Origin: a virus
Direction: 5' to 3' (one strand)
Virus record (IMG/VR): IMGVR_UViG_3300010430_000020
Location: 1-64,000 of that record
DNA length: 64,000 bases
Shown here: piece after piece, positions 1 through 64,000 of the stretch
How positions within the stretch are numbered: position 1 is the stretch's first letter
How the letters are laid out: each line of letters starts with the position of its first letter
Position numbers and translations under genes: made by a program
Notes under the pieces: generated by a model
Seen by the model: only the letters and a program-made list of their open reading frames with translations
What the model was told of the DNA's origin: nothing
Databases searched by the model: none

Positions 1-58
1 CGACCTGATCCCGGACCTGAACCCAGACCTGACTCCTGACCTGATTCGCGACTACCAT
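1..58 (-). CDS. Array mini-ORF h, N-terminal part (cut by window edge)
   Basis: Starts at 58 in the ATGGTAG junction shared with the stop of the preceding unit. The visible 19 codons begin MVVANQV and continue with QV-type repeats like those of the units at 228-792. The rest lies outside the window. Function unknown. Confidence 0.5.
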   Translation of the reverse strand, partial: MVVANQVRSQVWVQVRDQV

Positions 59-234
59 TTGTAATATCTCATACAGGTTAAGTTCAGATTCCGAAAATCA
101 TTTTCTCGTTGCCGCCGCCAAATCACCACTTGAACATTTTGCTCAACAGCGAAATCTGGATTGATCAGGCGGCCCACATCTTTAAGCCAAAGATCGTTTC
201 GAATACTATTAAGTATATGATACAAATTCACCAT
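52..234 (-). CDS. Array mini-ORF g, 60 aa
   Basis: Sixty residues beginning MVNLYHIL and ending RYYKW, overlapping its neighbours by 7 bases at both ends. It lacks the QV repeats. Its N-terminus ([10 protein letters not shown]) resembles that of the first unit (MINLYKI) and, more loosely, the second (NLMYHFAHTLR), which suggests an ancestral non-repetitive form of the family. Start preceded by AGGTACTACAA. No known domain recognised. Confidence 0.55.
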   Translation of the reverse strand: MVNLYHILNSIRNDLWLKDVGRLINPDFAVEQNVQVVIWRRQRENDFRNLNLTCMRYYKW

Positions 235-416
235 TTGTAGTACCTTAACACGGTATCCTGGATTTGATCAATGAATCGATCCCCTAGCAGATCATCGTCA
301 ACTCGATCCCAAGTTTGACCCTTGACTTGAGATCGGACTCGAATACCGACTTGAGATCGGAGTTGAACACCGGCTCGAATACCGACTTGATCAAAGACTT
401 CCCCAAAATTCACCAT
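228..416 (-). CDS. Array mini-ORF f, 62 aa, QV repeats
   Basis: Starts [11 protein letters not shown] at 416, inside a longer open frame, and ends RYYKW. The middle has repeated RSQV-type tetrapeptides; the C-terminal third is non-repetitive and acidic ([12 protein letters not shown]). The start is chosen because it lies in the conserved junction behind an AGGTACTATCA element. Function unknown. Confidence 0.5.
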
Positions 417-595
417 TGATAGTACCTGTTCTGACCATTCTCGACCTGATCCCTGATCTGATGCCAGACCCAAACCCCGACTTGACTCCTGACCTGAACC
501 CAGACCTGACTCCTGATCCGAAAACAGACCTGACTCCTGACCTGAACCCAGACCTGACCCCTAACCTGATCCTCGACTTGGTGAAAATCTACCAT
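410..595 (-). CDS. Array mini-ORF e, 61 aa, QV repeats
   Basis: Begins [11 protein letters not shown] and ends RYYQW. Almost the whole body is built of alternating RSQV, WVQV and similar units from a degenerate 9 to 12-base repeat. The opposite strand is also open here because the repeat lacks stops in several frames; that is a by-product. Closest relative in the array is the unit at 589-792, which shares the MVDFxQVEDQV start. Confidence 0.5.
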
Positions 596-792
596 TCGTA
601 ATACCTACTCTGAGTATCCGCGACCCGATCCCTGACCTGATCCCTGAATTGATTCCAGACCTGATCCCTGACCTGATCCTTGAACTGAAGCATGTTCCAG
701 ACCTGACTCCTGACCAGATTCCAGACCTGATCCCTGACCTGAATCCTGACCTGATGCTCGACCTGATCCTCGACTTGGCGAAAATCTACCAT
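589..792 (-). CDS. Array mini-ORF d, 67 aa, QV repeats
   Basis: Begins [11 protein letters not shown] at 792 in the junction and ends RYYEW. Repeats of the RDQVWN type fill the middle, giving a strongly periodic, probably amphipathic chain. A longer open frame reaches back to 861, but the junction start has the conserved ribosome site. Function unknown. Confidence 0.5.
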
Positions 793-1007
793 TTGTAGTA
801 CCTCGCCACTGACCTGCAGGTACCGACACAGGCGGTCGCTGAGCGTGCGAGTTTCAGCCAATCGGAACGATCTAAATTATTCACAATCCATTTCTGCATT
901 TTGTTTCGTATTTGTTTGAATAGAAACAGTGCATGGTCCGCCATCCAATACGATCCATAACATAAATACCGCCGAAAAATAGGGGGTTTATATTTTTTCA
1001 TCACCAT
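786..1007 (-). CDS. Array mini-ORF c, 73 aa
   Basis: Begins MVMKKYKPP and ends VARYYKW. It is the longest unit, basic, with no QV repeats and two cysteines near the C-terminus (ACVGTC). Start and stop both lie in conserved junctions. No domain recognised. Confidence 0.5.
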   Translation of the reverse strand: MVMKKYKPPIFRRYLCYGSYWMADHALFLFKQIRNKMQKWIVNNLDRSDWLKLARSATACVGTCRSVARYYKW

Positions 1008-1165
1008 TTGTAATACCTTAACTCGGTATTCAACTGTCGCGCTTGGAGGACGACACTATTTAATCCTGTCTCAATTTCAAGCTTTACATCTAGAGTTCGT
1101 CCTAATACTTCCTCACTACGTAAAGTATGAGCAAAATGATACATGAGATTACCCAATTTCACCAT
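1001..1165 (-). CDS. Array mini-ORF b, 54 aa
   Basis: ATG at 1165, ends LRYYKW. It begins MVKLGNLMYHF and contains a predicted helix rich in L, E and V. The segment NLMYHFAHTLRSE can be aligned with [12 protein letters not shown] of the unit at 52-234, so the non-repetitive units appear homologous. The 7-base overlap at both ends suggests translational coupling. Confidence 0.5.
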   Translation of the reverse strand: MVKLGNLMYHFAHTLRSEEVLGRTLDVKLEIETGLNSVVLQARQLNTELRYYKW

Positions 1166-1296
1166 TTGTAGTACCTGTTCAAATTATGCCATGTGTAAGT
1201 CTTAGCATCAATGCTCGGAGCTTGATCTGTTATTTGCCAGACGCAACTCACGATTTGACCTATCAAATGAAACCTAATTTTGTACAGATTTATCAT
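1159..1296 (-). CDS. Array mini-ORF a, 45 aa, first of the array
   Basis: ATG at 1296, two bases after the sulfotransferase-like stop at 1298, so the array is probably co-transcribed with that gene. Begins MINLYKI, like the unit at 52-234, and ends NRYYKW followed by TGA in the first ATGGTGA junction. It is the only unit whose own start is not in a junction, which marks it as the head of the array. Confidence 0.5.
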   Translation of the reverse strand: MINLYKIRFHLIGQIVSCVWQITDQAPSIDAKTYTWHNLNRYYKW

Positions 1297-1297
1297 A

Positions 1298-1855
1298 TCA
1301 AAATTTTACCGTTGAGGGCCTGAACCATTCTTTAGGCAACGGAGCGCCGACGATCTCTTCCAGCGCCTGGATATCGATGGTCTTACCGAATTTCCATACC
1401 GGCCAACCATACAGGATATGCAAATCTCTTATACGCTCCTGTCCCCTCCTGGCAAGCTCGAATGCATCACCACGCCCGAACCTATTAGCTATGGACTTGC
1501 CGTTAGCAACATGGTCTCGGGAGACCAGAAGGGGCTCCACCTCAGCTGTAACTAGCGTCTCGGGCTCCCAGAGCAGGTGCCACGCGATTTTAACAACGCA
1601 GCGGTCATACCCCTTGGCAGATGCTTCTACCCTGTACTCATCGAAATATGAGCGTCTGAGGGCCAATTCATCATCAGTTGGTCGCTCGGTCGGTTCATGC
1701 CAAAGAGACGACTTGTATAAACAAGCCGCCTTCTGATCTTCAAAAAACCTATCGTCGTTTTTTCTATTGTAGAATCCGTTCTTAGTCAGTATACCCGCAG
1801 TAGCAGATGTGCCGCCGCCGGGCATACCTAGAACGAATGTTAGGCGGGCAGTCAT
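1298..1855 (-). CDS. Sulfotransferase-like P-loop protein
   Basis: 185 residues. The N-terminus VLGMPGGGTSATAG (residues about 8-21) is the P-loop-like 5'-phosphosulfate binding loop of sulfotransferases (GxxxxGTS type) and follows a hydrophobic first strand. A central VEPLLVSRDH could be the strand carrying the 3'-phosphate-binding Arg/Ser; this is family knowledge, not verified. Starts one base after the upstream stop and is followed at once by the mini-ORF array. If active it could sulfate a host or virion glycan. Alternative: another P-loop kinase-like enzyme. Confidence 0.5.
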   Translation of the reverse strand: MTARLTFVLGMPGGGTSATAGILTKNGFYNRKNDDRFFEDQKAACLYKSSLWHEPTERPTDDELALRRSYFDEYRVEASAKGYDRCVVKIAWHLLWEPETLVTAEVEPLLVSRDHVANGKSIANRFGRGDAFELARRGQERIRDLHILYGWPVWKFGKTIDIQALEEIVGAPLPKEWFRPSTVKF

Positions 1856-1856
1856 G

Positions 1857-2264
1857 CTAGTCCAGCATATTCAGCAAACCTAAATCCAGAGCTTCTACTG
1901 GATAGGCATTTATAGTATCTGTCCACTTCTTAAATTCCTCCGGCGATGATACCTTAACAACCTCATAATTAAGATTCTTACAATACGCTATCATCTTAAA
2001 CCCGAGTCGCGTCGTACCGCGAAATGGATCATCCAGTGTATTTAGATAAGCCTTGGCATTCACTGCCAGATAATGGACGATTGTATCGTACCCATCCGGA
2101 ACATCCTCGGACTTGAAATCGGATACATTGATATTTGCTGAAATCCAATCGACCATTTCATTCGTGCGATGGCGCATATCTTCATAGTCTTCGCAACGAA
2201 GAGCATTTATACAATCTTGGATTACATCCGATAAGAAATCCTGCAGTTCAACTCTATTTTCCAT
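1857..2264 (-). CDS. Hypothetical protein, 135 aa
   Basis: Unrecognised. The open frame extends to 2345, but the ATG at 2264 has a good ribosome site (GGAGCGAGAA) and avoids running through the terminator at 2278-2308. Acidic, mostly helical, no membrane segment. Its stop is one base from the next start, so it forms an operon with the sulfotransferase-like gene. Confidence 0.7.
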   Translation of the reverse strand: MENRVELQDFLSDVIQDCINALRCEDYEDMRHRTNEMVDWISANINVSDFKSEDVPDGYDTIVHYLAVNAKAYLNTLDDPFRGTTRLGFKMIAYCKNLNYEVVKVSSPEEFKKWTDTINAYPVEALDLGLLNMLD

Positions 2265-2277
2265 TTCTCGCTCCAAA

Positions 2278-2308
2278 GAAAAAAAGGGGGAGGATTTTAC
2301 CCCTCCCC
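2278..2308 (-). terminator. Rho-independent terminator
   Basis: On the minus strand GGGGAGG pairs with CCTCCCC across an 8-base loop and is followed by a run of seven or more T. It lies 50 bases past the stop of the DUF932-like gene. Confidence 0.8.
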
Positions 2309-2360
2309 AGTTTGAGGAGACACAACAGAGGCACTTTATAGTCATACCCAGGACTATCGG

Positions 2361-3284
2361 TTACGCCGCTTCGGCGAATTCCAGGGCCTTTATCAGGGCC
2401 AGTTGTTTACGTTTATCGCCAGCACCGTACCATGCTGCTTCCTGGCGATTTTTATCAGTACTATGAACATGGTCCACGGCATAGGTCACTGCATTAAATG
2501 CCTGCCACCATGTTCCCTCACCAAATTCGGCTCCTGGCTGGTCATGAACGTGTTCCAGTACCTGCTGTGCCGGACGGGAGAGTTTATCCTCCGAAGGCTT
2601 CTGGTCTTCTCTGTGCTGCTTCGGAAACACCTGCTCCACAAAGGTTTTGATCTCCTGCGGACTCGCACGTTTGGTTGCCAAGAACTGCGCACGCTCCTTG
2701 AAGCCCGACAGATGGTCTTTAGCAATCCCGAGAGTTTCAGAGACCAGCTCTGGATCGAATACAGTCTTGTGATCGATCTTTACGAGATTCTGAACTTTCT
2801 CTCCGAGACCATACAGGAAAGTATTAAGGCAGCTCCAGCGCATGGCAGTCACGCGGATATCAGTGGCGCGGCCATACTGGTGGAAATTAGTGAAGAGCAG
2901 ATTGCCCTCAATTGTATCACCATCGAACAATTCGAACCGATCATTAATCGTAGCCATTACCCAGATGATCCGACCATCCTTGAAGTGACCTACCGAGTGC
3001 GGTTTAACATGCGGTTTCCAGGATTCGATAAAATCAAACTGGTCGCTCACTTTGAATGGATTCCAATCACTGCTACCGCGATTCTTCACGATATCTAGGT
3101 CTTCATGATTATCATCACGCTCCACCGAGAAAGCAGGGACTTCAACATATTGATCGCCAATTTTCTTATACAGAGGCTGTTTCTGTACATCCCAGTCGAG
3201 ACCGGCCTTGGTCCGCATTTCAGCGATTGACATTTCTGGTGAAACATCCGTACCCAAACCTTGATAAACAGTCTTACCAAACAT
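2361..3284 (-). CDS. DUF932-family phage/plasmid-like protein
   Basis: 307 residues from the ATG at 3284, which overlaps the previous stop as TAATG and has AAGGA nine bases before it; an earlier ATG at 3293 sits too close to that site. The sequence matches the DUF932 (phage/plasmid-like TIGR03299) pattern: an early WNPFKVSDQFDFIES block, a central TNFHQYGRATDIRVTAMR strand region and a C-terminal GTWWQAFNAVTYAVDH block. The biochemical role of the family is unknown. Part of the early accessory operon running from the promoter near 4350. Confidence 0.8.
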   Translation of the reverse strand: MFGKTVYQGLGTDVSPEMSIAEMRTKAGLDWDVQKQPLYKKIGDQYVEVPAFSVERDDNHEDLDIVKNRGSSDWNPFKVSDQFDFIESWKPHVKPHSVGHFKDGRIIWVMATINDRFELFDGDTIEGNLLFTNFHQYGRATDIRVTAMRWSCLNTFLYGLGEKVQNLVKIDHKTVFDPELVSETLGIAKDHLSGFKERAQFLATKRASPQEIKTFVEQVFPKQHREDQKPSEDKLSRPAQQVLEHVHDQPGAEFGEGTWWQAFNAVTYAVDHVHSTDKNRQEAAWYGAGDKRKQLALIKALEFAEAA

Positions 3285-3565
3285 TATACACATTCCTTCT
3301 GTCTGTGGAGGACCAGGGCGGACTCTTCCGCATATCTCCTGATCGATTCAACTTCCTTAACCTGATCTACCCATAGCTGGCGATCAAGCACAAAATAATT
3401 CTCTGGGGCGGTCTGATAATCACGACCGTGCGGGGATGCCTCATACAATTTGTCGATCAGATTTTTGGCAGCGTGCGCGATAATCAACTGCTGGTGGATC
3501 AAATTATCTGCATCCGACCCATTCAGGTTGATCCGACGCTGGGTGTGCCTGCTATTATAATCCAT
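3284..3565 (-). CDS. Hypothetical protein, 93 aa
   Basis: Start overlaps the upstream stop (TGATG) and its stop overlaps the next start (TAATG), so it is translated as part of a coupled trio with the DUF2786-like and DUF932-like genes. Charged, helical, with HAAKNLIDKLYEASPHGRDY near the middle. No domain recognised. Confidence 0.75.
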   Translation of the reverse strand: MDYNSRHTQRRINLNGSDADNLIHQQLIIAHAAKNLIDKLYEASPHGRDYQTAPENYFVLDRQLWVDQVKEVESIRRYAEESALVLHRQKECV

Positions 3566-4317
3566 CAGTGGCCTCCGATCTGCAGCGCATCACCAGAAGT
3601 GACAGGACGCCCTAGATTAACATTATCACCAGCATTCTGACCCGAACGATATGACGAACCGTGAATATTTTTGTTGGTCGTGGGTCGCGATGAAAGTTTC
3701 ATTCCGAGTTCTTTGTATTTCTGTTCGAGTACCGCATTACGTACCACGGTCAGAGCAGTACCGGTCTTGACCAGCGAGACATCATTGACCTGGACATCAC
3801 GAGCCCGCTTCAGCTCACGGAGTCTGGATGATACGCGGTGGGCCATGCCCAACATGAACGATGTTCTCAAAGTCTTACCATGCACGCGATAACCATTATC
3901 GGCGGCTTCTTTCTTGAGCTTGGGCTCTACCGCACGATATTCAGTTTCCATCGCATTGCGGATCATTTCGGTCAGGTACCATGCAAATTCCGTGTTCTGA
4001 TCCGTACCGAAGTAGACCAAATCAAAACCTGAGTACCATGCCTTGGAATCGCAAAATGCGGCGATGCTCTGGATGCAATTTTCTGATGGGTGATATGCCC
4101 GACGCTTATAAGAGCCACCTGCGAAGCGCTTGCCGCGCTTGCCATAATTCTCTTCGGGGTCTTTGAGGTCGATGCTGGAAAGATCGTACTCTAGCATCAA
4201 TGCATCGGCTTTTTCTGCAGCGAACAAAGCTTCATGCTCAGTAGCACCATTGTCGATGGTGACGTTAAGCAGGGCACGAATCTTCGTCGCGATTTTTTCG
4301 CGTTCTGGATTAGTCAT
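3565..4317 (-). CDS. DUF2786-domain protein
   Basis: 250 residues. Residues about 4-55 match DUF2786: KIATKIRALLNVTIDNGATEHEA followed by AAEKADALMLEYDL. The rest, rich in Arg and Lys with a YFGTDQNTEFAWYLTEMIRNAM segment, resembles the C-terminal region that usually accompanies DUF2786 in phages. Function of the family is unknown. First gene after the promoter at 4350-4379; leader ends GAGGAGTGAGACCC before the ATG. Confidence 0.75.
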   Translation of the reverse strand: MTNPEREKIATKIRALLNVTIDNGATEHEALFAAEKADALMLEYDLSSIDLKDPEENYGKRGKRFAGGSYKRRAYHPSENCIQSIAAFCDSKAWYSGFDLVYFGTDQNTEFAWYLTEMIRNAMETEYRAVEPKLKKEAADNGYRVHGKTLRTSFMLGMAHRVSSRLRELKRARDVQVNDVSLVKTGTALTVVRNAVLEQKYKELGMKLSSRPTTNKNIHGSSYRSGQNAGDNVNLGRPVTSGDALQIGGH

Positions 4318-4349
4318 TGGGTCTCACTCCTCGTCTCAGTTGATGGTCT

Positions 4350-4397
4350 CTTATACCATCATTCGTTCGTTTCCGTCAACAAGTTTCTTCACGCGAC
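4350..4397 (-). promoter_or_regulatory. Early sigma70-type promoter with shared upstream box
   Basis: Minus strand: TTGACG (-35, 4374-4379), 18 bases, TATAAG (-10, 4350-4355). The -35 is embedded in the box GTCGCGTGAAGAAACTT, which recurs at 6247-6268, 6837-6858 and, on the plus strand, 43029-43045. It precedes the DUF2786-DUF932 operon. Confidence 0.8.
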
Positions 4398-4405
4398 CTG
4401 GAGGA

Positions 4406-4645
4406 TTATGCATACTCACCATTGTATCCCCAGCGCTCACGCGCTTCATCCAACCAGGATGATGTTTCTTCAATCTCGATCCAGCGCAGCTCTTCGCGGC
4501 GCGACAATTCTTTGGTGGCTGCCTCACGGCGGGAGCGGGCAATACCACGGAGGTTTGCGTTACAGACCGGCCTTTCGATGATTTCATCGCTCTGGCGGAT
4601 GATGCTGTGCAGCTCATCGTTTGTTTTGTTGGTAAGGTCGGTCAT
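4406..4645 (-). CDS. Hypothetical protein, 79 aa
   Basis: Start at 4645 has AAGAGGAG seven bases upstream; the open frame reaches 4678 but that would include the -10 element. Highly charged, helical, with RSRREAATKELSRREELRW in the middle. Own promoter at 4674-4701. Function unknown. Confidence 0.7.
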   Translation of the reverse strand: MTDLTNKTNDELHSIIRQSDEIIERPVCNANLRGIARSRREAATKELSRREELRWIEIEETSSWLDEARERWGYNGEYA

Positions 4646-4673
4646 TTTTTCACTCCTCTTGTTTGATGAGCTA

Positions 4674-4701
4674 ATCATAGCAGATCATGCGATCAAGTCA
4701 A
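4674..4701 (-). promoter_or_regulatory. Sigma70-type early promoter
   Basis: Minus strand TTGACT (4696-4701), 16 bases, TATGAT (4674-4679). The sequence before the -35 (GAAGAAATTTC) resembles the GAAGAAACTTG part of the shared early box but lacks its GTCGCGT half. Confidence 0.65.
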
Positions 4702-4712
4702 GAAATTTCTTC

Positions 4713-5174
4713 TTAGACTTTAGTCTCAATCAAGATTGTGCGGTCAGGTGAAGCTTTCAGCATACCCTCCACACCCTCAAAATACTGTTGAGTGGTCTCG
4801 GCAACGCACTTTATACATTCTGAGGTACCTGCATGTGTCATGGGATAGATGATAGCCGGTAGGCCAATATGCTCCAGGGCCGATTTGGCTTCAGCGTAGC
4901 TGGTACAAATTCGTGATTCTTTCTTACGTGGTGTCTCGGTCGCCTTGCGAGAGGACCGCTCCTGATCGGCATGTGCCTCTGCCAACCTCAGTTCCTGCAT
5001 AGCAATATCCAGGTGCCGCCATGCATTGACAAAATGGTGCTTGGCAAACGTCGTATCATCAAAGTCCAGGTAATCTTTATCTGGGAAGACAAGACCTGCG
5101 ATAATATCATCGATCAGCAGACAGGCTTGCCCGATGCTCACGATCTCCTCAATCTTGTAAATTGGTTCGCTCAT
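4713..5174 (-). CDS. Unknown protein with C-terminal CarB/ATP-grasp-like segment
   Basis: 153 residues. The N-terminal half is unrecognised and helical. The last 65 residues resemble part of the first ATP-grasp domain of carbamoyl-phosphate synthase large subunit: an EAKSALEHIGLPAIIYP block like CarB EAL..G(L/F)PxIIRP, then a stretch ending SPDRTILIE like CarB SPTxxxLIEES. The glycine-rich loop of CarB is degraded here and the protein stops after LIETKV, so ATP-grasp catalysis is unlikely. It may be a remnant recruited for binding, or chance resemblance. Confidence 0.6.
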   Translation of the reverse strand: MSEPIYKIEEIVSIGQACLLIDDIIAGLVFPDKDYLDFDDTTFAKHHFVNAWRHLDIAMQELRLAEAHADQERSSRKATETPRKKESRICTSYAEAKSALEHIGLPAIIYPMTHAGTSECIKCVAETTQQYFEGVEGMLKASPDRTILIETKV

Positions 5175-5413
5175 ACCTTACCCCAAAAATCTTTACCCTG
5201 ATCAACCTTCTTGCTTAATGCCTCACACAGAAGCAATGCCTCACACAGCTCACCCTCATACAAAAACGCACACACATCATCCAGGTTTTCCTCATAATGA
5301 GTATATTCCTTCCCGGACTTCGGTAATTGTGATCGCAGTTCCTCCGCCAACCGAATCAGTTGGCGGTGATGATGTTCTATGCTCGATACAAAACTATCTA
5401 ATGATGTGATCAT
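5171..5413 (-). CDS. Hypothetical protein, 80 aa
   Basis: Overlaps the next gene start by 4 bases (ATGA). Acidic with a predicted helical hairpin (HHHRQLIRLAEELRSQL then DVCAFLYEGELCEALLLCEAL). No membrane segment and no domain recognised. Confidence 0.65.
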   Translation of the reverse strand: MITSLDSFVSSIEHHHRQLIRLAEELRSQLPKSGKEYTHYEENLDDVCAFLYEGELCEALLLCEALSKKVDQGKDFWGKV

Positions 5414-5422
5414 ATTTTATCC

Positions 5423-6190
5423 TTACACAACATTAATGCGGTTAACGATGGTCTCTTTGGTACCTTCCCAGTCGCCCAGCTTTTTGATGGTCATTTTGAC
5501 CTTGGCGGTCTCACCCTGCTTTACCGGGCACTTACCAAAAGTTTTTACAACATGGCCATCAGCGGTGCGCAGGATCGAGATCAGTCCGAACCCAAATGCA
5601 GACTCGAATTCAAACTGACGCAACTTAGTCACTTCAGCGATAACGCGATCACCAGGGCTACCCAGCCACTCATTGACTAGTGGTGCGCTGGCCTCACGGA
5701 TGATGCCACGTACCAGATTAATCTGGCGGGGGCTAATCTTACCGAAGAACAGTGCGTTCTTGATAATGTCGCGAACGATCTTGTGGATGTGACGGTGCGG
5801 GATTGCTTCTGTGATCAGAGCCAGACCCTCATCACCAAAGTTCTCGCGGCGCTCCGCACGGACGCGCTGACGCCATTCGCGGCGGCCAGCTTCCATTGCT
5901 GCCTTACGCTTGGCATTCTCTTCACGGCGCTTTACAGCTGCCTTAGCGCGGCGCTGCTCGGCCTGACGATCCTTGACGATCTTGGTAACATCGCTGATCA
6001 GCTCGGTATCACCAGTTTTGTTGACGCAATCAGAGCCGACTATGAAACGTGTACCGAATGTATCTTCGATAACGAAGTTCCAGCGGATGCCGGTGCCGCA
6101 GTGGTGGCAGGCAGAACCACGGCGATCAAAACAATCAACCACGCGGAAGGGAGCCTTGCCTAGATTTGTTTCTTCGAAAGGATGTGCCAT
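5423..6190 (-). CDS. Phage protein with Cys-rich N-terminal putative zinc site
   Basis: 255 residues. The N-terminus has C-x2-C (ACHHCGTGIRW) and later GSDCV, a pattern seen in phage proteins of unknown function with a probable zinc-binding head. A strongly basic helical stretch follows (about residues 75-115, many Arg and Lys), then a C-terminal domain rich in strands. The basic helix suggests nucleic-acid binding; this is inference. First gene behind the boxed promoter at 6221-6268. Confidence 0.65.
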   Translation of the reverse strand: MAHPFEETNLGKAPFRVVDCFDRRGSACHHCGTGIRWNFVIEDTFGTRFIVGSDCVNKTGDTELISDVTKIVKDRQAEQRRAKAAVKRREENAKRKAAMEAGRREWRQRVRAERRENFGDEGLALITEAIPHRHIHKIVRDIIKNALFFGKISPRQINLVRGIIREASAPLVNEWLGSPGDRVIAEVTKLRQFEFESAFGFGLISILRTADGHVVKTFGKCPVKQGETAKVKMTIKKLGDWEGTKETIVNRINVV

Positions 6191-6220
6191 TGTGTTCTCA
6201 CCTCGCTGTTTCTGTATTTT

Positions 6221-6268
6221 GTTATATCACAAGACTTTTAAACTCACAACAAGTTTCTTCACGCGACC
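6221..6268 (-). promoter_or_regulatory. Early promoter with shared upstream box
   Basis: Minus strand TTGTGA (6244-6249), 17 bases, TATAAC (6221-6226), preceded by GTCGCGTGAAGAAACTTG. Transcribes the gene starting at 6190. Confidence 0.75.
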
Positions 6269-6280
6269 AGCTAATAAGGA

Positions 6281-6296
6281 GGGGGCCGAAGCCCCC
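6281..6296 (-). terminator. Hairpin terminator with UUCG loop
   Basis: GGGGGC-TTCG-GCCCCC on the minus strand, just after the stop at 6303. The T-tract is poor (CTCCTTATT), so termination may be partial. Same hairpin core as at 44151-44168. Confidence 0.6.
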
Positions 6297-6302
6297 CGGT
6301 TG

Positions 6303-6779
6303 TTAGGCTGCTTGTGGTTTCCAGTTGGCTAGGCGCTCTTCGAGGTACTTCTTGAACTCTTCCTCACGAGCAATGAGGCCATTGAACTTGCTGATCTCGC
6401 CCTTCAGGTGCACTTCGTAGTCGTCGCCCATCTCATGTGTTACGATCTTGTTTTCCTCTGTGCGTTCGACCCTGATCGAGATATACGTGGTCTGGTAAAC
6501 GTCAACCATTTCGCGCCCCGTATAGTCGTATCGCGTCGGGCGTTCAATGGCGGGCCGGGCTTCGAGAGCGTCCCGACCGCTACGCAGGTGCTCGATCTGA
6601 GCCGCAACGCGTGGGATCATGATCTCGATGGCGTCGCTGCCTTGCTCGTATGGAACGTGTCTAGCGCCGAAGCACGAGCCCGTTTGCCAGCCATCTCCTG
6701 GCCTCCGATAACCGTGGTGAGCAATAACGCCCTTCTTGGCTTTGATGTCGCGTCCGCAGATTTGGCAAGTTGTTGTCAT
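6303..6779 (-). CDS. Zinc-finger phage protein, 158 aa
   Basis: The N-terminus CQICGRDIKAKKGVIAHHGYRRP followed by GSCFG has Cys, Cys, His-His and Cys spaced as in a zinc finger common at the N-terminus of phage proteins of unknown role. The remainder is helical and charged (coiled-coil tendency at 130-155). Leader GAGGAGTGAGACCCC matches those of the other early-box genes. Confidence 0.65.
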   Translation of the reverse strand: MTTTCQICGRDIKAKKGVIAHHGYRRPGDGWQTGSCFGARHVPYEQGSDAIEIMIPRVAAQIEHLRSGRDALEARPAIERPTRYDYTGREMVDVYQTTYISIRVERTEENKIVTHEMGDDYEVHLKGEISKFNGLIAREEEFKKYLEERLANWKPQAA

Positions 6780-6811
6780 TGGGGTCTCACTCCTCGCTGC
6801 TGTTGGTCCTC

Positions 6812-6858
6812 ATTATAAGAGGAGCAGCGAAAAATGCAACAAGTTTCTTCACGCGACT
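6812..6858 (-). promoter_or_regulatory. Early promoter with shared upstream box
   Basis: Minus strand TTGCAT (6834-6839), 16 bases, TATAAT (6812-6817), preceded by GTCGCGTGAAGAAACTTG. Drives the zinc-finger gene starting at 6779. Confidence 0.8.
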
Positions 6859-6943
6859 AGGGAAAAGGTATGTTGAGGGTCGCTACCAGCATCATTGCCA
6901 CGAAAAGAGTCTGAAAGTATCGCTTCCAAAAATTATCGACCAT
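6857..6943 (-). CDS. Possible 28-aa membrane microprotein
   Basis: ATG at 6943 with AAGGA eight bases before it; stop overlaps the early promoter box. One hydrophobic stretch (LFVAMMLVATLNI). A late-promoter-like AATAAATA lies at 6964-6971. Too short to judge by composition. Confidence 0.35.
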   Translation of the reverse strand: MVDNFWKRYFQTLFVAMMLVATLNIPFP

Positions 6944-6966
6944 GATCTATTTCCTTATACATCTAT

Positions 6967-7254
6967 TTATTCAAAATTTTTCAAATGTTTCAGCATGTCT
7001 TTGCTGAGATATGGTATGACCTTGAAGGAGCATTCCATCGACTTCACAGTATAATCTGAGAAGACTTCGTTCATATCCTTCTCGACGAACACCTTGGAAT
7101 CGGCACACCATTTTTCGTTTAGATTTGTATCCTCTGAGTAAAACGGTTCTTGTTGGACAAAAGTACTATGATACTCCATACATTTCTCAGTATCTGTTAC
7201 GCCATAACATAGCGTTGTTACGATTACCAACCCGTAATACAGTGTATCTGTCAT
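6967..7254 (-). CDS. Small secreted protein, 95 aa
   Basis: N-terminal hydrophobic segment (LYYGLVIVTTLCYGV) looks like a signal peptide or anchor; the rest is polar and acidic with two further cysteines (KWCADSK, MECSF). Overlaps the upstream peptidase gene by 4 bases. Function unknown. Confidence 0.65.
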   Translation of the reverse strand: MTDTLYYGLVIVTTLCYGVTDTEKCMEYHSTFVQQEPFYSEDTNLNEKWCADSKVFVEKDMNEVFSDYTVKSMECSFKVIPYLSKDMLKHLKNFE

Positions 7255-8825
7255 GTCCGTACACCTTCTACTGTTGTAGCCGACATCAATTCATCAATCT
7301 GTTCTACAACTAATGTCCCTTTGGGATTAAAAGGATCGGCATGTAAAATCCGGTTAAGCTCTGCTTCTGTCAGCTCACCATCCTGGAAAATATTCCTGAA
7401 GACATTATTCTTGCCAGGGTGCGACTGCCAGTGGTGGCCCTCATGGGCACCATAGATTTCCCGGCCCCAATAAAGACCTTCAGCTTTCCCGAATTTCGAG
7501 AAGATGAACATTTCTACACTGTCGTTGGCATGAGACAATCCCTTGCCGAATGTGATGTCAATGGCCAGTCCTGCAGAGTGTTGGGATTTGGTTTTGTCAG
7601 TATACCCACCGGGCATATTATGAAGGTGACCGAATCTCGCCGCCGAAATCAGACTAGCCTTTGCCATACCGTTTTGCTTGGCATACGCATTATATGCTTT
7701 CAGTGCCTTGGCTGCCCGGATCGCTGTTGGGCCGTTCATGTGCTTAATGGAATCGAACCCATTTTCGCGCATGATTTTACCAGAACCTTCCACACCGGCT
7801 GCACCACCAACAGAAATGGTTCGCAAATAACTCTTTGCGTTTTCCACAGCCTTAAAATAGCGCTGCTTAATATTCTGCACCGGCTTAGATTTCTGATTTG
7901 GTGTCTGTGCCAATTCACGGTATTTCTGCAGCTGTGCTGCCGTGCGACGTACCCACTTCTGAGTATTCATTATGGTGAGATACCCATGTTTCTTCACGTA
8001 TTTTCCCACGTCCTTACGTGAAATAGTCTCGCCGGTTGTCGTTTCAGCCGTGATGGTCTGTGTTTTGCGTGCGGATCGAGCCACACCGGCAGATGCGTTC
8101 TGCGTACCAAAATTAGAGTAATTGGACCCATTCAGGACAGCCTGATGAGACTCATCCAATTTGGCATACAGTAGCGGACTAGCCTGCAAACGCCGCTTAT
8201 ACATCAGATAATTTTTGTACCCACGGGTCGTAAAACGTCGGGTACGTTTTACTTTTTTGGTACGGCGCTTCTTGCCCTTACCAACCTTAATTTTCACTGT
8301 GTACTTCTTATACGCATATTTGCGTAGAGGCTGATAATAAGCCCGCGTGAGGTTCTGATTGATATCACTATCGCCCTCGGTTATCCCGCGATTGTATGCT
8401 GTTTCCATCAGCATAGAATAATCCTGCATGGTTCCGGTTGGACCAAGCTCGGCCAGTGCTAGTGCATAGAAATGCACCTTCTGAGATCGGCTGAGGCTAT
8501 GTCCTTTCAGATACTGGCGCTGGCGCGCCAGGGGATTCTTTGTGGAATCTGCCACACTGAAAAAATTGGCCATGAAGGAGTTGGAAATTGTCTGCTCTAC
8601 ATCAGGCAAAGAGACTAACTTGATGTTCGAGAGGGGTGTACTATGTGAGGCAACTGTACATAGTTGTTTACCAGTAAAAACTGATGCAAGACGATCAACA
8701 GGCTCGCCCTCTATAGAGGACAAACTCACACCAAAAATTGTCACTATATAAGCCAGACTCGCCCCGCCAGCGGTCTTTATATAAATTCCACCAGCCTCTT
8801 GAATCCAGGGTGTCATAGGTGTCAT
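7251..8825 (-). CDS. Large protein with C-terminal M15-type D,D-/L,D-peptidase domain
   Basis: 524 residues from the ATG at 8825; the frame is open to 8984 but that would overlap the upstream gene by about 80 bases and the promoter. The C-terminal region has the peptidase M15/VanY zinc motif: H416-x6-D423 (HSAGLAID) and a later EGHHWQ with H464/H465. The middle holds a very basic stretch (KKRRTKKVKRTRRF) and a region resembling virion-associated murein hydrolases. Likely acts on peptidoglycan, at entry or lysis. Family assignment rests on motifs only. Confidence 0.65.
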   Translation of the reverse strand: MTPMTPWIQEAGGIYIKTAGGASLAYIVTIFGVSLSSIEGEPVDRLASVFTGKQLCTVASHSTPLSNIKLVSLPDVEQTISNSFMANFFSVADSTKNPLARQRQYLKGHSLSRSQKVHFYALALAELGPTGTMQDYSMLMETAYNRGITEGDSDINQNLTRAYYQPLRKYAYKKYTVKIKVGKGKKRRTKKVKRTRRFTTRGYKNYLMYKRRLQASPLLYAKLDESHQAVLNGSNYSNFGTQNASAGVARSARKTQTITAETTTGETISRKDVGKYVKKHGYLTIMNTQKWVRRTAAQLQKYRELAQTPNQKSKPVQNIKQRYFKAVENAKSYLRTISVGGAAGVEGSGKIMRENGFDSIKHMNGPTAIRAAKALKAYNAYAKQNGMAKASLISAARFGHLHNMPGGYTDKTKSQHSAGLAIDITFGKGLSHANDSVEMFIFSKFGKAEGLYWGREIYGAHEGHHWQSHPGKNNVFRNIFQDGELTEAELNRILHADPFNPKGTLVVEQIDELMSATTVEGVRT

Positions 8826-8857
8826 AATGTAAAACCTCGCTGTATTTGAGGCTTCGA

Positions 8858-8885
8858 AGCATATATTAACCGTGACACCTGTCAA
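8858..8885 (-). promoter_or_regulatory. Putative sigma70 promoter for the peptidase gene
   Basis: Minus strand TTGACA (8880-8885), 16 bases, TATGCT (8858-8863), 33 bases before the ATG at 8825. Confidence 0.5.
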
Positions 8886-8905
8886 TAAAAAATCGTTGGG
8901 CTTGG

Positions 8906-9358
8906 TTACTTTTTTTTGTTCTCCAGATGTTCCATATAGCGGTTGAAGAGGCCGATGCTCCGCCCATAGGCTTCGATCTCCCACGGATAATCATAGTAAT
9001 GAAGATCGGTGGTATGCACCACCTTACCGCAATATTTGGGCTTGTTGCGGGTATCAAAGTCGCGCAGTTCACCCCTGGCGAATTGTTTTACATGCACCAT
9101 TTCATGCGCCACGGTCTCCAGGATCGAGGTTTTGTTCATGCCCCGGCGCAAGAACAGATCGAACTCGCGAGGGCGGTATTCATCATCATCTGCGGGGGAG
9201 GATAGTCCGTATTCTGCTATATCTGAAAATTGTATCATGATGTAGAGGTTCCTGGTCAGGCGCGGCCCCATCAACATTTCACCATACCATTTGCAGGCAT
9301 GGTGCAGCTCCTTTCGTCTAATGTCTTCCTCTTTGATTTTTCTGACAGTAAACTTCAT
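8906..9358 (-). CDS. SprT-like zinc metalloprotease
   Basis: 150 residues. HEMVH at residues 85-89 in ETVAHEMVHVKQ is the gluzincin zinc motif, and YPWEIEAYG at 125-133 supplies a plausible third ligand glutamate. SprT-like proteins of this size are found in T4-like phages; the substrate is unknown. Overlaps the exonuclease gene by 4 bases (ATGC...CATTG region), suggesting coupled translation. Confidence 0.75.
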   Translation of the reverse strand: MKFTVRKIKEEDIRRKELHHACKWYGEMLMGPRLTRNLYIMIQFSDIAEYGLSSPADDDEYRPREFDLFLRRGMNKTSILETVAHEMVHVKQFARGELRDFDTRNKPKYCGKVVHTTDLHYYDYPWEIEAYGRSIGLFNRYMEHLENKKK

Positions 9359-9981
9359 TGCCGGTCCAATACAAACTTCTTATACATCTCTTCGTAATAT
9401 TTATCATACGGCTCCGCAAAAATTTGAGCGCAGGGGTGGTTATCTGGGGTTACCAGAACAACCAGCTGGCTAATCACATTGGCACAATCAGAGCAATGTT
9501 CATTCCACATAAATGCATAGGCAGCGGCCTGGATAAAATAGCTCTTGATGCCTGTTAGTTTCTTGGGGTTGGTTGCTGTCTTCCAATCGACAATCGACTT
9601 CCGACCATCCCAGACCCCGATACAATCCACTCGACCAGCGGAGAGTAATTTATTCGAATAGAGCGATCCCTCGATCAGATTGACTTCTGTGAGGTACTTG
9701 TCTATCTCAACCTGTAGCTTATTGAATGAGTCTCTGGTGAAATGATCGATACCCGAGACCTTACCCTCGATCAGGTACTGTTCACAGACCTCATGGACCC
9801 GTGTACCGCGATCTCGCGCCAACTTCATGACAGGGGTGTCAGGAAAATTCACTCCTTTGTAGATCACTGATGTCACACTCGGGACCGCCACACCTGATTG
9901 AGGAATGATATAATAGCGATCCCCATTACGATTAAAGCTTTCTAGCTCCAAAACATTCTCATTCTCTAATTTCAAAAGCAT
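9355..9981 (-). CDS. PD-(D/E)XK exonuclease (Cas4/RecB-like)
   Basis: 208 residues. The core motif is GRVDCIGVWDGRKSIVDWKTA (D at the first strand, then D-W-K), followed by a helix with IQAAAYAFMW, the QxxxY motif typical of Cas4/RecB-type nucleases. Similar genes are common in marine T4-like phages beside PhoH. Probably degrades or processes DNA during replication or host takeover; the specific role is inferred. Confidence 0.8.
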   Translation of the reverse strand: MLLKLENENVLELESFNRNGDRYYIIPQSGVAVPSVTSVIYKGVNFPDTPVMKLARDRGTRVHEVCEQYLIEGKVSGIDHFTRDSFNKLQVEIDKYLTEVNLIEGSLYSNKLLSAGRVDCIGVWDGRKSIVDWKTATNPKKLTGIKSYFIQAAAYAFMWNEHCSDCANVISQLVVLVTPDNHPCAQIFAEPYDKYYEEMYKKFVLDRQ

Positions 9982-10721
9982 TATGAGCCGTATCCCAACC
10001 TCTCAGAATGTATAAGGAACTCGCGAACGAGTCCACTCCTTATGATGTCGTCAATTTCCATTTGGATCAAATCAAAGGATGGCATAGATTGACAAATTTG
10101 AATCATTCTATGAATATCCATTCGTTCAAATGGTCTCTCCAAGTCTGATTGTGTACTATCACCACTGAACAAATACTTGCTGTTTTGTCCACATCGTGTA
10201 ATCAAGCTGGAGAATTCGTGCCAGTTGAGATTCTGACATTCATCCACCAGGATGATACTGTTATTGTACGTCGCGCCGCGCAGATAACTCGTTGGGTGAA
10301 ATTCTACAATTTCCCATGAGTGTTTGAGTATTGCATAGGCATCATCGCGTCCAAGCAGTTCGCCCATTATATCGATATAGGGGAGTTCGAAAGACTCCAT
10401 TTTCGCGCCAACATTACCGGGTAGATAACCAATCTTTCGTGTCGTCACAGCAGACCTGAATATTTTCACTCGCTCATATGGTGTATTAGGATTCAGTACT
10501 GCTTTCAGTGCTAGATACAATAAGACAAATGTTTTACCGGTGCCTGCATATCCATGTACGAACAGGTGATTCTGATGAAACTTTTCAAATATCAGATTTT
10601 GATTTTCTGTTCTCGGGGCTACAGGTTTTAAAGAAACTCCACTGTGTGTGGGTGGTTGCTTTAGGTCAATTCCATCATTACGAAGCTTGCGTCTTTGTCT
10701 TTTTGAAAGTCTTGTTGACAT
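9981..10721 (-). CDS. phoH: PhoH-like P-loop ATPase
   Basis: 246 residues. Walker A GYAGTGKT at 57-64, the RSAVTTRKIGYLPG block typical of PhoH, Walker B ILVDECQN near 155, and FSGDSTQSD as the conserved sensor region. The family couples ATPase/helicase-like activity to RNA; its role in phages is unsettled. Shares TAATG-type overlap with the downstream exonuclease gene. Confidence 0.9.
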   Translation of the reverse strand: MSTRLSKRQRRKLRNDGIDLKQPPTHSGVSLKPVAPRTENQNLIFEKFHQNHLFVHGYAGTGKTFVLLYLALKAVLNPNTPYERVKIFRSAVTTRKIGYLPGNVGAKMESFELPYIDIMGELLGRDDAYAILKHSWEIVEFHPTSYLRGATYNNSIILVDECQNLNWHEFSSLITRCGQNSKYLFSGDSTQSDLERPFERMDIHRMIQICQSMPSFDLIQMEIDDIIRSGLVREFLIHSERLGYGS

Positions 10722-10742
10722 TATGTGCCTCGTTAGTTGTTG

Positions 10743-10988
10743 TTAGCGAAAATCGTTAATCTTTCCTCCTCGATTGTTGTGTTTCTTCTTCATCTCTCCT
10801 AGCAAATCTTTAAAACCTTCATCGGGTTTGTTTCTTCCTAACCCGCCATCACTAGTCATTGCAGGGAAATTTTTAGTAATATCGACTTCCCAATCGGATT
10901 CGGATATGAGTTTTTCCATCTCGGCTATTTTCATAGCCTGAGTGTACTCCTCTCCAGTTTTCCGATTGATAAAATTATACGTTGGCAT
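10743..10988 (-). CDS. Small conserved phage protein next to PhoH, 81 aa
   Basis: Begins MPTYNFINRKTGEEYTQ and resembles the FmdB-like small proteins of T4-like marine phages, but has none of the cysteines of the zinc-ribbon form. The C-terminus carries GFKDLLGEMKKKHNNRGG, a segment usual in those proteins. Function unknown. Confidence 0.7.
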   Translation of the reverse strand: MPTYNFINRKTGEEYTQAMKIAEMEKLISESDWEVDITKNFPAMTSDGGLGRNKPDEGFKDLLGEMKKKHNNRGGKINDFR

Positions 10989-10995
10989 ATATACC

Positions 10996-11166
10996 TCAAT
11001 AGTAGTAATCGTCGTCTTCTACCTCAGTAAGTTGATCGATGTTGAGACTGCGTAGCGCATTCTTCAGCTTCTTTTTTTTCCTGCGATCCGTAAATTTTTT
11101 GCGTGTCCTCTTATCTGTGACTACCTCTGCATCGTAGTCATCTATCCATTTTTGACTTTTCTTCAT
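10996..11166 (-). CDS. Small basic/acidic protein, 56 aa
   Basis: ATG at 11166 overlaps the upstream stop (ATGA). The middle is strongly basic (RTRKKFTDRRKKKKLK) and the end strongly acidic (VEDDDYYY). Coding is supported by tight packing at both sides. Possibly nucleic-acid binding; no family recognised. Confidence 0.6.
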   Translation of the reverse strand: MKKSQKWIDDYDAEVVTDKRTRKKFTDRRKKKKLKNALRSLNIDQLTEVEDDDYYY

Positions 11167-11576
11167 GGTAGCAATTCTGGGTAAGCCTCCTTAACTAGTT
11201 TGTAGGTAATGTAAGGATAAGGTAATTTCTTATCCTTGGCCGCCAACAACAGCTCTGCATCTGCCGGGTCCAATGTCTCCAGCAGTTCAACAAATAGCTG
11301 TTCTCGACGAAGTGGCTGAAGGTTGGGGTTACCACCTTCGATAAAGAGATACAGCCTGCGCGCTTCATGGAACAGGATGTGCTCTTGATCTGTTAGATCA
11401 TTTTTTCTGTAGGGGGGTACGCCCTCGGGCAACTGCCATTTGATGTTTGGATCGAGGGCATATTGTAGGACCACCTTGAGCGGGTATGATGCATTCTGTC
11501 TCAACATCTGTACGCGCACATTCTTACTTTTTTCCTTCGAGATTTTCTTTAGAATCTCGGCAACACCTAGCTTCAT
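11163..11576 (-). CDS. DUF6433-like conserved phage protein
   Basis: 137 residues beginning MKLGVAEILKKISKEKSK, with NIKWQLPEGVPPYRKND in the middle. This matches my memory of the DUF6433 family of marine T4-like phages, which also sits beside RNase H. Function unknown. Directly follows the rnh stop. Confidence 0.65.
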   Translation of the reverse strand: MKLGVAEILKKISKEKSKNVRVQMLRQNASYPLKVVLQYALDPNIKWQLPEGVPPYRKNDLTDQEHILFHEARRLYLFIEGGNPNLQPLRREQLFVELLETLDPADAELLLAAKDKKLPYPYITYKLVKEAYPELLP

Positions 11577-12407
11577 TTAAAACTCCGAAATATTTTCCAT
11601 TAGGTTTTTGAGGTCATGATCGATAAAATAGCGATATAGCTTGCTCCGGTCGCCTTCAGGATTCTTATGGTATGCCTCCACGATCTCCTGGCGGATATTG
11701 TCTGGCATCTGTGAGAGGTCGATTAGCATCTTATTGCGTTGGAAATTGCGCTGTAACTCGCGGGGTATGCCGCCAGCAAGCCATGCATTTAGCATCTTGG
11801 CAGAGATTGTCTTCTGGCGCTCACCTGAGACCAGAGAACTATCGGGTGTTCTGATATTGGGGATACCATCTCCACGGTCACCACGAATGATGTGCTCTTG
11901 TAGATAATGGCTAGGATTGGGATGGGTAATCCACCTTTTGCGCGCAGGATCATACTGCTCTACAAAGGGCTTCAGGGAATGCAGTTGGATAAAATCTTTA
12001 TCGCCAGATATGATTAGGGCCTTCTCGTTAAAATCCATGTCATCGATAATGACAGAGATGATATCATCTGCCTCCGCACCATATACATCAACAAACTTAT
12101 ACGGAAAGGTCTCTCGCAATTCCTTCTTGATCATATTCATGCAGTCGAATATAACCGGCCAATTTAGGATCGATGCCTCTCGATCTTTTTTGCGGTTGGC
12201 CTTATAATAAGGAAACACGTTCTTCCGCCAATAATGCTTGGAGTCAGATGCAATCACCATCTCCCCGTATTTATCGAAGAAGTGATTTCTAATGAGGCGC
12301 AGAGAATTGAGGGTGACGTGCCGGATCAAATTTTCATCGAGTTCTTCTTTACTCGAATGTATGGTGAGGTAGGTGTATACGATCTGGTTAAGATCAATAA
12401 TAATCAT
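11577..12407 (-). CDS. rnh: RNase H (T4 Rnh-type 5'-3' exonuclease)
   Basis: 276 residues with the FEN/5'-nuclease layout: IIIDLNQIVY at the N-terminus, KHYWRKNVFPYYKANRKKDRE, GAEADDIISVIID, ISGDKDFIQLH and the helix-hairpin-helix start RGDRGDGIPNI. The acidic residues bind the two metals that cleave RNA primers from lagging strands. Overlaps its upstream neighbour by 4 bases. Confidence 0.93.
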   Translation of the reverse strand: MIIIDLNQIVYTYLTIHSSKEELDENLIRHVTLNSLRLIRNHFFDKYGEMVIASDSKHYWRKNVFPYYKANRKKDREASILNWPVIFDCMNMIKKELRETFPYKFVDVYGAEADDIISVIIDDMDFNEKALIISGDKDFIQLHSLKPFVEQYDPARKRWITHPNPSHYLQEHIIRGDRGDGIPNIRTPDSSLVSGERQKTISAKMLNAWLAGGIPRELQRNFQRNKMLIDLSQMPDNIRQEIVEAYHKNPEGDRSKLYRYFIDHDLKNLMENISEF

Positions 12408-13417
12408 GATGCATATAAAATCAGTTTGTGCTCATTCATTCGGCCATTGGCCTCGGTTGACTTCGTTCTCAGTTCATCAAATGCACGCCGTTTAGCTAAT
12501 TTCCCTCCACCCATAAACTTAGCTAAAAACTCTTGCGGCTTGCGCAAAATCTTAGTCTCGGACTTCACGACATCAATACTGAGGATTGTGGTCCCCCTAA
12601 CGGTAAAGGAGGTGTTATTCTCGGCAATGAGTCTGGTCAGCTTCTTGTATTTAGTATCGTAGATGTACAGCAGTTCTGAGGCGACGATGTTCTCAGGAGC
12701 TATCGAGGAAACCCTCAGATCGTTGTCCATCAGCTTAAACTTGAGTTTGGCTACTAACTGTGAGGCAGACCTAACTTTCTTCCTACGGGGCTTCCTGGGC
12801 TTCCTCTGGGTGGATGAATAGGTCTCGGCATCATCAACTATCTTTTGCAGGAATTTCCTGTAGGCACCAAGCTTGCGCTTCCCAAGGTATTCATACCCAG
12901 TCATATCCAGATCGAGCAAGAGGGATCGGTAGTAGTCCGCAACGGTCTTACCATTGATGGGCCGGGCCTTCTTATCGACCAGCATCTGGTACGTACCTGG
13001 ATCAAAATACTTGTACTCCCCCCGGTAGAAATTATCCAGGACTTCTTCAAAGTCATCGAGTGGGAAAATTGGAGGACGCACTATTGAAACCGGAGCTTCT
13101 TTCTTGGCGCAATCTATTCGCTTATCATTAATTTTGTCATGGAGATAAATGATGTGCTCTTGCTCAACATCCAAACCACGATTGAGCATCCTGGCAATAG
13201 AACACATTGTCATATTGATTTCATTTGTATTCGTGAGTGACAGATCATTCCTATGACAATACTCTGTCAACCATTTCTTGGCCCGTGGAACTTCATAGAA
13301 ATGGTTGTACCAGTTAAGCGCCTGCAGATAATCAATCGGGGACTCGACCACTGTTGGCTCCGGCCCGAGATATTGCATGTCTGCATTTTTTATTCGTTTT
13401 TGTTGTGTCTTGCCCAT
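12404..13417 (-). CDS. Conserved phage protein, 337 aa, function unknown
   Basis: Begins MGKTQQKRIKN and includes YLQALNWYNHFYEVPRAKKWL, a block I associate with an unnamed protein of marine T4-like phages encoded next to rnh. The middle is basic (RKPRKPRRKKVR), suggesting nucleic-acid contact. No catalytic motif seen. Confidence 0.75.
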   Translation of the reverse strand: MGKTQQKRIKNADMQYLGPEPTVVESPIDYLQALNWYNHFYEVPRAKKWLTEYCHRNDLSLTNTNEINMTMCSIARMLNRGLDVEQEHIIYLHDKINDKRIDCAKKEAPVSIVRPPIFPLDDFEEVLDNFYRGEYKYFDPGTYQMLVDKKARPINGKTVADYYRSLLLDLDMTGYEYLGKRKLGAYRKFLQKIVDDAETYSSTQRKPRKPRRKKVRSASQLVAKLKFKLMDNDLRVSSIAPENIVASELLYIYDTKYKKLTRLIAENNTSFTVRGTTILSIDVVKSETKILRKPQEFLAKFMGGGKLAKRRAFDELRTKSTEANGRMNEHKLILYAS

Positions 13418-13423
13418 AACCGT

Positions 13424-13546
13424 TCAGTTTATGAAGTGGCGGAGATATATGGCATAAAGTCCCAGAGAACCCAACGTCAGGGCCATCACCCCCAGAAATT
13501 TACACAGAACATCTAAATATTGGTCGTATTTACCTTTTTCTCTCAT
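13424..13546 (-). CDS. 40-aa single-pass membrane microprotein
   Basis: ATG at 13546 directly follows the stop of the upstream secreted-protein gene. After a polar N-terminus there is one membrane segment (FLGVMALTLGSLGLYAIYL). Ends with a few basic residues. Confidence 0.55.
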   Translation of the reverse strand: MREKGKYDQYLDVLCKFLGVMALTLGSLGLYAIYLRHFIN

Positions 13547-13891
13547 TTAGCTTGTTCCTGGCAAATAAACACAACGAATACGAGTAACTAGCCTTCCAGA
13601 ATCGATCCATTCAGTAGCACAAATATGATACTTTGAATCTTGAGAAGCTCTTACTGAGAAGAAGTCACCATTGAACTCTTTGTTCCCAATTCTGATAGGA
13701 TCGAATAGCTTGGTGTACCACATCTGATATCCAGGGAAATGCTCTATATTGATAACTGGGGTGCAATCCCTCTCATCACAGCAATCGGGATCATACCATG
13801 AGTGCGCCCCGGCAGTTGTTGTCAGCAGTACTATTAGTAATATGATAGAGAAGATCATCCCCAGCCATATATGCCAATCACGATATTTCAT
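13547..13891 (-). CDS. Secreted Cys-rich protein, HSWYD-CC-DC family, copy 1
   Basis: 114 residues from the ATG at 13891 (TAATG overlap). Signal peptide (IILLIVLLTTTAGA) then HSWYDPDCCDERDC, a later HICATEW, and the end RCVYLPGTS. The same layout occurs in the next gene upstream, so the two are tandem paralogs. The pattern is one I recognise from small exported proteins of Rhizobiales and related bacteria. Six cysteines could form three disulfides in the periplasm. Confidence 0.75.
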   Translation of the reverse strand: MKYRDWHIWLGMIFSIILLIVLLTTTAGAHSWYDPDCCDERDCTPVINIEHFPGYQMWYTKLFDPIRIGNKEFNGDFFSVRASQDSKYHICATEWIDSGRLVTRIRCVYLPGTS

Positions 13892-14286
13892 TAGCTTGTT
13901 CCTGGGATATAGAGACACCGTAGATTCATTTTAGCCGCTGGGGTGTGCTGCCGTTTACCATCTTCATCCAAAAATATATTGTACTTATATGCACAGATAT
14001 GCATATTAGAATCCTTGGACTGCTTGATTTTGAAGGGGCGGCCATCCTTCTCGCGTATTTTCATTTCTTCATGAGTGATCTTCACGCCACCGAACATTTT
14101 GGAATGGTAGATGTTGTACCCATCCCCGTGGTCGACATGATCGACCACATTACAATCCTCGCCGGAACAACACTCCCAGTCATACCAGGAGTGCGCATGA
14201 GCAGTTGTTAAATGAACCAACCAAAACACGATGATAACGACCAGGATTGCAAAGAAACCTTTCGCAAATACTTCCCACATATTCAT
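13891..14286 (-). CDS. Secreted Cys-rich protein, HSWYD-CC-DC family, copy 2
   Basis: 131 residues; the start overlaps the upstream stop as TGATG (an in-frame GTG one codon earlier is possible). Signal or anchor segment FFAILVVIIVFWLVHLTTAHA, then HSWYDWECCSGEDC, HICAYKY and the end RCLYIPGTS, paralogous to the gene at 13547. Probably periplasmic; role unknown. Confidence 0.75.
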   Translation of the reverse strand: MNMWEVFAKGFFAILVVIIVFWLVHLTTAHAHSWYDWECCSGEDCNVVDHVDHGDGYNIYHSKMFGGVKITHEEMKIREKDGRPFKIKQSKDSNMHICAYKYNIFLDEDGKRQHTPAAKMNLRCLYIPGTS

Positions 14287-14744
14287 CACATCCTATTAGT
14301 GCCCAATTGCCAAACACCGGTATAGGTTTTATCGCCCTCTTTAACCGATACTGCTATGCCGATGATAGTAACCATGCCATGCGGCCCCTTTTGGGTCATG
14401 GTCATAACTTTTGTATCCATCATGGCATGTTTAAAGCGCTCTTCAAGAAATGCTTTGATGTCATCAACAAACTTTTTCACCTTCATTGTTTCCAGGTCAA
14501 CCGTCTTGGTATATCCCAGAATCATATCTCCTATCAAATTTCGTGTCTCGACAGGAAACCCCTCGGTGGTGGTCGCATCAGTCGGGACCAGAAAATACCG
14601 CTTGTCGGCTTTCTCCTTAATGACTCTGGAATTTTCTTCAATAACCCTGGACTGTGGCATTTCCTGAGCATTGGCGACAGCCACAAACCACAGAACTGCT
14701 ATAGTCAACGCAATTGCTATACCTACTATCATATTCATATTCAT
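14286..14744 (-). CDS. Secreted protein, 152 aa
   Basis: Clear signal peptide (MIVGIAIALTIAVLWFVAVANA followed by QEM). The mature part is mixed helix and strand, Lys-rich, with no cysteine. It sits in a run of four exported-protein genes (13547-15247), coupled by overlapping stop/start codons. Function unknown. Confidence 0.7.
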   Translation of the reverse strand: MNMNMIVGIAIALTIAVLWFVAVANAQEMPQSRVIEENSRVIKEKADKRYFLVPTDATTTEGFPVETRNLIGDMILGYTKTVDLETMKVKKFVDDIKAFLEERFKHAMMDTKVMTMTQKGPHGMVTIIGIAVSVKEGDKTYTGVWQLGTNRM

Positions 14745-15247
14745 TACAGCATTCCTTCATACTTTTGTTTATCAGTGACCCACGTCATCATCACGAAGAA
14801 TTCTTTCTGCCGTATTGGGAACGTGGGGTCTATTGCAACATATGATACTTTAACATCTACAAACTTGTATTTGGTCCCATTTGAATCATCCCAGTCTCGG
14901 GTACGAGATTGAACATGATATTTCATCACGGCCAGTACCTTAACATGGTCCTCCATAAAAACCTTGAGGGACTTCTCAGCTTCATTCACTGATTGCCGCC
15001 GTATATCTACATAGTCTTCGGCAGCCTCAAATAGAGCTTTGATTTGGTCGGTTGTTTCTCCTGGTGAATTCTTACTCCATGACATTCTGAGTTTTTTTAG
15101 ATATCGATCTTTGATCTTGATTACTAAGTCAGATATTTCTATTTTCGGTACTACTGTTTTCGATTTAGTTCCGGTGACGCCGAGTAGTGTAAGAAATAAT
15201 GCAACAAATATTGTTAGTATTGTTATTGTTAGTTGCTTTAGTGACAT
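14744..15247 (-). CDS. Membrane-anchored or secreted protein, 167 aa
   Basis: N-terminal hydrophobic segment (TITILTIFVALFLTLLGVTG) followed by a charged, mainly helical ectodomain and a C-terminal strand region (YKFVDVKVSYVAIDP). Its ending resembles the layout of the secreted gene at 14286 only loosely. TAATG overlaps at both ends. Confidence 0.7.
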   Translation of the reverse strand: MSLKQLTITILTIFVALFLTLLGVTGTKSKTVVPKIEISDLVIKIKDRYLKKLRMSWSKNSPGETTDQIKALFEAAEDYVDIRRQSVNEAEKSLKVFMEDHVKVLAVMKYHVQSRTRDWDDSNGTKYKFVDVKVSYVAIDPTFPIRQKEFFVMMTWVTDKQKYEGML

Positions 15248-16305
15248 TAGGGAATGAGTCCAATCTTAATTTTTTTTGTTTGATCTATATTAGAGTGTAT
15301 CTCATTGAATGCATCAGTTAACGTGTATTTCTTATCTATATGAAACGGCTCTTTACCAATATTCTCCCGGATAATATTGACCTCTGGTAGAGTCAGCTGC
15401 CGGAAATTCAGAACGCCATAGCAGCGACCGGGGCGGATCAGAGCAGGATCGATACGATCTACATTACTTAGGTTGGTGGTAAAGATCATCTTCTTGCCCT
15501 GGTGGGAGATCAGGCCATCGCTGATGTTCAGGAACTTGGCCATTTGCCTGTTATTATCCTCAGAACGCGAGGAGATCAGGACATCGGCATCTTCCATAAC
15601 CAATAGGTCAGCGGATTTGTCCGTCATGAACTTGACAAAGAAATCATCCAGCTGAATGACTGCCTCATCAAATGTCATAAAAGTTTTGAGCTTATTGCGG
15701 AAGGCAAAGTCACGGACCAGGGAGGTCTTGCCGGTGCCGGGTGTTCCAATCATGACCAGGATAGAAGCATCAGATTTGAGAAAACCCTTCATGTATTTGG
15801 TGACGCCACCATTCACGAATGGGTAATAGATATCCTTCACCCGGTTTGGATTCTTATCGAACCTGATTGTCTTGGCAGATAGCCCGCCACTGCCATCACG
15901 GAAGAACCAATCAATGGTGCTCTCACGCTTTTTGAATTTCCATTCTTTGTGCTTCAGGAAATCGAATATCTCCTGAAAGCGAGCTTTGTCTCCGGTGATC
16001 TCGACCTGATAGACGCTGGTGTTCTCCTCATCCCCATAGCCGCAATTGAAAAAGATGTCCTCACTGACACCAAATACTGTGCGGGAGAATGCAAAGAACT
16101 TAATCTGTTTCTCTTCACAGTATTGTTTAATCAGGGCGGTAATAGACTGTACCGTAGAATTATCCTTCTGGAAATTCATATAGGCAAAGTCGGCATTACG
16201 TCCGGTCTTGTAATAGTTTTGGAGAAATTCGTAGAAGGCGACATACTTGATACCAGATGGCCCATCAGTTACATCAAAAACAGCGGGCGTCTCAAGCTTA
16301 AACAT
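15247..16305 (-). CDS. AAA+ ATPase, BCS1-like
   Basis: 352 residues. Walker A GTPGTGKT at 187-194, Walker B LLVMEDADVLI near 237-247, sensor IFTTN and an arginine-finger region PALIRPGRCYG. The N-terminal 170 residues are specific to the phage version. Such BCS1-like AAA proteins occur in T4-like marine phages and probably remodel proteins; the target is unknown. Confidence 0.8.
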   Translation of the reverse strand: MFKLETPAVFDVTDGPSGIKYVAFYEFLQNYYKTGRNADFAYMNFQKDNSTVQSITALIKQYCEEKQIKFFAFSRTVFGVSEDIFFNCGYGDEENTSVYQVEITGDKARFQEIFDFLKHKEWKFKKRESTIDWFFRDGSGGLSAKTIRFDKNPNRVKDIYYPFVNGGVTKYMKGFLKSDASILVMIGTPGTGKTSLVRDFAFRNKLKTFMTFDEAVIQLDDFFVKFMTDKSADLLVMEDADVLISSRSEDNNRQMAKFLNISDGLISHQGKKMIFTTNLSNVDRIDPALIRPGRCYGVLNFRQLTLPEVNIIRENIGKEPFHIDKKYTLTDAFNEIHSNIDQTKKIKIGLIP

Positions 16306-16531
16306 TTTGTAAAGTTTCCCTTGCTAATTTTCTGAGACGCTTTGCCCTGCGCCCATGAAGTTTTCTTGTGTGAATGCACGGATAATTACGCTCATCAGCT
16401 TCCATTATAGAACGTGAATAGCCGGGCCACATCATTGCATACTGAAGATCGATATTTGACCAATGGTGATACCTCAGATTCTTTAATCTGTAAAAATGCT
16501 CATCTCTGTAAGTGATACTGAGATCAAACAT
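16298..16531 (-). CDS. Basic hypothetical protein, 77 aa
   Basis: Start at 16531 overlaps the glycosyltransferase stop (ATGTTTGA). The C-terminus is highly basic (KLHGRRAKRLRKLARE). Contains YRDEHFYRLKNLRYHHW near the start. No domain recognised. Confidence 0.6.
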   Translation of the reverse strand: MFDLSITYRDEHFYRLKNLRYHHWSNIDLQYAMMWPGYSRSIMEADERNYPCIHTRKLHGRRAKRLRKLARETLQNV

Positions 16532-17525
16532 TATAGACAAATTCACCAACCTCGAATTCTTCAGTTTCTATGATGGGACGGACATCCAGGCTCTTCAGGG
16601 ATTCGAGCACCTGTGCCCAGTGGACCTTGCGCAGCTCCCAGTTATAGAATAGGTCAGCATAGCTCTTCTGGGACAGCAGGCGGCTCTCAATAGACTGTGA
16701 GCCCTTTGTCAACTCAACTATACCCTGGTGCAAACATGATGCAAACACCTCCACATGAGCGCGCTTATCCTCATTGAAAGGATACATATAGGTCCAATTT
16801 GCAGAGGTCTCAGGCAGCGCAGCCAAATCGCTATGGACACACAGGCATTTACCCGACATGGCCTCCATGAGGCTTATACAGGACGTTTCAGGCCATGTAG
16901 AAGGGTAGGCAAAGATATGGGCCTGTTCGACCGCCTTACGCACATCCTTGTTACTAACCGTACCGTGATAATTCATATTCGGATGATCAGCAATCGCCTT
17001 GTACAGATCGGAAAACTCGTTGTCTCTCTGATCCCACCCATAAATCTTAAAGGATGAGTACACATTAAACTCGATGTCGGGGTGATCTTTGGTGAGGCGG
17101 TCGATGGCATAGTAGGCTACATCCAGACCCCGGTGGGGTGTGGTGTGATAAATCAGTCGTATCTTCTGAAAGTTTTTTTCGATCTTGTCTGGGAGAGGAT
17201 CGATTGCATTCTGCAGGACCATGCATTTTTCATAGGGTATATTGTAGGCAGTTATGTACTGATCTTTCTGCCAGTGAGACACAAAGATGATCTTCTCGAA
17301 GCGGCTCCAACCATTGTTTTCAAATGCGGTCTTGGATTCTGGGTCTTGGGGAAGGTCATGGCACCAGAATATTCTGTGTCGATCTGGGTCTAACTCGCGA
17401 GGGCGCGAGGGAATAATCTGTACGTGCTCTAATTCCTCGGTGGTAAACTCTTTATCCAGGCGGCGGGCCATGTTCTCAGTACCGCCATTGGCATTTTCAT
17501 TCACTTCATTCCATGAGATAGGCAT
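16524..17525 (-). CDS. Glycosyltransferase family 1/4-like
   Basis: 333 residues. N-terminal GGTENMARRL resembles the acceptor-domain glycine loop, and the C-terminal half has the GT-B donor-site pattern: IYHTTPHRGLDVAYYAIDRL, HIFAYPSTWPETSCISLMEAM (the E-x7-E type region) and CVHSDLAALPET. Probably transfers a nucleotide sugar to a virion or host glycan, or modified DNA; the acceptor cannot be read from sequence. Confidence 0.8.
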   Translation of the reverse strand: MPISWNEVNENANGGTENMARRLDKEFTTEELEHVQIIPSRPRELDPDRHRIFWCHDLPQDPESKTAFENNGWSRFEKIIFVSHWQKDQYITAYNIPYEKCMVLQNAIDPLPDKIEKNFQKIRLIYHTTPHRGLDVAYYAIDRLTKDHPDIEFNVYSSFKIYGWDQRDNEFSDLYKAIADHPNMNYHGTVSNKDVRKAVEQAHIFAYPSTWPETSCISLMEAMSGKCLCVHSDLAALPETSANWTYMYPFNEDKRAHVEVFASCLHQGIVELTKGSQSIESRLLSQKSYADLFYNWELRKVHWAQVLESLKSLDVRPIIETEEFEVGEFVYNV

Positions 17526-17543
17526 AGTGTATCATCCTCTACT

Positions 17544-18047
17544 TTATTCTCCAGTAACAGTAATGGATTTAATGGATGTCACACTAAACCCCCGCCACGA
17601 ATCTGTATCCAAATTATAGACTGTGAAAAACGATGTATTAGTGAAGGAGGTGCCTTCACCATACTCCTCTGGTAACCTATCTTCTCTTAAAGTGCAACGC
17701 CTTAGCTGAACAGTCTCCCCATTGAGCCGCTGGAAGACGACACTGCAAACATTGTTTTTGAGGAGAGAAAATATTTGATCGGGGTTCCAGGAATCAGAGA
17801 CCAGTGCTTGATGGTCTCTAATCAAATTCTCATGGTCTCCCAAGTACTCACGATCCTTGAATACTATGGGCAACCTTACTTTTCCGTCGCGAATTTCTTC
17901 GGGAAGAAAACTCTTTAGGTGGGTAATATCTTCAGCCGTGTGGAGTACTACTTCTTTATATTCCACACTATGTTCTTTCATATACCGCTTGGCGGTTGTG
18001 CAGAAGGGGCAATTGTTGTTGCGCGTATAGATCGTATAGGTCATCAT
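17544..18047 (-). CDS. Glutaredoxin with C-terminal DUF2693-like domain
   Basis: 167 residues. Residues 4-75 are a glutaredoxin: YTRNNNCPFCTTAK with the CPFC dithiol, then VRLPIVF as the cis-proline loop and YLGDHENL as the GG-like glutathione region. Residues 95-167 (CSVVFQRLNGETVQLRRCTL through WRGFSVTSIKSI) resemble the DUF2693 domain of T4-like phages, usually a separate protein. The glutaredoxin could reduce a ribonucleotide reductase or other phage enzyme, but NrdJ is 6 kb away. Confidence 0.75.
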   Translation of the reverse strand: MMTYTIYTRNNNCPFCTTAKRYMKEHSVEYKEVVLHTAEDITHLKSFLPEEIRDGKVRLPIVFKDREYLGDHENLIRDHQALVSDSWNPDQIFSLLKNNVCSVVFQRLNGETVQLRRCTLREDRLPEEYGEGTSFTNTSFFTVYNLDTDSWRGFSVTSIKSITVTGE

Positions 18048-18202
18048 AGGTACTTCCTCAAGAAATATGGTAAGTCCTTGCGCAGTTCCCTTCGGTTGAC
18101 TGTGTATTCATATAGATTGTAGAGAATTAAGACAGCGATTCCTAACCACACAATGCTGCTTATAAACATTATGATGGTCCACATAAATGTGAGATAGACC
18201 AT
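18044..18202 (-). CDS. 52-aa membrane microprotein
   Basis: ATG at 18202 behind AGGATGATCT; stop overlaps the glutaredoxin start (ATGATGA). One long hydrophobic segment (IIMFISSIVWLGIAVLILY) followed by a basic tail (TVNRRELRKDL). Function unknown. Confidence 0.55.
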   Translation of the reverse strand: MVYLTFMWTIIMFISSIVWLGIAVLILYNLYEYTVNRRELRKDLPYFLRKYL

Positions 18203-18205
18203 AGA

Positions 18206-18400
18206 TCATCCTAATAGGAGATTTCTCTTAGATTCAATCTCTTCCTTGATATACAGGTCAACTAGCCGGTTTGTGCGTGTTTCATCCAAATTAGGGAATC
18301 GCTTCTGCAATTCCTCATGGCAATTAGAGGGGTAGGCAATGCCTGCTCGCTCCAATTCTTTGATGTACATAAAATAATCAGCTTTAGTTTCTATTTCCAT
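18206..18400 (-). CDS. Hypothetical protein, 64 aa
   Basis: Begins MEIETKADYFMYIKELERAG at 18400; the frame is open slightly further but from a TTG. Soluble, helical, acidic. Lies just downstream of the terminator-like hairpin at 18432-18463. Confidence 0.6.
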   Translation of the reverse strand: MEIETKADYFMYIKELERAGIAYPSNCHEELQKRFPNLDETRTNRLVDLYIKEEIESKRNLLLG

Positions 18401-18431
18401 TATAGCACCCCGCAAAGTGATCCTAGTTAAA

Positions 18432-18463
18432 AAGAGAAGCGCGACTGGTGCCGTGCTCCTCTT
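18432..18463 (-). terminator. Probable terminator, imperfect hairpin
   Basis: Minus strand AAGAG-G-AGC-A-CG pairs with CG-C-GCT-T-CTCTT through symmetrical mismatches, then a short T-run. Lies about 20 bases past the stop at 18481. Confidence 0.5.
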
Positions 18464-18480
18464 ACTTATTGTACTCTATT

Positions 18481-18702
18481 TTAGACCTTTGGTTTGGAAC
18501 CAGTGTCCTTCCAGCTCTCAAACTCTTCATCATCATGTGTCTCTTCATATTTCGATAGTTTCACCCGTGAGTCGAATCCGTTTGCGTGCAGTACATCAAG
18601 GATAAAATTCTTCAAAACGGCGTGCTGATTAGCATAGTCTAGTGTTTGGAAGAATTCATCTTCATTCTCGACGACTTCTAAATGTAGTAGCCATTTTTTC
18701 AT
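18481..18702 (-). CDS. Hypothetical protein, 73 aa
   Basis: Begins MKKWLLHLEVVENEDEFF; acidic C-terminal half (YEETHDDEEFESW). No membrane segment. Followed by a probable terminator. Confidence 0.6.
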   Translation of the reverse strand: MKKWLLHLEVVENEDEFFQTLDYANQHAVLKNFILDVLHANGFDSRVKLSKYEETHDDEEFESWKDTGSKPKV

Positions 18703-18725
18703 CTCTGAAGCTCCTGTTTAATATC

Positions 18726-19208
18726 TTACCACCACAGCGATCTGTAGTAACGTGCAAATAGTTTTAGTCCCTCATCAATTTTTTCATAGTAATCATTCAA
18801 CCCATTATTATCAATATCATACCGACTTTCCAAATCCATCACATCAGCATCAGTATCTTTGATCTTGAAGAAAGATTCCTCGCCAGCATAATCACCTTTG
18901 ACCTCGCCAAAGGACCAAATCATTTGATCTATGATTCCTTCCCATTTCAGGAGGGCTTCATTGTACATTTTCTCGTGTAGTGCCTGTGCCTCTTCTTCTG
19001 TCATAGCCGATACATCCACAGGATCAAGAAAATCAGAAGGCACTGCTCCCTTCTCTTTTACGTCTTCTTTAAATGCTACCAACACTGGATGAATAACCAG
19101 AGCTAGCGTATTATCGGCACTGTATGTATCCCAAGGATGCACAGCAACCTTTTCTATCCTGGGCTTCTTGGCCCGCTCTGATTTATAATTTCCGATGCGT
19201 ACTTTCAT
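18726..19208 (-). CDS. Conserved phage protein (HPWDTYSADNTLALVIHP family), 160 aa
   Basis: The block VHPWDTYSADNTLALVIHP followed by a helix ending IIDQMIWSFGE recurs in unnamed proteins of many unrelated phages, which makes this a real gene although the function is unknown. Ends YYRSLWW. Acidic and soluble. Confidence 0.75.
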   Translation of the reverse strand: MKVRIGNYKSERAKKPRIEKVAVHPWDTYSADNTLALVIHPVLVAFKEDVKEKGAVPSDFLDPVDVSAMTEEEAQALHEKMYNEALLKWEGIIDQMIWSFGEVKGDYAGEESFFKIKDTDADVMDLESRYDIDNNGLNDYYEKIDEGLKLFARYYRSLWW

Positions 19209-19220
19209 TCGGTTTTCTCC

Positions 19221-19484
19221 TTAGTCGCCGCTGCGTTTGAAAAGATCGTCTGCCCAGTTGCTATAGATCATCGTTTTACCTTCTTTGGTACGACAAGCCC
19301 AGCGCCCATCATGGGTCTTATAAACACGCATGGCACCTTTGGCAGTGCATCCATAATAAAAGTTCCAGGGAGGCGTATCGCCATTTCCGACAATGTAGGG
19401 ATAATCAGGTTTGAAGAATGCGGCCAGGAAAAATAGAAAGGCCGCAATTCCAAATCCCCATAAGAATATCTTTTTGTTAGTCAT
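19221..19484 (-). CDS. Membrane protein, RWAC family, copy 1
   Basis: 87 residues from the ATG at 19484 (overlapping the upstream stop as ATGACTAA). One membrane segment (IFLWGFGIAAFLFFLAAFF), then an exposed part with YGCTAKGAMRVYKTHDGRWACRTKEG. The region around RWAC matches the next gene upstream, so they are diverged tandem copies with two cysteines that may pair. Confidence 0.65.
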   Translation of the reverse strand: MTNKKIFLWGFGIAAFLFFLAAFFKPDYPYIVGNGDTPPWNFYYGCTAKGAMRVYKTHDGRWACRTKEGKTMIYSNWADDLFKRSGD

Positions 19485-19728
19485 CTTGTGTCCAGACTCT
19501 GCCATCTTCGAGCTTGCAGGCCCAGCGCCGATTGTGGTCGCGATAGATGCGGAATGCCTTGGCTAGCTCGCATTTTTCTTTGAAGTATTTGGTAGGGTAT
19601 TCGCTGCGTTGTTCCCAAGGCATTCTCCAGTCACGCTGCTCATTATCAAAACTTCTGAATGCCATTAACAACAAGAACAAACCAACAATCCCAACCAAGC
19701 CGTAGGTTAGTAATTTTTTATAGTCCAT
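19477..19728 (-). CDS. Membrane protein, RWAC family, copy 2
   Basis: 83 residues. One N-terminal membrane segment (LLTYGLVGIVGLFLLLMAF), then CELAKAFRIYRDHNRRWACKLEDGRVW, paralogous to the gene at 19221 (C, about 18 residues, RWAC). Start overlaps the upstream stop (ATGGACTATAA). Probably faces the periplasm. Confidence 0.65.
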   Translation of the reverse strand: MDYKKLLTYGLVGIVGLFLLLMAFRSFDNEQRDWRMPWEQRSEYPTKYFKEKCELAKAFRIYRDHNRRWACKLEDGRVWTQDD

Positions 19729-19939
19729 CGGTATTGCTGCTTTCTGTGTTCGACTTAATCACTATGGTTGTGCCATCATCTGTTGTTCTGCGAAGTTCTC
19801 GGCGCTCATCGGTGGTCATACCAATGCCAGTCTTCTCAGCCAGCCAGTCATTGATCCATCGCAGGTTCTTGAACGCCCAGACACTTCCGAAAAAGAAAAC
19901 GGCCAGAGTAGATACGATTTTGAAAAAATCTGCTTCCAT
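19718..19939 (-). CDS. Small membrane protein, 73 aa
   Basis: One hydrophobic helix (FFKIVSTLAVFFFGSVWAF), then a polar C-terminus with charged and threonine-rich stretches (DERRELRRTTDDGTT). Start preceded by GGAGGGACC. Function unknown. Confidence 0.6.
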   Translation of the reverse strand: MEADFFKIVSTLAVFFFGSVWAFKNLRWINDWLAEKTGIGMTTDERRELRRTTDDGTTIVIKSNTESSNTDGL

Positions 19940-19948
19940 GGGTCCCTC

Positions 19949-20086
19949 CTATAGGCCGATAAATTTGTCTAGGAGCACATCAGAATACTTCCACCAAACG
20001 GCGGCGAGTCCCAAACCAATACCGATTGCAGCCGCCAAGCGCATTGTAAGGCGCACGGGCTTAGGTTTTCTGGTAGATTCGGTCAT
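19949..20086 (-). CDS. 45-aa membrane microprotein
   Basis: ATG at 20086 with GAGGAG nine bases upstream. Basic N-terminus (TRKPKPVRL) and one membrane helix (LAAAIGIGLGLAAVWW). A late-type CATAAATA lies 33 bases before the start. Confidence 0.6.
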   Translation of the reverse strand: MTESTRKPKPVRLTMRLAAAIGIGLGLAAVWWKYSDVLLDKFIGL

Positions 20087-20118
20087 GCTATTCTCCTCGA
20101 TAAAATATGGTTCACACC

Positions 20119-20126
20119 TATTTATG
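20119..20126 (-). promoter_or_regulatory. Candidate T4-type late promoter
   Basis: CATAAATA on the minus strand, 7 of 8 to the T4 late consensus TATAAATA, 33 bases before the microprotein start at 20086. An imperfect hairpin (AAATAGGT with ACCATATTT) follows it. Confidence 0.45.
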
Positions 20127-20130
20127 GAAA

Positions 20131-20346
20131 TCAGTGCTTTGTGAACTCATTATCGGGGATTACATAGTGTACACTATAGACGTATTTTCTATTATAGTCT
20201 GTTATTCGCCCTTTGAGTTCTTCCAGCCGATCATAAACATCATCATCGACCCCCGAACCCATCTCATATAACTCATTGACCTCATCTCTTAGGTCTAGGT
20301 ACTCCTCCAACAAGGCTTGGTATTCCAGAGCTTTTTGATTGCTCAT
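20131..20346 (-). CDS. Hypothetical coiled-coil protein, 71 aa
   Basis: Mostly helical with a heptad-like run (YQALLEEYLDLRDEVNELYEM and RLEELKGRITDY), then a strand-like tail. Start overlaps the preceding small basic ORF (ATGA). Function unknown. Confidence 0.6.
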   Translation of the reverse strand: MSNQKALEYQALLEEYLDLRDEVNELYEMGSGVDDDVYDRLEELKGRITDYNRKYVYSVHYVIPDNEFTKH

Positions 20347-20456
20347 TTCTTATTTCTTTTTCTCCTCCATCGTGCCAACCGCTTTTTGCTTCCAACTTTC
20401 CTGCGCCCGGATCGGGGTCTATTTTTATGGGGGTGTGGCGATGTACTATCCTCCAA
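20343..20456 (-). CDS. Possible 37-aa very basic protein, TTG start
   Basis: The frame codes for a tail rich in Arg and Lys (HKNRPRSGRRKVGSKKRLA) and ends in an ATGA overlap with the next gene, which argues for coding. No ATG is available; TTG at 20456 is the only visible start and it lacks a good ribosome site. Resembles small basic proteins of marine T4-like phages. Confidence 0.35.
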   Translation of the reverse strand: MEDSTSPHPHKNRPRSGRRKVGSKKRLARWRRKRNKK

Positions 20457-20506
20457 TTACAAAGCTGCCATGCAACTTTTTTGCTTCACTCAAATATGCA
20501 GGGGCA

Positions 20507-20647
20507 TTATTCAACATCACTCCCTTGCTCTAGATATACTTTATCCATTTTTTTCTCCAGGTCTTCGATGCGGTTCTCAAGCACGAAACCCAATACAAAT
20601 ATTACCAACAGCGTTCCGAAAAACGCTGCCCAACCTGTTCTAGTCAT
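20507..20647 (-). CDS. 46-aa membrane microprotein
   Basis: ATG at 20647 overlaps the deaminase stop (ATGA). Hydrophobic WAAFFGTLLVIFVLGFVL, then a charged coiled-coil-like tail (ENRIEDLEKKMDKVYLE). Probably a type II membrane peptide. Confidence 0.55.
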   Translation of the reverse strand: MTRTGWAAFFGTLLVIFVLGFVLENRIEDLEKKMDKVYLEQGSDVE

Positions 20648-21054
20648 AGCATTTCATACCCTTCATTATCTAGCGTGTAGAACACATTCTCGATTCCGAA
20701 TGTGCAAATGGCCCGCTGACACCCCTCACAGGGCCGGGCTAGTCCTGATATCTTCCTGGCTCGTCCTCCATCCTCCCACTTCATCCTGGCGACATACAGC
20801 TCTGCCTTGCGCAGTAAAACTATGTCTGTGTATTTAAGGGCGTTTTTAATGGCATCGATCTCAGCATGAAGGTATATACAGTCTCTGTGTTTGCCGAATC
20901 GTGCCTGGAATGGGTGGGTTTTATAGCTATTGTGCCCGAGAGCTATCAGACTGTGACGTAGATATATCGCCGCCGCAATTTGCGTTCTGTATACCGGCGG
21001 TGAGTGACTTGCTACGTCACATAGGTCTGACAATCTCTGGTCTATCAAGTCCAT
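20644..21054 (-). CDS. Deoxycytidylate/cytidine deaminase-like protein
   Basis: 136 residues. H63-A-E65 and P108-C-E-G-C112 form the zinc-binding HAE and PCxxC motifs of the deaminase fold; E65 is the proton shuttle. Length and surroundings (MazG, NrdJ) fit a dCMP deaminase feeding dUMP for dTMP synthesis, but a nucleoside or RNA deaminase cannot be excluded without the substrate-loop comparison. Confidence 0.75.
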   Translation of the reverse strand: MDLIDQRLSDLCDVASHSPPVYRTQIAAAIYLRHSLIALGHNSYKTHPFQARFGKHRDCIYLHAEIDAIKNALKYTDIVLLRKAELYVARMKWEDGGRARKISGLARPCEGCQRAICTFGIENVFYTLDNEGYEML

Positions 21055-21160
21055 GAACTTTGTTTTTTGCCTCTGTGGCCCGCTCGATAATTGATGCCAT
21101 TAGCACCGCATATGCAAACAGACCAAAAACTAAGCCGATCATGAATATAGCTTCTTTCAT
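21017..21160 (-). CDS. 47-aa membrane microprotein
   Basis: ATG at 21160 overlaps the upstream stop (TGATG). One hydrophobic helix (IFMIGLVFGLFAYAVLMASII) and a basic C-terminal part that overlaps the deaminase start by 38 bases. Confidence 0.5.
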   Translation of the reverse strand: MKEAIFMIGLVFGLFAYAVLMASIIERATEAKNKVHGLDRPEIVRPM

Positions 21161-21360
21161 CACAAGGAAATCCCAAAATGCAGCATGGCTGCTAGCAGTC
21201 CACCTATAGCCAACAAGATAAAAGTGAGCGTTATCGTAACCCCGATATCTTCCTTATCTCGTATGTATCTATTATATTTCTTATAGGCTTCAAACTCCTT
21301 GTGGAGTTTTGATACTTGCTGTTCTAGCTCATGTTCCCGTTGTGTCTTCTTTGTGTCCAT
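21160..21360 (-). CDS. 66-aa coiled-coil plus membrane protein
   Basis: N-terminal heptads (ELEQQVSKLHKEFEAYKKY) then a C-terminal membrane helix (ITLTFILLAIGGLLAAML). Tail-anchored topology. Coupled to its neighbours by overlapping codons. Confidence 0.6.
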   Translation of the reverse strand: MDTKKTQREHELEQQVSKLHKEFEAYKKYNRYIRDKEDIGVTITLTFILLAIGGLLAAMLHFGISL

Positions 21361-21748
21361 TTTTAAATAACTCCCCTAAATCTGGGGGCCGGTAATTGGC
21401 CGACTTTTGGACTTTACCATAACTATTGTAGATGGGTTTACCATCATCATCAAGTTTGCTCATATTACTCTCATGAATTAATTCAAATGCGCGATCTAAA
21501 TCGACGCCCATAGTAACCCCAGTGCCGTACACAACATACAGCAGATCAGTTAATTCTTTCGCGATCTGATCAGGATCGCCGCGTTCCATAGCTTCCATAA
21601 CTTCGTGATACTCTTCATGAATAAGCCGCAGACGAAGAGGAAAATCACCGCTATAAGGATTACTAGCATCAAAACTATCTCGATGGCTAAGTCCAAAAGC
21701 TTCATGAAACTCCCGTACCTTCTCGTAGTTACTTTTTCTTTTTTCCAT
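21329..21748 (-). CDS. MazG-like nucleotide pyrophosphohydrolase
   Basis: 139 residues from the ATG at 21748; an ATG at 21787 in frame is an alternative and neither has a strong ribosome site. The all-alpha MazG/HisE pattern is present: LIHEEYHEVMEAM (EExxE) followed by KELTDLLYVVYGTGVTMGVDLDRAF (the ExxD metal site). Such enzymes hydrolyse (d)NTPs, or (p)ppGpp in the phage hypothesis. Confidence 0.8.
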   Translation of the reverse strand: MEKRKSNYEKVREFHEAFGLSHRDSFDASNPYSGDFPLRLRLIHEEYHEVMEAMERGDPDQIAKELTDLLYVVYGTGVTMGVDLDRAFELIHESNMSKLDDDGKPIYNSYGKVQKSANYRPPDLGELFKNGHKEDTTGT

Positions 21749-21956
21749 TCTGTCGCGCTTCCCAATGTTCGCATCTGAAGAACTCATTTACTACTTTTGG
21801 ATACCAATGTCCCTTGACCTGTTCTTGATTATGGCACAGGCCAGTTTCTTGTAGTTCTGAGAAGAATGAGTATTTGCAATTTAAGCAATACTCTTCATCT
21901 TTTGCATCTGTTTTGGATGTCTCAATAAGATCATCCACAATGTCTTTTGTTGCCAT
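21729..21956 (-). CDS. Small Cys-rich putative zinc protein, 75 aa
   Basis: CLNCKYS, then CHNQEQ and CEHW: four cysteines spaced C-x2-C...C...C, a plausible zinc site. Basic C-terminus (RQNGKKKK). Start set at the ATG at 21956. Function unknown. Confidence 0.6.
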   Translation of the reverse strand: MATKDIVDDLIETSKTDAKDEEYCLNCKYSFFSELQETGLCHNQEQVKGHWYPKVVNEFFRCEHWEARQNGKKKK

Positions 21957-21987
21957 CAAACCTGATGTGTTACTTCGTGTCCATTAT

Positions 21988-22119
21988 TTAGACACCGAAC
22001 GCTCTGAGTAACAGAAACAGGATTATCAAGCACACAAAAAGCAATACATGATTGTGGAAGTCTCGCGGGCCTTCTGGGCGTTTGAACTGATCCCAGAAGT
22101 TTTTCTGATTACGTAACAT
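21988..22119 (-). CDS. 43-aa membrane microprotein
   Basis: ATG at 22119. Polar first half (NQKNFWDQFKRPEGPRDF), hydrophobic second half (VLLFVCLIILFLLLRAFGV). Start has only a modest GAGGG ribosome site. Confidence 0.5.
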   Translation of the reverse strand: MLRNQKNFWDQFKRPEGPRDFHNHVLLFVCLIILFLLLRAFGV

Positions 22120-22130
22120 TCTTTACCCTC

Positions 22131-22268
22131 TTATATCAGGCGGGCCGCATATATACACATACCCCAGAATATCACTGCAAAGTACAATACCACCAGGGTT
22201 ATGCCTATTTTAGTCAGTAGCCATAGCAAATTGCCTAATTTTTGCCAGCCGGTCCAATCACTCGCCAT
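22131..22268 (-). CDS. 45-aa membrane microprotein
   Basis: ATG at 22268 behind a strong GGAGGAGTGAG ribosome site. Contains LLWLLTKIGITLVVLYFAVIF as a membrane helix. First gene after the promoter at 22298-22326, so it heads the minus-strand cluster. Confidence 0.6.
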   Translation of the reverse strand: MASDWTGWQKLGNLLWLLTKIGITLVVLYFAVIFWGMCIYAARLI

Positions 22269-22297
22269 CTCACTCCTCCATAATATACGGACCCATT

Positions 22298-22326
22298 TGT
22301 CTACCCTAAAATTTTGGCCTTGTCAA
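22298..22326 (-). promoter_or_regulatory. Putative promoter for the microprotein cluster
   Basis: Minus strand TTGACA (22321-22326), 17 bases, TAGACA (22298-22303; weak -10). Lies in the divergent gap with the plus-strand lipoprotein gene. Confidence 0.4.
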
Positions 22327-22389
22327 TACCACTCACCGGCCTCCTAACACTAAATATAGTATATATTTCATATAGTTAGGAGAGAATTC

Positions 22390-23067
22390 ATGAAAAAACT
22401 TCTACTAGTTCTAGCTGCCACCGCTACACTAGTGGGTTGTAGTGATTGGACCGAACGCGGCTACTGGGACTGGAATCGAGAACGCGACAAAACACGCTGG
22501 GAACTCGAAAAAGATTCGTACCTACGCAACAAATCCGACAAACCCACTGTTGCGCTGCGGGATATTGCCAGTGTTTACGAGGACTTCAATCTCGTCATGC
22601 CAAATGGTAACCGTATTCGGGTGTGTTCTGCCTATGGGTGTACACACAAACAGGTATACAGAATATCCGCTGATACGCTCAGGAAGGCCAAAAGCTACTT
22701 CTCCGGTAGTTGGACAGCCAGCGGCGAGAGAAGCGGCCTGGAGAAGGCTCTACAGCACATTGAGACGGTCATGGGACCAGCTACTAACACTGCCGAAGAC
22801 GCTCAGGGCGGTCCTCTCTTTGGTAATGGGAATTCTGGTCAGATGAATCATAGAGATGAGGCACTGAACACCACATCCATCCTGATGGTTATGTTCCGGT
22901 ACGGACTAATCCGTTACCACGACCTCGAAGCTCCAATGTGGGTTGGCGGGACATTCTATCCGATCCTGCGTGATCGTAGCAATGGTAAGAGATATGGAAT
23001 TGATACTGGCTATCGCTCCAGCGGTGGCGAGGTCAAGATTTTTGCCGTGGAAGATGGCGCGCCGTAA
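22390..23067 (+). CDS. Lipoprotein, isolated plus-strand gene
   Basis: 225 residues. Signal peptide LLLVLAATATLVGC with a lipobox (LVGC), so Cys17 is the predicted lipidated residue. The mature part (CSAYGCTHKQVYRI, ALNTTSILMVMFRYGLIRYHDLEAP, YGIDTGYR) resembles a secreted family of Alphaproteobacteria with an NTTxxLxxxxxxGLxRxHxxExP core; the Cys-Asp pair before NTT in my memory of those bacterial proteins is HRDEA here. Start has TAGGAGAG. It stands alone on the plus strand, a typical moron position. Role might be superinfection exclusion; inferred. Confidence 0.8.
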   Translation: MKKLLLVLAATATLVGCSDWTERGYWDWNRERDKTRWELEKDSYLRNKSDKPTVALRDIASVYEDFNLVMPNGNRIRVCSAYGCTHKQVYRISADTLRKAKSYFSGSWTASGERSGLEKALQHIETVMGPATNTAEDAQGGPLFGNGNSGQMNHRDEALNTTSILMVMFRYGLIRYHDLEAPMWVGGTFYPILRDRSNGKRYGIDTGYRSSGGEVKIFAVEDGAP

Positions 23068-23446
23068 CTTTCACAGCAATCCAGGAATTATACCACTCTT
23101 CACTTAACAACACATCGTTTTCAAATTGGAACTTCGCCTCATAATAAGATGCCTCCCCAAGGGTCTTACAGAGGCGGAGTATTTCCCGTTTGAAATTACC
23201 TGCGCCTTGGCGCTCCACATCTTCACAAAGGAGGTTGTTTGAACCATAATAGGTTTCCCAGTCCGATGGACTTTGGACTTTTCTTTTTCGGGATTTACCT
23301 TTTAATGGTGGCTTGGTTCTTAATTTTGTAAAGCGTTTTTTACCAATATATTTGCGTCCATCATCTAGATTCGTGATCAGGTACACAAATGCCTTGTGGT
23401 CACCGATGTCGCTCGCCTGAAATTCCTTGCCTTGATATAGCCACAT
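23033..23446 (-). CDS. GIY-YIG-type putative endonuclease
   Basis: 137 residues. FVYLITNLDDGRKYIGKKRF near residues 20-39 is the GIY-YIG signature (here VYL...KYIGK); W-x-T-Y-Y-G-S-N (66-72) and REIL-RLC-x6-ASYYEAKFQ contain the Arg and Glu expected in the fold. Such ORFs recur in marine T4-like phages and resemble Seg-type enzymes, though without a clear DNA-binding tail. Its leader contains a late promoter inside a hairpin (23451-23486). The 3' end overlaps the lipoprotein gene by 35 bases. Confidence 0.75.
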   Translation of the reverse strand: MWLYQGKEFQASDIGDHKAFVYLITNLDDGRKYIGKKRFTKLRTKPPLKGKSRKRKVQSPSDWETYYGSNNLLCEDVERQGAGNFKREILRLCKTLGEASYYEAKFQFENDVLLSEEWYNSWIAVKVTARHLPRQKS

Positions 23447-23450
23447 AGTA

Positions 23451-23486
23451 AAATACCCCTAGAATGAACGCCTAGAGGTATTTATA
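23451..23486 (-). promoter_or_regulatory. Late promoter inside an RBS-sequestering hairpin
   Basis: TATAAATA (23479-23486) is an exact T4-type late promoter. AAATACCTCTAG (23472-23483) pairs with CTAGGGGTATTT (23451-23462): 12 base pairs with one G-U and a 9-base loop. The 3' arm contains AGGGG, the ribosome site of the gene at 23446. A transcript starting about 6 bases after TATAAATA would lack almost all of the 5' arm. Confidence 0.75.
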
Positions 23487-23552
23487 CGTATTACTACTAT
23501 TTTGCTGACTTGGTTAAAAATAGTAGTAACGCGATTGGAGCGGGGTTTACTG

Positions 23553-23816
23553 TCAACAGGCTATCTCCATAGTTGTATGAACCATATTCACCGGATCATC
23601 CATCGGAAAATGGATATTGTGGGTCTCCTTATCCGTCCTGATATAAATCCTCACCATCCTATTCGTCATATCATAGTAGTGCAAGGTCTTGATCACCTCT
23701 GCATCATTATTACTCAGGTTCTTCAGATATCTCATTATGAAGGTTTCGAAGCGGCGGGCATCAAATCCACCATCAAGCTGCTTCTCGAAATCCTTCTTGA
23801 TCTTCTGGATATTCAT
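23553..23816 (-). CDS. Hypothetical protein, 87 aa
   Basis: Starts MNIQKIKKDFEKQL at 23816 (an in-frame ATG at 23840 is less likely, lacking a ribosome site). Soluble, alpha/beta looking, with a C-terminal strand (RIYIRTDKETHNIHF). Overlaps the upstream membrane gene by 44 bases. Confidence 0.6.
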   Translation of the reverse strand: MNIQKIKKDFEKQLDGGFDARRFETFIMRYLKNLSNNDAEVIKTLHYYDMTNRMVRIYIRTDKETHNIHFPMDDPVNMVHTTMEIAC

Positions 23817-24054
23817 TTTGGTGTGTCTCCATATATTCAAGTAGTTGTTTGCTAAACATCCAGTTTACGGTAATACCTAATGGCCACCCATAGGCCGCAA
23901 ACAATAGTAACATATATGCCAGCAGACGTGATGACATACTAAAGCTCATTAGGATGCGCAAAGTTTTGTTCTGTAGATGTTCAAATATATTGAGCAGTCT
24001 AATGAATATAACTGTAGAAACTATGATGTAAAGCGTCACTAAAACTGAGATCAT
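23773..24054 (-). CDS. Small membrane protein, two helices, 93 aa
   Basis: Two hydrophobic segments (VLVTLYIIVSTVIFIRLLNIF and LLAYMLLLFAAYGWPLGITV) joined by a basic loop, then an acidic tail. The hairpin topology would suit a holin-like protein, but nothing else supports that. ATGA overlap with the upstream gene. Confidence 0.6.
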   Translation of the reverse strand: MISVLVTLYIIVSTVIFIRLLNIFEHLQNKTLRILMSFSMSSRLLAYMLLLFAAYGWPLGITVNWMFSKQLLEYMETHQNEYPEDQEGFREAA

Positions 24055-24305
24055 TCTTCCCCGAAATCTTCATCCTCAACAATGTCATCATAGAGTTCGT
24101 CGCTGTAGTAGCGCTTGTCTATGATGTTATCAAGCGCTTCGGATTCGCCATAGCAGTCATCAACATAGATATCGATATCGTAGTCCTCAAAGACATTCAG
24201 TAGATCATCATATAATAATTCTCGATTTTCAGCGGGCACATTCTTTTCCACGGCTTGAATAATTTCGTGGAATATGCCGCTCTCTCCAGTAGGTTCTTTC
24301 TCCAT
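24051..24305 (-). CDS. Very acidic hypothetical protein, 84 aa
   Basis: More than a third of residues are D or E (DDLLNVFEDYDIDIYVDD, DDIVEDEDFGEE). Such acidic phage proteins often mimic DNA or bind host DNA-binding proteins; no family is recognised. Lies directly downstream of NrdJ with a GGAG-type site. Confidence 0.65.
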   Translation of the reverse strand: MEKEPTGESGIFHEIIQAVEKNVPAENRELLYDDLLNVFEDYDIDIYVDDCYGESEALDNIIDKRYYSDELYDDIVEDEDFGEE

Positions 24306-24315
24306 TGGTTACTCC

Positions 24316-26208
24316 TTATGCTTCGCATCCCGTTGCAGCTGTACATGCCAAAGTTTGAGCGCCCTCCACATTATCTTCGTTCTCGATCAGTGCTCCCCAA
24401 TCGACATCACTGGGCATATCTTTCATCATTGCATCATACTCTTTCTTATCAATCTCCTCGTATGGTGCCTGCCTATATGTCCCGCCATCATAGGGAAGGA
24501 ATGCGACACCAGATAGCTCATCAAAATGTTTCCAGACCCAGGCCCCAACCATTGGCCATTCGTGCTCATGTACGGAAACCGTAACACTTGGTTTGTGTTC
24601 ACACCAATTTCTTTGATATACAAGCCACAAATTCAGGTGATCGATAGCATCGATCTGTTTCCTGGTAGTTGCAACCTCCGGTGCCTTCTGAGGGAATGAA
24701 AAAACAACATTCTGTGGGTTCATCACATCAGGTTCAAATGGTACACCGGCATCAATCATGTGCTGTGTCAGCGGGTCTTTAATGTCATTGCGAACTCTAC
24801 GTATATAGTATTTGGCGTATCGTGGGTGGATGCCCGATGCAGCATTAACTAGCTGTGATACGGTCCCGGATGGCTTCACACAGGTAATTGCCGCCGATGC
24901 AGGAATATCTAATTCATCTGCCCATTTGATATTGGTCTTGATCGCAAAGTCGCGTAGATTACTAAGGTTCTCTGGTAGTTCTTTACTTCTGTGATTGTTC
25001 AGTTGTTTGTTGTCATAGATACCCGTCAGGGACACACCCAGCAGGCGTTCTTCCTCGGTGTTACGCTTCCAGATTTTCCGAAGATATGGGAAATTGGTTA
25101 ATGTGCTCTGGAATGTTCCAAGGATAGTTGCCAATTCGACCTTCTCCATCAGGTCTTTCCAGTCATCTTCGGCACGCACCACAACTTCCGTCAAATTACA
25201 GAATTGTTGTGGACGGAGTATTATTTCAGAGCATGGGTTGGTTCCGAATTCGTGGTTGGGATCGCGGCGGCCCAGCTTCTCGCAAATATTGATAGATGCT
25301 TCTCGATTGAATAGCCCGCGCTCGCCGCTCTTAGAATTATAGAGGGCTAGCCACTCCTCCATAAAAATACCAACATCAGGCTTTTCTGTATAACAGGCGC
25401 TGTTGTTGGATAGTGATCGCTGTGGATTTTGTTCCCACCATGCCCCGCTCTTGGCGTGCCTCATACGATCATCAGACAGATTGCTGAGGCTGATCATGGC
25501 CGATCTACGCACTCCCCCCACCACAATGGTCTCGCCCACCTTACACATCAAATCATGAGCTTCCAGAGAGGTTAGCTTACGCCCGGCGGCTTCTTTGAAG
25601 ATATGTACCGTGAACTTGAATAACTCATCCAGAGGACCAGGACCGGATGATCTACCACCAAATGTTTTGAGTCTGGCACCAGCAGGGCGCAACCGGCTCA
25701 AGTCCCACTGAGGTATCTCACCCGAGTAAAGGAGCGCAATTAACATCCGCAAAGATTTTGACCAACCTTCTTTCGAGTCCTTGACAACAATGGTTGTCTC
25801 GCACGGGAATAGCTGATCAGGAACTTCTGGCAATTTGTTGACATACGGACGCTCAACGGAAAAGCCGACACCGGAGCCATTCATCAGGATGTGCATGGCC
25901 TCATCAAAAGCCTTGACATCATCAACCGGAAGGTAAGAACAATTATAACCAGCTGTGTTATCGCGCGCCAGGGCCTTACCAGCAGTCATTAGAGACCGCA
26001 TCGAGGGCATCACATCAAAATTAGTAATGGCAGCATGGAGTTTGGTATAGAGATTATCGGGGAGTTTGTAGCCAAAATTCGCTTCGAGGTGCAACCGCAT
26101 AAACTGCATGTATCGCTCGGTAGTTTCATTCCAGTGTTCTCGTCGTTTCTCTTCATCCACAAATCGCGCATACCGAGATTTATGAATAAATTGGCTATAC
26201 AAATCCAT
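24316..26208 (-). CDS. nrdJ: Class II (B12-dependent) ribonucleoside-triphosphate reductase
   Basis: 630 residues, matching monomeric class II reductases: NCSYLPVDDVKAFDEAM with the first active-site Cys, VGFSVERP, the GGRSSGPGPL loop, GTNPCSEIILRPQQFCNLTEV with the radical Cys and E, and the C-terminal ITCVKPSGTVSQL region. The C-terminus ends CTAATGCEA, a likely redox Cys pair. It reduces NTPs using adenosylcobalamin, so the host must supply B12. A single gene replaces nrdA/nrdB. Start at 26208 is an ATG. Confidence 0.9.
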   Translation of the reverse strand: MDLYSQFIHKSRYARFVDEEKRREHWNETTERYMQFMRLHLEANFGYKLPDNLYTKLHAAITNFDVMPSMRSLMTAGKALARDNTAGYNCSYLPVDDVKAFDEAMHILMNGSGVGFSVERPYVNKLPEVPDQLFPCETTIVVKDSKEGWSKSLRMLIALLYSGEIPQWDLSRLRPAGARLKTFGGRSSGPGPLDELFKFTVHIFKEAAGRKLTSLEAHDLMCKVGETIVVGGVRRSAMISLSNLSDDRMRHAKSGAWWEQNPQRSLSNNSACYTEKPDVGIFMEEWLALYNSKSGERGLFNREASINICEKLGRRDPNHEFGTNPCSEIILRPQQFCNLTEVVVRAEDDWKDLMEKVELATILGTFQSTLTNFPYLRKIWKRNTEEERLLGVSLTGIYDNKQLNNHRSKELPENLSNLRDFAIKTNIKWADELDIPASAAITCVKPSGTVSQLVNAASGIHPRYAKYYIRRVRNDIKDPLTQHMIDAGVPFEPDVMNPQNVVFSFPQKAPEVATTRKQIDAIDHLNLWLVYQRNWCEHKPSVTVSVHEHEWPMVGAWVWKHFDELSGVAFLPYDGGTYRQAPYEEIDKKEYDAMMKDMPSDVDWGALIENEDNVEGAQTLACTAATGCEA

Positions 26209-26219
26209 TGAGCTACCTC

Positions 26220-26552
26220 TTATTTTTCGAAATTGTTTTCTTTGAGTATCTTACTCAGGTGCCTGTTACCATCCAACCAAACATCTGCCAGATATCTCCC
26301 GTATTTTCCTTTTTTGTCCTTCTGTGTTCTGAGCACAACTTCGGTACCTTCGGGCAGCAATTCTTGTACAAATGCCTTTGCCTCCTGTGCTCTCTTTCGT
26401 TCGTTTAAATCTTTGGAACGCAACTCTGGGGTATCAATATCCAGTAGGCGCACTTTTTCCTTATGAAGAACCGTGCTGAACCCCATATCAATATCAACTT
26501 CCAGAGTATCACCATCGATAACCCTGCGCACGACCGCTCGGTACTCATACAT
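26220..26552 (-). CDS. Staphylococcal nuclease (thermonuclease)-like protein
   Basis: 110 residues covering the SNase fold: VIDGDTLEVDI, VRLLDIDTPELR with the catalytic Arg and Glu, and KGKYGRYLADV with the second Arg. It lacks a signal peptide, so acts inside the cell. Shorter than the 150-residue enzyme but all three catalytic positions appear intact. Probably a non-specific nuclease; overlaps the kinase-like gene by 8 bases. Confidence 0.85.
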   Translation of the reverse strand: MYEYRAVVRRVIDGDTLEVDIDMGFSTVLHKEKVRLLDIDTPELRSKDLNERKRAQEAKAFVQELLPEGTEVVLRTQKDKKGKYGRYLADVWLDGNRHLSKILKENNFEK

Positions 26553-27123
26553 CTGATCGATAATCCTCAGAGATGTTTGTTATTTCTTGAATGATTTCAG
26601 TAGTGGTACCATTACAAATGTAATGGTTTGGATCATATACTAGCAGGAGGTCCAGTATGGCCTTGTCTATTTCTTGTGATTCCTCAAGGGTATGAACTCT
26701 GCCGTTTGATGTGTGGTATTTATTGTTGCGCTGGATGTAATAGTTGATATTGTTGAATTGTGCGAAGGTTTCTAGGAAAAACTGTTCCTGCAAATAGATA
26801 TAATCCTCATCGAAAAACTTTTTTTCTGTGCGTTTGAGGAAAAATTTTAGGTATACTGCATTGAGCAACAGCGGGCTATCGCAGATAACAAAATCTACCT
26901 TGTCCAATAATCTGTAGATGCGCCGATACTGCTCGGCAAACAATTTGATCTGGTTGTGCAGTAGGGAGACATTGCCTTCCCAGGTCACATCCTTGGCATA
27001 CTCTGATGCCAACTCACAATTAATACCATCCTGCTTCATCAATGAATAGATGCCGGTTGCAATCGTGGATTTGCCGGTTCCTGGGCCTCCTATGATGTTG
27101 ATGACTTGAGTCTTAGTGTCCAT
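26545..27123 (-). CDS. P-loop kinase-like ATPase (AAA_28/NadR type)
   Basis: 192 residues. Walker A GGPGTGKST at 12-20, a DSPLLL (VICDSPLLLNAV) motif like that of deoxynucleoside or nicotinamide-riboside kinases, and a lid region with RNNKYHTSNGR. The gene sits among nucleotide-metabolism genes, which favours a nucleotide or cofactor kinase; the substrate cannot be assigned. Confidence 0.7.
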   Translation of the reverse strand: MDTKTQVINIIGGPGTGKSTIATGIYSLMKQDGINCELASEYAKDVTWEGNVSLLHNQIKLFAEQYRRIYRLLDKVDFVICDSPLLLNAVYLKFFLKRTEKKFFDEDYIYLQEQFFLETFAQFNNINYYIQRNNKYHTSNGRVHTLEESQEIDKAILDLLLVYDPNHYICNGTTTEIIQEITNISEDYRSDV

Positions 27124-27301
27124 TGTAATAACCCTTCATATGTCTTGTAGTTTGGTCTACCATCTGCCGTTGGGCCGTAATCCCAATCGGTTCAAATACT
27201 TGCTTCCAAATATCAAAAGTGACCTTACCCTCGACATCGTAGTTTATTTTCGTTGCGATGCTATTCCATACATCTAGTTTAAATTTATGTGGATTATTCA
27301 T
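27113..27301 (-). CDS. Hypothetical protein, 62 aa
   Basis: Start at 27301 behind AAGGAAACGGA; the frame is open to 27403 but that would lie wholly in the upstream gene. Begins MNNPHKFKLDVWNSIATK; soluble. Function unknown. Confidence 0.55.
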   Translation of the reverse strand: MNNPHKFKLDVWNSIATKINYDVEGKVTFDIWKQVFEPIGITAQRQMVDQTTRHMKGYYNGH

Positions 27302-27491
27302 TCCGTTTCCTTGCGGTCTTACACACCACTTCTCCTTCATGGATAGAATAATCCACCATACCGTCTTCGCCCATACAGACCGAGATAATATAGGTATCAT
27401 CACCCAAAGATGATGATCCTTTTATGCAGCCGATCATAGGCATTCTTTCCCCGTTAATGAACAAAACTTCATCGTTACTTTTATATTTCAT
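27294..27491 (-). CDS. Hypothetical protein, 65 aa
   Basis: Starts MKYKSNDEVLFINGERMPM at 27491 behind GGAGAAAGGT. Small strand-rich protein with SVCMGEDGMVDYSIHEGEVV, like SH3-type barrels. Overlaps the primase 3' end by 11 bases. Confidence 0.55.
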   Translation of the reverse strand: MKYKSNDEVLFINGERMPMIGCIKGSSSLGDDTYIISVCMGEDGMVDYSIHEGEVVCKTARKRNE

Positions 27492-28473
27492 GTACCTTTC
27501 TCCACTCATTCAGTTTTACCTTGGCTGATAATCCTCGATACAAGTTCTCCCATATGATCTCTTCTGGATTCAGTCCGACCAACACCATATCATTGATGTC
27601 CTTCTGTTCGATATAATCCGGCCAGATACAGACTCGATAGTACTCATCGATCTTCTTTTCATACTTCTTGATAATCTCTACATTTCTGGGCTCATTATCA
27701 TACACAATGATCGCATTATCAGCATCCATCGAATGGAAATCCGCGCCTGCCATCGCGCAGGCATTCGACAAGAACATTGCATCGAATGGCCCCTCGGTGA
27801 TGAAATACGGTTTGTTGAAGTCGCACTTATCCCAATTCCAAAGCTTGGGTTGATCCTCATCGAGCATGATCGTGATGTAACGCAGCTCTGTAGTATATAG
27901 AGCGCGGCCCTGGAAGCCGAATAGAGTCCCCCCAGGCTTGAAGAATGGGATCACAACCCGCGCATCTGACTTGCCAACGTACTCAAACTTTCCTGGGAAA
28001 ACTGAATTAGTGAAGCCCCGGAAGTTGTCTGTGTATCTCAGATCGTTATACCACTTCGATGGTATCTTGCGCCGGTCTAGCCACTGGCGGGCATGGTGGT
28101 GCTGATCCAGGGAATTGATGGTAGGGAGGGTATCCAGAGCATTCAGATTGGTATGTACCGGCTCCGGCTCAAGAATATCTGCAGTAATCTTGATGTTATC
28201 ATGATCAACCAGAGACTCTTTTACATACTCCTGGTACATGCCATAGTCGAGGTCTTTCAGGAAATACTTGAGAGTCGTGGATTTGCCACAGTTGTGGCAG
28301 TAGTAGAAGAACTTGCCCTTGTTCTCAATCAGGTAGCCGCGCGCCTTGCGCGTATTCGTTTCCGAATCGCCACAGTACCAGCACGAGAAGTTGAAGAGTC
28401 TGGCAGATTTTTTCTTGAAATTGCGGAGATATGTACGGGTAAGTTCAGCGTACTTAGAGTCTATATATGACAT
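27481..28473 (-). CDS. 61: DNA primase (T4 gp61-like)
   Basis: 330 residues. N-terminal zinc ribbon with two CxxC pairs (CWYCGDSETNTRKARG and YYCHNCGKS). TOPRIM region with the acidic EGPFDAMFLSNACAMAG and later YDNEPRN, matching phage gp61/DnaG. Makes RNA primers for lagging-strand synthesis with gp41. Starts at an ATG with a modest ribosome site. Confidence 0.92.
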   Translation of the reverse strand: MSYIDSKYAELTRTYLRNFKKKSARLFNFSCWYCGDSETNTRKARGYLIENKGKFFYYCHNCGKSTTLKYFLKDLDYGMYQEYVKESLVDHDNIKITADILEPEPVHTNLNALDTLPTINSLDQHHHARQWLDRRKIPSKWYNDLRYTDNFRGFTNSVFPGKFEYVGKSDARVVIPFFKPGGTLFGFQGRALYTTELRYITIMLDEDQPKLWNWDKCDFNKPYFITEGPFDAMFLSNACAMAGADFHSMDADNAIIVYDNEPRNVEIIKKYEKKIDEYYRVCIWPDYIEQKDINDMVLVGLNPEEIIWENLYRGLSAKVKLNEWRKVHEI

Positions 28474-28497
28474 AACAAACTGGGTAGCACTAAAGCA

Positions 28498-28845
28498 TTA
28501 TGGAGTCAACTGGCTCTTCAATTTCTTGTTCTTATCTAGCTGTGACATCAAGCGCTTCAGTGTACGTGTCTTTTTTTCCTTCTTGTCCTTCAACCCGAGT
28601 AGGGGAGGAGCATAATCAACCTCACCACCGCCGCCATTACCATCCGTTCCAGAAGACCCCATTTGGTTAGCCGGGCCAGTGCCTTCATCTTCCCTGACGT
28701 ACTGTTCCCTCAATTTCTTGTTCTTTTCCTTCCAGGCGGCGGCATATAGCACCTTCTCCCAGCGATCACCATACTGCTCTTTAAAGCCCGACTTGCGGTC
28801 TCTGATCCAATCTTCCATTCCTGGCGGGGCGGTCTCTTTGATCAT
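28498..28845 (-). CDS. Hypothetical protein with APPGMEDWI motif, 115 aa
   Basis: The N-terminus contains APPGMEDWIRDRKSGFKEQYGDRWEKVLYAAAW, a short motif seen in several phage structural or regulatory proteins (GDxxxxVLYxxAW). The rest is low-complexity with a glycine-rich patch and a Lys-rich tail. Overlaps the next gene by 4 bases (ATGA). Confidence 0.65.
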   Translation of the reverse strand: MIKETAPPGMEDWIRDRKSGFKEQYGDRWEKVLYAAAWKEKNKKLREQYVREDEGTGPANQMGSSGTDGNGGGGEVDYAPPLLGLKDKKEKKTRTLKRLMSQLDKNKKLKSQLTP

Positions 28846-29234
28846 ATCTGTCGAAGCCTCTGTGCTATAGTATTATCGATAGGCCATTCATCTGTGTAAA
28901 TAATCTCCTCCTCATCAACATTGTACAGCATATCTGGCATGGAATTCAACAAGATCAAGAATGGAGTGATGTATTTAATTTGAGGACGCATCTTCAGGTA
29001 TAGTATTCGTGGTAGGTGGCGGGGACCGAATACATTGTATAACGTCATGACATGGTTAAGGATCAACTGTTCTCGTAACTCACCTCTTTGTTCATAACGA
29101 GTAATCAATTTTTTAATATACTTAATTCTGTTCAAGTCTTCCCTGAACTCCTCAATATCAATACATTGTGGATTGTCATAGTGTTTAGCGCAGTACAGGA
29201 AGTAGTTCTTGTGAGTAAGAGGTTCCAGTATCAT
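28842..29234 (-). CDS. Conserved T4-like phage protein, 130 aa
   Basis: Characteristic block NYFLYCAKHYDNPQCIDIEEF...RIKYIKKLITRYEQRGELREQLILNHVMTLYNVFG (positions across residues 9-70), which I recognise as a widespread unnamed T4-like protein. Helical, soluble. It lies beside virion-type genes, so a structural or assembly role is possible. Confidence 0.7.
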   Translation of the reverse strand: MILEPLTHKNYFLYCAKHYDNPQCIDIEEFREDLNRIKYIKKLITRYEQRGELREQLILNHVMTLYNVFGPRHLPRILYLKMRPQIKYITPFLILLNSMPDMLYNVDEEEIIYTDEWPIDNTIAQRLRQI

Positions 29235-29237
29235 CCA

Positions 29238-29543
29238 TTAAAAGGTTTCTAAAGTAATCCGTCTAATAGTATCATCTGCAATTGCAATATAGAGATAGTT
29301 ACCATCATACCAGATACGTCCTTTCGGCACAGTATCAGTAGATGTAGATGGTGTATTACTATTAACAGCAAATATCTGATTAGCACGAGCAACATTAACA
29401 GTTACGTTAGCAGCCGAGTTGTTAAAGAAATTTTGAATTGTACACTTTTCAGTATTCGACCCTGAGTTGGCCACGAGTACCACGAAATCGTTTGATGAAG
29501 GTGCAGTACACGCAACCAGCTCAGATATTTTTCTACTAGCCAT
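29238..29543 (-). CDS. Virion structural-type protein, 101 aa
   Basis: Begins MASRKISELVACTAPSSNDF and continues with short beta-rich, Asn/Thr-rich sequence, like the tail-fibre or head-decoration proteins of marine T4-like phages that start with KISELVxxxxPxxxD. Ends RRITLETF. Follows the larger structural protein directly. Confidence 0.65.
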   Translation of the reverse strand: MASRKISELVACTAPSSNDFVVLVANSGSNTEKCTIQNFFNNSAANVTVNVARANQIFAVNSNTPSTSTDTVPKGRIWYDGNYLYIAIADDTIRRITLETF

Positions 29544-29553
29544 TAGTTACCTA

Positions 29554-30393
29554 TTATGTATTAGGGAATGCTACGTCTTCATCATCACCACTGATTCCAC
29601 AAGCCACCAGAACCTCTGCCTGAACGCGACCTGCGCGACCACCAGTGCCTTTAGTGACGAGTACATGGCCGCTGTGAGCAACAGACTGGGCATCATTGAA
29701 TTTAGATGTAGTGATATTCACCAGAACATTAGCGCCCGTCTGATCACCCTCTGGGGTCAGCAAGAAGTTGCTGCTGCCTGGGCTTGCGGTATAACTTCCT
29801 TCGGTAGCCACCGAAAGTACTTGCGCACCCAACTCAACATTCAGAACCAAACTGGTACCAGTGCCCGTGACATTAGTTGTTGCTGGGTTAGCACTCGGCA
29901 CATCAGCAGAGTTAGCATATGAGCCCGGTTTGATGAGGACAATAGATTCAACATTGCCGGTAGCGTTTGCAGTCACCTGGAATGTTGCAGCGATACCTTC
30001 GCCTTCATCTAATGCAACAATATCACCGGTCGTATAATCCTGACCAGCGGCTGTGTTGACAGCATAGGTTGAGACTTGAACCGTTTCGACATTGATTACT
30101 GCATTGGTAGATGATGCGAGATTTGCCGTAAACTGGGTAGTTCCGTTTGATGTAATCAAAACACCAATACCCGCATTAGCGCCTGGAACAGCGCCAATAA
30201 TTTTGTATAGGTCGTATGTTGTTTCGTTATCGGCTACACCATAGGTACCAACTGTTGCACCAGTAACGAATGCGTCACCAGTATTGTTACCAAATAGCGC
30301 ATCACGGTTAGCACTATTGGCAGGCAGTTTTACACTAGTCGGTCCCCACAATACACTATTAGCAGCCGAGTCGTCGTTTTGCCATTGTGCCAT
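29554..30393 (-). CDS. Virion structural protein, 279 aa, beta-rich
   Basis: Rich in Gly, Ala, Thr, Val and Asn, almost no Lys, with repeats of strand-forming segments and the C-terminal VAHSGHVLVTKGTGGRAGRVQAEVLVA, a stretch I recall from marine T4-like virion proteins. No catalytic motif. Probably a head or fibre surface protein. Gene order with the basic proteins upstream is like the cyanophage arrangement. Confidence 0.65.
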   Translation of the reverse strand: MAQWQNDDSAANSVLWGPTSVKLPANSANRDALFGNNTGDAFVTGATVGTYGVADNETTYDLYKIIGAVPGANAGIGVLITSNGTTQFTANLASSTNAVINVETVQVSTYAVNTAAGQDYTTGDIVALDEGEGIAATFQVTANATGNVESIVLIKPGSYANSADVPSANPATTNVTGTGTSLVLNVELGAQVLSVATEGSYTASPGSSNFLLTPEGDQTGANVLVNITTSKFNDAQSVAHSGHVLVTKGTGGRAGRVQAEVLVACGISGDDEDVAFPNT

Positions 30394-30395
30394 TT

Positions 30396-30977
30396 TTATT
30401 TTTCCTTGTCTTCTGTATCTTTAAGCAACATATCTAACATGTATTTAGATGTTTCGGAAAGTTCTTTCTTCTCTCCATCAATGGTTACTTCTAGACCTTT
30501 CCTACGTTCAACACGGCGATCTCTCGCAGTTCGTTTTACTCGTTTTGGTGCCATTGAAATTCTAGACCCCACAGTAATTCCGTCGATATGATCAATCGAC
30601 GTGAGTTGTCTCTGTTTTGCCAGACGCTCTTCTTTGCGCTGGCGCTTGCGATCTTCATGTTCCTGTTTGCTAACCCGCTCGTGGTGTTTAGGACGAAGAG
30701 GTGCATCCTTTTTAACATCCAGATCAGGTTTCTTGAACAGTACTCTCTCATCCTTCTTTTTTGGCGTCTCTTTCAGGACCGGCTCCTCAATTTTGGGGGC
30801 GGCCTTGCGAGGCTTAGGAGAAGGAACATTCACTGTTTCATCTGTTGCAACAGGATCAGGCTCGATCACAGGTAGATCGCCAACCACTGCTTCTGCTGTC
30901 GTATTGATAGCCTGAAGTTCATCCGGGGTTGGTATCTTGAACAGAACCTTCTTACTTGTCGTGTTCGACTCGCTCAT
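30396..30977 (-). CDS. Basic charged protein with central Lys/Arg domain, 193 aa
   Basis: Long low-complexity N-terminal half (PKPRKAAPKIEEP, KETPKKKDERVLF), then HHERVSKQEHEDRKRQRKEERLAKQRQ and another basic stretch. Likely disordered and nucleic-acid or capsid-core binding. Begins at an ATG that overlaps the upstream acidic protein. Confidence 0.65.
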   Translation of the reverse strand: MSESNTTSKKVLFKIPTPDELQAINTTAEAVVGDLPVIEPDPVATDETVNVPSPKPRKAAPKIEEPVLKETPKKKDERVLFKKPDLDVKKDAPLRPKHHERVSKQEHEDRKRQRKEERLAKQRQLTSIDHIDGITVGSRISMAPKRVKRTARDRRVERRKGLEVTIDGEKKELSETSKYMLDMLLKDTEDKEK

Positions 30978-31380
30978 CAGCTACTTCCTCTTCTGCTTCT
31001 GCTTCTTCTTCGGCCAGCATTTCCAAAATCAAATGCTCAACTTCATCCTCAGAAAAACCTTCACTCAGAAGATGCTCGATGTGCGGAGACAGCTCTTCTT
31101 CGAGGGCAGAAATAATTTCTTCCTCAGTAAGTTCAACTTCTGTCTCTTCAACTTCTTCACTCTCACCAGTCAGCTTCTTCTTGTACTTGTCCACAGTGGA
31201 CTTAGGAGCTGACTTTGTTCCATCCTTGCTGTAAACCATCTTATCTCCATCCTTGTTAGGATCAATGGCATTTGGCTTCCCATCAGCCATTTCTTGAACT
31301 TCCTCTTCCTTTTCAGGGATCAAAACTTTAGCAAGAGCTGCTTTGAAAGAAGGAGTCACAAATTTCTTATCGTAATGCAT
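30952..31380 (-). CDS. Acidic protein, 142 aa
   Basis: The C-terminal half is extremely acidic (EEVEETEVELTEEEIISALEE and EEEAEAEEEVADERVEHD) and its N-terminus begins MHYDKKFVTPSFKAALAKVL. The start at 31380 has GAGGACTAAG; the open frame reaches 31401 only through TTG. Adjacent to the basic protein at 30396, so opposite charges could pair in prohead core or DNA packaging; inference. Confidence 0.65.
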   Translation of the reverse strand: MHYDKKFVTPSFKAALAKVLIPEKEEEVQEMADGKPNAIDPNKDGDKMVYSKDGTKSAPKSTVDKYKKKLTGESEEVEETEVELTEEEIISALEEELSPHIEHLLSEGFSEDEVEHLILEMLAEEEAEAEEEVADERVEHDK

Positions 31381-31390
31381 CTTAGTCCTC

Positions 31391-31696
31391 TTATGTTTCA
31401 ATGATTTTTCTAAATCGTTGGTTTGTTCTATTTCTTTTAAGATGTCTGAGAGTTTCTATGTTCTTATTTATAGTATTGCGAAGGCTATCGATGGGGTTAC
31501 CAACGACCTGATCAGCCCCCTTCTTAACAAGCTCATGCGCCCTAGCAACATCAGGGTTGGGAGATGTTCCCTTATTACGAATATTGCGAAGAACGGCCAC
31601 CATCATTTCTCTGGGCGTTGCTTTGTGACCCAACATGATTGGGTCGCGCGGCACCATTGTATTATCTCGCATTCTTGAATAAGGTTTAGATTTCAT
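31391..31696 (-). CDS. Basic hypothetical protein, 101 aa
   Basis: Starts MKSKPYSRMRDNTMVPRD at 31696, overlapping the upstream stop. Helical, basic, with the HELVKKGADQVVGNPIDSLRN block. No family recognised. A late-promoter match TATAAATA (31465-31472) lies inside it, 85 bases before the next gene start. Confidence 0.6.
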   Translation of the reverse strand: MKSKPYSRMRDNTMVPRDPIMLGHKATPREMMVAVLRNIRNKGTSPNPDVARAHELVKKGADQVVGNPIDSLRNTINKNIETLRHLKRNRTNQRFRKIIET

Positions 31697-31904
31697 GTTC
31701 TTGTTTTTCTTTTGGTACACACTTGAATCGTGCTATTTTATATCTTGGGTGTGTTGATTTCCATTTTGCTAATTCTACAGCACCGTAATGCTGACATTGC
31801 CAGGGAGTTACCCATTTTTTATTCTCTAAAAAAGTTACAGTATAGTCGTTACAAATTTGTGGGTTGGTCCCTATAACGCAAGCTGTAAAGGCAAGAATGA
31901 TCAT
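31686..31904 (-). CDS. Small secreted protein, 72 aa
   Basis: Short signal peptide (IILAFTACVIG) then C..W...CQHYGAVELAKW and a terminal FKCVP. The arrangement of a cysteine, WQCQ, a tryptophan and a terminal RFKCVP resembles tiny exported proteins frequent in rhizobial genomes. Overlaps its upstream neighbour by 4 bases. Confidence 0.6.
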   Translation of the reverse strand: MIILAFTACVIGTNPQICNDYTVTFLENKKWVTPWQCQHYGAVELAKWKSTHPRYKIARFKCVPKEKQEHEI

Positions 31905-32131
31905 GTATCATTTCCTTTTGTAGTTTCTTTCCATTTGGTGGTAGCAGACATTGTGCGTTTTTGTTGTTTTGCACGATTGCGTCTGGCTTCCTCCTCACGT
32001 TTCCTCTTTTCCATATCTGTAGTGGTGCGCTGCTGTTCACCCGAACGGGCAGCATTTCTCTGGCGGCGAGCGCCTCCGGGTCCAAGTCTATTCATAATCA
32101 TTTCGTGGAGTTTCTCTACAATATTAGCCAC
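31901..32131 (-). CDS. Basic helical protein, 76 aa, GTG start
   Basis: GTG at 32131 overlaps the preceding stop as GTGGCTAA. Contains MEKRKREEEARRNRAKQQKR, a strongly charged helix. Role unknown; may be a small DNA- or RNA-binding protein. Confidence 0.55.
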   Translation of the reverse strand: MANIVEKLHEMIMNRLGPGGARRQRNAARSGEQQRTTTDMEKRKREEEARRNRAKQQKRTMSATTKWKETTKGNDT

Positions 32132-32813
32132 GGCCTAGTTTCCCCATCATGCGCTGTAATAGCGATTTCTTGGCTGCGGGCGGCTCTTCTGTCTTGGACA
32201 CTGATGATCTAGGAGCAGAACGCGGTTCCATACCACGCGGCCTCTTGAATGCTCTGTCATTAACCCTCTTGGCTTCCTGTGGGGAGACCTCTAGGTTACG
32301 TTTAAAGTTGTCACTAGCCTCTTTTTTCCACTTATTTTTGATGCGGCCCATTGCAGCCGTGGCCACAACCTTTTCCTGTGGAGACTTGGCATTATCACGC
32401 ATTTTCTTGATGTGATGATGCCCATCATCGGCTTCGTGTTTTTTTATGCTGTCCCGAAACTCGGGGCGAACATTCTCATCCAAGTTTTCTTTCAGTGCTT
32501 TTCTTTTCATCGATCTGTATGTCCCGTATCTACGCAGCACATGCTGTCTAACTTTTTCGTAAATGGCATCATTGGTCAGTACTGTATCTACAATCTTTTC
32601 TAGGACACCAAAAATTCTTTCTCTATAATCCTGAAACCGTGCATTCCTATTTACATCCTGGAAAGCAATCAGGGTTCGCTGAAGTCGTTCTCGTTTCTCC
32701 AACCCAATTCTTAGCAGGTGGATAAATCGTGATCTGGCCCTTCTATTTGTGGTAATGACTGATTTACTAAGATCAGCCCCCAGGCGCTTACCTGGGACAT
32801 CCCTATCACTCAT
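32124..32813 (-). CDS. Basic protein, 229 aa
   Basis: Highly basic helical protein with TNRRARSRFIHLL early, a central helical region (ERLQRTLIAFQ) and a positively charged, proline-rich C-terminus (EEPPAAKKSLLQRMMGKLGRG). Overlaps the next upstream gene by 4 bases. Function unknown. Confidence 0.65.
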   Translation of the reverse strand: MSDRDVPGKRLGADLSKSVITTNRRARSRFIHLLRIGLEKRERLQRTLIAFQDVNRNARFQDYRERIFGVLEKIVDTVLTNDAIYEKVRQHVLRRYGTYRSMKRKALKENLDENVRPEFRDSIKKHEADDGHHHIKKMRDNAKSPQEKVVATAAMGRIKNKWKKEASDNFKRNLEVSPQEAKRVNDRAFKRPRGMEPRSAPRSSVSKTEEPPAAKKSLLQRMMGKLGRG

Positions 32814-33322
32814 CGTTGTTTACGACCATGTAATTTCTTCTTGTGACGTGGATCATTCTTACCATCCTTGACACCAACCAGCTCTCCACGCAGACGATCA
32901 GCTTCAGCCCGCTTCACAGCAGGTCTCAGAATTCTTGTGAGTTTCTTGGTGATTGCTTTACCAGCGCCCTTCTCGATCATCTTATCGATGGCGACCTTAT
33001 CAGCCATCCCCAGCTTTCTATATTGCTGGCCCCGCTTACCGGCAGAGCGTTTACGCATGATCGATCTGGCAAGTCGTTGAGCGCGAATCTTCAGGTTCTT
33101 ATCGGGAGCAAACTTAACGCGAGCTTTCTTGCGAGCAACAGCCAGCTTACGTGCTGTCCGTATCATACGCTGTGCAAGCTTCCTACGATTGGCGACAGAT
33201 AGTGCCTCCATCATAGACTGTGTTTTTTTATTGGTTATCTCAGGCCGAAAGTCCAGAAAAGGATTAAAGTTCCGCTTCTTCTGTTCTTTTTCTTCTTCTT
33301 TTTTATCGGTTTTTTTAGCCAT
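32810..33322 (-). CDS. Very basic conserved phage protein, 170 aa
   Basis: Arg/Lys-rich throughout, e.g. RMIRTARKLAVARKKARVKF, RAQRLARSIMRKRSAGKRG, MADKVAIDKMIEKGAGK, ending in KKKLHGRKQR. I recall similar basic proteins in marine T4-like phages near structural genes. Possibly binds DNA or prohead; function unknown. Confidence 0.65.
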   Translation of the reverse strand: MAKKTDKKEEEKEQKKRNFNPFLDFRPEITNKKTQSMMEALSVANRRKLAQRMIRTARKLAVARKKARVKFAPDKNLKIRAQRLARSIMRKRSAGKRGQQYRKLGMADKVAIDKMIEKGAGKAITKKLTRILRPAVKRAEADRLRGELVGVKDGKNDPRHKKKLHGRKQR

Positions 33323-33370
33323 AATGTGCCCATTTATTATTTTTCTTGTTTATTTAGGCAATTTCTGAGC

Positions 33371-34015
33371 TTAATTGGGGAGCCAGATATAGTCGGACAT
33401 TGAGGCATGTTTCATCTTATACCCCAGGCTTTGCATTAGCTGGCCCAATTCCTTATTCTTATTCTCGACAATAACAACTGGTTTGAACTTCTTGATTGTC
33501 TCGATGCCACCCCTGATGGCTTCTAGTTCATAACCTTCAATATCCAGTTGAATCATATCACACTTACGAACGCACAATGAATCGATTGTAAACATCGGCA
33601 CGCGCCCGGCCACTTCATTGTATACGGTAGTGAAAACACCTCGATTGGTCTTGACATGCTGATCATTGACAACACAGGTACCAACCTTTGGTCCGAGTGC
33701 TGCATGAAAATGATAGACATGTTTGCAGGGGGTGTTATAGGACATGCAATAGAAGTTTAACCAGTCAGGCTCAAATGCATATACATTCTTGAAGCGTTTG
33801 GCATATGCCCTGACATATACACCCATATTGGCACCGGCAGTGATGATAAGATCACTACCCTTCAGGTCTTCGAAATATTTGTGTCTGTGTGAATTCTTCC
33901 AGTCCGAGAACGGGCCTTTCCAGGCTCCTTGTTCGCCATGCGGCCACATCCATTGATCACCAAGTCCAGGCTCTAATTCTTGTTCGCGCATCTCGACCAG
34001 ACTAGCTACATTCAT
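33371..34015 (-). CDS. FkbM-family methyltransferase
   Basis: 214 residues from the ATG at 34015, just past the upstream stop; the frame is open to 34177. SAM motif I is ITAGANMGVYVRAYA, motif II VYAFEPDW and the FkbM signature IQLDIEGYELEAIRG is intact. These O-methyltransferases modify sugars or small molecules. A second FkbM protein lies at the right end of the window. Confidence 0.82.
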   Translation of the reverse strand: MNVASLVEMREQELEPGLGDQWMWPHGEQGAWKGPFSDWKNSHRHKYFEDLKGSDLIITAGANMGVYVRAYAKRFKNVYAFEPDWLNFYCMSYNTPCKHVYHFHAALGPKVGTCVVNDQHVKTNRGVFTTVYNEVAGRVPMFTIDSLCVRKCDMIQLDIEGYELEAIRGGIETIKKFKPVVIVENKNKELGQLMQSLGYKMKHASMSDYIWLPN

Positions 34016-34019
34016 CGTG

Positions 34020-34370
34020 TTAGCTATTCTTGGCACGGATAGCTTCTTTGAGGACTTCTTTATTTTTCTCGACCACCGATTCTTTCCGCGACCTGATACG
34101 ACTCGCAGTGGTCTGGACACCCCAGTTTTCTTCGGCTTTTGCGTTAAATTCACCGGGCTTGTAAACCTTGTTTCCATCCGCAGATTTTACTTTCCCTGTG
34201 CCCTGCTCATAGTTACGAATGCCGTGTTGTCTGGCCAGCTCGCGGGATTGATATTCACCATAGTGCCTAGTGCCACTACCCTCTGGCTTCAGTTGTACCT
34301 CATGATAGGTTACGCGCTTTGGCTTTCCCATAATGCCGCGATGTACTACTTTGTAGATATGCTTTTCCAT
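34020..34370 (-). CDS. Hypothetical protein, 116 aa
   Basis: Begins MEKHIYKVVHRGIMGKPKRV behind AAGGAGCGTTC. Basic, mixed strand and helix, with ENWGVQTTASRIRSRKESVV near the C-terminus. A late-type CATAAATA lies 22 bases upstream. Function unknown. Confidence 0.65.
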   Translation of the reverse strand: MEKHIYKVVHRGIMGKPKRVTYHEVQLKPEGSGTRHYGEYQSRELARQHGIRNYEQGTGKVKSADGNKVYKPGEFNAKAEENWGVQTTASRIRSRKESVVEKNKEVLKEAIRAKNS

Positions 34371-34566
34371 ATGAACGCTCCTTTTTGCTAATATTTATGC
34401 GTTGAATGGATTTGTCAAGAAAAAACCACGGGGTAAACCCATTGAATGCGCCACCTGCATTGAGCCAATTGATCATGCTAACTGAGGATTTCTTGTTGGA
34501 TTGAGCAATCACATGACCTGTGTGTTCCTCGATTATTTTACCTCTATTGAACTTATATTTTCCCAT
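34300..34566 (-). CDS. Hypothetical protein, 88 aa
   Basis: Begins MGKYKFNRGKIIEEHTGHVI, and overlaps the downstream gene start by about 70 bases, so the C-terminal end is uncertain. Contains NWLNAGGAFNGFTPWFF. No domain recognised. Confidence 0.5.
   Translation of the reverse strand: MGKYKFNRGKIIEEHTGHVIAQSNKKSSVSMINWLNAGGAFNGFTPWFFLDKSIQRINISKKERSYGKAYLQSSTSRHYGKAKARNLS
34378..34402 (-). promoter_or_regulatory. Candidate late promoter flanked by short inverted repeat
   Basis: Minus strand CATAAATA (34392-34399, 7 of 8 to the T4 late consensus) lies between AACGC and GCGTT, and the second arm adjoins the ribosome site AAGGAGCGTT of the gene at 34370. Confidence 0.45.
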
Positions 34567-34789
34567 TGTTGATTAGCAGCCTCCTCTTTCTACCAAATTC
34601 TGCTGTATAAACTCTATCCTTATAGCCAATAGCAGAATGTGTACAGAACTGTACTTCTTTAAACATATCCGGGTAACCCTCCAAATAACTCATTGTGTAC
34701 TTTGGGTCTTTTATTCCTGGCGCATGATGTTTGGTTCGATGTTTGTCGCAATTCATGGTTTTCTGATAGTGCTGACTAGAAAAAGCCAT
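34553..34789 (-). CDS. Hypothetical protein, 78 aa
   Basis: Starts MAFSSQHYQ at 34789 or, more conservatively, MNCDKHRTKHHAPG at 34756, because the first choice overlaps the helicase end by 14 bases. Contains the block HHAPGIKDPKYTMSYLEGYPD and the C-terminus EFGRKRRLLINNG. Longer upstream reading is inside gp41 and is not coding. Confidence 0.55.
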   Translation of the reverse strand: MAFSSQHYQKTMNCDKHRTKHHAPGIKDPKYTMSYLEGYPDMFKEVQFCTHSAIGYKDRVYTAEFGRKRRLLINNGKI

Positions 34790-36161
34790 TGAACTTTGCT
34801 CTATCAATTTCGGACCTTCCCCCCATAGGTGTCTGGTCTGCAACTGGGCCATCGAGCACATCTTCCTGAGCTTCTTGGTCAACATCATAATACCTCATCT
34901 TAGGTTTATCTATTCCAATCACAAACCGGGTGTCGTGCGTCGGATCGCCCAGGCGATTCTTCAGTTGCTTGACCATTTGCTGATCCAGTTCATTCAGCTC
35001 ATCTGTTGAGATAAGGGCAAACATTAGGTCCGTCGTGGCAGGCAGTCCGAACGACTCCGCTGTGTCTTCTAAACCGGGGTCTGAGGAGGAAAATCCTGCT
35101 CTATTTGTTTGGGTAGCAGTGATTATAGGTATTGAGCACTCAACTGCGAGGCCCCTTAATTCCTCGGCAATTGCTTTGATGTACTCATATGATGACGACA
35201 TGCCACGACGAAGCCTAGATGAAGCACAGATATTGATGTAGTCTACATACATCACATCCGGCTTGAAATGTTTCTTGAGTTTCAGTTCATTTAGTAGGTG
35301 TTTGAAATTCAGTGAGGAGGCACTGGTTGTTGGATATTCCTTGATGATCAGCTTGCCTATTGTCTTGACCAGATTGATCCGGCGTTGATACTCATCCTTC
35401 TCAATCCTGGCTAGCTCGGCTATGGGTGTATCCAGGATATTTGCATCGATGCGCTCGGCAATACGCCAGTCCGCCATCTCTAGCGTGATATACAGCACAT
35501 TCCTGCCGCTCTGAAGGTCATGGGCGGCCTCTGAGCACATCCAGCGGGACTTACCCACCCCGGTACCTGCCAGGGCCACAGTGAGCGTCTTATCAGGTAA
35601 TCCGCCTCCTGATATTTTATTGAACATCTGTAGGGAGAATGGTTTGCGTACCTCAACACTGGTATAGTGGTGCCAGCGAGCCTCCCAGTCTTCCAGGAGG
35701 TTGTGTCCGATATTCGTATCGAATGAGACCGAAAGTGCCTTGGTCAGTATCTCGGGTATACTGCCTTTGGTGTCTGGTTTGTTTTCGGCAATATCAATCG
35801 ATGACAGCAGGGCAATATGAATCGCCCGCTCCTGACAGAAATGCTCAGTCTTGTCGATGATCCAGTCGAGATCGAAACTCTTCTCGGATCGGAGACCATC
35901 TATTGTGCTTTTTGTACTCTGAAATAGTTCTTGACTGAGATTGTCGGTATTTGACAGCTCTATCTGTAGGGCTTCTTTACTCGGGAGGGTATTGTATTTG
36001 GCGAGGTATTTGCCGATCAGTTTAAATAGAAGCTTCTCGGCCTTACCGTGGAAGTATTCCTCTCGAAGATAGGGCAGACACTTACGAACATAATCATCAT
36101 TCTCAATCAAATTCAGAAGGACGACTGTTTCTAATTTCAACGCTGATCCTTCTTGAGCCAC
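34776..36161 (-). CDS. 41: Replicative DNA helicase (T4 gp41-like, DnaB family)
   Basis: 461 residues. Walker A GTGVGKSR at 199-206, Walker B VMYVDYINI, and the DnaB-type ATQTNRAGFSSSDPGLEDTAES motif. The start codon is GTG. T4 gp41 works with gp61 as the primosome. The neighbouring UvsX, 0.8 kb upstream, gives an order shared with other T4-like phages. Confidence 0.92.
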   Translation of the reverse strand: MAQEGSALKLETVVLLNLIENDDYVRKCLPYLREEYFHGKAEKLLFKLIGKYLAKYNTLPSKEALQIELSNTDNLSQELFQSTKSTIDGLRSEKSFDLDWIIDKTEHFCQERAIHIALLSSIDIAENKPDTKGSIPEILTKALSVSFDTNIGHNLLEDWEARWHHYTSVEVRKPFSLQMFNKISGGGLPDKTLTVALAGTGVGKSRWMCSEAAHDLQSGRNVLYITLEMADWRIAERIDANILDTPIAELARIEKDEYQRRINLVKTIGKLIIKEYPTTSASSLNFKHLLNELKLKKHFKPDVMYVDYINICASSRLRRGMSSSYEYIKAIAEELRGLAVECSIPIITATQTNRAGFSSSDPGLEDTAESFGLPATTDLMFALISTDELNELDQQMVKQLKNRLGDPTHDTRFVIGIDKPKMRYYDVDQEAQEDVLDGPVADQTPMGGRSEIDRAKFNGFF

Positions 36162-36478
36162 CGTTCAATTCTGGCATCATTTTTCATTGCATCGCGCATC
36201 ATATCCAGCACCACATGTATGGCGACCTCTTCCGCCACGCGCGCAGTGATTCGCTCAACATCAATACCATCATATATGCTATGCACTGTGTTGACAATAA
36301 CCACTTGATTATTCAGGTTGAATACGACCTTGACATGATAATCCTTGAGGTCTTGCTCAATGATCATGGAGCCCTTGAAGAAGTTACCCCCCAGGTTGAG
36401 TTTGGTAATAACCACCCCCTGATCACGTCTTTCCTTCTTTCTCAGAAACTCCTCGGTCGCCACTACATTGTTTGCCAC
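36137..36478 (-). CDS. Hypothetical protein, 113 aa, GTG start
   Basis: GTG at 36478 behind AAGG; the frame extends to 36565 but only through TTG. Beta-rich core (FKGSMIIEQ, YHVKVVFNLNNQVVIVNTVH) and a C-terminal charged helix. Function unknown. Overlaps the helicase start by 25 bases. Confidence 0.55.
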   Translation of the reverse strand: MANNVVATEEFLRKKERRDQGVVITKLNLGGNFFKGSMIIEQDLKDYHVKVVFNLNNQVVIVNTVHSIYDGIDVERITARVAEEVAIHVVLDMMRDAMKNDARIERWLKKDQR

Positions 36479-36656
36479 GTTCTTTAAGCACCTTTTTCGC
36501 CATCTTCTTGAAGCTTTTGCTGAGTACCTTATTGCAGGTATCAGGATTATTCTTGATCCAGCCAATGATCATCTTATAGGTATTTACCTTTTGCTCCAGG
36601 CGACGAATGCGTTGCTCTTGATGATCCAATACTTCTCTGTAGAAACTATCTTCCAT
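36423..36656 (-). CDS. Coiled-coil protein, 77 aa
   Basis: Starts MEDSFYREVLDHQEQRIRRLEQKVN at 36656. Helical with heptads, then a basic C-terminus (KSFKKMAKKVLKERGKQ). Overlaps the next ORF by 56 bases. Function unknown. Confidence 0.6.
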   Translation of the reverse strand: MEDSFYREVLDHQEQRIRRLEQKVNTYKMIIGWIKNNPDTCNKVLSKSFKKMAKKVLKERGKQCSGDRGVSEKEGKT

Positions 36657-36665
36657 CACATTCCC

Positions 36666-36761
36666 CTAGTGATAGGCTAGCTGCATGTATATTATAACAA
36701 TAATGAAAAGCCAAACCGGAATTAATTGGACAATGACTCGGTGCCAGTCATCACTATTCAT
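36666..36761 (-). CDS. 31-aa membrane microprotein
   Basis: ATG at 36761 overlaps the upstream stop (ATGA). One hydrophobic helix (LIPVWLFIIVIIYMQLAY). Short, but packed without gaps. Confidence 0.45.
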   Translation of the reverse strand: MNSDDWHRVIVQLIPVWLFIIVIIYMQLAYH

Positions 36762-36994
36762 AGATTACTCTTTAATACTGCTTGCTCTGCAATATCCTTG
36801 ATATCAATAACAGCATCTATACTTTTCAGCGCGAGTCTATTTGCGGGTTTGTCATCCAGGCGATCCAAAATATCAAGCACCGCATTTCTAAACAGGTCGC
36901 GCTCGTGCTCCACCTCTGAGATTTTTATATCCAGGCGGGCAATGTAGTCATCATAGAATTTTTGATCGCGTTCTTTCATACTTTCCTCATCCAT
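36758..36994 (-). CDS. Coiled-coil protein, 78 aa
   Basis: Starts MDEESMKERDQKF at 36994, overlapping the UvsX stop as TGATG. Strongly charged, helical: RLDIKISEVEHERDLFRNAV. Function unknown. Confidence 0.6.
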   Translation of the reverse strand: MDEESMKERDQKFYDDYIARLDIKISEVEHERDLFRNAVLDILDRLDDKPANRLALKSIDAVIDIKDIAEQAVLKSNL

Positions 36995-38019
36995 CACTGT
37001 CCGTATAGATATTCTTTCTGCGCGGCCTCTTCTAACTGTTCCATGACTTCTTCGGTATAAACTTCTTCTGGGTGCTCATTTATGTATTTGCCGTAGACTT
37101 TTCGACCATCTGACAATTGATATTGGGTTGAGACTTTTTTGATGATGCCGTACTTTTCTCCGAGAGATAGCAAACCAAAATACTTGTCCAGGCCGTGTTC
37201 ATACGTGAGGAGAAGCTGCGTTTCCGCATTCTCTCTTGATATCCGTGACTTTTGGGTCTTAACCGCGATAATATTACCAAGTATCTCATTCGTATCTTTC
37301 GTGCGCGTGACCGCCTTGTCTTGCTTCTTTGTCAGGAACAGAATAGTGGACGCCGCATATTTCAGACCTGCGCCGCCACCCATCTCTTTGGTCGGAACAT
37401 ATGCCCCCACCACATCATAAATATGATTGGTAAGTATCAGAGGTACTTGTACCTTAGCCAGATGTAATGTCAACACCCTGAATGTGGCTCGCACCAACTG
37501 CGCACGGGTCATGTCGCGGGTGTCCTTACCAGCCTCGCTATCTTCCATTTCCTTACTGGTTGACAACATCCCAAGACTATCCAGCACAATGAGCATCTGT
37601 GGCCGATCTTCTTTGGCCTCATATGCTCTGAGTATCTTGATCACATGTGTTCTGAATTGCTGCAGGGTAGCCACCTCACAGATAATTACCCGGTTAGCAT
37701 CGATACCCCTGGCATCCATCATGCTCCGGGTCACAGCAGCCTCGGTGTCGTAAAACACCACCAAATTTTCGGGGTTGGTATCCAGAAAGTTCTTGATCAC
37801 CGACAGCGCAAAGAATGTCTTACCAGTTGCAGATGCACCTGCCAACGCAACAATCTTATTGTTGGGGACGCCGCCATACAGGCTACCAGATAGAATTGCA
37901 TTGAGCATATAGCAGCCAGTATCAATAAATCCCGAGAACTCGGCAGAACCCTTTTCATCGGCTGCTATTGTAGTGAAATCATCCTTCATTTCCTCAACGA
38001 GGTCTTTCACAAAGTTCAT
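36994..38019 (-). CDS. uvsX: Recombinase UvsX (RecA-like)
   Basis: 341 residues. Walker A GASATGKT at 61-68, Walker B LIVLDSLGML, and the RecA-like L2-region GAYVPTKEMGGGAGLKYAAS. T4 UvsX is 393 residues, so this is slightly short. Forms filaments on ssDNA and, with UvsY and UvsW, drives recombination-dependent replication. Confidence 0.93.
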   Translation of the reverse strand: MNFVKDLVEEMKDDFTTIAADEKGSAEFSGFIDTGCYMLNAILSGSLYGGVPNNKIVALAGASATGKTFFALSVIKNFLDTNPENLVVFYDTEAAVTRSMMDARGIDANRVIICEVATLQQFRTHVIKILRAYEAKEDRPQMLIVLDSLGMLSTSKEMEDSEAGKDTRDMTRAQLVRATFRVLTLHLAKVQVPLILTNHIYDVVGAYVPTKEMGGGAGLKYAASTILFLTKKQDKAVTRTKDTNEILGNIIAVKTQKSRISRENAETQLLLTYEHGLDKYFGLLSLGEKYGIIKKVSTQYQLSDGRKVYGKYINEHPEEVYTEEVMEQLEEAAQKEYLYGQ

Positions 38020-38444
38020 TGTCTTCCTGATTCCTCTAATATTTTCCTATTGGACTCTTCGATAATTTCATCGATGTTAGGACATCTCCAGCCACGATTC
38101 AATCGCTGTGCCTTCCTACAGAAACCGATCATATCTCGGGAGCGCCAGCGGTGGTAGATGCTCCTCTTTTTGGCCAAGATTTCCTCGACCACATCCAATT
38201 CCTTATCGAGCTTTTCAACCTCTTTCGTTGTCTCGATCACATCTTCTTTGATAATTTCTCTCGTTTCCTGAAGGTTTTTATTAGACAATTTCAAGATGCT
38301 GAGTTCTTCTAAAACATCAATCTTTAGCTGGTCTCTTGCTATCTCTTCATAAACCCAGTGGCCTGCCGCCAGGAAAAGACCGCTCCAAACCACAAGAACC
38401 AGAATAAGAAAGGCCAAGTTATTACTGAACAGCTTCTCTACCAT
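38016..38444 (-). CDS. Membrane-anchored coiled-coil protein, copy 1
   Basis: 142 residues from the ATG at 38444, two bases after the upstream stop. N-terminal membrane helix (LFSNNLAFLILVLVVWSGLF), then a long coiled coil (KEVEKLDKELDVVEEILAKK) and a C-terminal module C...RLNRGWRCPNIDEI. It is paralogous to the next gene. Type II topology and coiled coil resemble an i-spanin or a membrane tether; not proven. Confidence 0.65.
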   Translation of the reverse strand: MVEKLFSNNLAFLILVLVVWSGLFLAAGHWVYEEIARDQLKIDVLEELSILKLSNKNLQETREIIKEDVIETTKEVEKLDKELDVVEEILAKKRSIYHRWRSRDMIGFCRKAQRLNRGWRCPNIDEIIEESNRKILEESGRQ

Positions 38445-38445
38445 C

Positions 38446-38784
38446 CTATTTCCCATTATATACAGGGTCCTGACCGTGTGTTTTGATATCATTAATTTTC
38501 GGGCATTTCCAGCCAGGATTCACTTTCTCCATATCCTTACAAACCCGCTTAACATCCTCCATTGTGATATGAAGATGATCATTCTTATCAATGGTTTGCA
38601 AAAACTGCTGTTGATTCACAACAGCAGAGTCCAGGTTTTCCAGATTCTGTAATACATTCTGTTTTAGTTGTTGTTGTTCTCGCTCTATATTCAGCCACTG
38701 ATTTAGTACTACGAGCATTCCAGTCCATATCATAAACACCAAAATATAAAAGGCTATTTTATTTGAGAATATCTTTTCTATCAT
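38446..38784 (-). CDS. Membrane-anchored coiled-coil protein, copy 2
   Basis: 112 residues. N-terminal IEKIFSNKIAFYILVFMIWTG and C-terminal C...NPGWKCPKINDI match the paralog at 38016 (VEKLFSNNLAFLILVLVVWSG; LNRGWRCPNIDEI). Both share a single membrane helix, coil and NxGWxCP end. Starts at an ATG overlapped by the large membrane protein upstream. Confidence 0.65.
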   Translation of the reverse strand: MIEKIFSNKIAFYILVFMIWTGMLVVLNQWLNIEREQQQLKQNVLQNLENLDSAVVNQQQFLQTIDKNDHLHITMEDVKRVCKDMEKVNPGWKCPKINDIKTHGQDPVYNGK

Positions 38785-39601
38785 TCTTGGGTATTGATCT
38801 CTTTATTGTTGTTACCGGTTTCGTTACAGCGACCGGCTTTCTTTGAATTGGATTATCTATATAGCGCAGTATATATCCAGTACCAATTAGTAGAGCAATT
38901 GCCAGCGGGTCAAACACAGCAACCAGGATAATGATCAATCCTCGTACTGCGGTGTTCAATTCTTCTGGATTTGCATCGCCATAAATGAGATTTACAACAT
39001 ATTTGAGAGGGCCAACTTTTGACTCAGAATATCTTTTCTTGGTCTCCAGGAGAATCTTCTCCTCTTGCAAGTCCAAGATTTCACGACGGATTTCCCCCTT
39101 CTGATCAATCAGTTCGCGCTTGTCCTTCGTGTACTTTCTATTTAGTTGTAAGCTTTTGGTGACATACCCCTTGCGGGCTGCCTCTGCTATGACGTTATCG
39201 ATCACATTGATCTGGTTGTCAATAGTCTCAATCTGTTGATTCTTCGAATCAATTTGCACATCATAGGATTTCAGCTTGCCATCATACGTAGTCGAAATTT
39301 CTGTCTTCTGAACAATGTGCGCCTTGGCCAGGAAACCGTAGATGCCCAGAGAGGTAATGCCCATCAGCACGAGCACCGCACAGACCAGATAGGATTTGAC
39401 ACTGATTGGCAGTAAGCGCCAGTTGAGGTGTGCCCAGTAGGCTGTAGAAACTTTGGCGGACTCCAGTACAATGGCCATAACCATGATCGCCTGGGGGCTG
39501 GCTGAGAATATTTCCATGAGCCCCAGAACCGAAAAGAAGGCCGCCACCATAGACAAACAAATAGCGATACCCAGGGTAATATACGTCGTAATCCTAATCA
39601 T
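38759..39601 (-). CDS. Multi-pass membrane protein with coiled coil
   Basis: 280 residues from the ATG at 39601 (overlapping the upstream stop). Membrane segments lie near residues 7-27, 37-50, 70-92 and 220-243, with a long coiled coil between (about 100-190, QIETIDNQINVIDNVI, LIDQKGEIRREILDLQEEK). The conserved SLGIYGFLAKAHI and DPLAIALLIGTGY resemble a membrane protein of marine T4-like phages. Function unknown. Confidence 0.7.
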   Translation of the reverse strand: MIRITTYITLGIAICLSMVAAFFSVLGLMEIFSASPQAIMVMAIVLESAKVSTAYWAHLNWRLLPISVKSYLVCAVLVLMGITSLGIYGFLAKAHIVQKTEISTTYDGKLKSYDVQIDSKNQQIETIDNQINVIDNVIAEAARKGYVTKSLQLNRKYTKDKRELIDQKGEIRREILDLQEEKILLETKKRYSESKVGPLKYVVNLIYGDANPEELNTAVRGLIIILVAVFDPLAIALLIGTGYILRYIDNPIQRKPVAVTKPVTTIKRSIPKNDRKDILK

Positions 39602-39842
39602 TGATTTCCATTCCTGCGACCTCAAGAAGTGCCAGCTTGAAGGCCGTTACTTTTTCTACCCGATTGGGCCAGTAAATAGTTGGCTTCTCAGGTGATTTCA
39701 TCAAATTATTGAGTAGCGGGAGCACCATATTGACCACCTCTTCAAGCTTCTTCTGATCGGCCTCGATCTTTTCTGCTTTAGCTGGCGGAACAAAATCCTC
39801 ATCTTCCAGAGAAAAACCAAAATCCCATACACGTTCACTCAT
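39594..39842 (-). CDS. Conserved short phage protein, 82 aa
   Basis: Begins MSERVWDFGFSLEDED and contains PTIYWPNRVEKVTAFKLALLE, both close to a short protein common near UvsX or gp43 in marine T4-like phages. The function is not known to me. Confidence 0.7.
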   Translation of the reverse strand: MSERVWDFGFSLEDEDFVPPAKAEKIEADQKKLEEVVNMVLPLLNNLMKSPEKPTIYWPNRVEKVTAFKLALLEVAGMEIND

Positions 39843-39874
39843 CTAATAGCTCCTTGACATCATCAATAGCCTCT

Positions 39875-39943
39875 TTACTTACCGGAAAATATGATAATGA
39901 ACATACTGATCAAGATGGTAGCCACTTCTATACTATCAAACAT
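39875..39943 (-). CDS. Possible 22-aa membrane peptide
   Basis: ATG at 39943 overlaps the stop of the coiled-coil gene; codes for VATILISMFIIIFSG. The next reading frame, right after it, codes for a convincing acidic helix (KEAIDDVKELLDE) with no start, so a frameshift or lost start may be involved. Confidence 0.3.
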   Translation of the reverse strand: MFDSIEVATILISMFIIIFSGK

Positions 39944-40277
39944 CAGCCTTGCCTTGCGTCGCCAGTGATTCTTCTTCCATCCAACGATCTCGATATCGCT
40001 CGGATAGTCTATTCATTTCACTAAGACGTTCAGCAGCCAAATGTTCTGCATCGATTACCTTCTGTTCCAGCTCCTCGATGCGCCTGTTCGCGAACCTAAG
40101 TTCAGTCTTCATTTTGGAGTTGAGCTTTTCGTGGCGTTCAATAATGGCATTACGAACAACCGGGCGGTTTTCAATGACACGGTTCCGCTCCTCAAGCTCC
40201 TCGATGCGCTTCTCTGCAATCACACGCTTACCAGCTTCAATTTTGTACAGGTCTTCGAAGTCTTGATAATCACTCAT
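39936..40277 (-). CDS. Coiled-coil protein, 113 aa
   Basis: Nearly continuous heptads: EKRIEELEERNRVIENR, RFANRRIEELEQKVIDAE, RLSEMNRLSERYRDRW. No membrane segment. Overlaps its upstream neighbour by 4 bases. Function unknown; probably a scaffold or partner of a membrane protein in this cluster. Confidence 0.65.
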   Translation of the reverse strand: MSDYQDFEDLYKIEAGKRVIAEKRIEELEERNRVIENRPVVRNAIIERHEKLNSKMKTELRFANRRIEELEQKVIDAEHLAAERLSEMNRLSERYRDRWMEEESLATQGKADV

Positions 40278-40486
40278 TGCTTCACTCCAAAATAACGGGT
40301 AAGTTCCCGAAAAGCGGCACGAGTCTTCTTCGCATCCTCCAGATCAATTCGTTGACAATTTTTTCCTCCGGCTTTATATCGACGCTTACATGTCTTATAC
40401 TCAATTTCGATATCTTCCAAATAATCAGCCAAGAGTTGTTTCATCAATGCTTCTTTTGAGTCCCATGATAGTTTCATTGTCATCAT
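40274..40486 (-). CDS. Hypothetical basic helical protein, 70 aa
   Basis: Starts just after gp43 (overlap 4 bases). MKLSWDSKEALMKQLLADYLEDIEIEYKTCKRRYKAGGKN is a basic helical protein with two cysteines. No family recognised. Confidence 0.65.
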   Translation of the reverse strand: MMTMKLSWDSKEALMKQLLADYLEDIEIEYKTCKRRYKAGGKNCQRIDLEDAKKTRAAFRELTRYFGVKQ

Positions 40487-42969
40487 CCAAAAAAATCCTC
40501 AATGGTGTACATCTCTTCAGTCTTCCAACCAATAACATCCGTAATCGAGCGCAGTGGCTGCAGGTATGCCTTTTCAAACTGCATATTGCGGTCGATATAC
40601 TCATACGCACCGAATTCCTTGGGCAGGTACCCAGGGGATGCAATAACGGTCTGATGGAGGGGATTTGGGACTTTGAGGTAAGCGAATTTGATCTTGTCCC
40701 CATCATATATCGGTGTCATATTCAATTTGTGCTTCTTTAGCAGATTGTTATATATCAGACTCCCTTTGGTGTGGATGGGTGTCCCTTTGGCATAGATTGT
40801 CTGGTGGTCTGTGTATTTAGTAAGCCCGTTAACCCCGCGCGGAAAGGCAATATCAGAGAAGGGCATCTCATCGAACCTCTTGCGAAAGTCCTCGACATAT
40901 TTGATGAGGGTTTCGTTGTCTTCTGTCAGGATAATTTTCAGGGATTCTTTCAGAGCGCGGCGGCAACACTCAGGTACTGAAGATCGAATGGCTTCGATCC
41001 CCATCATTTTTAATTCTGGCTCCTTATAACGTATGCCCTCTGAATCGAGAACATACAACACATACATTTTTTTGGCTTTCCAAATACCCTTAGATGCGAT
41101 GACTTCTCTTTTCATCACCATCGCATTCTTTTTGGCATTCATAATTTCGGCGAGTTGTCGGTATGCTCTGTCAATTTCTGGTTGGATAACCTTCTCGGAA
41201 AAAGAAGACAGTGTATCAACTGTATCAATACAATCATCCCCACTATGAAGATAGCGATGTACAATAGGAGCGAGATTGAGATAGATAGAGTCTGTGTCCA
41301 TAGCGACCACAAAGTCTTCATTCTCTGTTCCCAGCTTGTTGTTGATAAAACTATTTATGTGTTTCTCAACCCAACGGATGGAAAGCTGGCCAGACAATGT
41401 AATGGCCTCGGCATTGTCGGAATCATAGAACATGAACCACTGATTTCCAACAGCGCCGTAGGCCGAATTTAGGAAGATTTTCATCGCCATCTGAGCAGTC
41501 TGAAATTGATCGATCTTGTCGCCGACCTCTTCACCTGCTGCTTTGCGCTTCTCCCAGGCTACTTTTTGCAGACGATACTCGGTTCGCTTGCTAAAATATT
41601 TTTGCATAAGGGCTGGTAGAAAACCGATACGTACACGATCATAAAGACAGCCATTAGCAGCCATAGAATATTCGCTATCATTCGTAATCTTTCCTCCAAG
41701 GAGTTTCTCGACCGAAACATTTTCATTCCTCCCACGAAATGTTTCTGGACTGATATTATATTGTATTATAAGGTGTGGATACAACGACGTAAGGTCAAAT
41801 GACACCACCCATTCGTGCAATCCAGAAATAGGCTCCTTTACATATGCTCCTTCATATGCCACTGTTTTGTGATGCTTCTCCTTTAGTGGCACCACGGTCT
41901 TGAAAGACATCAAATAGTTGTGAATCACGATCTCCCAGGGTAGAACAGACCCCAGACTATCATTGAAATTCACCTTGTTATCGTATGCCATCACGAAAAT
42001 CAGATCAAGTAGCTTCTTCTTCTCGTTTAGGCGGTGTACCAAGTTCACATCTTTGATGTTGTATTCCAGGTACTTACGATAATCATTCTCATACAGATCA
42101 TCAAGATTTTCATATTCAGAAAAATCTATCTTTTTCTCACCCAGCTCCACATAAGCGATGTGATTTAGTGCATAACTCTCCTGCTGAGTGTATGTGAATT
42201 TCTTGTAGAGCTGCATACAGTCCAGGATACTTATGCCGAGAGGGACATATGTCTGCTGTTCCCGACCCATAACAAAGAGAGTCTTCTCGAATAGCTGCTC
42301 CCAGGGGCTAAGTTTGCGGGCCTGATGCTGCCCCAGAACCTTGGTGATCCTGTTGACGAGATATGGAATATCGAAGAACTCCACGTTCCATCCAGTCACC
42401 ACATCAGGTTGCCACCCATCGCTGTTCCAGGCTTGTATGAACCGCGCTAGCAGATCATGCTCATCCTTACAGAACACATAATGGACATTCTTGTCTGTGG
42501 GTTTGTATGGCTCCTTATAACCGAACACCAGGATACGGTCTCCCCGGCGCATGGTGAGCGCAGTAACAGGCTCCTTGGCATCCTCGATAAAGCGATCAAA
42601 GCCCGACTTGGGCAACTTGACCTCGATGTCAATCGTTACCACACTGATCTGTTCTACATCATATGGGACTTCGGCGGGGAACAGATCGTTGAGGAACAAG
42701 TACTTCCAATTGGTCAGTCCATAGATTTTGAAGCCGGTGACATCCTCATACCGCGCCAGGAATTCCTTGGCTTCCTTGATGGTATTAAAGGGCATCCTAT
42801 CGACTGGCTGATCATCCAGAGTACGATATTCGGCATCTGCCTGCCTCGATGGGACAAACAGGTATGGATGATATGGGATTTTGGTCTGTATACGCTTGCC
42901 GTTATTATACCCCCTAAACAATATGTTATTGCCATATTGGGCGACATGAGTATAGAATTTGCTCATCAT
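40483..42969 (-). CDS. 43: DNA polymerase, family B (T4 gp43-like)
   Basis: 828 residues (T4: 898). Exo I VVTIDIEVKLP, Exo II GWNVEFFDIPYL, Exo III LVHRLNE-type region with YNIKDVNLV, Pol A DLTSLYPHLIIQYNISPET, Pol B KIFLNSAYGAVGN and Pol C MDTDSIYL are all present, so both proofreading and polymerase activities appear intact. The short C-terminus (YTIEDFFG) looks like a clamp-binding tail. Starts at one of two adjacent ATGs behind GGAGGT. Confidence 0.95.
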   Translation of the reverse strand: MMSKFYTHVAQYGNNILFRGYNNGKRIQTKIPYHPYLFVPSRQADAEYRTLDDQPVDRMPFNTIKEAKEFLARYEDVTGFKIYGLTNWKYLFLNDLFPAEVPYDVEQISVVTIDIEVKLPKSGFDRFIEDAKEPVTALTMRRGDRILVFGYKEPYKPTDKNVHYVFCKDEHDLLARFIQAWNSDGWQPDVVTGWNVEFFDIPYLVNRITKVLGQHQARKLSPWEQLFEKTLFVMGREQQTYVPLGISILDCMQLYKKFTYTQQESYALNHIAYVELGEKKIDFSEYENLDDLYENDYRKYLEYNIKDVNLVHRLNEKKKLLDLIFVMAYDNKVNFNDSLGSVLPWEIVIHNYLMSFKTVVPLKEKHHKTVAYEGAYVKEPISGLHEWVVSFDLTSLYPHLIIQYNISPETFRGRNENVSVEKLLGGKITNDSEYSMAANGCLYDRVRIGFLPALMQKYFSKRTEYRLQKVAWEKRKAAGEEVGDKIDQFQTAQMAMKIFLNSAYGAVGNQWFMFYDSDNAEAITLSGQLSIRWVEKHINSFINNKLGTENEDFVVAMDTDSIYLNLAPIVHRYLHSGDDCIDTVDTLSSFSEKVIQPEIDRAYRQLAEIMNAKKNAMVMKREVIASKGIWKAKKMYVLYVLDSEGIRYKEPELKMMGIEAIRSSVPECCRRALKESLKIILTEDNETLIKYVEDFRKRFDEMPFSDIAFPRGVNGLTKYTDHQTIYAKGTPIHTKGSLIYNNLLKKHKLNMTPIYDGDKIKFAYLKVPNPLHQTVIASPGYLPKEFGAYEYIDRNMQFEKAYLQPLRSITDVIGWKTEEMYTIEDFFG

Positions 42970-42984
42970 ACCTCCAAACGACTG

Positions 42985-43013
42985 TTGGTAGCATACTTAG
43001 GTCACTGTGTCAA
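42985..43013 (-). promoter_or_regulatory. Weak putative promoter for gp43
   Basis: Minus strand TTGACA at 43008-43013; the -10 region 16 to 17 bases on (CTACCA or TACCAA) is poor, so it may need an activator. Divergent from the early promoter at 43029. Confidence 0.3.
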
Positions 43014-43028
43014 AATAAAAAAGTGCAG

Positions 43029-43074
43029 GTCGCGTGAAGAAACTTATTGACTACCACAGCCAGTATAGTAGGAT
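43029..43074 (+). promoter_or_regulatory. Early promoter with shared box, plus strand
   Basis: The box GTCGCGTGAAGAAACTTATT leads into TTGACT (43047-43052); TAGGAT follows after 16 bases (43069-43074). Leader CGAGGAGTGAGACCCC is the same as at the left-hand early genes. Confidence 0.7.
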
Positions 43075-43106
43075 GCAAATCAACAGCAACGAGGAGTGAG
43101 ACCCCA

Positions 43107-43319
43107 ATGACCAAGATCAAATATCTTAGCATGTTGCAGCAGATTTACTACACCGCCAACATGTCTGATAGCGATAATCCAGATAAGGCCGATTGGTTGG
43201 ATGCAGATGCCTGTGCTCACCAGTGCCGCTCCATCGATCAGATGCTTTTGAATCTCGTTGATGGCGGCAGCATCACAGCAGAAGAATTCCAGACCTTTTA
43301 TGACACATTGGGAGAGTGA
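43107..43319 (+). CDS. Hypothetical early protein, 70 aa
   Basis: ATG at 43107 behind GAGGAGTGAGACCCCA. Acidic and helical: MTKIKYLSMLQQIYYTANMS, ending ITAEEFQTFYDTLGE. First gene of the only plus-strand operon. Function unknown. Confidence 0.7.
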   Translation: MTKIKYLSMLQQIYYTANMSDSDNPDKADWLDADACAHQCRSIDQMLLNLVDGGSITAEEFQTFYDTLGE

Positions 43320-43320
43320 A

Positions 43321-43521
43321 ATGAATGACTTTAAAATCACACTAGAAGAAGCACTATCACACTGGGCAAAAACTGCAACAGATGATGAACTCTACAGTAT
43401 GTTCAATTCAATAGGCGATCAGTTAGCTGATGGTCCTAATCTCAAGGAACTCCAGACGATACTGGAAATTCGTTCCGCCATCAGACCCGAAATTGAAAAA
43501 CGTATGGGGAGGAAAGTATGA
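43321..43521 (+). CDS. Hypothetical early protein, 66 aa
   Basis: ATG at 43321 with GGGAGAG ahead. Helical with NDFKITLEEALSHWAKTATDDELY, echoing the amphipathic composition of the preceding gene. Overlaps the next start by 4 bases. Confidence 0.65.
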   Translation: MNDFKITLEEALSHWAKTATDDELYSMFNSIGDQLADGPNLKELQTILEIRSAIRPEIEKRMGRKV

Positions 43522-43730
43522 AGTTTGTACAGAAGCGTTTATCTATTGACGATCTGAAAAAAATGGTCAAGGATATGGACTTCATGCTAGAACGCTCAGA
43601 ACTTCATGCTGAATTGTCCGACAGAGCACGATATAATAGTTGCATAAGGACAGTTAGACACATGGCCATGCGCATGAACAGAGGCTATGATTGGGAGGAT
43701 TCTGAAAGCTGTGGCCAAAAAGAGAAATAG
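43518..43730 (+). CDS. Hypothetical early protein, 70 aa
   Basis: Begins MKFVQKRLSIDDLKKMVKDMDFML; helical, charged. Contains CIRTVRHMAMRMNRGYDWED, a short block also suggested in the gene at 12404 (MCSIARMLNRGLD) but too short to prove homology. Confidence 0.65.
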   Translation: MKFVQKRLSIDDLKKMVKDMDFMLERSELHAELSDRARYNSCIRTVRHMAMRMNRGYDWEDSESCGQKEK

Positions 43731-43953
43731 TTCAGTTCACGGGTATCGTATCAGAACATCTCCAAATGATGTTGGCTCGCGTACATGCTTAACCTGCTCT
43801 TCAACATTTAATAGTTGGGGAGCGGGTAACAGAATTTGTCCCCGGTGTAAAAATAGTGATGCATACAAAGTAGCTCGGGAGGATGATGGAGTTTTGGGAG
43901 TTGCAGGATTTGCATTATACGAAATAGAGAAAGATAAGATGCCAGATGAGTGA
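43711..43953 (+). CDS. Zinc-ribbon protein, GTG start, 80 aa
   Basis: GTG at 43711 behind GGAGG. CLTC...GNRICPRC is a two-CxxC zinc ribbon, close to small Com-type zinc proteins common in phages. The frame extends back to 43687 but would overlap more of the preceding gene. Could bind RNA or DNA. Confidence 0.65.
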   Translation: MAKKRNSSVHGYRIRTSPNDVGSRTCLTCSSTFNSWGAGNRICPRCKNSDAYKVAREDDGVLGVAGFALYEIEKDKMPDE

Positions 43954-44146
43954 TAGTTGTAATCTAATACAAAATTGTATATTCAACCCATACGATGGAG
44001 AAGGATTAGAACTTGTGTGTAAGACACATGGTCACAAATTCAAAATTATGGGGGAGTCAGGAAGTTTTGCGATAGAAATTCCTAAGAAATGTCCGGTGGC
44101 CGATCAGGTCAATGTTGTTCCGTTTCCTTGGAGAAAGGTTTCGTAA
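43946..44146 (+). CDS. Hypothetical early protein, 66 aa
   Basis: Begins MSDSCNLIQNCIFNPYDGEGL; four cysteines in all (C5, C11, C25, C49), possibly a metal site with HGHKF. Last gene of the plus-strand operon, followed by the bidirectional terminator. Confidence 0.6.
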   Translation: MSDSCNLIQNCIFNPYDGEGLELVCKTHGHKFKIMGESGSFAIEIPKKCPVADQVNVVPFPWRKVS

Positions 44147-44150
44147 AAAA

Positions 44151-44168
44151 GGGGGGCCGAAGCCCCCC
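44151..44168. terminator. Bidirectional UUCG-loop terminator
   Basis: GGGGGGC-CGAA-GCCCCCC on the plus strand; the minus-strand version has a UUCG loop and is followed by TTTTTT. It separates the plus-strand early operon from the converging Hsp20-repeat gene. Confidence 0.85.
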
Positions 44169-44185
44169 TTATGCCTTGTTAATAA

Positions 44186-47100
44186 CTAGGCTCCAGGTTT
44201 TTTGACCACTACGATAGGCTTGTCACCAACAGGCTCTGGTTCTGGCAAATCAGCCTCGACCACAGTCTCTACAGTTGGTTTTACCTTATCGATGGCTTTC
44301 TCGACAAGCTTGACTGGATCGAGACCCTTGGCCTTCACAGCTTCCACCACATCGGCTTCTACTGCCATAACGATATCGGCCTCGCCTGCTGGTGTCTCAA
44401 CCACTTCCAGCTTGGCCTCGGGAAGAATGTCTTCACTGGTATCCGTTAGGACCAGCTTATCACCTTCTTTCTCTAGCTCGACCAGCTGCGGTAAGACTTC
44501 CGGCATTTCTACCGTAACATCATCAACCACAACCTTTTCGAGAGGTGCTGTTACCGTTGCTTCCGGTAGCACTGGAACCGAGTCATTCGTCTCTAGGGCG
44601 GCCTTGACGACCTCCTCCAGGACAACACCCTTATCTTCCAATTCTGCCTTCACAGCAGGCTCTACAGCCAGCACAACGTCACTCATACCCTCATCCGTCT
44701 TGACCGGAATCAGCTCGACCTCATCGGCCTTCACTTCAACCGTGGCGTCTTCCAGGATAATGGCAGGGGCATCAGATGATGGCTTCTCATCTAGCTTAAC
44801 TTCTAGAAGCTGAGGAGCTTCCTCCGCCGCCAGGGTCACTTCGACCGTTGGTTTATCAGATGTCTCATCGATCAATAGAGTAGCTGGCTCCTTAGCGATT
44901 TCGTCTAGCTTTTCTACGACCTCCTCGACCTCCATAGCTTCAGCCATGTCTTCATCCTTGACTGTGGTGCTATCTGTTGGGACAACTTCCACATCAGCGA
45001 TGTTAACCGCCTTTTCTAAGACTTCGACTACATCTTCAACCGCAGCTTCTACTTCCTTATCAACCGCCACAATCAAGTCTGGCTGGCCTTCAGGAGTAAC
45101 AACTGCCACCAGCTCGGCATCCTCTGGAATGTCTTCTTTGACATCCACAAGATCGACACTGACGATTTCATTATTTGCAGGATCAGGATCGAGGACCGCT
45201 TCCACCACTTGAGGTAGGACTTCAGGAGTCGTGACCTCAACAGTATCCTTGGTCTCATCCATCTTATCAACCATTACCGTTACCGGCTCAACCTCTTCCT
45301 CTACTGCAGGAACTTCAGGGAGGGCATCATTGGTTTCGAGAGCGTCTTTTACAACTTCCTCGATGACCACACCTTCCGTCTCAAGCGCCTCTTTCTCAAT
45401 TGGGTCAATTGCGATAACAACGTCTGCCTTATCCTCATCGGTTTTGATGACCAGCAATTCCTTATTGTCTCCCACCTCAATTGTGGCATCCTCTACGACA
45501 ATAGATGGAATTTCCTTATTTGCCGGATTATCATCTAGCTTAACCGCTACCACCTGTGGGGACTCTTCTGCCGCCAGGGTCACTTCGACCGTTGGCTTAT
45601 CTGAATCCTTGTCCACAACAATAGTTGCAGGCTCCTTGGCGATTTCGTCTAGCTTTTCTACGACTGCCTCGACCTTAGAAGCTTCTTCAACCTTGGCTTC
45701 ATCGAGTACAGGGGCATCTACCAGGACATCTGCCTGATTGATTGCCTTCTCAACGACTTCGGCCAAATCTTTGACACCATCCTTTTTAAGCTCCTCGACA
45801 ACCTCTGGTTTGGCCACGACAACCATGTCTGGCTGGCCATCAGGGGTTACCACAGGCATCAACGCGCCATCAGCGGGGATATCCTCTGCAACAGGCTTTA
45901 ACTCCACTGCAGGCTCTTCCACGACGATTTCAGGGGCATCCTTTAGAACGACTTCCATAATAGGCTCAACGACATCTGGTAGAGTCATCTCAACCGTTGG
46001 TTTTTCGTCATCCGTTTTATCCACCAGGACTGTTACATCCTCGGGATGGATTTCGATTTCTTCCTTGGTCTCTTCATCGATAACAACCTTGGGCTCATCA
46101 ACCAGCTCAGGGGCATCAACGATTTCCTTGGCAACCTCTAGAAGATCAGTCTTGGCCTTTTCCAGGACTTCAACGACTTCTGGTGCTGCTGCGACCACAA
46201 CGTCTGATTTGCCTTCTTCAGTTTTGACCACCACCAGCTCGGCATCGTCTGACACCTCTACCATAGCATCCTCAACCTTTAGAGGAGGCATATCAGTTAC
46301 GGCATCTTTGTTCTCTTCATCAATCTTCAATTCGACAACAGGAACATCCTCTACGAGGTCTTTCTTGACTTCGAGAGTTTCTTTCTTGTCATCTTCTTTA
46401 TTAACGAGAACAATATCAGCCTTTTTCTCTTCGACTTCAGCAACTACTTCGGCCTTATCGGCTTCTTCTAGTTTGACTTCATCGACTGGCTCGGATGTTT
46501 TGACTTCTTCAACCACCTCTGCGGCGGCACTCTCTACAACACCCTTGACATCAATATCTTTGGCTTCAAGTTCGTCCTTCAGGACAGGATCAACAGCCAC
46601 GACCACATCTGGCTTGCCTTCCGGCATGACCACTGGTAGCAGTACTGCATCTTCCTTGATATCCTCAACCGTATCTTCAAGCTTTACTGCAGGAATATCA
46701 GCCTTTGTGGGCTTGTCATCCTTTTTCAATTCAACAACAGAAGGAATTTCCTTTGGTAGAGTCACCTCTACTGTGGGCTTATCGGCTTTTTCCTTATCAA
46801 CCAAGACAGTTTTCTTTTCTTCAGCCTTCTCGGTCTTTTCAGGGAGTTTGGGTGCGGCATCCAGAGCGTCAACGACTTCTTTAACTGTGTCAACAATATC
46901 TACTTTTGCCTCATCCAGGAGCTTCTTATCATCTTCCTTCAGCGCAACGACCACATCTGCTTTCCCAGCTTCCGTTTTCACGGGCAGGAGAACCACATCA
47001 TCTGAAACCTCGATGGTGGCATCTTTCAGCTCAACATCGATCTTGGAGTCGCCTTTTTTATCGACCTTGGCTTCAATGATCTGAGGCTTATTGTCGGGAG

Positions 47101-47983
47101 CGCTTACTTCAACAGTGACTTCTTTCTTGTCAGCCTTTTTCTCGGCTTTCTTTTCAGCAATCTCTGCTTTCTTCTCTTCTTTCTTTTCGGCTTTCTCTTC
47201 TTTCTCTAGAAGTTTCTCTTCGATCTTCTTGGACTTTTCCGCGATCTTTTCTTCGACCTTGGCCAGTTTATCCTCAATCTTGAGATCGGCTTCTTTGAGT
47301 TTTTTGACGTGCTCCTTGGCCGCTTCTTTTTTGTGGCCTAGAGTTTTCATCAGAGCTTCTGTTTCTGCCTCATCGATCTTTTCTGGATCATCGAGGTCCA
47401 TAACACCAACTGGCTTGCCAGCTGAGTTATACATATAGCGACGGAAGCCCATACGCTGCTTACGCAACTTGGCGCGGCCACCACTATCAAACTTGACCTT
47501 ACCAGAATCCGGCAGAACCTTAAACAGCTCATCTTCTTTGACTGTCAGTGCATCCTTGACTTCAACAACGCCACTTTCCAGCATTGGTTCGCCAGCTTTG
47601 CGAAGCTTGTAGGTTACATACAACACGCCACCATCAAAAACAGAACCCTCTAATCTCAATGTAGATGAGATTGGGAACTTAACATAGACGTTGCCATCGG
47701 CGATTCCCTTATGGAAATACACATCATCTGCTTCTGCTGGCTCTTTTGTTTCGGTAGCTTTAATTACTAGCAGGCCGCCTTCATGAGAGGCACCTACATC
47801 GGTCACATTGTATCCGACCATTGATACCTGAACAACAAATGTTTCGGCGTCGGTTTGTACAATATTGTAAGGGGGATAGTCTTCTGAAAAGTATTCTGAA
47901 CCTAGTCCGTCCACCACTTTGAATAGGTGATCGAATCCTACGCCCAGTTTCTTTAGAAACTCGTAGCGATTGTCTACAGACAT
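44186..47983 (-). CDS. Hsp20-domain protein with about eight acidic valine-rich repeats
   Basis: 1265 residues from the ATG at 47983 (GGAGACCTCAT ahead); the longer frame to 48082 runs into the hairpin. Residues 1-130 are an alpha-crystallin/Hsp20 domain (YPPYNIVQTDAETFVVQVSM, FHKGIADGNVYVKFP). Residues about 205-290 are an E/K coiled coil. Residues about 290-1265 hold eight repeats of about 110-135 residues, alternating in type: odd copies contain LLPVKTEAGKADVVVA-like segments, even copies VVTPEGQPDVVV-like ones. Repeats are preceded by DKPTVEVTL. No cysteines in the repeats. Probably a large extended or virion-associated chaperone; function unknown. Confidence 0.9.
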   Translation of the reverse strand: MSVDNRYEFLKKLGVGFDHLFKVVDGLGSEYFSEDYPPYNIVQTDAETFVVQVSMVGYNVTDVGASHEGGLLVIKATETKEPAEADDVYFHKGIADGNVYVKFPISSTLRLEGSVFDGGVLYVTYKLRKAGEPMLESGVVEVKDALTVKEDELFKVLPDSGKVKFDSGGRAKLRKQRMGFRRYMYNSAGKPVGVMDLDDPEKIDEAETEALMKTLGHKKEAAKEHVKKLKEADLKIEDKLAKVEEKIAEKSKKIEEKLLEKEEKAEKKEEKKAEIAEKKAEKKADKKEVTVEVSAPDNKPQIIEAKVDKKGDSKIDVELKDATIEVSDDVVLLPVKTEAGKADVVVALKEDDKKLLDEAKVDIVDTVKEVVDALDAAPKLPEKTEKAEEKKTVLVDKEKADKPTVEVTLPKEIPSVVELKKDDKPTKADIPAVKLEDTVEDIKEDAVLLPVVMPEGKPDVVVAVDPVLKDELEAKDIDVKGVVESAAAEVVEEVKTSEPVDEVKLEEADKAEVVAEVEEKKADIVLVNKEDDKKETLEVKKDLVEDVPVVELKIDEENKDAVTDMPPLKVEDAMVEVSDDAELVVVKTEEGKSDVVVAAAPEVVEVLEKAKTDLLEVAKEIVDAPELVDEPKVVIDEETKEEIEIHPEDVTVLVDKTDDEKPTVEMTLPDVVEPIMEVVLKDAPEIVVEEPAVELKPVAEDIPADGALMPVVTPDGQPDMVVVAKPEVVEELKKDGVKDLAEVVEKAINQADVLVDAPVLDEAKVEEASKVEAVVEKLDEIAKEPATIVVDKDSDKPTVEVTLAAEESPQVVAVKLDDNPANKEIPSIVVEDATIEVGDNKELLVIKTDEDKADVVIAIDPIEKEALETEGVVIEEVVKDALETNDALPEVPAVEEEVEPVTVMVDKMDETKDTVEVTTPEVLPQVVEAVLDPDPANNEIVSVDLVDVKEDIPEDAELVAVVTPEGQPDLIVAVDKEVEAAVEDVVEVLEKAVNIADVEVVPTDSTTVKDEDMAEAMEVEEVVEKLDEIAKEPATLLIDETSDKPTVEVTLAAEEAPQLLEVKLDEKPSSDAPAIILEDATVEVKADEVELIPVKTDEGMSDVVLAVEPAVKAELEDKGVVLEEVVKAALETNDSVPVLPEATVTAPLEKVVVDDVTVEMPEVLPQLVELEKEGDKLVLTDTSEDILPEAKLEVVETPAGEADIVMAVEADVVEAVKAKGLDPVKLVEKAIDKVKPTVETVVEADLPEPEPVGDKPIVVVKKPGA

Positions 47984-47996
47984 ATGAGGTCTCCTT

Positions 47997-48034
47997 TTTA
48001 CGCGCGTAAACGAGATGTGATGGTGTAAATTTAC
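47997..48034 (-). promoter_or_regulatory. Two palindromes in the leader of the Hsp20-repeat gene
   Basis: TTTACGCGCGTAAA (47997-48010, perfect 14 bases) lies just before the ribosome site, and GTAAATTTAC (48025-48034, perfect 10 bases) lies further upstream. They look like operator or RNA structures controlling this gene. Confidence 0.45.
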
Positions 48035-48047
48035 CATATATTTAGTA

Positions 48048-48069
48048 GGGGGTGGATTTCTCCACCCCC
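48048..48069 (-). terminator. Strong hairpin after the small Hsp20 gene
   Basis: GGGGGTGGA-TTTC-TCCACCCCC on the plus strand, a 9-base-pair stem. It follows the stop at 48079; on the minus strand it lacks a clear T-run, so termination may be partial. Confidence 0.55.
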
Positions 48070-48078
48070 GGTCATGCG

Positions 48079-48534
48079 TCACCGCTCCTCTTGCAGGAGT
48101 AATTTTTCATCATTGACATCGGTATCTGCCTCAAGATGTTTACCTATTGGTATCTGTCTTGGTTTTTTATGCTCGGGTATCTCTCTATCGAGCAAAATTT
48201 TCAATATTCCATCCTCTAAAGATACACCTATTATCTTCACATCCGGCGACAGGACAAATTGTCTCCTAAAAGAGCGCATTCCTATGCCTTTGTGCATATA
48301 TTGCTCGTTGTTCTCTGGATTATCCTTTTTACCGGATATCTTGAGTACATCCTCAGCAAATTCAACTGATAGATCAGACTCCTTGAAACCGGCGACCGCC
48401 AGCTCTAGTAATGTCTGATGTCCATCAAGTTTTAATATGTTGTATGGTGGGTAATTGGACTGGTTCGTGATGTTCTCGCGGTTCATTTCCGCAAATAGGC
48501 GATCTAATCCAACACTGTATGGTGTGTGCATCAT
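48079..48534 (-). CDS. Hsp20-type small heat-shock protein
   Basis: About 151 residues from 48534 (strong AAGGAGGAAGAA; ATG ATG). YPPYNILKLDGHQTLLELAVAG, SDLSVEFAEDVLKISGKK, YMHKGIGMRSFRRQFVLSPD match the alpha-crystallin domain and are closely similar to the N-terminus of the fusion protein downstream, so the two are paralogs. The frame extends to 48615 with an ATGA overlap, but that reading lies across the late promoter. Confidence 0.85.
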   Translation of the reverse strand: MMHTPYSVGLDRLFAEMNRENITNQSNYPPYNILKLDGHQTLLELAVAGFKESDLSVEFAEDVLKISGKKDNPENNEQYMHKGIGMRSFRRQFVLSPDVKIIGVSLEDGILKILLDREIPEHKKPRQIPIGKHLEADTDVNDEKLLLQEER

Positions 48535-48547
48535 TTCTTCCTCCTTC

Positions 48548-48611
48548 CAAAGCAAGGTTACATTATTGTTGCAGCCGCTATTGCGCACTGCACTCTTATT
48601 TATATGCTTTG
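48548..48611 (-). promoter_or_regulatory. Late promoter bracketed by an inverted repeat near the RBS
   Basis: TATAAATA (48597-48604, minus strand). CAAAGCA (48605-48611) just upstream of it can pair with TGCTTTG (48548-48554), which adjoins the ribosome site of the Hsp20 gene. The loop is 50 bases, so the pairing is weaker than at 23451. Confidence 0.5.
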
Positions 48612-48884
48612 TCATTTTCTCAGGAAGGTAAAGTTCAGCACCGCCATTATCACCGCCGTGACAATGGTTGATACAGCCAAATACATGCCTCGTTGAACAG
48701 GTACAAATGTGTCACGGTTTATATAGTACTCCCTCAGTTTCTTTTCTAGTTGGAAGTTATCATCATTGATTTCGGATTTGAGAGCTATCAAATCACGCTC
48801 TAGATGTAGTATCTGTTTCTCGATATTTTTTGTTCGTTCGTCAATACGGGCCAATAGTACAGAGTTATCGTTAGGTTCTGCCAT
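48612..48884 (-). CDS. Coiled-coil and membrane protein, 90 aa
   Basis: LLARIDERTKNIEKQILHLERDLIALK is a coiled coil, then DTFVPVQRGMYLAVSTIVTAVIMAVLNF is a C-terminal membrane helix. The pattern matches small phage proteins annotated as XhlA- or holin-associated. A lysis role is possible but unproven. Confidence 0.65.
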   Translation of the reverse strand: MAEPNDNSVLLARIDERTKNIEKQILHLERDLIALKSEINDDNFQLEKKLREYYINRDTFVPVQRGMYLAVSTIVTAVIMAVLNFTFLRK

Positions 48885-48921
48885 AGGCTCTTTCTTTGGA
48901 ATGAGTGGTCATCTCCAATAT

Positions 48922-49164
48922 TTAGGATAGAAGCTCGTTAATCTTTTCCCAATCATCATAAGAAAGAATTATGTCAAATTCCAACGGGTCTAATAGACAT
49001 CCATATGATGCCGTTAGAACAGTCATGATCTCATTCACTCGGTTCATGGCAATCTGTTTTTCTCTCGTTACCTTGCTGTCTCGACAGGCCATTCTGAAAT
49101 TTTCATCACACTGCCGAAGAACCGTCTTCAGAGAAGAATGACTCTTTGGTTTGAGTAACATCAT
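48922..49164 (-). CDS. Hypothetical protein, 80 aa
   Basis: Begins MMLLKPKSHSSLKTVLRQCDENF. Helical with VNEIMTVLTASYGCLLDP. ATGA-type overlap with the upstream gene. Function unknown. Confidence 0.65.
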   Translation of the reverse strand: MMLLKPKSHSSLKTVLRQCDENFRMACRDSKVTREKQIAMNRVNEIMTVLTASYGCLLDPLEFDIILSYDDWEKINELLS

Positions 49165-49394
49165 CTGTGGCCTTTCTTTTTCTTCTTATCAAATAAGAAA
49201 TCGACCCTTTCTTCTGGAGTTGTGCCGCTCAAGAGAAATTCCCTATCATCTGCTGATAGATCATGAAAAACCTCCTGTATGGGCTTCCCTGGCTTTCCTT
49301 TGGGCCTCCATTCATCCAGGCGCTCCTGTGTCACCGCAGGCATATCCCTGATATGAATTTCTTTGGTAAGGATCGAGCGTCTAGTAATTTTCAT
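49161..49394 (-). CDS. Hypothetical protein, 77 aa
   Basis: Starts MKITRRSILTKEIHIRDMP at 49394, overlapping the nuclease stop. Contains RLDEWRPKGKPGKPIQEVFHDLSADDREFLLSG, with a C-terminal helix and basic tail (KKKKKGH). May form a unit with the BglII-like gene; inferred only from overlap. Confidence 0.6.
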   Translation of the reverse strand: MKITRRSILTKEIHIRDMPAVTQERLDEWRPKGKPGKPIQEVFHDLSADDREFLLSGTTPEERVDFLFDKKKKKGHR

Positions 49395-50121
49395 AATCAA
49401 ACAACTCTTTCTGTGCTGGCATAAATGTATCGATGGATTTGGGGATATAATCTTCATGGAGATCAACAATGATCTCTGGCCGCATCGCGACTACCAGAAC
49501 TGGACATCTACCCGCTGCATTCGCATCCAAATGTTTAAGCAATTTGCTAACAATTGTCACACTCTTATTGTTTGGTTTTCTGGTTTGTTCAGGTAGGTTA
49601 TAGACCGCATCGAAAAATTCATCGCTTCGAGTTATTATGATCCCAACACTACACTGACTTAACTCCCGGTGATCCGCAAAACATTTCAGGTCTCTCTGGT
49701 ATGAGGTATCATTGGTGCTATATTCCAATTCGCAGTATATTCTGTATTTCATATAATCGACATGATGAGATTTCTTGACTATTTCTTTTTTGTCGGCATT
49801 CAACTTTGCTATTATCTCAGGATCAACATCATTGGTGCGAAAATCCATACCGGGTATGTAAGTCATTTTAGGTCTGCCCTCAAACCACCCATATAGTTTC
49901 ATCAGCTCATCCAGTTGCTTTGCAGCTGGCGATTTTCCTTTTGCGGGGCGCACGACATCATACCGGGTCAGATTGAATTTACCCAGAACTGTCATGAGTT
50001 CATTATGGTCTTTAGAAAAGTCGTTTGCTAGGATACAGCTTGCATGATCAAAACTGTACATATCATATTTTCGGAATAACTCATGGGGTATCCATTTTTT
50101 AAAGTTCTCGGAGTCTTTCAT
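49381..50121 (-). CDS. BglII-like restriction-type endonuclease
   Basis: 246 residues. The core HHVDYMKYRIYCELEYS contains D122-x8-E131-x-E133, matching the Asp84, Glu93, Gln95 active-site spacing of BglII (with Glu in place of Gln at the third position). It is followed by YQRDLKCFADHRELSQCSVGIIITR, the block typical of the BglII family. No methyltransferase gene of matching type is seen nearby. It could cut host DNA during takeover, or competing phage DNA. Confidence 0.7.
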   Translation of the reverse strand: MKDSENFKKWIPHELFRKYDMYSFDHASCILANDFSKDHNELMTVLGKFNLTRYDVVRPAKGKSPAAKQLDELMKLYGWFEGRPKMTYIPGMDFRTNDVDPEIIAKLNADKKEIVKKSHHVDYMKYRIYCELEYSTNDTSYQRDLKCFADHRELSQCSVGIIITRSDEFFDAVYNLPEQTRKPNNKSVTIVSKLLKHLDANAAGRCPVLVVAMRPEIIVDLHEDYIPKSIDTFMPAQKELFDYENY

Positions 50122-50128
50122 GTTGTAC

Positions 50129-50536
50129 TCACTGTGTGTGTTTTCTTTTACTTCCTATGCTGTATTTTTGTTCCAGGGTCCATTCGGACTTCTCTTTGTA
50201 AGGGATGACCTTAATCTGGTTCATCGGCGTGCGGGGGGATTCGATCTTCTCCTTATCAACAATATCAAGGAGGTTCCATTCCTCTAGGAGTGATGTGATC
50301 GTATTCCGCCGCCCCTTATCTTCCTCGGAGAAATCAGTGCTTTTACCATCCAGAGCGAATAACTCCTTGAAGTGAACAATGTAATACTTGCCCTTCTTGT
50401 GTAGGATATGACAGGATTGAAAAAGCTTTTTGTCTTTGCGGGAAATGACGCCAATACGAGTGAGGGTTTCTTTGATCTTCAAAAAATCATTATCGTCTTT
50501 GAGCTTAATCTCCACTAGTGTCTCTACCAAATTCAT
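50129..50536 (-). CDS. regA: RegA translational repressor
   Basis: 135 residues aligned over nearly the whole T4 RegA: VEIKLKDDNDFLKIKETLTRIGV, LFQSCHILHKKGKYYIVHFKELFALDG, EEDKGRRNTITSLLEEWNLLDIV. RegA binds leader sequences of early mRNAs and blocks translation. Gene order regA-62-44-45 is as in T4, with 4-base overlap into gp62. Confidence 0.92.
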   Translation of the reverse strand: MNLVETLVEIKLKDDNDFLKIKETLTRIGVISRKDKKLFQSCHILHKKGKYYIVHFKELFALDGKSTDFSEEDKGRRNTITSLLEEWNLLDIVDKEKIESPRTPMNQIKVIPYKEKSEWTLEQKYSIGSKRKHTQ

Positions 50537-50907
50537 TTTGTGCCACCTTGTTCAAATTTTTTTCTTATCGTTGCAAGTTGTTCTTTTGTTAGTATCGCTA
50601 GCGCCTCTCGGGCCTTGTGGAGATTGCACTTATAGTAATCACGAAGCATCATCAAATCTGAATCATCAAACTTCTTAATCCATTTAGCGCCCCGACTCTT
50701 CGGTAGCAGATGGAAATAATAGTCATACTGTAGTTTATGATCTAAGTTACTCATCAAGTTCATCTCATTGGCGTGCATGAGGGTATTAATACTCAGCGAT
50801 AATGATCTATTTATCAAATGAGGAACGTAAGCTTTTTCTGTAACCTGATCAATTATGAGATATTCTTTCGTTTTGATGAGAGATTTCACATAATCGAAGG
50901 GGCTCAT
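50533..50907 (-). CDS. 62: Clamp loader small subunit (gp62-like)
   Basis: 124 residues, shorter than T4 gp62 (187). Position between regA and gp44 and the NLDHKLQYDYYFHLLPKSRGAKWIKK block support the assignment. Pairs with gp44 to load gp45. Confidence 0.85.
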   Translation of the reverse strand: MSPFDYVKSLIKTKEYLIIDQVTEKAYVPHLINRSLSLSINTLMHANEMNLMSNLDHKLQYDYYFHLLPKSRGAKWIKKFDDSDLMMLRDYYKCNLHKAREALAILTKEQLATIRKKFEQGGTK

Positions 50908-51098
50908 TCTTCTATACCCCGCGCGGCATTAACATGCATCCCGACAGCACTCAGAAGCAGGCCCAGAATCAGTAGAACTACAGCAGTGAAGAAATTATTG
51001 GATACGGCAGGGACCAATTCGGCAGAGACTAACAACTCATACGTTGCTATTGCCATCAGACACGTCCCTATTTTGTACAGGAAGCTTATCTTTTTCAT
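50904..51098 (-). CDS. Small two-helix membrane protein, 64 aa
   Basis: Hydrophobic segments IGTCLMAIATYELLVSAEL and FFTAVVLLILGLLLSAVGM. Inserted between gp62 and gp44 in the otherwise T4-like order. Function unknown. Confidence 0.6.
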   Translation of the reverse strand: MKKISFLYKIGTCLMAIATYELLVSAELVPAVSNNFFTAVVLLILGLLLSAVGMHVNAARGIEE

Positions 51099-51285
51099 CG
51101 TTAACCCTATCCTCTAACATCTGCGACAAGGCATCAGCATAACTCTCGCACACTTTTTCACAATGCTTACATATGGGGGCGTTCTTTTTGCCCTCCTTGC
51201 AATACATTTGGATATCGGCATACGACTTCCACGGCCAATGAATCAGGAGAGCGCGGCAGAATAAACATCTAGAATACAGCTTCAT
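51037..51285 (-). CDS. Cys-rich hypothetical protein, 82 aa
   Basis: CLFC, CKEG, CKHCEKVC: at least six cysteines, spaced as possible zinc sites. Overlaps the gene downstream by about 60 bases and gp44 by 4 bases. Function unknown. Confidence 0.55.
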   Translation of the reverse strand: MKLYSRCLFCRALLIHWPWKSYADIQMYCKEGKKNAPICKHCEKVCESYADALSQMLEDRVNDEKDKLPVQNRDVSDGNSNV

Positions 51286-52220
51286 TTGAACTCACAATTG
51301 GCCATTACTTCGGTCAGGAATGCAGCAAGATTGATCTCTTTGTCTGCGGCGAGAACATCTTGATACGAGTACTTAGCAATAAGTACCACAAGATAGGGCA
51401 GATCATTTGGTTTAATATACTCATTCATATGATCATAGAACTTGCGGTAGAACTGTCCTGTATCCATCTGAGAATTGTCGGCGACCCACTGCCTGACTGA
51501 GGTAAAATTCTTGCTTTTCATATACCCCATGAGCTTATTCAGCGATACATCACGGAAAACATTCAGGATACCATTGTCGATGTGCCCCCGCGCAGAATAG
51601 TACTGGAGTTCATTCAACACTCGCCGGAAGTCTGGATAGTGCTTTTTAATCACCGCTGCCAGCACATCAGCGACGAAGGGTATTCCCTCTTCCCTGAGTA
51701 TATGAATGCAATTTTGCATGAAGTGTTTGCATAACGTAACGGCCTCATCATGAGAGATTTTGAAATCCACTGATGAACACCGGGACTGAATAGCTGGAAT
51801 GATCCGATTGCGGTAATTGGCTGTCAGTATAAACCCACAGTTACTACTGAATTCCTCCATGAAATTGCGAAGCGCTGGCTGCATATGCGGGGTCAGATAA
51901 TCCGCCTCATCCAGAATGACGTATTTACGCCCGCCCATCAGAGATGTTGATGTGGCGAATTGTTGGATATGCGTGCGGAGGGTTTCAATCCCTCCTTCCA
52001 GAGACCCATTAATAACGATATAATCTGCGCCCAACTCTTCGAGTATAGCCTTGGCGGCAGTGGTCTTACCAACACCAGACGGACCCACGAGAAGTAGGTT
52101 GGGCACATTTTTGTCATCAACGAATTTCTGTAAGGTGTCTTGGATATCCCTCGGTAGGATGATATCACCCACTTTGCGTGGACGATATTTCTCAACCCAC
52201 AAAAATTCTTCTTTCATCAT
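51282..52220 (-). CDS. 44: Clamp loader large subunit (gp44-like)
   Basis: 312 residues. Walker A GPSGVGKT at 46-53, Walker B YVILDEADYL, and the sensor region GFILTANYRNRIIPAIQSRCSSVDF with the SRC arginine finger. AAA+ ATPase that loads the gp45 clamp. Starts at tandem ATGs. Confidence 0.93.
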   Translation of the reverse strand: MMKEEFLWVEKYRPRKVGDIILPRDIQDTLQKFVDDKNVPNLLLVGPSGVGKTTAAKAILEELGADYIVINGSLEGGIETLRTHIQQFATSTSLMGGRKYVILDEADYLTPHMQPALRNFMEEFSSNCGFILTANYRNRIIPAIQSRCSSVDFKISHDEAVTLCKHFMQNCIHILREEGIPFVADVLAAVIKKHYPDFRRVLNELQYYSARGHIDNGILNVFRDVSLNKLMGYMKSKNFTSVRQWVADNSQMDTGQFYRKFYDHMNEYIKPNDLPYLVVLIAKYSYQDVLAADKEINLAAFLTEVMANCEFK

Positions 52221-52225
52221 ATATC

Positions 52226-52882
52226 CTAAAATTCAGAGTGTTTAGAGTTGAGTGTAATCCAGTACTCTATACTATCTCCTTTCCAATGTGTAACGCCTCT
52301 CCGATCAATCTCAACGTCATAAGCCTGTTGGATCAGGTTAAGATTTTCTGACTGGATCACAGCTCTAAACTTGCGGTCGCTGGTACCCAATTCGATGGCA
52401 AACTCATCACGGGTCACGCCAGAGGCATCCAGGGCCTTGATCCAGAGCTTTTCTCCATCACCCTCTATAGATACCTGTTCGAGGTTCAACGTCCTCCTGG
52501 CCTTGTCTACGGCCCGTATAACATCAGATGAGATGTGGACCGTATCAAACGGCTCGATCTCAACCTCATTATCGGATGCGATATGCAACACATCTGGGTT
52601 GGCATAGACATAACGCATCGTGGATGGCCCGGATCGGATTGTCAGATAGGTATCTGTGAAATAGATATCCGGGTCTGAGAATAGGCCGATGGCATTGAGT
52701 AGTTTTTTTAGTTCATAGATTCCGACATCAACAGGAAACTCATCATCGATATTGGCCTGTCCCAGCACAGTTTTGTTCTGGGATACAGTACGGATGCGGT
52801 GCCCCTTACGAATCAGAATGTTATTGTTGATGTCGGAGAAGTTTTTCAAAACAGATAACGTGTTATCTGACAATTTCATCAT
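52226..52882 (-). CDS. 45: Sliding clamp (gp45-like)
   Basis: 218 residues (T4: 228). Begins MMKLSDNTLSVLKNFSDINNNILI, as in gp45, and has clamp-type strands such as FDTVHISSDVIRAVDKAR. Ends LNSKHSEF. Processivity ring for gp43 and, in T4, mobile activator of late transcription with gp55. Confidence 0.9.
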   Translation of the reverse strand: MMKLSDNTLSVLKNFSDINNNILIRKGHRIRTVSQNKTVLGQANIDDEFPVDVGIYELKKLLNAIGLFSDPDIYFTDTYLTIRSGPSTMRYVYANPDVLHIASDNEVEIEPFDTVHISSDVIRAVDKARRTLNLEQVSIEGDGEKLWIKALDASGVTRDEFAIELGTSDRKFRAVIQSENLNLIQQAYDVEIDRRGVTHWKGDSIEYWITLNSKHSEF

Positions 52883-52896
52883 TTCAGCTCCAATTT

Positions 52897-53118
52897 CTAT
52901 GAATTGAATGGTTGTATGATTCTCAAAATTCTATCATATTCTGCATCACGAACCTTCACGTTATCAAATGACCATGCATAGCGGGCATCTCGTGCGGTCG
53001 AAAATTCGATCAGGTACAAATTAGGCATATCCTGCTTTGGTTTGTGGAAATACAAAATATGGTCTAGATTGAGTGGAACATTCCCAAGTTCCAGGTCTTC
53101 CGGGAAAAGCCATTTCAT
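52897..53118 (-). CDS. Hypothetical protein, 73 aa
   Basis: Begins MKWLFPEDLELGNVPLNLDHI. Strand-rich small protein with IEFSTARDARYAWSFDNVKV. Between gp45 and the glycosyltransferase-like gene. Function unknown. Confidence 0.65.
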   Translation of the reverse strand: MKWLFPEDLELGNVPLNLDHILYFHKPKQDMPNLYLIEFSTARDARYAWSFDNVKVRDAEYDRILRIIQPFNS

Positions 53119-53121
53119 AAT

Positions 53122-54159
53122 TTATCCTTTCTTCGCCGGGGCCTTTTTTGGAGTCTTCACGGGGATCGGGCGCGGCTTTGGTTTCTTACTCTCTTCTGGC
53201 TTCTTCAGCTGGCGCACATCGGCTGTGGCAGCGGCTCCAATCGAGGCAATATCTGCCAGAGAACCTCCGAACACGTATGATCCGACGTGGGACAGTTTCA
53301 TCCAGGGACAGAACCAGACCTTGCCACCTGCCCGTCGTATTAGATAGCAGAAGTTATAATCCTCTGACAAGTACCTCCTACTAGCATGGGCCTCATTGCT
53401 AAGGTAATGATCTGCCATCTTTTTTATTTCTTCGATTGTATCAGCATCCTTGCTGTCAGCATCAATCAGACGAGACATCAATTTATGTGCATCGGTAAAT
53501 GTATAGCCCCTGTCAATGATGCAATCAAAGTAGGCCATAATCGACCGCGTGCCATCGAAATGCTCAGTACGAACATGGTCTGGGCGATAGCTCTGTTGGG
53601 GATAGTGACCATCAAAAAGCTCGAAAGTATTGCGCCTGATCAACATGAACCCAGTGCCCGCTTCTGACACCTCAACTGGCTGATTGATCGGGATTTCCTG
53701 CTGCCCGCTCACCGGATTGAAAACATAGTCTCCAACAAACTTATCCAGGTTGTTGGGATTCTCATCGGCTGCGCCCTTATCAACGGCTTGTTTGATCTTC
53801 TCCCAGGATATACATTTCTTGGGGTAGGGACCGGCAATCACATCATATTCGGTGTCATCATTTGACAGTGCGAGCAGAGCAATGACATCATTAGGATCGA
53901 ACCCAATATCAGAGTCGATAAACATCAGGTGGGTAGAACCCGACCGCATGAATTCATCACAGCAGTAATTGCGCGCCCGAGTAATCAGACTTTCATTGAA
54001 GAGGTAATAGATTTTCAGTTCGATTCCATAACGCAGGCATAAGCCAGCTAGGTCTGACATGCTCTTACAGAACATCCCAGAACATTGACCCCCATACATC
54101 GGCGTCGCAAGAAATAGCTTCTTCTTAGCCAATTCCTCTTTTGAGCATTTGATTTGCAT
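53122..54159 (-). CDS. Glycosyltransferase-like (GT-A) protein
   Basis: 345 residues. LFLATPMYGGQCSGMFCKSM, then SLITRARNYCCDEFMRSGSTHLMFIDSDIGFDP with a DxD motif (DSD), and YDVIAGPYPKK. This conserved set is found in a common phage/bacterial GT-A-like family; substrate unknown. The C-terminus is a proline- and lysine-rich tail (KPKPRPIPVKTPKKAPAKK). Overlaps the DUF3310-like gene by 35 bases. Confidence 0.75.
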   Translation of the reverse strand: MQIKCSKEELAKKKLFLATPMYGGQCSGMFCKSMSDLAGLCLRYGIELKIYYLFNESLITRARNYCCDEFMRSGSTHLMFIDSDIGFDPNDVIALLALSNDDTEYDVIAGPYPKKCISWEKIKQAVDKGAADENPNNLDKFVGDYVFNPVSGQQEIPINQPVEVSEAGTGFMLIRRNTFELFDGHYPQQSYRPDHVRTEHFDGTRSIMAYFDCIIDRGYTFTDAHKLMSRLIDADSKDADTIEEIKKMADHYLSNEAHASRRYLSEDYNFCYLIRRAGGKVWFCPWMKLSHVGSYVFGGSLADIASIGAAATADVRQLKKPEESKKPKPRPIPVKTPKKAPAKKG

Positions 54160-54454
54160 CCGTGTGTTCCTTTTTATGTACGTATAATTGTATCAATGCA
54201 TAATGTAAAATTTTCATTAGATCGGCCTCATTATATCCGTCTTTTTTACCATATCGCTTGGCGTACTTGATGACATTCCCGATACAGAAACCTGTACCGT
54301 GACCAGCATCAATAATCAGGTCAGTCGCTTGATAGCGCTCACCGGAATAGTGGGAGTTGTAAGTTGCTGCTACATAGTCGAGCAGACGTTCCAGATTTGT
54401 GTCTTCATCGAATTTGAAGTCAGGTAGGTTGCTTGTTTGCTTGCTCAATTTCAT
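54125..54454 (-). CDS. DUF3310-like protein (nucleotide kinase-like), 109 aa
   Basis: The block LIIDAGHGTGFCIGNVIKYAKRYGKKDGYNEADLMKILHYALIQLY matches the DUF3310 family (GNVIKYxxRxGKKxG...L.K...Y), which includes T7 gp1.7, reported to be a thymidylate kinase. Whether this shorter form is active is unknown. Confidence 0.75.
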   Translation of the reverse strand: MKLSKQTSNLPDFKFDEDTNLERLLDYVAATYNSHYSGERYQATDLIIDAGHGTGFCIGNVIKYAKRYGKKDGYNEADLMKILHYALIQLYVHKKEHTDANQMLKRGIG

Positions 54455-54995
54455 TCTTTACTGCATCCCAATCTATTTCACTCGGTTTATATTCCATCAC
54501 GTATTTCTGCGACTTCTTCAGAGCCATATCCAGCTTGAGCTTACTTATGCGATCAATGAACAACACACCCTCTATATGGTCATATTCATGCTGTACCACG
54601 CGCGCAGTCATACCAGTGTAAGTTCGTGTCACGATCTCACTGTTGGGGAGCTGATAGCGGATTTTAATGGATCGGGGGCGGCGGACCTTGAAGCATAGAT
54701 TTGGGAATGTCAGGCACCCCTCATCCATCTCAATTTGATCATTCTCTGATGCATCCACCATGACAGGATTGTAGCAGACGAGTACTGGGTCCGACCGGAT
54801 AGCAAATACTCTGTAAGGTTTGCCCAACTGTGGTGCTGCCAGTCCAATCCCGCCATAGTGAAGCATGTGCTCGGTCAAATCGCGAGCAAACTGTACCGGG
54901 TCTTCCGGGGGCTCCATGAAGCTGAATATTTCTGTTTCTTCTCTGAGAATCGGGTCGCTGGAATCTACCAGCGGATACTTAGGCGTGAATTCCAT
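54420..54995 (-). CDS. def: Peptide deformylase
   Basis: 191 residues. GGIGLAAPQ (48-56), EGCLTFP (92-98) and QHEYDHIEG (135-143) are the three motifs, with Cys94 and His136/His140 binding metal. It removes the N-formyl group from new proteins; marine phages often carry one, possibly to favour turnover of host or phage proteins. Overlaps neighbours at both ends. Confidence 0.93.
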   Translation of the reverse strand: MEFTPKYPLVDSSDPILREETEIFSFMEPPEDPVQFARDLTEHMLHYGGIGLAAPQLGKPYRVFAIRSDPVLVCYNPVMVDASENDQIEMDEGCLTFPNLCFKVRRPRSIKIRYQLPNSEIVTRTYTGMTARVVQHEYDHIEGVLFIDRISKLKLDMALKKSQKYVMEYKPSEIDWDAVKNEIEQANKQPT

Positions 54996-55188
54996 TTTCT
55001 GCTTCTAACAACTCATCCTCTGTACGATATGTCCTCTCAAGGGCGTTCTGTATGGTATACAGGGTCTGACTTGAGAACCCATCGCTGGTTTTCAATTTTT
55101 CAACTCGAATACCGGTAATTACTGTGCGTCTCTTCAGTAACAAATCCCAGACTCGATCTCCTATGCTGTACTTAGTCTCGATAATCAT
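54979..55188 (-). CDS. Small SH3/KOW-like protein, 69 aa
   Basis: Begins MIIETKYSIGDRVWDLLLKRRTVITGIRV, a GDxV start followed by strands typical of KOW/SH3 barrels. First of three consecutive small barrel-like proteins. Function unknown. Confidence 0.6.
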   Translation of the reverse strand: MIIETKYSIGDRVWDLLLKRRTVITGIRVEKLKTSDGFSSQTLYTIQNALERTYRTEDELLEAENGIHA

Positions 55189-55370
55189 GTCGCCTTACGC
55201 TTTACATTTATTGTTTGGTGTACTGAAATGGTTTGCGGTGGGATTTCATCCTCAATGACTTTATTCGGAGTGGTCATTGCAAACTCTTTGTTCTCACCCA
55301 TGTATCCATAGAAATAGGCATTGTATTCATCACCCTTTCTGGTTACCTTGACTTTATCTCCGCGCTTCAT
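55185..55370 (-). CDS. Small SH3/KOW-like protein, 61 aa
   Basis: MKRGDKVKVTRKGDEYNAYFYGYMGENKEFAMTTP is a GDxV-type barrel start; the C-terminus ends basic (NVKRKAT). ATGA-type overlap with its neighbour. Function unknown. Confidence 0.6.
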   Translation of the reverse strand: MKRGDKVKVTRKGDEYNAYFYGYMGENKEFAMTTPNKVIEDEIPPQTISVHQTINVKRKAT

Positions 55371-55371
55371 T

Positions 55372-55602
55372 TCAAACTCCGTTGTAATCCATCAAGTTAG
55401 AATTGTAGTCAATCTCCGCCAACTTCAATTCCTTCCAACACTTCTGTCCGCCCGTGGTATTTATACTCACACAATGATACCAATTCTCGCCACCATTCCC
55501 AAATTTCCCATGTTTATATTGCACGCCTATGACCTGTATGGTCTCATGGGTCACTAAATCTTCAACATAATCACCTACGCTAAAGGGAATGGATACCTGC
55601 AT
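55372..55602 (-). CDS. Small SH3-like protein, 76 aa
   Basis: MQVSIPFSVGDYVEDLVTHETIQVIGVQYKHGKFGNGGENWYHCVS begins with a GDxV barrel segment. A TATAAATA sequence (55458-55465) lies inside it, 88 bases before the next start. Overlaps the gp46 end by 23 bases. Function unknown. Confidence 0.6.
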   Translation of the reverse strand: MQVSIPFSVGDYVEDLVTHETIQVIGVQYKHGKFGNGGENWYHCVSINTTGGQKCWKELKLAEIDYNSNLMDYNGV

Positions 55603-57334
55603 CTACGCCTCCCGTAACCTCGGTAAAGTTAGTAATCTTGTTAAACTTGATAACTCTTTCAAATCTATCAGACATTACCTGATGGCTATGGCTGATCATG
55701 AACACATTGGTGTCCTCACTCAGTGCATAAATGATCTTCAAAAACTCCTCGGTGCCAGCGGCATCCAGAGAACCATCAAAAACTTCATCCAGGATCAAGA
55801 GGTTACAGTGTGCTCGGTTGCGCAACTTGGCGATAGCGCGCCATGTAAACAGCAAGGCAATATCAATACGGAACTTTTCGCCCTCAGAGAAACTTTCATA
55901 TGAGAACTCATCGCGGTGACGTGAGAGTATCTTCTCAATGAAATTTTCATCCAACTCGAACTGGACAAAAAAGTCCATCGCTGCCAAATATTTACTGATC
56001 AATTTATTCATCACCGGCACATACTGCTTGATGATCTTGGTTTTAATTCCTCCGTCTTTCAGGAGCGTGGCGGCTGTTGTCAGTAGCTCCTTATCATCCA
56101 TTAATTCCTGACGGACCAGTTCTAGGGACTCCTTCTCCCCAAGATACTCTTGTTCATCCGTTGCATCTGATTCCCTCTGTATCGTTTTAGCCCGTATATT
56201 TTCAATCTCATCTTCGATAGTTTGGCTACGCTCATCGCATTGTCTGATACATACGCCCATTTCATCGATTTTATCTTGGGACGTGCGAATGGCTTCTTGA
56301 ATTCGCTCAACCTTTTGGATGTAACCACCGATCTTGTCATACGTCGCATTTAATTTCTCTAACTGTTCTTGACACCTATCGCGGTGCTTTTGTTTTTTCT
56401 GAATAGCCTCGCGCGCGAAGGTCTCGTCAATAGATTGTTTACATTGGGGGCACCTATTATGTTCAGCGAAGAATCCCAGCTGAAGCTCCAGGTGTTTGAT
56501 TTCATCGACCAATCTGATTCTTGTGTCGTGTAACTGAGCGGATTTATCGTATAGTTTAGATCGCTGTAGTTCAGGTAAGAGGTTTCCGAGAAATTTGTCT
56601 CGGCGCACATTCTCACCATCGATCCGTCCCTGTATATCTTGTTTTGTTCTGGATAGGGTATCTTTCTGTTGCAGTTTTTCTTTAATGAAAACATTGTTGT
56701 TGTCCTTGATTGCCTCAATATGCTTGCGAACCATCTCAAGCTTGGAATCGACAATCGTTGTGTTCATACTATTTGTAGCCAGATCATCCTTGTTTTTCTG
56801 AACACGTTCTTTAAGTAAGGTATTCATAACACTAAAGATTTGGATGTCAAGTAGGTCTTCTACGACTTCTCTACGGCCCTGTGCTGGCAGCTGCATGAAT
56901 GGGATATGATTAGCGCTTCCTAGCACCACGATCTGGGTAAACGATCTGTACCCGATCTTCAGGATGTTCTGCTCGAAATTCTCTTGGTAATCTTTGGAGG
57001 AGGAGTCTTGATCTAGGAGGGCTTCATCGAGGTATATCTCGAAGATATTGGGCTTGATGCCCCGGCGCACCCTATACTCCCTGGGGCCGATCTGAAACTC
57101 GACCTCGACCATCAGGTTCTTGTTGTTTATGGAGTTGACCAACTGGGGTTTGTTGATCTTGCGGTAGGCTTTACCATATAGAGCAAACACCAGGGCATCG
57201 ATGAATGAGGATTTACCCGAACCGTTCGCACCTACCACAAGATTTGTTTTGTGGGTAGTAAAGTCGAATTCCAGAAATTCGTTTCCTACTGAGAGGAAAT
57301 TCTTGTATCTGAGTTTCTTGAAGTATAAGCTCAA
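55580..57334 (-). CDS. 46: Recombination endonuclease subunit gp46 (SbcC/Rad50-like)
   Basis: 584 residues. Walker A GANGSGKS at 35-42, a zinc hook with CPQC in a long coiled coil (near residue 293), signature region FSEGEKFRIDIALLF and Walker B LLILDEVFD. With gp47 it resects DNA ends. The start appears to be TTG at 57334, five bases after the preceding stop; no ATG is well placed. Confidence 0.92.
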   Translation of the reverse strand: MSLYFKKLRYKNFLSVGNEFLEFDFTTHKTNLVVGANGSGKSSFIDALVFALYGKAYRKINKPQLVNSINNKNLMVEVEFQIGPREYRVRRGIKPNIFEIYLDEALLDQDSSSKDYQENFEQNILKIGYRSFTQIVVLGSANHIPFMQLPAQGRREVVEDLLDIQIFSVMNTLLKERVQKNKDDLATNSMNTTIVDSKLEMVRKHIEAIKDNNNVFIKEKLQQKDTLSRTKQDIQGRIDGENVRRDKFLGNLLPELQRSKLYDKSAQLHDTRIRLVDEIKHLELQLGFFAEHNRCPQCKQSIDETFAREAIQKKQKHRDRCQEQLEKLNATYDKIGGYIQKVERIQEAIRTSQDKIDEMGVCIRQCDERSQTIEDEIENIRAKTIQRESDATDEQEYLGEKESLELVRQELMDDKELLTTAATLLKDGGIKTKIIKQYVPVMNKLISKYLAAMDFFVQFELDENFIEKILSRHRDEFSYESFSEGEKFRIDIALLFTWRAIAKLRNRAHCNLLILDEVFDGSLDAAGTEEFLKIIYALSEDTNVFMISHSHQVMSDRFERVIKFNKITNFTEVTGGVDAGIHSL

Positions 57335-57338
57335 TTAG

Positions 57339-57434
57339 CTAGTCCACATCGTTCGATTGGGTTAGCGCTGCAATAACAAATATAGCAGCAATCAATGCCG
57401 CATAATATATGATTAACGCTGTTTCCATCGTCAT
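57339..57434 (-). CDS. 31-aa membrane microprotein
   Basis: ATG at 57434 overlaps the upstream stop (ATGA). ALIIYYAALIAAIFVIAALT is a membrane helix. Sits between gp46 and gp47. Confidence 0.45.
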   Translation of the reverse strand: MTMETALIIYYAALIAAIFVIAALTQSNDVD

Positions 57435-57748
57435 TCTACAGCCTTATTCATTTTGTCTACGATCTGGTTGGCCCTGGCCACCCTCCTCAAGTGTGCTAGT
57501 TCTTCTCGCATAAAACCAATACAATCATGGGCGGCGATATTATACTCCTTTTTGTAGACCAAAAACGTCTTGTCCGCCAGTACCATAGCCCCCTTCAACT
57601 CATTATAGATAGCCACTTTTTCTGCGTATCCATCTGCATGACAGAATGGATTCCAGAACCTATTATTGATGCTTTCTGTGAATACCTCTATCACATCAGC
57701 ATCAACACCCATGATACGCCACCACAGTCTTTTAAAGAAACGAGTCAT
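57431..57748 (-). CDS. Hypothetical protein, 105 aa
   Basis: Begins MTRFFKRLWWRIMGVDADVI. Helical, with two Cys and CHADGYAEKVAIYNELKGA. Function unknown. Confidence 0.6.
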   Translation of the reverse strand: MTRFFKRLWWRIMGVDADVIEVFTESINNRFWNPFCHADGYAEKVAIYNELKGAMVLADKTFLVYKKEYNIAAHDCIGFMREELAHLRRVARANQIVDKMNKAVE

Positions 57749-57842
57749 ATAATTTCTCCACCACTAGTGCTATCACCACGATCACATAATAAACTGCCAG
57801 AAACACCATCAGACCGCCAATTATGATTTCAACACCTATCAT
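57732..57842 (-). CDS. 36-aa membrane microprotein
   Basis: ATG at 57842 overlaps the gp47 stop (ATGA). IIGGLMVFLAVYYVIVVIALVV is a membrane helix; the C-terminus overlaps the start of the next gene by 17 bases. Confidence 0.45.
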   Translation of the reverse strand: MIGVEIIIGGLMVFLAVYYVIVVIALVVEKLYDSFL

Positions 57843-58903
57843 ACTCTCAATACCTCGGCCTCATCATAGAGGCTTTTCAGTAGATACTCCAACTTCGCCA
57901 CCTCAACATGACATTCCATGCCCTCGATGTAATTGTTCAGGATCGTGAGGGTATCCTCAGCCTGCTCAACAATCGTATCATCCGAGAGCAAATCAATATT
58001 GCGGTGGTCCTCAACAATCTGTAGGTCCGCCACACCTACACTGTTAATCCGATCAATGAACGAATCGAAAGCAAACTCATTGGTTTTATGTCGAACTATA
58101 ACCTTAACAAATGTGTCACTGATCTGCAACTTCTCCTCGATTTCCTCCAGTAGCTGGGTGACATTGCGCTCGGTGTCATCATAGATGAACTTATGGAACA
58201 GCGCATACGGATTTTCTATGTACTCTAGTTCTCCCGTATCTATATCAAATATGTGAAAACCCTTGGCATCCTTGTAGTCGGTCCAGGTCATCTGATAGGG
58301 CGCACCCATGAAGTGGATGTTGTTGTAACTCGACTTGTGGTGAAAATGGCCCGACAGAACGGCGTCAAAGCCTCTGTAGTCCTCTTTGTCATCTCCGGTG
58401 TGGGAGAACCTACCCCGATCCATTTCCCAGTCACGCAGCTCCAGGTGGCCCAGACAGAACCGTGTGCTGGCCCCAGAGATTAGCTGGCGGGCTTTCTTTT
58501 CAGTCTCTTCGCATATCCAGGGAATGACTGTGATACCATCCACGATGGATGGCTCTGTATGGACTGAGAACGGATAGCCACTCAGCAGCTCATCCAGGGC
58601 ATTGGGGCCAACCCTGTTCTTGTAATACATGTCATGATTGCCCAGGATAAAGCTTGTATGATATACATCCGCATCCAGTGCCAGTGGGTCCAAGAACACA
58701 CGCTTCATGGTCGCCAGGGTGTGAAAGGATATCCCCTTGCGTTTATCGACTAAATCTCCCAGATGCCACACTTCCGCTACATTTTTCTCCTTTAGCGTGG
58801 GGAAGAAGACCTGATCATAAAATACTTCCATATGATCCAGAAGCGCCTGCTTATCGCCCCTGGCTCCAAAATGTGTATCGGCAATGATGGCAATCTTAGT
58901 CAT
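57839..58903 (-). CDS. 47: Recombination nuclease subunit gp47 (Mre11/SbcD-like)
   Basis: 354 residues. IADTHFGARGD, HLGDLVDKRKG, LGNHDMYYK, and the late SGHFHHKS form the metallophosphoesterase motifs. Partner of gp46. Start ATG at 58903 overlaps the preceding small ORF (ATGA). Confidence 0.93.
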   Translation of the reverse strand: MTKIAIIADTHFGARGDKQALLDHMEVFYDQVFFPTLKEKNVAEVWHLGDLVDKRKGISFHTLATMKRVFLDPLALDADVYHTSFILGNHDMYYKNRVGPNALDELLSGYPFSVHTEPSIVDGITVIPWICEETEKKARQLISGASTRFCLGHLELRDWEMDRGRFSHTGDDKEDYRGFDAVLSGHFHHKSSYNNIHFMGAPYQMTWTDYKDAKGFHIFDIDTGELEYIENPYALFHKFIYDDTERNVTQLLEEIEEKLQISDTFVKVIVRHKTNEFAFDSFIDRINSVGVADLQIVEDHRNIDLLSDDTIVEQAEDTLTILNNYIEGMECHVEVAKLEYLLKSLYDEAEVLRV

Positions 58904-59067
58904 TTACTAGCTCTATATTGATCCAGGGCCTTGCCGATCATTCGGTGGCAGTACTCCAGCATCATATACCTATTTTGTCGCGTATTCTTGTTCTGCTTGG
59001 TATCGAGCATATCCTCCATCCAACTACGAACCATAGCTGGCAGAACAGGATTCTTAACTTCGTTCAT
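58900..59067 (-). CDS. Small protein between gp55 and gp47, 55 aa
   Basis: ATG at 59067 overlaps the gp55 stop and its stop overlaps the gp47 start. MNEVKNPVLPAMVRSWMED begins an otherwise helical chain with CHRMIGKALDQYR. Reading frame supported by both overlaps. Function unknown. Confidence 0.6.
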   Translation of the reverse strand: MNEVKNPVLPAMVRSWMEDMLDTKQNKNTRQNRYMMLEYCHRMIGKALDQYRASK

Positions 59068-59591
59068 GTCTTCCCCTTAATGAATTTGTCTATACCCTGA
59101 CGCTCTTTCTCGCGCTTGGATTCCTTTTTCTTCCGTATAGACTCTTCATAACTTCTTATGACTTCATCCATCACATCATCCGTGGGAGAACCTGGGTAGT
59201 AATTAATGTTTTTGCTCATATTGAGCAGTTCTTCCTCAGCCATGTGCTTGCGATAGTTCTTATACTTCAGATAATTTTGTCTCTTCTCCCGGTCTATCCT
59301 TCTGATGAATGCATACCATGCAATGCGACTGAAATACCCAAAGGGGTTGTTGAATTTTGATGGGTCGTAATTGTCTACAGCGGCCAGACAGTTTTCTATC
59401 CCATCACTGACCATCTCGTCCTTATAGCTGTAGTTGTTGAAATTCCCTCGTGATGCAAGCTTTTGTGTTATCAGGAGAATACACTCTCCTATGTACTCCG
59501 GTACGCGAAGATCGTCAACTTGCTGCTTGGCTTTCTTATACTCTACAAGGGCCTCGTAGAGTTGCTTGTTGTTGACGTAATGTTGGGTCAT
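59064..59591 (-). CDS. 55: Late transcription sigma factor gp55
   Basis: 175 residues. GNFNNYSYKDEMVSDGIENCLAAVDNYDPSK and GYFSRIAWYAFIRRIDREKR are the region 2-like segments of T4 gp55. It directs host RNA polymerase to TATAAATA promoters such as 23479 and 48597. The C-terminal tail is highly charged; a T4-type clamp-binding motif is not obvious. Confidence 0.92.
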   Translation of the reverse strand: MTQHYVNNKQLYEALVEYKKAKQQVDDLRVPEYIGECILLITQKLASRGNFNNYSYKDEMVSDGIENCLAAVDNYDPSKFNNPFGYFSRIAWYAFIRRIDREKRQNYLKYKNYRKHMAEEELLNMSKNINYYPGSPTDDVMDEVIRSYEESIRKKKESKREKERQGIDKFIKGKT

Positions 59592-59633
59592 GTCTCATTT
59601 CTCACTCCGTTGGTTTTGTTACTATTCTGTAAC

Positions 59634-59661
59634 TTGACAGGCTGAAATTCATCTGTATAAT
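59634..59661 (+). promoter_or_regulatory. Fully consensus sigma70 promoter, plus strand
   Basis: TTGACA (59634-59639), 16 bases, TATAAT (59656-59661): exact consensus boxes. It points into the gene-free gap 59662-59817 and then antisense to the gene at 59818. A short palindrome TCGGA-ATG-TCCGA overlaps the start site. No plus-strand gene lies downstream. Confidence 0.65.
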
Positions 59662-59817
59662 CGGAATGTCCGATAAATGATGTATATAGATACTTAATTA
59701 GTTATAGATACATTATATAGTATCTTTAATGGATAGTTGCGTCTGTAGTGTAAAGAATTGGATATACAGTGAGGTATCGAAGATACCGAACTTATCCCGA
59801 AGGGATACCAGATACTG
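59662..59817 (+). ncRNA. Candidate small RNA or antisense leader, hairpin-rich
   Basis: Directly downstream of a consensus promoter, with no ORF. It contains direct repeats of ATAGATAC, an AGTATC/GATACT inverted pair, and two adjacent perfect hairpins, GGTATC-GAA-GATACC (59773-59787) and TATCCC-GAA-GGGATA (59792-59806). There is no U-run, so the 3' end is unclear. Expression from the plus strand is an inference; the hairpins could equally act in the minus-strand mRNA. Confidence 0.4.
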
Positions 59818-60291
59818 CTAGTGGATAGTTGTGTTTGCTGATGTAATTGATTCATAGGTCTCTTCATCCAAATCCTCTTCTGAGACTTCATCAAACAGAT
59901 CGCTAAACGGATCATCAGAAGAATCTATCTTACCTTCTATCTGTTGTTTAATATACAGTTTAAGATATTCAGTTGCTGCCTTGACCTTATCATCTGTATC
60001 CTGGATACCGAACAATACAGAATACTCCAGAGAAGCTTTGTAGTAGTTAACCATCTCACCCTCCACGCGAGAGATAGCTATCACCTGATTCTTAGACAGT
60101 TCGATTGTAGTTTTATTGGATGCGAATGGAGCATAGGAATGTAGAACGCAGCTCGTTTTTCCGCTTGTCGGGTCTACCACATTATTCATCTCAAGTGGAT
60201 TTAACAGGAAATATTTTTCTGGGTCGGTGGCGGCCTGCGTTTGGGAGATAATCTCATCTCCATTGACTAGTTTGATGTGGTATAGGTTCAT
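59818..60291 (-). CDS. Sm-like/Lsm-fold conserved phage protein, 157 aa
   Basis: MNLYHIKLVNGDEIISQTQ and NPLEMNNVVDP resemble the Sm/Lsm-like fold of a conserved marine T4-like protein found near UvsW, followed by a helical, highly acidic C-terminus (DDPFSDLFDEVSEEDLDEE). RNA-binding is a family inference. The last 30 bases are imperfectly duplicated about 80 bases downstream. Confidence 0.65.
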   Translation of the reverse strand: MNLYHIKLVNGDEIISQTQAATDPEKYFLLNPLEMNNVVDPTSGKTSCVLHSYAPFASNKTTIELSKNQVIAISRVEGEMVNYYKASLEYSVLFGIQDTDDKVKAATEYLKLYIKQQIEGKIDSSDDPFSDLFDEVSEEDLDEETYESITSANTTIH

Positions 60292-61799
60292 AGCTTTACC
60301 TTATACAACTTGTAGTTAAACTTTTGTTGGCTATAAATCTCCACTCGTTTCATAAAATGTTTCATGGTGTGATTGACCTTGGACTTCCACTGTAGGTTGT
60401 CCGAGACATCGAAGAAGTTACAGACCTCTTTTCTATCTGTTTTCCTTAGACCCCGCCCGATGGACTGCAAGAGGAGTATCTGAGATTTCGTCGGCGCGGC
60501 GGTGATGATGTTATCAATGTTGGGAATATTGGTTCCAGTAGAGAATACCCCTGTGGAAGCCACTATTATCGAATTCTCATGATCATTCGCCAACTTCCTG
60601 ATATATTCCCTCTCCGAACCTTTGATCTTACCCGATACATAGTAGACTGGTACTGAAGCCTTTGATTTAATTGTATTATACAGGATATCCCCATGAGTTT
60701 CAATACGTCTAAAAAGTAATAAGGTGTTGCCTTCAAGAGACATGGCGAGCTTACACAAGAAATTGTTGCGTCTTTTATTTGCAAATAGGAACTCTAGCTC
60801 GTCATTATATCTGGCTTTACAGTATTCCTTCTTCTCCTCCTTGGTGTAATCTAGTGTAATGCATTTTATATTTAGCTGCGCCAGGGTTCCTTGCTCCTGC
60901 AGCTGTTTGGTGGTAACAATCTGCCGGTAGGGGCCGAAAAGGCCCTGCAGGACTAGCTTGTTAGTATGTGTACCATCCAAACTACCAGTAAAACCAAACC
61001 GTAGCTGACAATCAGTAAGACTCTCCATGATTTTAGCCAGCTCTTTCGCCTTGAACTTATGAGCTTCATCGCCGATCACCAGTTGGAATTGTTCGAACCA
61101 TTTTTTGTCTTGACGCGCAGCGGACTGCCATGTACAGACCGAGATGGGCTTGTCAGTCCACTTATCCTTACCAGCAGAAATGGTGTGTACATGACTATCG
61201 GAATCGAATCCATAATCGGCAAAGTCCGAGAACATCTGCAAAAGAAGATTGAGAGAATCAACGATTATGAGAGTCTTACAGCTGTAGTATCTCAACAGCA
61301 TGTAGATCATCAAAGACTTGCCGCTGCCTGTAGGCGAAACGAACAAGGCGCGCCTGTTCCGAACACAGTGCGCGAACGACTCTATCTGGAAATCACGCTC
61401 TTCAAATTGCTCTGGAAGATTTAGAGAATCGTAAAACTCGCGGGCTTCTTGTAGGGAGAATGGCTCAGATTTACCAAGGTCGCCTTCATATGTGACCTGA
61501 TATCCCCGGTCGATGGCGAACTTCTCTATTTCCTTGGTCAAGCCTTTGTAGATCGTGCTGTTCCTGGAGTTGAACAGTCGAATTTTGCCATCCCACATCT
61601 TGTTCTTGTAAGATGGTATGTACTGATACCCAGGTACGAGAAAAGTAAAGTGCTCGCGCAGCTCCTGGCGAATATGCTCTGGACAATCAATGCGGATATA
61701 GACCTCATTGACTGCCCGGAGACTTACAATATCACTCGTTTGCTCCAAGATTTCCCCATTGGAATGTCTTAGCCTGCCGCCGATCAGGGTTTTTTTCAC
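60288..61799 (-). CDS. uvsW: UvsW helicase
   Basis: 503 residues. The conserved N-terminus begins VYIRIDCPEHIRQELREHFTF...NKMWDGKIRLF, then Walker A SPTGSGKS, DEAH (GDEAHKFK), TGSLDGTH and SIGRGLRKTDR. Branch-migrating SF2 helicase for recombination. The true start is uncertain: GTG at 61799 overlaps the upstream methyltransferase by 68 bases, TTG at 61748 has a better ribosome site. Confidence 0.92.
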   Translation of the reverse strand: MKKTLIGGRLRHSNGEILEQTSDIVSLRAVNEVYIRIDCPEHIRQELREHFTFLVPGYQYIPSYKNKMWDGKIRLFNSRNSTIYKGLTKEIEKFAIDRGYQVTYEGDLGKSEPFSLQEAREFYDSLNLPEQFEERDFQIESFAHCVRNRRALFVSPTGSGKSLMIYMLLRYYSCKTLIIVDSLNLLLQMFSDFADYGFDSDSHVHTISAGKDKWTDKPISVCTWQSAARQDKKWFEQFQLVIGDEAHKFKAKELAKIMESLTDCQLRFGFTGSLDGTHTNKLVLQGLFGPYRQIVTTKQLQEQGTLAQLNIKCITLDYTKEEKKEYCKARYNDELEFLFANKRRNNFLCKLAMSLEGNTLLLFRRIETHGDILYNTIKSKASVPVYYVSGKIKGSEREYIRKLANDHENSIIVASTGVFSTGTNIPNIDNIITAAPTKSQILLLQSIGRGLRKTDRKEVCNFFDVSDNLQWKSKVNHTMKHFMKRVEIYSQQKFNYKLYKVKL

Positions 61800-62520
61800 A
61801 GATGAAATAGAGCTTGCGGTCTTCTAGGATCACCATATCCTTCAGCTGGCGCTCCCACTCGGTATCATCCAGTTCATCTAACCATGCCGCTTCGGTATAC
61901 TCCCTGAACCTCGGGTTTAACCAATTATCGGCAATCTCAGATTCAGAATGATCATGCTTATCCCATATTGGACTGGGATTTTTGATGAAATACTTTCTGA
62001 CATCATAAACATCCATACCATTTTCTAGGAAGAACTTGTTTAGCTCGCGCTGCCCGCGCCTGCCATCACCATCAAAGTAAACCATACCCTTGAAGATACC
62101 GGCCACTTTTGTCATGTCCCAGATTTTATTGAGGACAGTCGGGACATCTTCGCAGTGATGAACAACACCTGTTGCAACCACTAGATCAAAGAAGTCCTTG
62201 TAATCCAAATCCTCGATGGACGTTAGCTCATAGGTCACATTCTGGACAGAATATTGATCGATCAGAGATTTGGTATAGGCCATACTGGACTCTGATACAT
62301 CACACAGTACGAAACGGTTCTGGGGGTTGTGATAGGCCGCCAGGAAGCCCTGGATGGTCCCGCACCCGGCAATCAGAATATCCATATCACTGAAGCTTGG
62401 ATCGGGTGGAACCATCTTATCAAACTTGTTGACAATATCAGGCCCTTGTGCATTCCATCGGGTTACATCTGGGTAGGGATAGCGGTCATAGTGTTTGGCA
62501 ATAGGATCAGATTTGTTCAT
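61732..62520 (-). CDS. SAM-dependent methyltransferase
   Basis: 262 residues. Motif I DILIAGCGTIQG, then LCDVSESSM, and VVATGVVHHCEDV as motif IV, typical of class I methyltransferases. The C-terminal half is acidic and lacks DNA-specific motifs (DPPY), so a small-molecule or protein target is more likely. Between UvsY and UvsW. Confidence 0.75.
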   Translation of the reverse strand: MNKSDPIAKHYDRYPYPDVTRWNAQGPDIVNKFDKMVPPDPSFSDMDILIAGCGTIQGFLAAYHNPQNRFVLCDVSESSMAYTKSLIDQYSVQNVTYELTSIEDLDYKDFFDLVVATGVVHHCEDVPTVLNKIWDMTKVAGIFKGMVYFDGDGRRGQRELNKFFLENGMDVYDVRKYFIKNPSPIWDKHDHSESEIADNWLNPRFREYTEAAWLDELDDTEWERQLKDMVILEDRKLYFICEKNPDRRQAKTFQWGNLGANE

Positions 62521-62572
62521 GGTGAGAAATCTCCAAAATATTTTAACTCAGCTCTCAATTTAGATTGTGTAA

Positions 62573-63004
62573 TCATATTTCACCATTAGTCCAACGAAGG
62601 AAATCGATTGCATTCTTAATCTGAAACCCTCTGTTGTTCAGGTTTCGTATGATATTCTCTAGCGCCGAGATGCGCTCTTCTAGGTATCCGACCTGCAGGT
62701 TCATATCGATAATGTCTGTATCGGCATCCATATACAACCCAATATCACTCTTGAGAATTTTACCCTTGGGGTAACGCCAGCCTTTGGCGCGGGTCTCTTC
62801 ACTTGGTCCTTGTATGTAGAATTCATACTTGGCGAGTTTTAGCTTCGATAGATCGGCGCGCAGAATCTTGAGTTTGTTGCGCTCGGAATGATACATCCGC
62901 ATATATTTAGCGTGTATCCTGGGGGTTGCCAGCGATTCTACATCAAGTTGAGTCCGATCTATTCTGCAGTCCTTCTCCCATTCATCAAAGATGTCATCAT
63001 TCAT
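62573..63004 (-). CDS. uvsY: Recombination mediator UvsY
   Basis: 143 residues. Coiled-coil protein with FDEWEKDCRIDRTQLDVESL, KYEFYIQGPSEETRAKGWRYPKGK and ISALENIIRNLNNRGFQIKNAI, matching T4 UvsY (137 residues). Loads UvsX on SSB-coated DNA. Start overlaps the upstream stop. Confidence 0.85.
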   Translation of the reverse strand: MNDDIFDEWEKDCRIDRTQLDVESLATPRIHAKYMRMYHSERNKLKILRADLSKLKLAKYEFYIQGPSEETRAKGWRYPKGKILKSDIGLYMDADTDIIDMNLQVGYLEERISALENIIRNLNNRGFQIKNAIDFLRWTNGEI

Positions 63005-63530
63005 TTAATACCTCTACATCAAAATATCCGTATCTGAAACTTACTTCAGCTGTGGCATACATAACATCTTCTATAGTATTTGTCATCTCCCAGCCGGATA
63101 TTGATGTGGGCCATGCATCTCTGAAATTAAACTGAATGTTGGGGTTTTTCAAGGAGGTAAGTAGTGTCAGACTCATATCAGAGAATACGCCCTCGCGCCG
63201 GTAGACATCTCTGTCAGCATCCGTCAATTCCTTATACTGAGAGAAGTCCTTGGGAAAGGCCAGTCCTGTGAGCCAATTGTGTAACTCCTGGTATCCATTC
63301 AGGTTTTCATCCATAATGATCGTCATATCCAGGGACGCATAGGTCATGTGATCGCCCGCGAATGGTAGTGTCACAAACTGGTTCCCGACATCAACCGCTG
63401 GCAGATCGAGACCGGGGATATTGGCTTCCTGGATGAACCACTCAACATTGGGTGCCCGATGTAGGATCAGGTGGAAGCCAATGACCGAGAGATAATTGAG
63501 GTTCTGTGGATTTCTATCTAATGCTACCAT
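62997..63530 (-). CDS. Tail-type virion structural protein, 177 aa
   Basis: IGFHLILHRAPNVEWFIQEANIPGLDLPAVDVGN, ELHNWLTGLAFP and AEVSFRYGYFDVEVL match a conserved T4-like phage structural protein encoded next to UvsY, with the look of tail-tube-fold proteins. Which tail or baseplate component it is cannot be said from this sequence. Overlaps UvsY by 8 bases. Confidence 0.7.
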   Translation of the reverse strand: MVALDRNPQNLNYLSVIGFHLILHRAPNVEWFIQEANIPGLDLPAVDVGNQFVTLPFAGDHMTYASLDMTIIMDENLNGYQELHNWLTGLAFPKDFSQYKELTDADRDVYRREGVFSDMSLTLLTSLKNPNIQFNFRDAWPTSISGWEMTNTIEDVMYATAEVSFRYGYFDVEVLNE

Positions 63531-64000
63531 TAGTGCCGTGCCTGTTTGTTATTAGGTAATGAGAATCATACTGAAACTCTTTGGGCTCTCTGACCTTACT
63601 ATCGAAAATTCTGTACTTGTGATATTTGAATAACTGGAATAATCGGGGGTAGTTAACCTGTTTGTGTACTTCCAGAACAATATCTAACTGGAAGTTATTC
63701 AGTGTATTAACTGCTCCTTTCCAGGCAAAGTCTTCTGCTCCCTCAATATCCATCTTAATAAATCGCAACTTCTTGATCTTCTTTTCCTTGATGAAGGAAT
63801 CCAGGGTAAGACCATGTACGCCCACGAAATTATCGATGTCATGTCCCCACTGTTTGGTCCTGGCAACATGGAATGCCAGTGTGTTGCCTCCTGCACATGC
63901 CCCGTCCTTACCCACGGTATAGAGCTTTACATCCTGATCTACATCGCAAATTGCGCAGTTCACCACCTCCACATTCTTGATATCCGCGCCCTTGATATTT
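63514..64000 (-). CDS. FkbM-family methyltransferase, C-terminal part (cut by window edge)
   Basis: The frame is open to the window edge, so the start lies outside. It contains AHxxAGG-type DGACAGGNTLAFHV, LTLDSFIKEKKIKKLRFIKMDIEGAEDFAWKGA (the FkbM signature DIEGAE) and VLEVHKQVNYPR. The N-terminal SAM motif is out of view. Second FkbM protein besides 33371; probable role in glycan or metabolite methylation. Confidence 0.78.
   Translation of the reverse strand, partial: NIKGADIKNVEVVNCAICDVDQDVKLYTVGKDGACAGGNTLAFHVARTKQWGHDIDNFVGVHGLTLDSFIKEKKIKKLRFIKMDIEGAEDFAWKGAVNTLNNFQLDIVLEVHKQVNYPRLFQLFKYHKYRIFDSKVREPKEFQYDSHYLITNRHGTNGSIR

Follow-up and report, generated by a model that had tools for sequence, protein, structure and literature searches.

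Overlapping VxxQ-repeat mini-genes in a T4-like phage, one case of a widespread, apparently undescribed gene arrangement linked to DUF6745

We identified, at the start of a 64,000-base stretch of viral DNA (the window), an array of overlapping mini-open reading frames (mini-ORFs) that exemplifies a phage gene arrangement both widespread and apparently undescribed. We consider it probable, with moderate confidence, that this polycistronic array specifies coupled, helical mini-proteins built of Val-x-x-Gln (VxxQ) repeats, so that a repeat arm of the type found in DUF6745 proteins would be made as separate helices that present a variable binding or assembly surface. A broader proposal, which we offer more tentatively, is that the helical arm of a core protein (DUF6745) has moved into a recombination-expandable chain of coupled mini-genes, whose diversifying, interchangeable helices would dock in trans, and that such chains form an unnamed class of phage system.

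Located on the minus strand and read from 1296 to 52, the array contains seven mini-ORFs of 45, 54, 73, 67, 61, 62, and 60 aa, all of which end in RYYKW, RYYEW, or RYYQW. These are units 1 (1159..1296; MINLYK...NRYYKW), 2 (1001..1165; RYYKW), 3 (786..1007; RYYKW), 4 (589..792; RYYEW), 5 (410..595; RYYQW), 6 (228..416; RYYKW), and 7 (52..234; RYYKW), with units 4, 5, and 6 of the VxxQ repeat type; the start of unit 8 (1..58) is cut by the contig end. A preliminary description of this DNA had reported the seven ORFs, their lengths, their RYYxW ends, and their 7-base overlaps, all of which were present. It also had each ORF starting in an overlap, which proved correct for units 2 to 7, whose start codons lie in an ATGGTGA or ATGGTAG that overlaps the preceding stop by 7 nt, but not for unit 1, whose ATG is one base past the stop of a 185-aa ORF (1298..1855, minus strand) without a Pfam or PHROG match. 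Because of this one-base spacing, the array is probably part of the operon of the upstream ORF; a related-loci search with that ORF found nothing. Plus-strand ORFs rich in PDLIPDL at window positions 416 to 798 are the antisense of the 12-nt repeats described below and not separate genes. The density of GATC in the array (window positions 1 to 1300) is about threefold that in the rest of the window, as a by-product of the 12-nt repeat or possibly as something meaningful.

Since the window covers the first 64 kb of an IMG/VR record of 79,148 bases, its base 1 is a contig end, and the array runs off it. A second contig, L053 (IMGVR_UViG_3300010392_000316; 8,728 bases), matches window positions 1 to 127 with 100% identity over exactly 127 bases. 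Read outward, L053 continues with units 8 to 13, all RYYxW-ended, and then an 82-aa ORF without the tail that starts in the same type of junction. The leftward extension and unit count proposed in the preliminary description therefore yielded six more units and this capping ORF (ORF 14), for a total of 13 units in a row. From the exact length of the shared stretch, we infer that the two contigs are adjacent nodes of a k=127 assembly graph. L053 also encodes homologues of the T4 gp59 loader and of gp32, both of which are absent from the 79-kb record, as would be expected if L053 continued the same genome; in related contigs, homologues of the window genes at 8.9 to 11 kb lie a few kb from gp32. 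We treat the 13 units in succession as a single array belonging to one T4-like phage, while recognizing that there may be a strain mixture at the repeat. The genome is that of a T4-like phage, with genes for a gp43-type polymerase, UvsW, RNase H, and RecA-type and SMC-type proteins in the window in addition to the gp59 loader and gp32 in L053. Elsewhere in the window, a 1,298-aa ORF (44186-48082, minus strand) matches PHROG 432 (Hsp20 heat shock protein; E 7e-18) over residues 40 to 157 and has no Pfam hit.

Each junction holds a ribosome site, the codons of the RYYxW tail, the stop codon, and the next ATG. The seven junctions in the window (all minus strand) are 1/2 (1159..1176; AGGTACTACAAATGGTGA), 2/3 (1001..1018; AGGTATTACAAATGGTGA), 3/4 (786..803; AGGTACTACAAATGGTAG), 4/5 (589..606; AGGTATTACGAATGGTAG), 5/6 (410..427; AGGTACTATCAATGGTGA), 6/7 (228..245; AGGTACTACAAATGGTGA, the same as junction 1/2), and 7/8 (52..69; AGATATTACAAATGGTAG). 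At every junction, AGGT ends 7 nt before the ATG, and the overlap is 7 nt at all 13 junctions, from unit 1/2 through unit 13/ORF 14, with the next unit in another frame. With up to three mismatches allowed, the 18-base junction had five occurrences in the window (expected number from dinucleotide-preserving shuffles, 0.02) and none outside the array, while a 16-base degenerate pattern recovered all seven junctions on the 79,148-base contig plus one weak two-mismatch site at 16459. With all these elements packed into about 18 nt, the units would be read stepwise by termination-reinitiation. Coupling of this kind favours spacings of -4, -1, and -8 and falls with longer overlap (PMC12548453), so distal units might be poorly made with a 7-nt overlap, which is not a common spacing; nevertheless, -7 is less usual but within range, and as far as its layout can tell, the array fits termination-reinitiation coupling. 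Stop-codon recoding was considered and ruled out since both TGA and TAG serve as stops at the junctions and each following unit lies in a different frame. Programmed frameshifting at the overlaps, by which the array would be read as one long fusion protein, would account for each next unit lying in a new frame at a fixed offset, but we find it very unlikely and the least probable of the explanations considered: the window junction (TAC AAA TGG TGA) contains no visible slippery heptamer, every unit begins at an ATG of its own that is preceded by a suitably spaced AGGT, and the overlaps differ between arrays (4 to 17 nt), nearly all with an ATG that frameshifting does not need.

The RYYxW tail, present in 13 of 13 units as an array-specific conserved C terminus, is under purifying selection. 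At the 13 junctions, all variation in the RYY codons is silent (AGG/CGG/AGA and TAC/TAT), and the last five codons of the 13 units gave a pS of 0.57 and a pN of 0.04. About 4 of 27 single changes in the RYY codons are silent, so the chance that four distinct changes are all silent is about 0.0005 under equal rates and higher with transition bias. These results bear out the earlier claim of selection on the C-terminal peptide. The suggestion that relatives be searched for RYYxW arrays led to the continuation in L053 and to none elsewhere in the viral and genome contigs scanned: an exact-junction scan of IMG/VR found, besides L053, single chance-like sites only; two-junction pattern scans of viral and genome contigs gave no further RYYxW array; and 31 other records, most of them gp32 relatives, had at most one junction-like site each. 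Within the collections searched, RYYxW arrays are thus private to the window phage. An exact 18-base junction at positions 4023-4040 of L017, an unrelated contig, joins a 343-aa ORF that ends in RYYKW to an overlapping kinase-like gene and was judged a coincidence.

Seven of the 13 units (4, 5, 6, 8, 9, 10, and 13) consist of Val-x1-x2-Gln tetrads encoded by a 12-nt repeat, GTC NRG NNT CAR. The tandem tract of unit 4 occupies 622..769 (minus strand; in frame, GTC NRG NNT CAG), and unit 5 has a 12/24-nt tandem tract at 443..569 (minus strand). A VxxQ repeat was not clearly evident in units 1, 2, 3, 7, 11, and 12 (combined p = 0.06 in a period-4 test), which could be either decayed copies or foreign inserts. 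The N-terminal pattern of the array is MV[DNK][FL]. In the AlphaFold2 model of unit 9, a single helix spans residues 4-59 (mean pLDDT, 84; single-chain model with a pTM of 0.39), and the repeat units are predicted to be single long alpha-helices. Most units would then be VxxQ proteins of about 60 residues, each one long helix between an array-specific N terminus and tail. The repeat region of unit 9 weakly matched PHROG 5189 (66 positions; E 3e-5), and a related-loci search of genome contigs found no relative of this unit.

Searching with unit 9 also revealed other phage contigs with serially overlapping, similar mini-ORFs joined by different junctions. A scan of IMG/VR DNA for the 12-nt repeat gave at least 119 stretches, after which duplicate contigs were removed; because loci were fetched by this DNA pattern, a tract is guaranteed somewhere in each locus and codon counts are biased. 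Among the matches listed, there were at least 53 nonredundant chains of two or more overlapping repeat mini-ORFs on at least 38 other viral contigs; at least 26 of the listed chains had three or more units, and together they held at least 162 units with a median length of 63 aa. The tail differs from array to array (for example, RNNHADQ, KELR, YDEIS, DLENE, QVYG, DDIK, NDLRK, or HEIS), and overlap length is constant within nearly every listed array, mostly 4, 8, 11, 14, or 17 nt. An ATG for the next frame lay within -20 to +10 nt of the stop in 118 of 125 adjacent tract pairs in the listed arrays; at random positions, the same interval held an out-of-frame ATG ORF of at least 35 aa in 11% of cases, in a test not identical to that of the tract pairs. 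The window array belongs to this class, with consecutive VxxQ ORFs (units 4-6, 8-10, and 13), a constant overlap, and its own tail. RYYxW, which had been put forward as the defining feature of such arrays, does not serve as one, being limited to this array; the wider class is that of VxxQ repeats linked to DUF6745. Some contigs (L155, L231, L170, and L251) carry multiple distinct arrays, identical or related in type, that occupy a single strand or both. Another contig, L254 (IMGVR_UViG_3300010392_000122; same metagenome number as L053), ends inside the repeat tract of a fused DUF6745 gene; contig breaks seem to fall at such repeats, and metagenomes therefore probably yield too low a count of arrays. 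Units of other arrays gave weak repeat-region matches to the Pfam family DUF4816 (E 1e-4 to 6e-3, below cut-off).

The repeat consensus makes stops impossible in the other two forward frames, which read open, so long ORFs alone are weak proof of coding. In the VxxQ frame, the x1 codon (NRG) could be TAG. Among the array loci listed, TAG occurred at x1 once in 1,286 tetrads, whereas 86 (from position independence) to 115 (from the A:G ratio) were expected, and the single case was a unit's own stop. This depletion shows that the VxxQ frame is translated in array loci. Proline at the variable positions occurred once in 1,286 tetrads, which fits a helix, though the expected number is small. The same counts weigh against a nucleic acid device, in which the repeat DNA or RNA would act as a decoy, binding site, or recombination hotspot and the ORFs would be by-products of the 12-nt repeat. 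Such a device would be in keeping with the open state of the other two frames, with the threefold GATC enrichment in the window array, and with the encoding of valine by GTC in about 96% of tetrads, though the fetching pattern required GTC and CAR. However, the loss of TAG is explained by translation and not by a DNA role, starts, stops, and frame shifts are coordinated at 118 of the 125 listed junctions, the window tails vary silently, and six units of the window array are open without the repeat. We therefore consider a nucleic acid device improbable.

Units 8-9 align with units 4-5 as one block, with 77% DNA identity over 357 bases, which indicates a segmental duplication and supports recombinational turnover of units. 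Gain, loss, and shuffling of units would occur by recombination between 12-nt repeats and between junctions. The preliminary picture of a modular cassette that gains and loses units by recombination accordingly keeps its tandem tiny proteins and coupling geometry, to which the block duplication is added, but not its unrelated modules defined by RYYxW. Between close paralogues, most differences fall on the first two codon positions (17, 12, and 2 changes at positions 1, 2, and 3 between units 4 and 9), and dN/dS was 0.8 to 2.2 among units 4, 5, 8, and 9. This pattern suggests diversification, in which the two middle residues of each tetrad would change, though shuffling among nonequivalent repeats could mimic it. 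The most likely use of such helices would be as a variable binding or assembly surface aimed at host factors. A special case of this explanation is a putative counter-defence repertoire, each mini-protein binding a different host defence component while diversification tracks hosts. Diverging, multicopy paralogues in phages and the concentration of changes at amino acid-changing tetrad positions are what such a repertoire would produce, but PADLOC matches were weak only, and there are a fused-type DUF6745 gene in a Mycobacterium prophage and repeat-like stretches on bacterial plasmids, so the role may extend beyond lytic phages. We regard a counter-defence repertoire as possible but doubtful.

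The search with unit 9 reached DUF6745 proteins through an internal VxxQ tract. DUF6745 (PF20530) was assigned above cut-off in L129, L131, and L132, and among viral models, there was a match to the DUF6745 protein of Microcystis phage LMM01; a fold search of a DUF6745 model against the PDB gave nothing significant. The protein occurs in two forms. In the fused form, the VxxQ tract lies between an N-terminal part (approximately residues 1-83) and a C-terminal part; in the split form, DUF6745 is an uninterrupted protein of about 286 aa without repeats, in an intact frame beside arrays. Among the loci listed, stand-alone tracts were found in 0 of 32 nonredundant fused loci and in 12 of 13 split loci; their median distance was 142 nt, and 43 of 46 lay on the same strand. 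Since loci were fetched by the repeat, a tract is expected in split loci, and the informative points are the zero in fused loci, the closeness, and the shared strand. The sole split locus without a stand-alone tract, L135, is the annotated prophage prophiGD102-1, which was fetched another way. Seven other array records lacked DUF6745 in the locus fetched but encoded it elsewhere. A protein of about 105 to 125 aa with the motif GHSETGHxHV and no Pfam match above cut-off is a frequent third neighbour of DUF6745 in fused and split loci (L129, 4271-4588; L131, 3672-4022; L132, 1176-1526; L254, 873-1250, minus strand). Judged from gene content and order, the repeat section of DUF6745 is, in the split form, encoded as a chain of separate mini-proteins. 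In the course of evolution, the repeats may have left DUF6745 or entered it.

This relation also bears on whether the arrays are decaying debris of a repeat-rich DUF6745 gene broken by frameshifts and internal restarts. Debris would explain why units match the repeat region of DUF6745 proteins and why units of L130 end in QVYG, the sequence before the C-terminal domain in fused proteins. Against it, overlaps are constant within nearly every array, the N and C termini are conserved, DUF6745 beside arrays is an intact, repeat-free frame, and nonsense codons are depleted, so we give debris a still smaller chance than a nucleic acid device. Under the preferred reading of coupled helical mini-proteins, the separate helices would assemble with the DUF6745 core in trans or with each other where the core is absent, as in the known part of the window phage. 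The genome of this phage is incomplete, and the approximately 88 kb known of it yielded no DUF6745 (PF20530 is a domain of about 206 residues; the curated cut-off was applied to the 79-kb record), and tblastn of the DUF6745 core against the window, L009, and L081 gave no core, with matches only to the repeat region of the fused protein. Likewise, no DUF6745 was found in L163, a 102-kb contig with seven tracts that may be incomplete. Any DUF6745 partner in the window phage would be putative.

If this reading is true, the arrays are a new way of building viral proteins, in which a repeat region is turned into a series of related mini-proteins, each started independently, that can vary in number and surface through simple recombination. 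It would also link DUF6745 to a partner that is easily missed, its units being short, repetitive, and overlapping, with all three forward frames open. The arrays further provide a natural series of up to 13 start/stop overlaps, with spacings of 4, 7, 8, 11, 14, and 17 nt, for the study of coupled translation.

The preliminary description knew of no named system like this array, and we likewise found none: the open-licence PMC literature yielded no description of DUF6745, DUF4816, the repeat motif, or such overlapping arrays, and tblastn of the repeat against 50,697 phage records gave almost nothing, in a test limited by low-complexity filtering. As far as we found, translational coupling is well known, and a protein repeat region laid out as an array of coupled mini-genes is apparently new. 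Diversity-generating retroelements are similar in that variation in the arrays is concentrated at the first two positions of selected codons. Unlike such elements, the array phages have no reverse transcriptase that we could find: PF00078 was absent from 14 of 14 records (the window phage, L053, and 12 other array records, which may be incomplete) and present in three control genomes. Matches of array units to PHROG 5189 and DUF4816 are short, and neither family implies an array organization. DUF6745 proteins with internal VxxQ repeats (for example, that of L129; named relatives are prophiGD102-1 gp38 and a Microcystis phage LMM01 protein) have the repeat type in common with the arrays, but in the arrays the repeats form individual mini-ORFs, each with a start, a tail, and a coupling junction of its own. 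Termination-reinitiation coupling (reviewed in PMC12548453) follows the same principle of geometry, and many arrays use its enriched -4 and -8 spacings. The arrays differ from known coupling in that they also use spacings of -7, -11, -14, and -17 and chain up to 13 units by one repeated, double-coding junction.

Follow-up and report, generated by a model that had tools for sequence, protein, structure and literature searches.

A late promoter within a ribosome-site hairpin as a predicted two-state leader of a SegE-type nuclease gene in an uncultured T4-like virus

A SegE-type GIY-YIG nuclease gene in an uncultured virus is preceded by a hairpin whose 5' arm overlaps an exact T4-type late promoter octamer and whose 3' arm holds the ribosome site. 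We consider it very likely that this leader has two states and serves late-only expression of the nuclease, which is late gating of the T4 type. RNA reading through from upstream genes would carry both arms, and the resulting hairpin of 12-13 bp would bury AGGGG and leave the start silent. Initiation by gp55 polymerase at TATAAATA, within the 5' arm, would yield an RNA that begins at about 23473 and lacks 10 of the 12 bases of that arm, and this RNA is predicted to be open and translated. The mechanism would be one known in kind, with the SegE-type gene as a further T4-like case, and it provides a clean, testable copy of the classical T4 switch in an uncultured T4-like phage.

A wider proposal, to which we give slightly less than even credence, is that T4-like phages gate DNA-cutting and lysis enzymes late by leader architecture, and that such architectures have arisen repeatedly with unrelated arms and proteins, either with the promoter as the 5' arm of a start-hiding hairpin or with the late start placed on the AUG. 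The same proposal holds that in some lineages (represented by genome G001) many late structural genes would have leaders of just 0-4 nt, unlike in T4. The promoter-in-hairpin plan, with changing arms, occurs with SegE-type nucleases, an HNH endonuclease, resolvases unlike T4 endonuclease VII, lysozyme-like proteins and a neck protein, and its recurrence across such genes suggests that late-only translation has been selected for in the case of particular activities. For the specialist, the interest lies in the breadth across the SegE family and in the leaderless class.

Genomic setting and architecture of the element

The window, by which we mean the whole stretch of 64,000 nucleotides that was analysed, comes from an uncultured virus record of 79,148 bases. 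This record encodes a T4-like late sigma factor (phrog_234), DNA polymerase processivity factor, UvsY-like protein, tail tube and major head protein, and the virus appears from its sequence to be a phage of bacteria and kin of T4. DNA relatives of the window were found in the phage collection neither for positions 20000-30000 (megablast) nor for 44000-48700 (blastn).

The PF19835 domain spans residues 2-123 of the SegE-type protein, far above the curated cut-off (Table 1). A profile search found no separate DNA-binding domain in the protein, and no solved structure matched the SegE family profile at E 0.01. Relatives of the protein carry the label 'NAD synthetase' (phrog_447 in PHROGs and many phage records), apparently a wrong name that has been transferred. 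A plus-strand ORF with a lipoprotein-like start (22390-23067) converges on the SegE-type gene, the two sharing 35 bases at their 3' ends; this ORF is 77% conserved in locus L008, a relative described below.

Same-strand genes of nucleotide metabolism lie 5' of the SegE-type gene. Three small ORFs, none with a Pfam match above cut-off, lie between it and the ribonucleotide reductase gene, and the terminator list holds no minus-strand terminator-like site from that gene to 23446. The model assumes early read-through across 23530-23490, a stretch with a further inverted repeat, and this would be plausible. Just 5' of the promoter, at 23491-23529, is an A/T-rich inverted repeat whose 13-bp arms match perfectly; no other pair in the window's inverted-repeat list reaches 100% at the settings used.

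Read directly, the minus strand across the element is TATAAATACCTCTAGGCGTTCATTCTAGGGGTATTTTACTATG, and the leader of the SegE-type gene is TATAAATACCTCTAGGCGTTCATTCTAGGGGTATTTTACT-ATG. The octamer, arms, AGGGG site and coordinates reported in an earlier note on this DNA all agree with this reading. Its claim that the promoter-overlapping arm pairs over 12 positions with the AGGGG arm is likewise borne out: all 12 positions pair, one of them as U-G, and folding agrees, adding a thirteenth pair (G-U) and leaving a loop of 7 nt. Two features of T4-type leaders with a late promoter in a ribosome-site hairpin are therefore found directly in the sequence, namely promoter consensus in the 5' arm (exact TATAAATA overlaps it) and a Shine-Dalgarno site in the 3' arm (AGGGG within CTAGGGGTATTT). 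The predicted late start is placed at 23473 because the late promoter consensus sits at -13 to -6 (PMC1524935; this article, PMC2988022 and PMC3014915 are cited from excerpts). A plus-strand hairpin was weaker (z -1.6) and was set aside.

Table 1. Features of the predicted two-state leader and related genes in the window
Feature	Position	Strand	Basis
Late promoter octamer TATAAATA	23479..23486	-	exact match; gp55 in record; octamer also 5' of major head gene; relatives
Hairpin 5' arm AAATACCTCTAG, overlaps promoter	23472..23483	-	fold, pair counts
Hairpin 3' arm CTAGGGGTATTT, holds ribosome site	23451..23462	-	fold, pair counts
AGGGG Shine-Dalgarno-like site, 9 nt 5' of ATG	23456..23460	-	sequence
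Predicted late transcription start	23473	-	inferred from octamer at -13 to -6 (PMC1524935)
SegE-type GIY-YIG gene, 137 aa, ATG at 23446	23033..23446	-	PF19835 SegE_GIY-YIG, 134.5 bits (cut-off 25); phrog_447 and homing-endonuclease PHROGs
Late sigma factor gp55	59064..59591	-	phrog_234, E 1.4e-49
Class II ribonucleotide reductase gene, upstream, same strand, possible read-through RNA source	24316..26208	-	PF02867, PF21995

Folding, octamer statistics and a T4-calibrated leader score

For the 33-nt element the predicted folding energy is -14.0 kcal/mol (z -5.0), equalled by none of 200 shuffles, while RNA starting at 23473 folds to -4.0 kcal/mol (z +1.7). Among the 86 scored starts of the window (ATG starts with a Shine-Dalgarno-like motif, ORFs of 60 codons or more), that of the SegE-type gene is the most closed, with an opening cost of 16.2 kcal/mol against a median of 5.5. 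If the 13 bases that run from the octamer to -1 are included, the cost is 14.2 kcal/mol, against 2.7 if they are absent, and dropping the RNA 5' of the predicted late start lowers it by 11.4 kcal/mol. When arms were exchanged, none of the 18 other NATAAATA arms of the genome closed the SegE-type start as much, and only 5 of 1000 random 5-mers placed behind TATAAATA equalled the native closing.

The window holds 4 copies of the octamer where 2.66 would be expected, and 28 of 100 shuffles have at least as many, so the octamer itself shows no enrichment. Its count was therefore dropped as promoter evidence, and the promoter is called from its position, the presence of gp55 and the relatives. The octamer also stands 5' of the record's major head gene, 38 nt before the ATG, and 5' of its Hsp20 gene, with no leader effect at either.

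The leader score was defined as the opening cost of a start with minus without the upstream 13 bases, calculated for NATAAATA sites before a plausible start, with a threshold of 3 kcal/mol. In T4, 28 of 65 NATAAATA sites were assigned, rows being promoter sites of which some share a gene, and five of the 28 reach the threshold: 49 (11.7 kcal/mol), e (10.0), I-TevI (9.5), segB (5.8) and soc (3.7), as named in the annotation. A second promoter site of e scores 2.9. In the excerpt of PMC3014915, inhibitory structures are named for e, soc, 49 and I-TevI, and segB is given as implicated. In the window's record, 8 of 19 sites were assigned and only the SegE-type gene reaches the threshold, its 11.4 kcal/mol falling between e and 49; the other seven are all below 3 kcal/mol. 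Because all five flagged T4 sites are documented cases and the same score flags the window gene as strongly, the benchmark supports our interpretation. The score did not flag T4 I-TevII, I-TevIII, 25, 26 or 39, although these are named in the excerpt of PMC2988022, and so it is specific in the T4 test rather than complete. The hairpin of the SegE gene of genome G003 was also missed by the scan, because of its Shine-Dalgarno filter.

Chance pairing between an A/T-rich promoter and an A/T-rich leader would be compatible with an octamer count near expectation. However, it is strongly disfavoured, and to our minds most improbable, in view of the shuffles, the random 5-mers, the covariation reported below and the fact that none of the seven other assigned sites in the genome shows such an effect.

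Comparison with known systems

The earlier note had described the logic of T4 I-TevI recreated with a different GIY-YIG gene. The likeness holds, given that I-TevI of the T4 td intron is a GIY-YIG endonuclease with an upstream late promoter and a late RNA without part of the structure (PMC2988022, PMC3014915), and that the window gene scores 11.4 kcal/mol against its 9.5. I-TevI is intron-encoded, whereas the window gene is free-standing, belongs to the SegE family and encodes 137 aa. The element is not, however, restricted to genes for GIY-YIG proteins or other endonucleases. Nor is a GIY-YIG case of this sort new, since T4 segB, a free-standing GIY-YIG gene with a late promoter and ribosome-site structure, has already been reported with such an arrangement (PMC2988022); it has another sequence, scores 5.8 kcal/mol and has a hairpin that is implicated only (PMC3014915).

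T4 e, 49 and soc also have a late promoter at the 5' strand of a structure that hides the ribosome site, with a 100-fold reduction cited for e (PMC3014915), but their products are lysozyme, endonuclease VII and an outer capsid protein. T4 segE also encodes a homing endonuclease, and exact TATAAATA stands 36 nt upstream of its ATG, followed by an A/U inverted stretch, but the gene shows no clear Shine-Dalgarno cover by eye and is absent from the five flagged sites. Finally, mobE of Aeh1 is a free-standing endonuclease gene with a late promoter in a hairpin that hides the ribosome site (PMC2988022), differing in that it encodes an HNH protein.

Recurrence among SegE-family relatives

The family sample comprised 314 loci (L007-L320), all matching the family profile, with some contigs present more than once. 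An assignable start was available for 284, which gave 179 distinct leaders; the 30 loci without a start and leaders shorter than 50 nt were left out. ATAAATA is the commonest 7-mer within 60 nt (48 of 179 leaders), and when weighted by 104 protein clusters it reaches 29.4 against 2.9 in 200 shuffle rounds (maximum 7.3). A late-like motif is found 20-45 nt upstream in 38 clusters, a class that includes every cluster with any such member, and 11-13 nt before the start codon in another 25. The remaining 41 of 104 have neither by the definition used, so the gate is not needed everywhere.

Of the 38 clusters with a motif 20-45 nt upstream, the 22 that have exact ATAAATA were scored; they include L007, which is nearly identical to the window (99.96%). 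In 20 of the 22, the promoter arm makes the start at least 3 kcal/mol more costly to open (median 6.5), and in 12 the native arm is more closing than every exchanged arm, where about one would be expected. Relatives of the SegE-type gene seem to have evolved the T4-style gate on many occasions, using different sequences.

Nine leaders near the window were compared. Of their helix cells 97% are paired, and at three pairs both sides have changed, with a covariation of 0.144 against 0.052 (0/500 shuffles; slid controls 0.000-0.044). Conservation through compensatory change, a further feature of T4-type leaders of this design, is therefore present in nine sequences. L008 is syntenic with the window and is 71-77% identical to it in DNA and 89% in protein; the element persists there with altered arms and loop, although none of the L008 ORFs matches the window's immediate upstream ORF. 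Folding models, covariation, diverged relatives and the T4-calibrated score all favour the earlier proposal that read-through RNA would be closed and late RNA open.

The two-sided changes also bear on the idea that the inverted repeats are mainly protein sites, such as an operator through which the nuclease represses its own late promoter. I-TevI does so via an operator overlapping its late promoter (PMC2988022), and the perfect 13-bp repeat just 5' of the window promoter would suit such a role. A DNA site, however, explains neither the two-sided, RNA-type changes nor the G-U pair, and the 13-bp repeat was not seen in the stretch of L008 that was read. We judge it very unlikely that this is the main function of the repeats, while noting that an operator role for the 13-bp repeat is possible and would be compatible with the hairpin gate.

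In a control set of 17 rows, L119 and L177 are SegE genes missed by the filter. Two of the other 15 reach 3 kcal/mol: L166 (HNH endonuclease) and L078, which has no family match and by eye resembles a protein matching a homing endonuclease PHROG. Leaders of named phages were available for five of eight by the start rule used (P-SSM4, P-SSM2 and S-SM1 gave none). The C48C1 leader has ATAGATA ending 5 nt before the ATG, and no promoter-hairpin was seen in the leaders of phiM12, phiN3, Melnitz-3 and P-HM2, the P-HM2 start being that of the annotated ORF, which may not be the family start.

The same element before other genes

A scan with the pattern ATAAATACC-N-GGTATTT-N-ATG yielded at least 126 matches, at least 94 of them with an ORF of 40 codons or more. 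As the pattern preselects hairpins and counts are among the matches listed, the family counts below are not rates. Among the matches listed, 93 ORFs of at least 50 codons fall into 35 families, and a single family accounts for 31 ORFs, its tested member being a head-tail adaptor (phrog_211). Outside this family, the proteins tested among the matches listed include Holliday-junction resolvases, both RuvC-like and RusA-like, and a homing endonuclease. Seven ORFs have a hit to the SegE profile, and further ones are lysozyme-like by eye. Unexpectedly, then, the same element appears to precede late genes that do not encode endonucleases. T4 gates its resolvase (49) and lysozyme (e) likewise.

The adaptor family raises the prospect that the hairpin works as an intrinsic terminator, stopping transcription from upstream at the late promoter, with ribosome-site hiding as a by-product. 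All 31 of its ORFs among the matches listed have the same or similar arms followed by a run of 6-8 T, and many of these elements have the window's arms around a GAAA loop. Only 4 of the 8 positions after the window stem are T, which falls short of a U-tract. Moreover, none of the 22 tested SegE clusters has a terminator-like tail (at most 5 T of 8), the window site is absent from the terminator list, and in several relatives the stem runs into the AUG without a T-run. For the SegE-type gene we consider termination unlikely to be the function of the hairpin, and retain late gating as the preferred reading.

Among the matches listed, the 31 ORFs of the head-tail adaptor family (including L329, L331 and L350) have a single element immediately upstream that unites a promoter with a terminator-like stem and a cover over the ribosome site. 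Elsewhere, a palindrome with a promoter match on both strands (L351:3839-3884, L377:3309-3353 and L400:6913-6957) has a SegE-type gene and a lysozyme-like gene diverging on either side.

Late starts on the start codon

A second architecture was found in the SegE family. The weighted number of clusters with ATA[AGT]ATA at exactly 12 nt ahead of the start codon is 15.9, whereas shuffles give 0.18 (maximum 1.5), and at this distance the predicted transcription start is the first base of the start codon. In 25 clusters the predicted late start is on or adjoining the AUG, which was unexpected. Such a placement would predict leaderless late mRNAs in some T4-like phages. A literature search for leaderless phage mRNA with TATAAATA returned no match, and one for leaderless mRNA and late promoters in T4-like phages matched 'leaderless' only in a reference title.

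In G001 (170,716 bases), ATAAATA occurs 29 times at 11-16 nt before the ATG of ORFs of at least 100 codons, whereas other 7-mers of the same letters average 5.8, the highest (26) being the one-base shift TAAATAA. At 11-16 nt the motif occurs 0 times in T4 and twice in P-SSM4; at 20-36 nt the counts are 22 and 12, respectively. It is predicted from these positions that the late mRNAs of these G001 genes are leaderless or have leaders of 1-4 nt. The G001 motif distances (L450-L458) peak at 12 and at 15-16 nt, and the genes concerned include those for baseplate, sheath-stabiliser, tail-tube and neck proteins. Of ten such G001 proteins tested, eight have PHROG matches, and in every one of these a tail or connector family ranks first or second.
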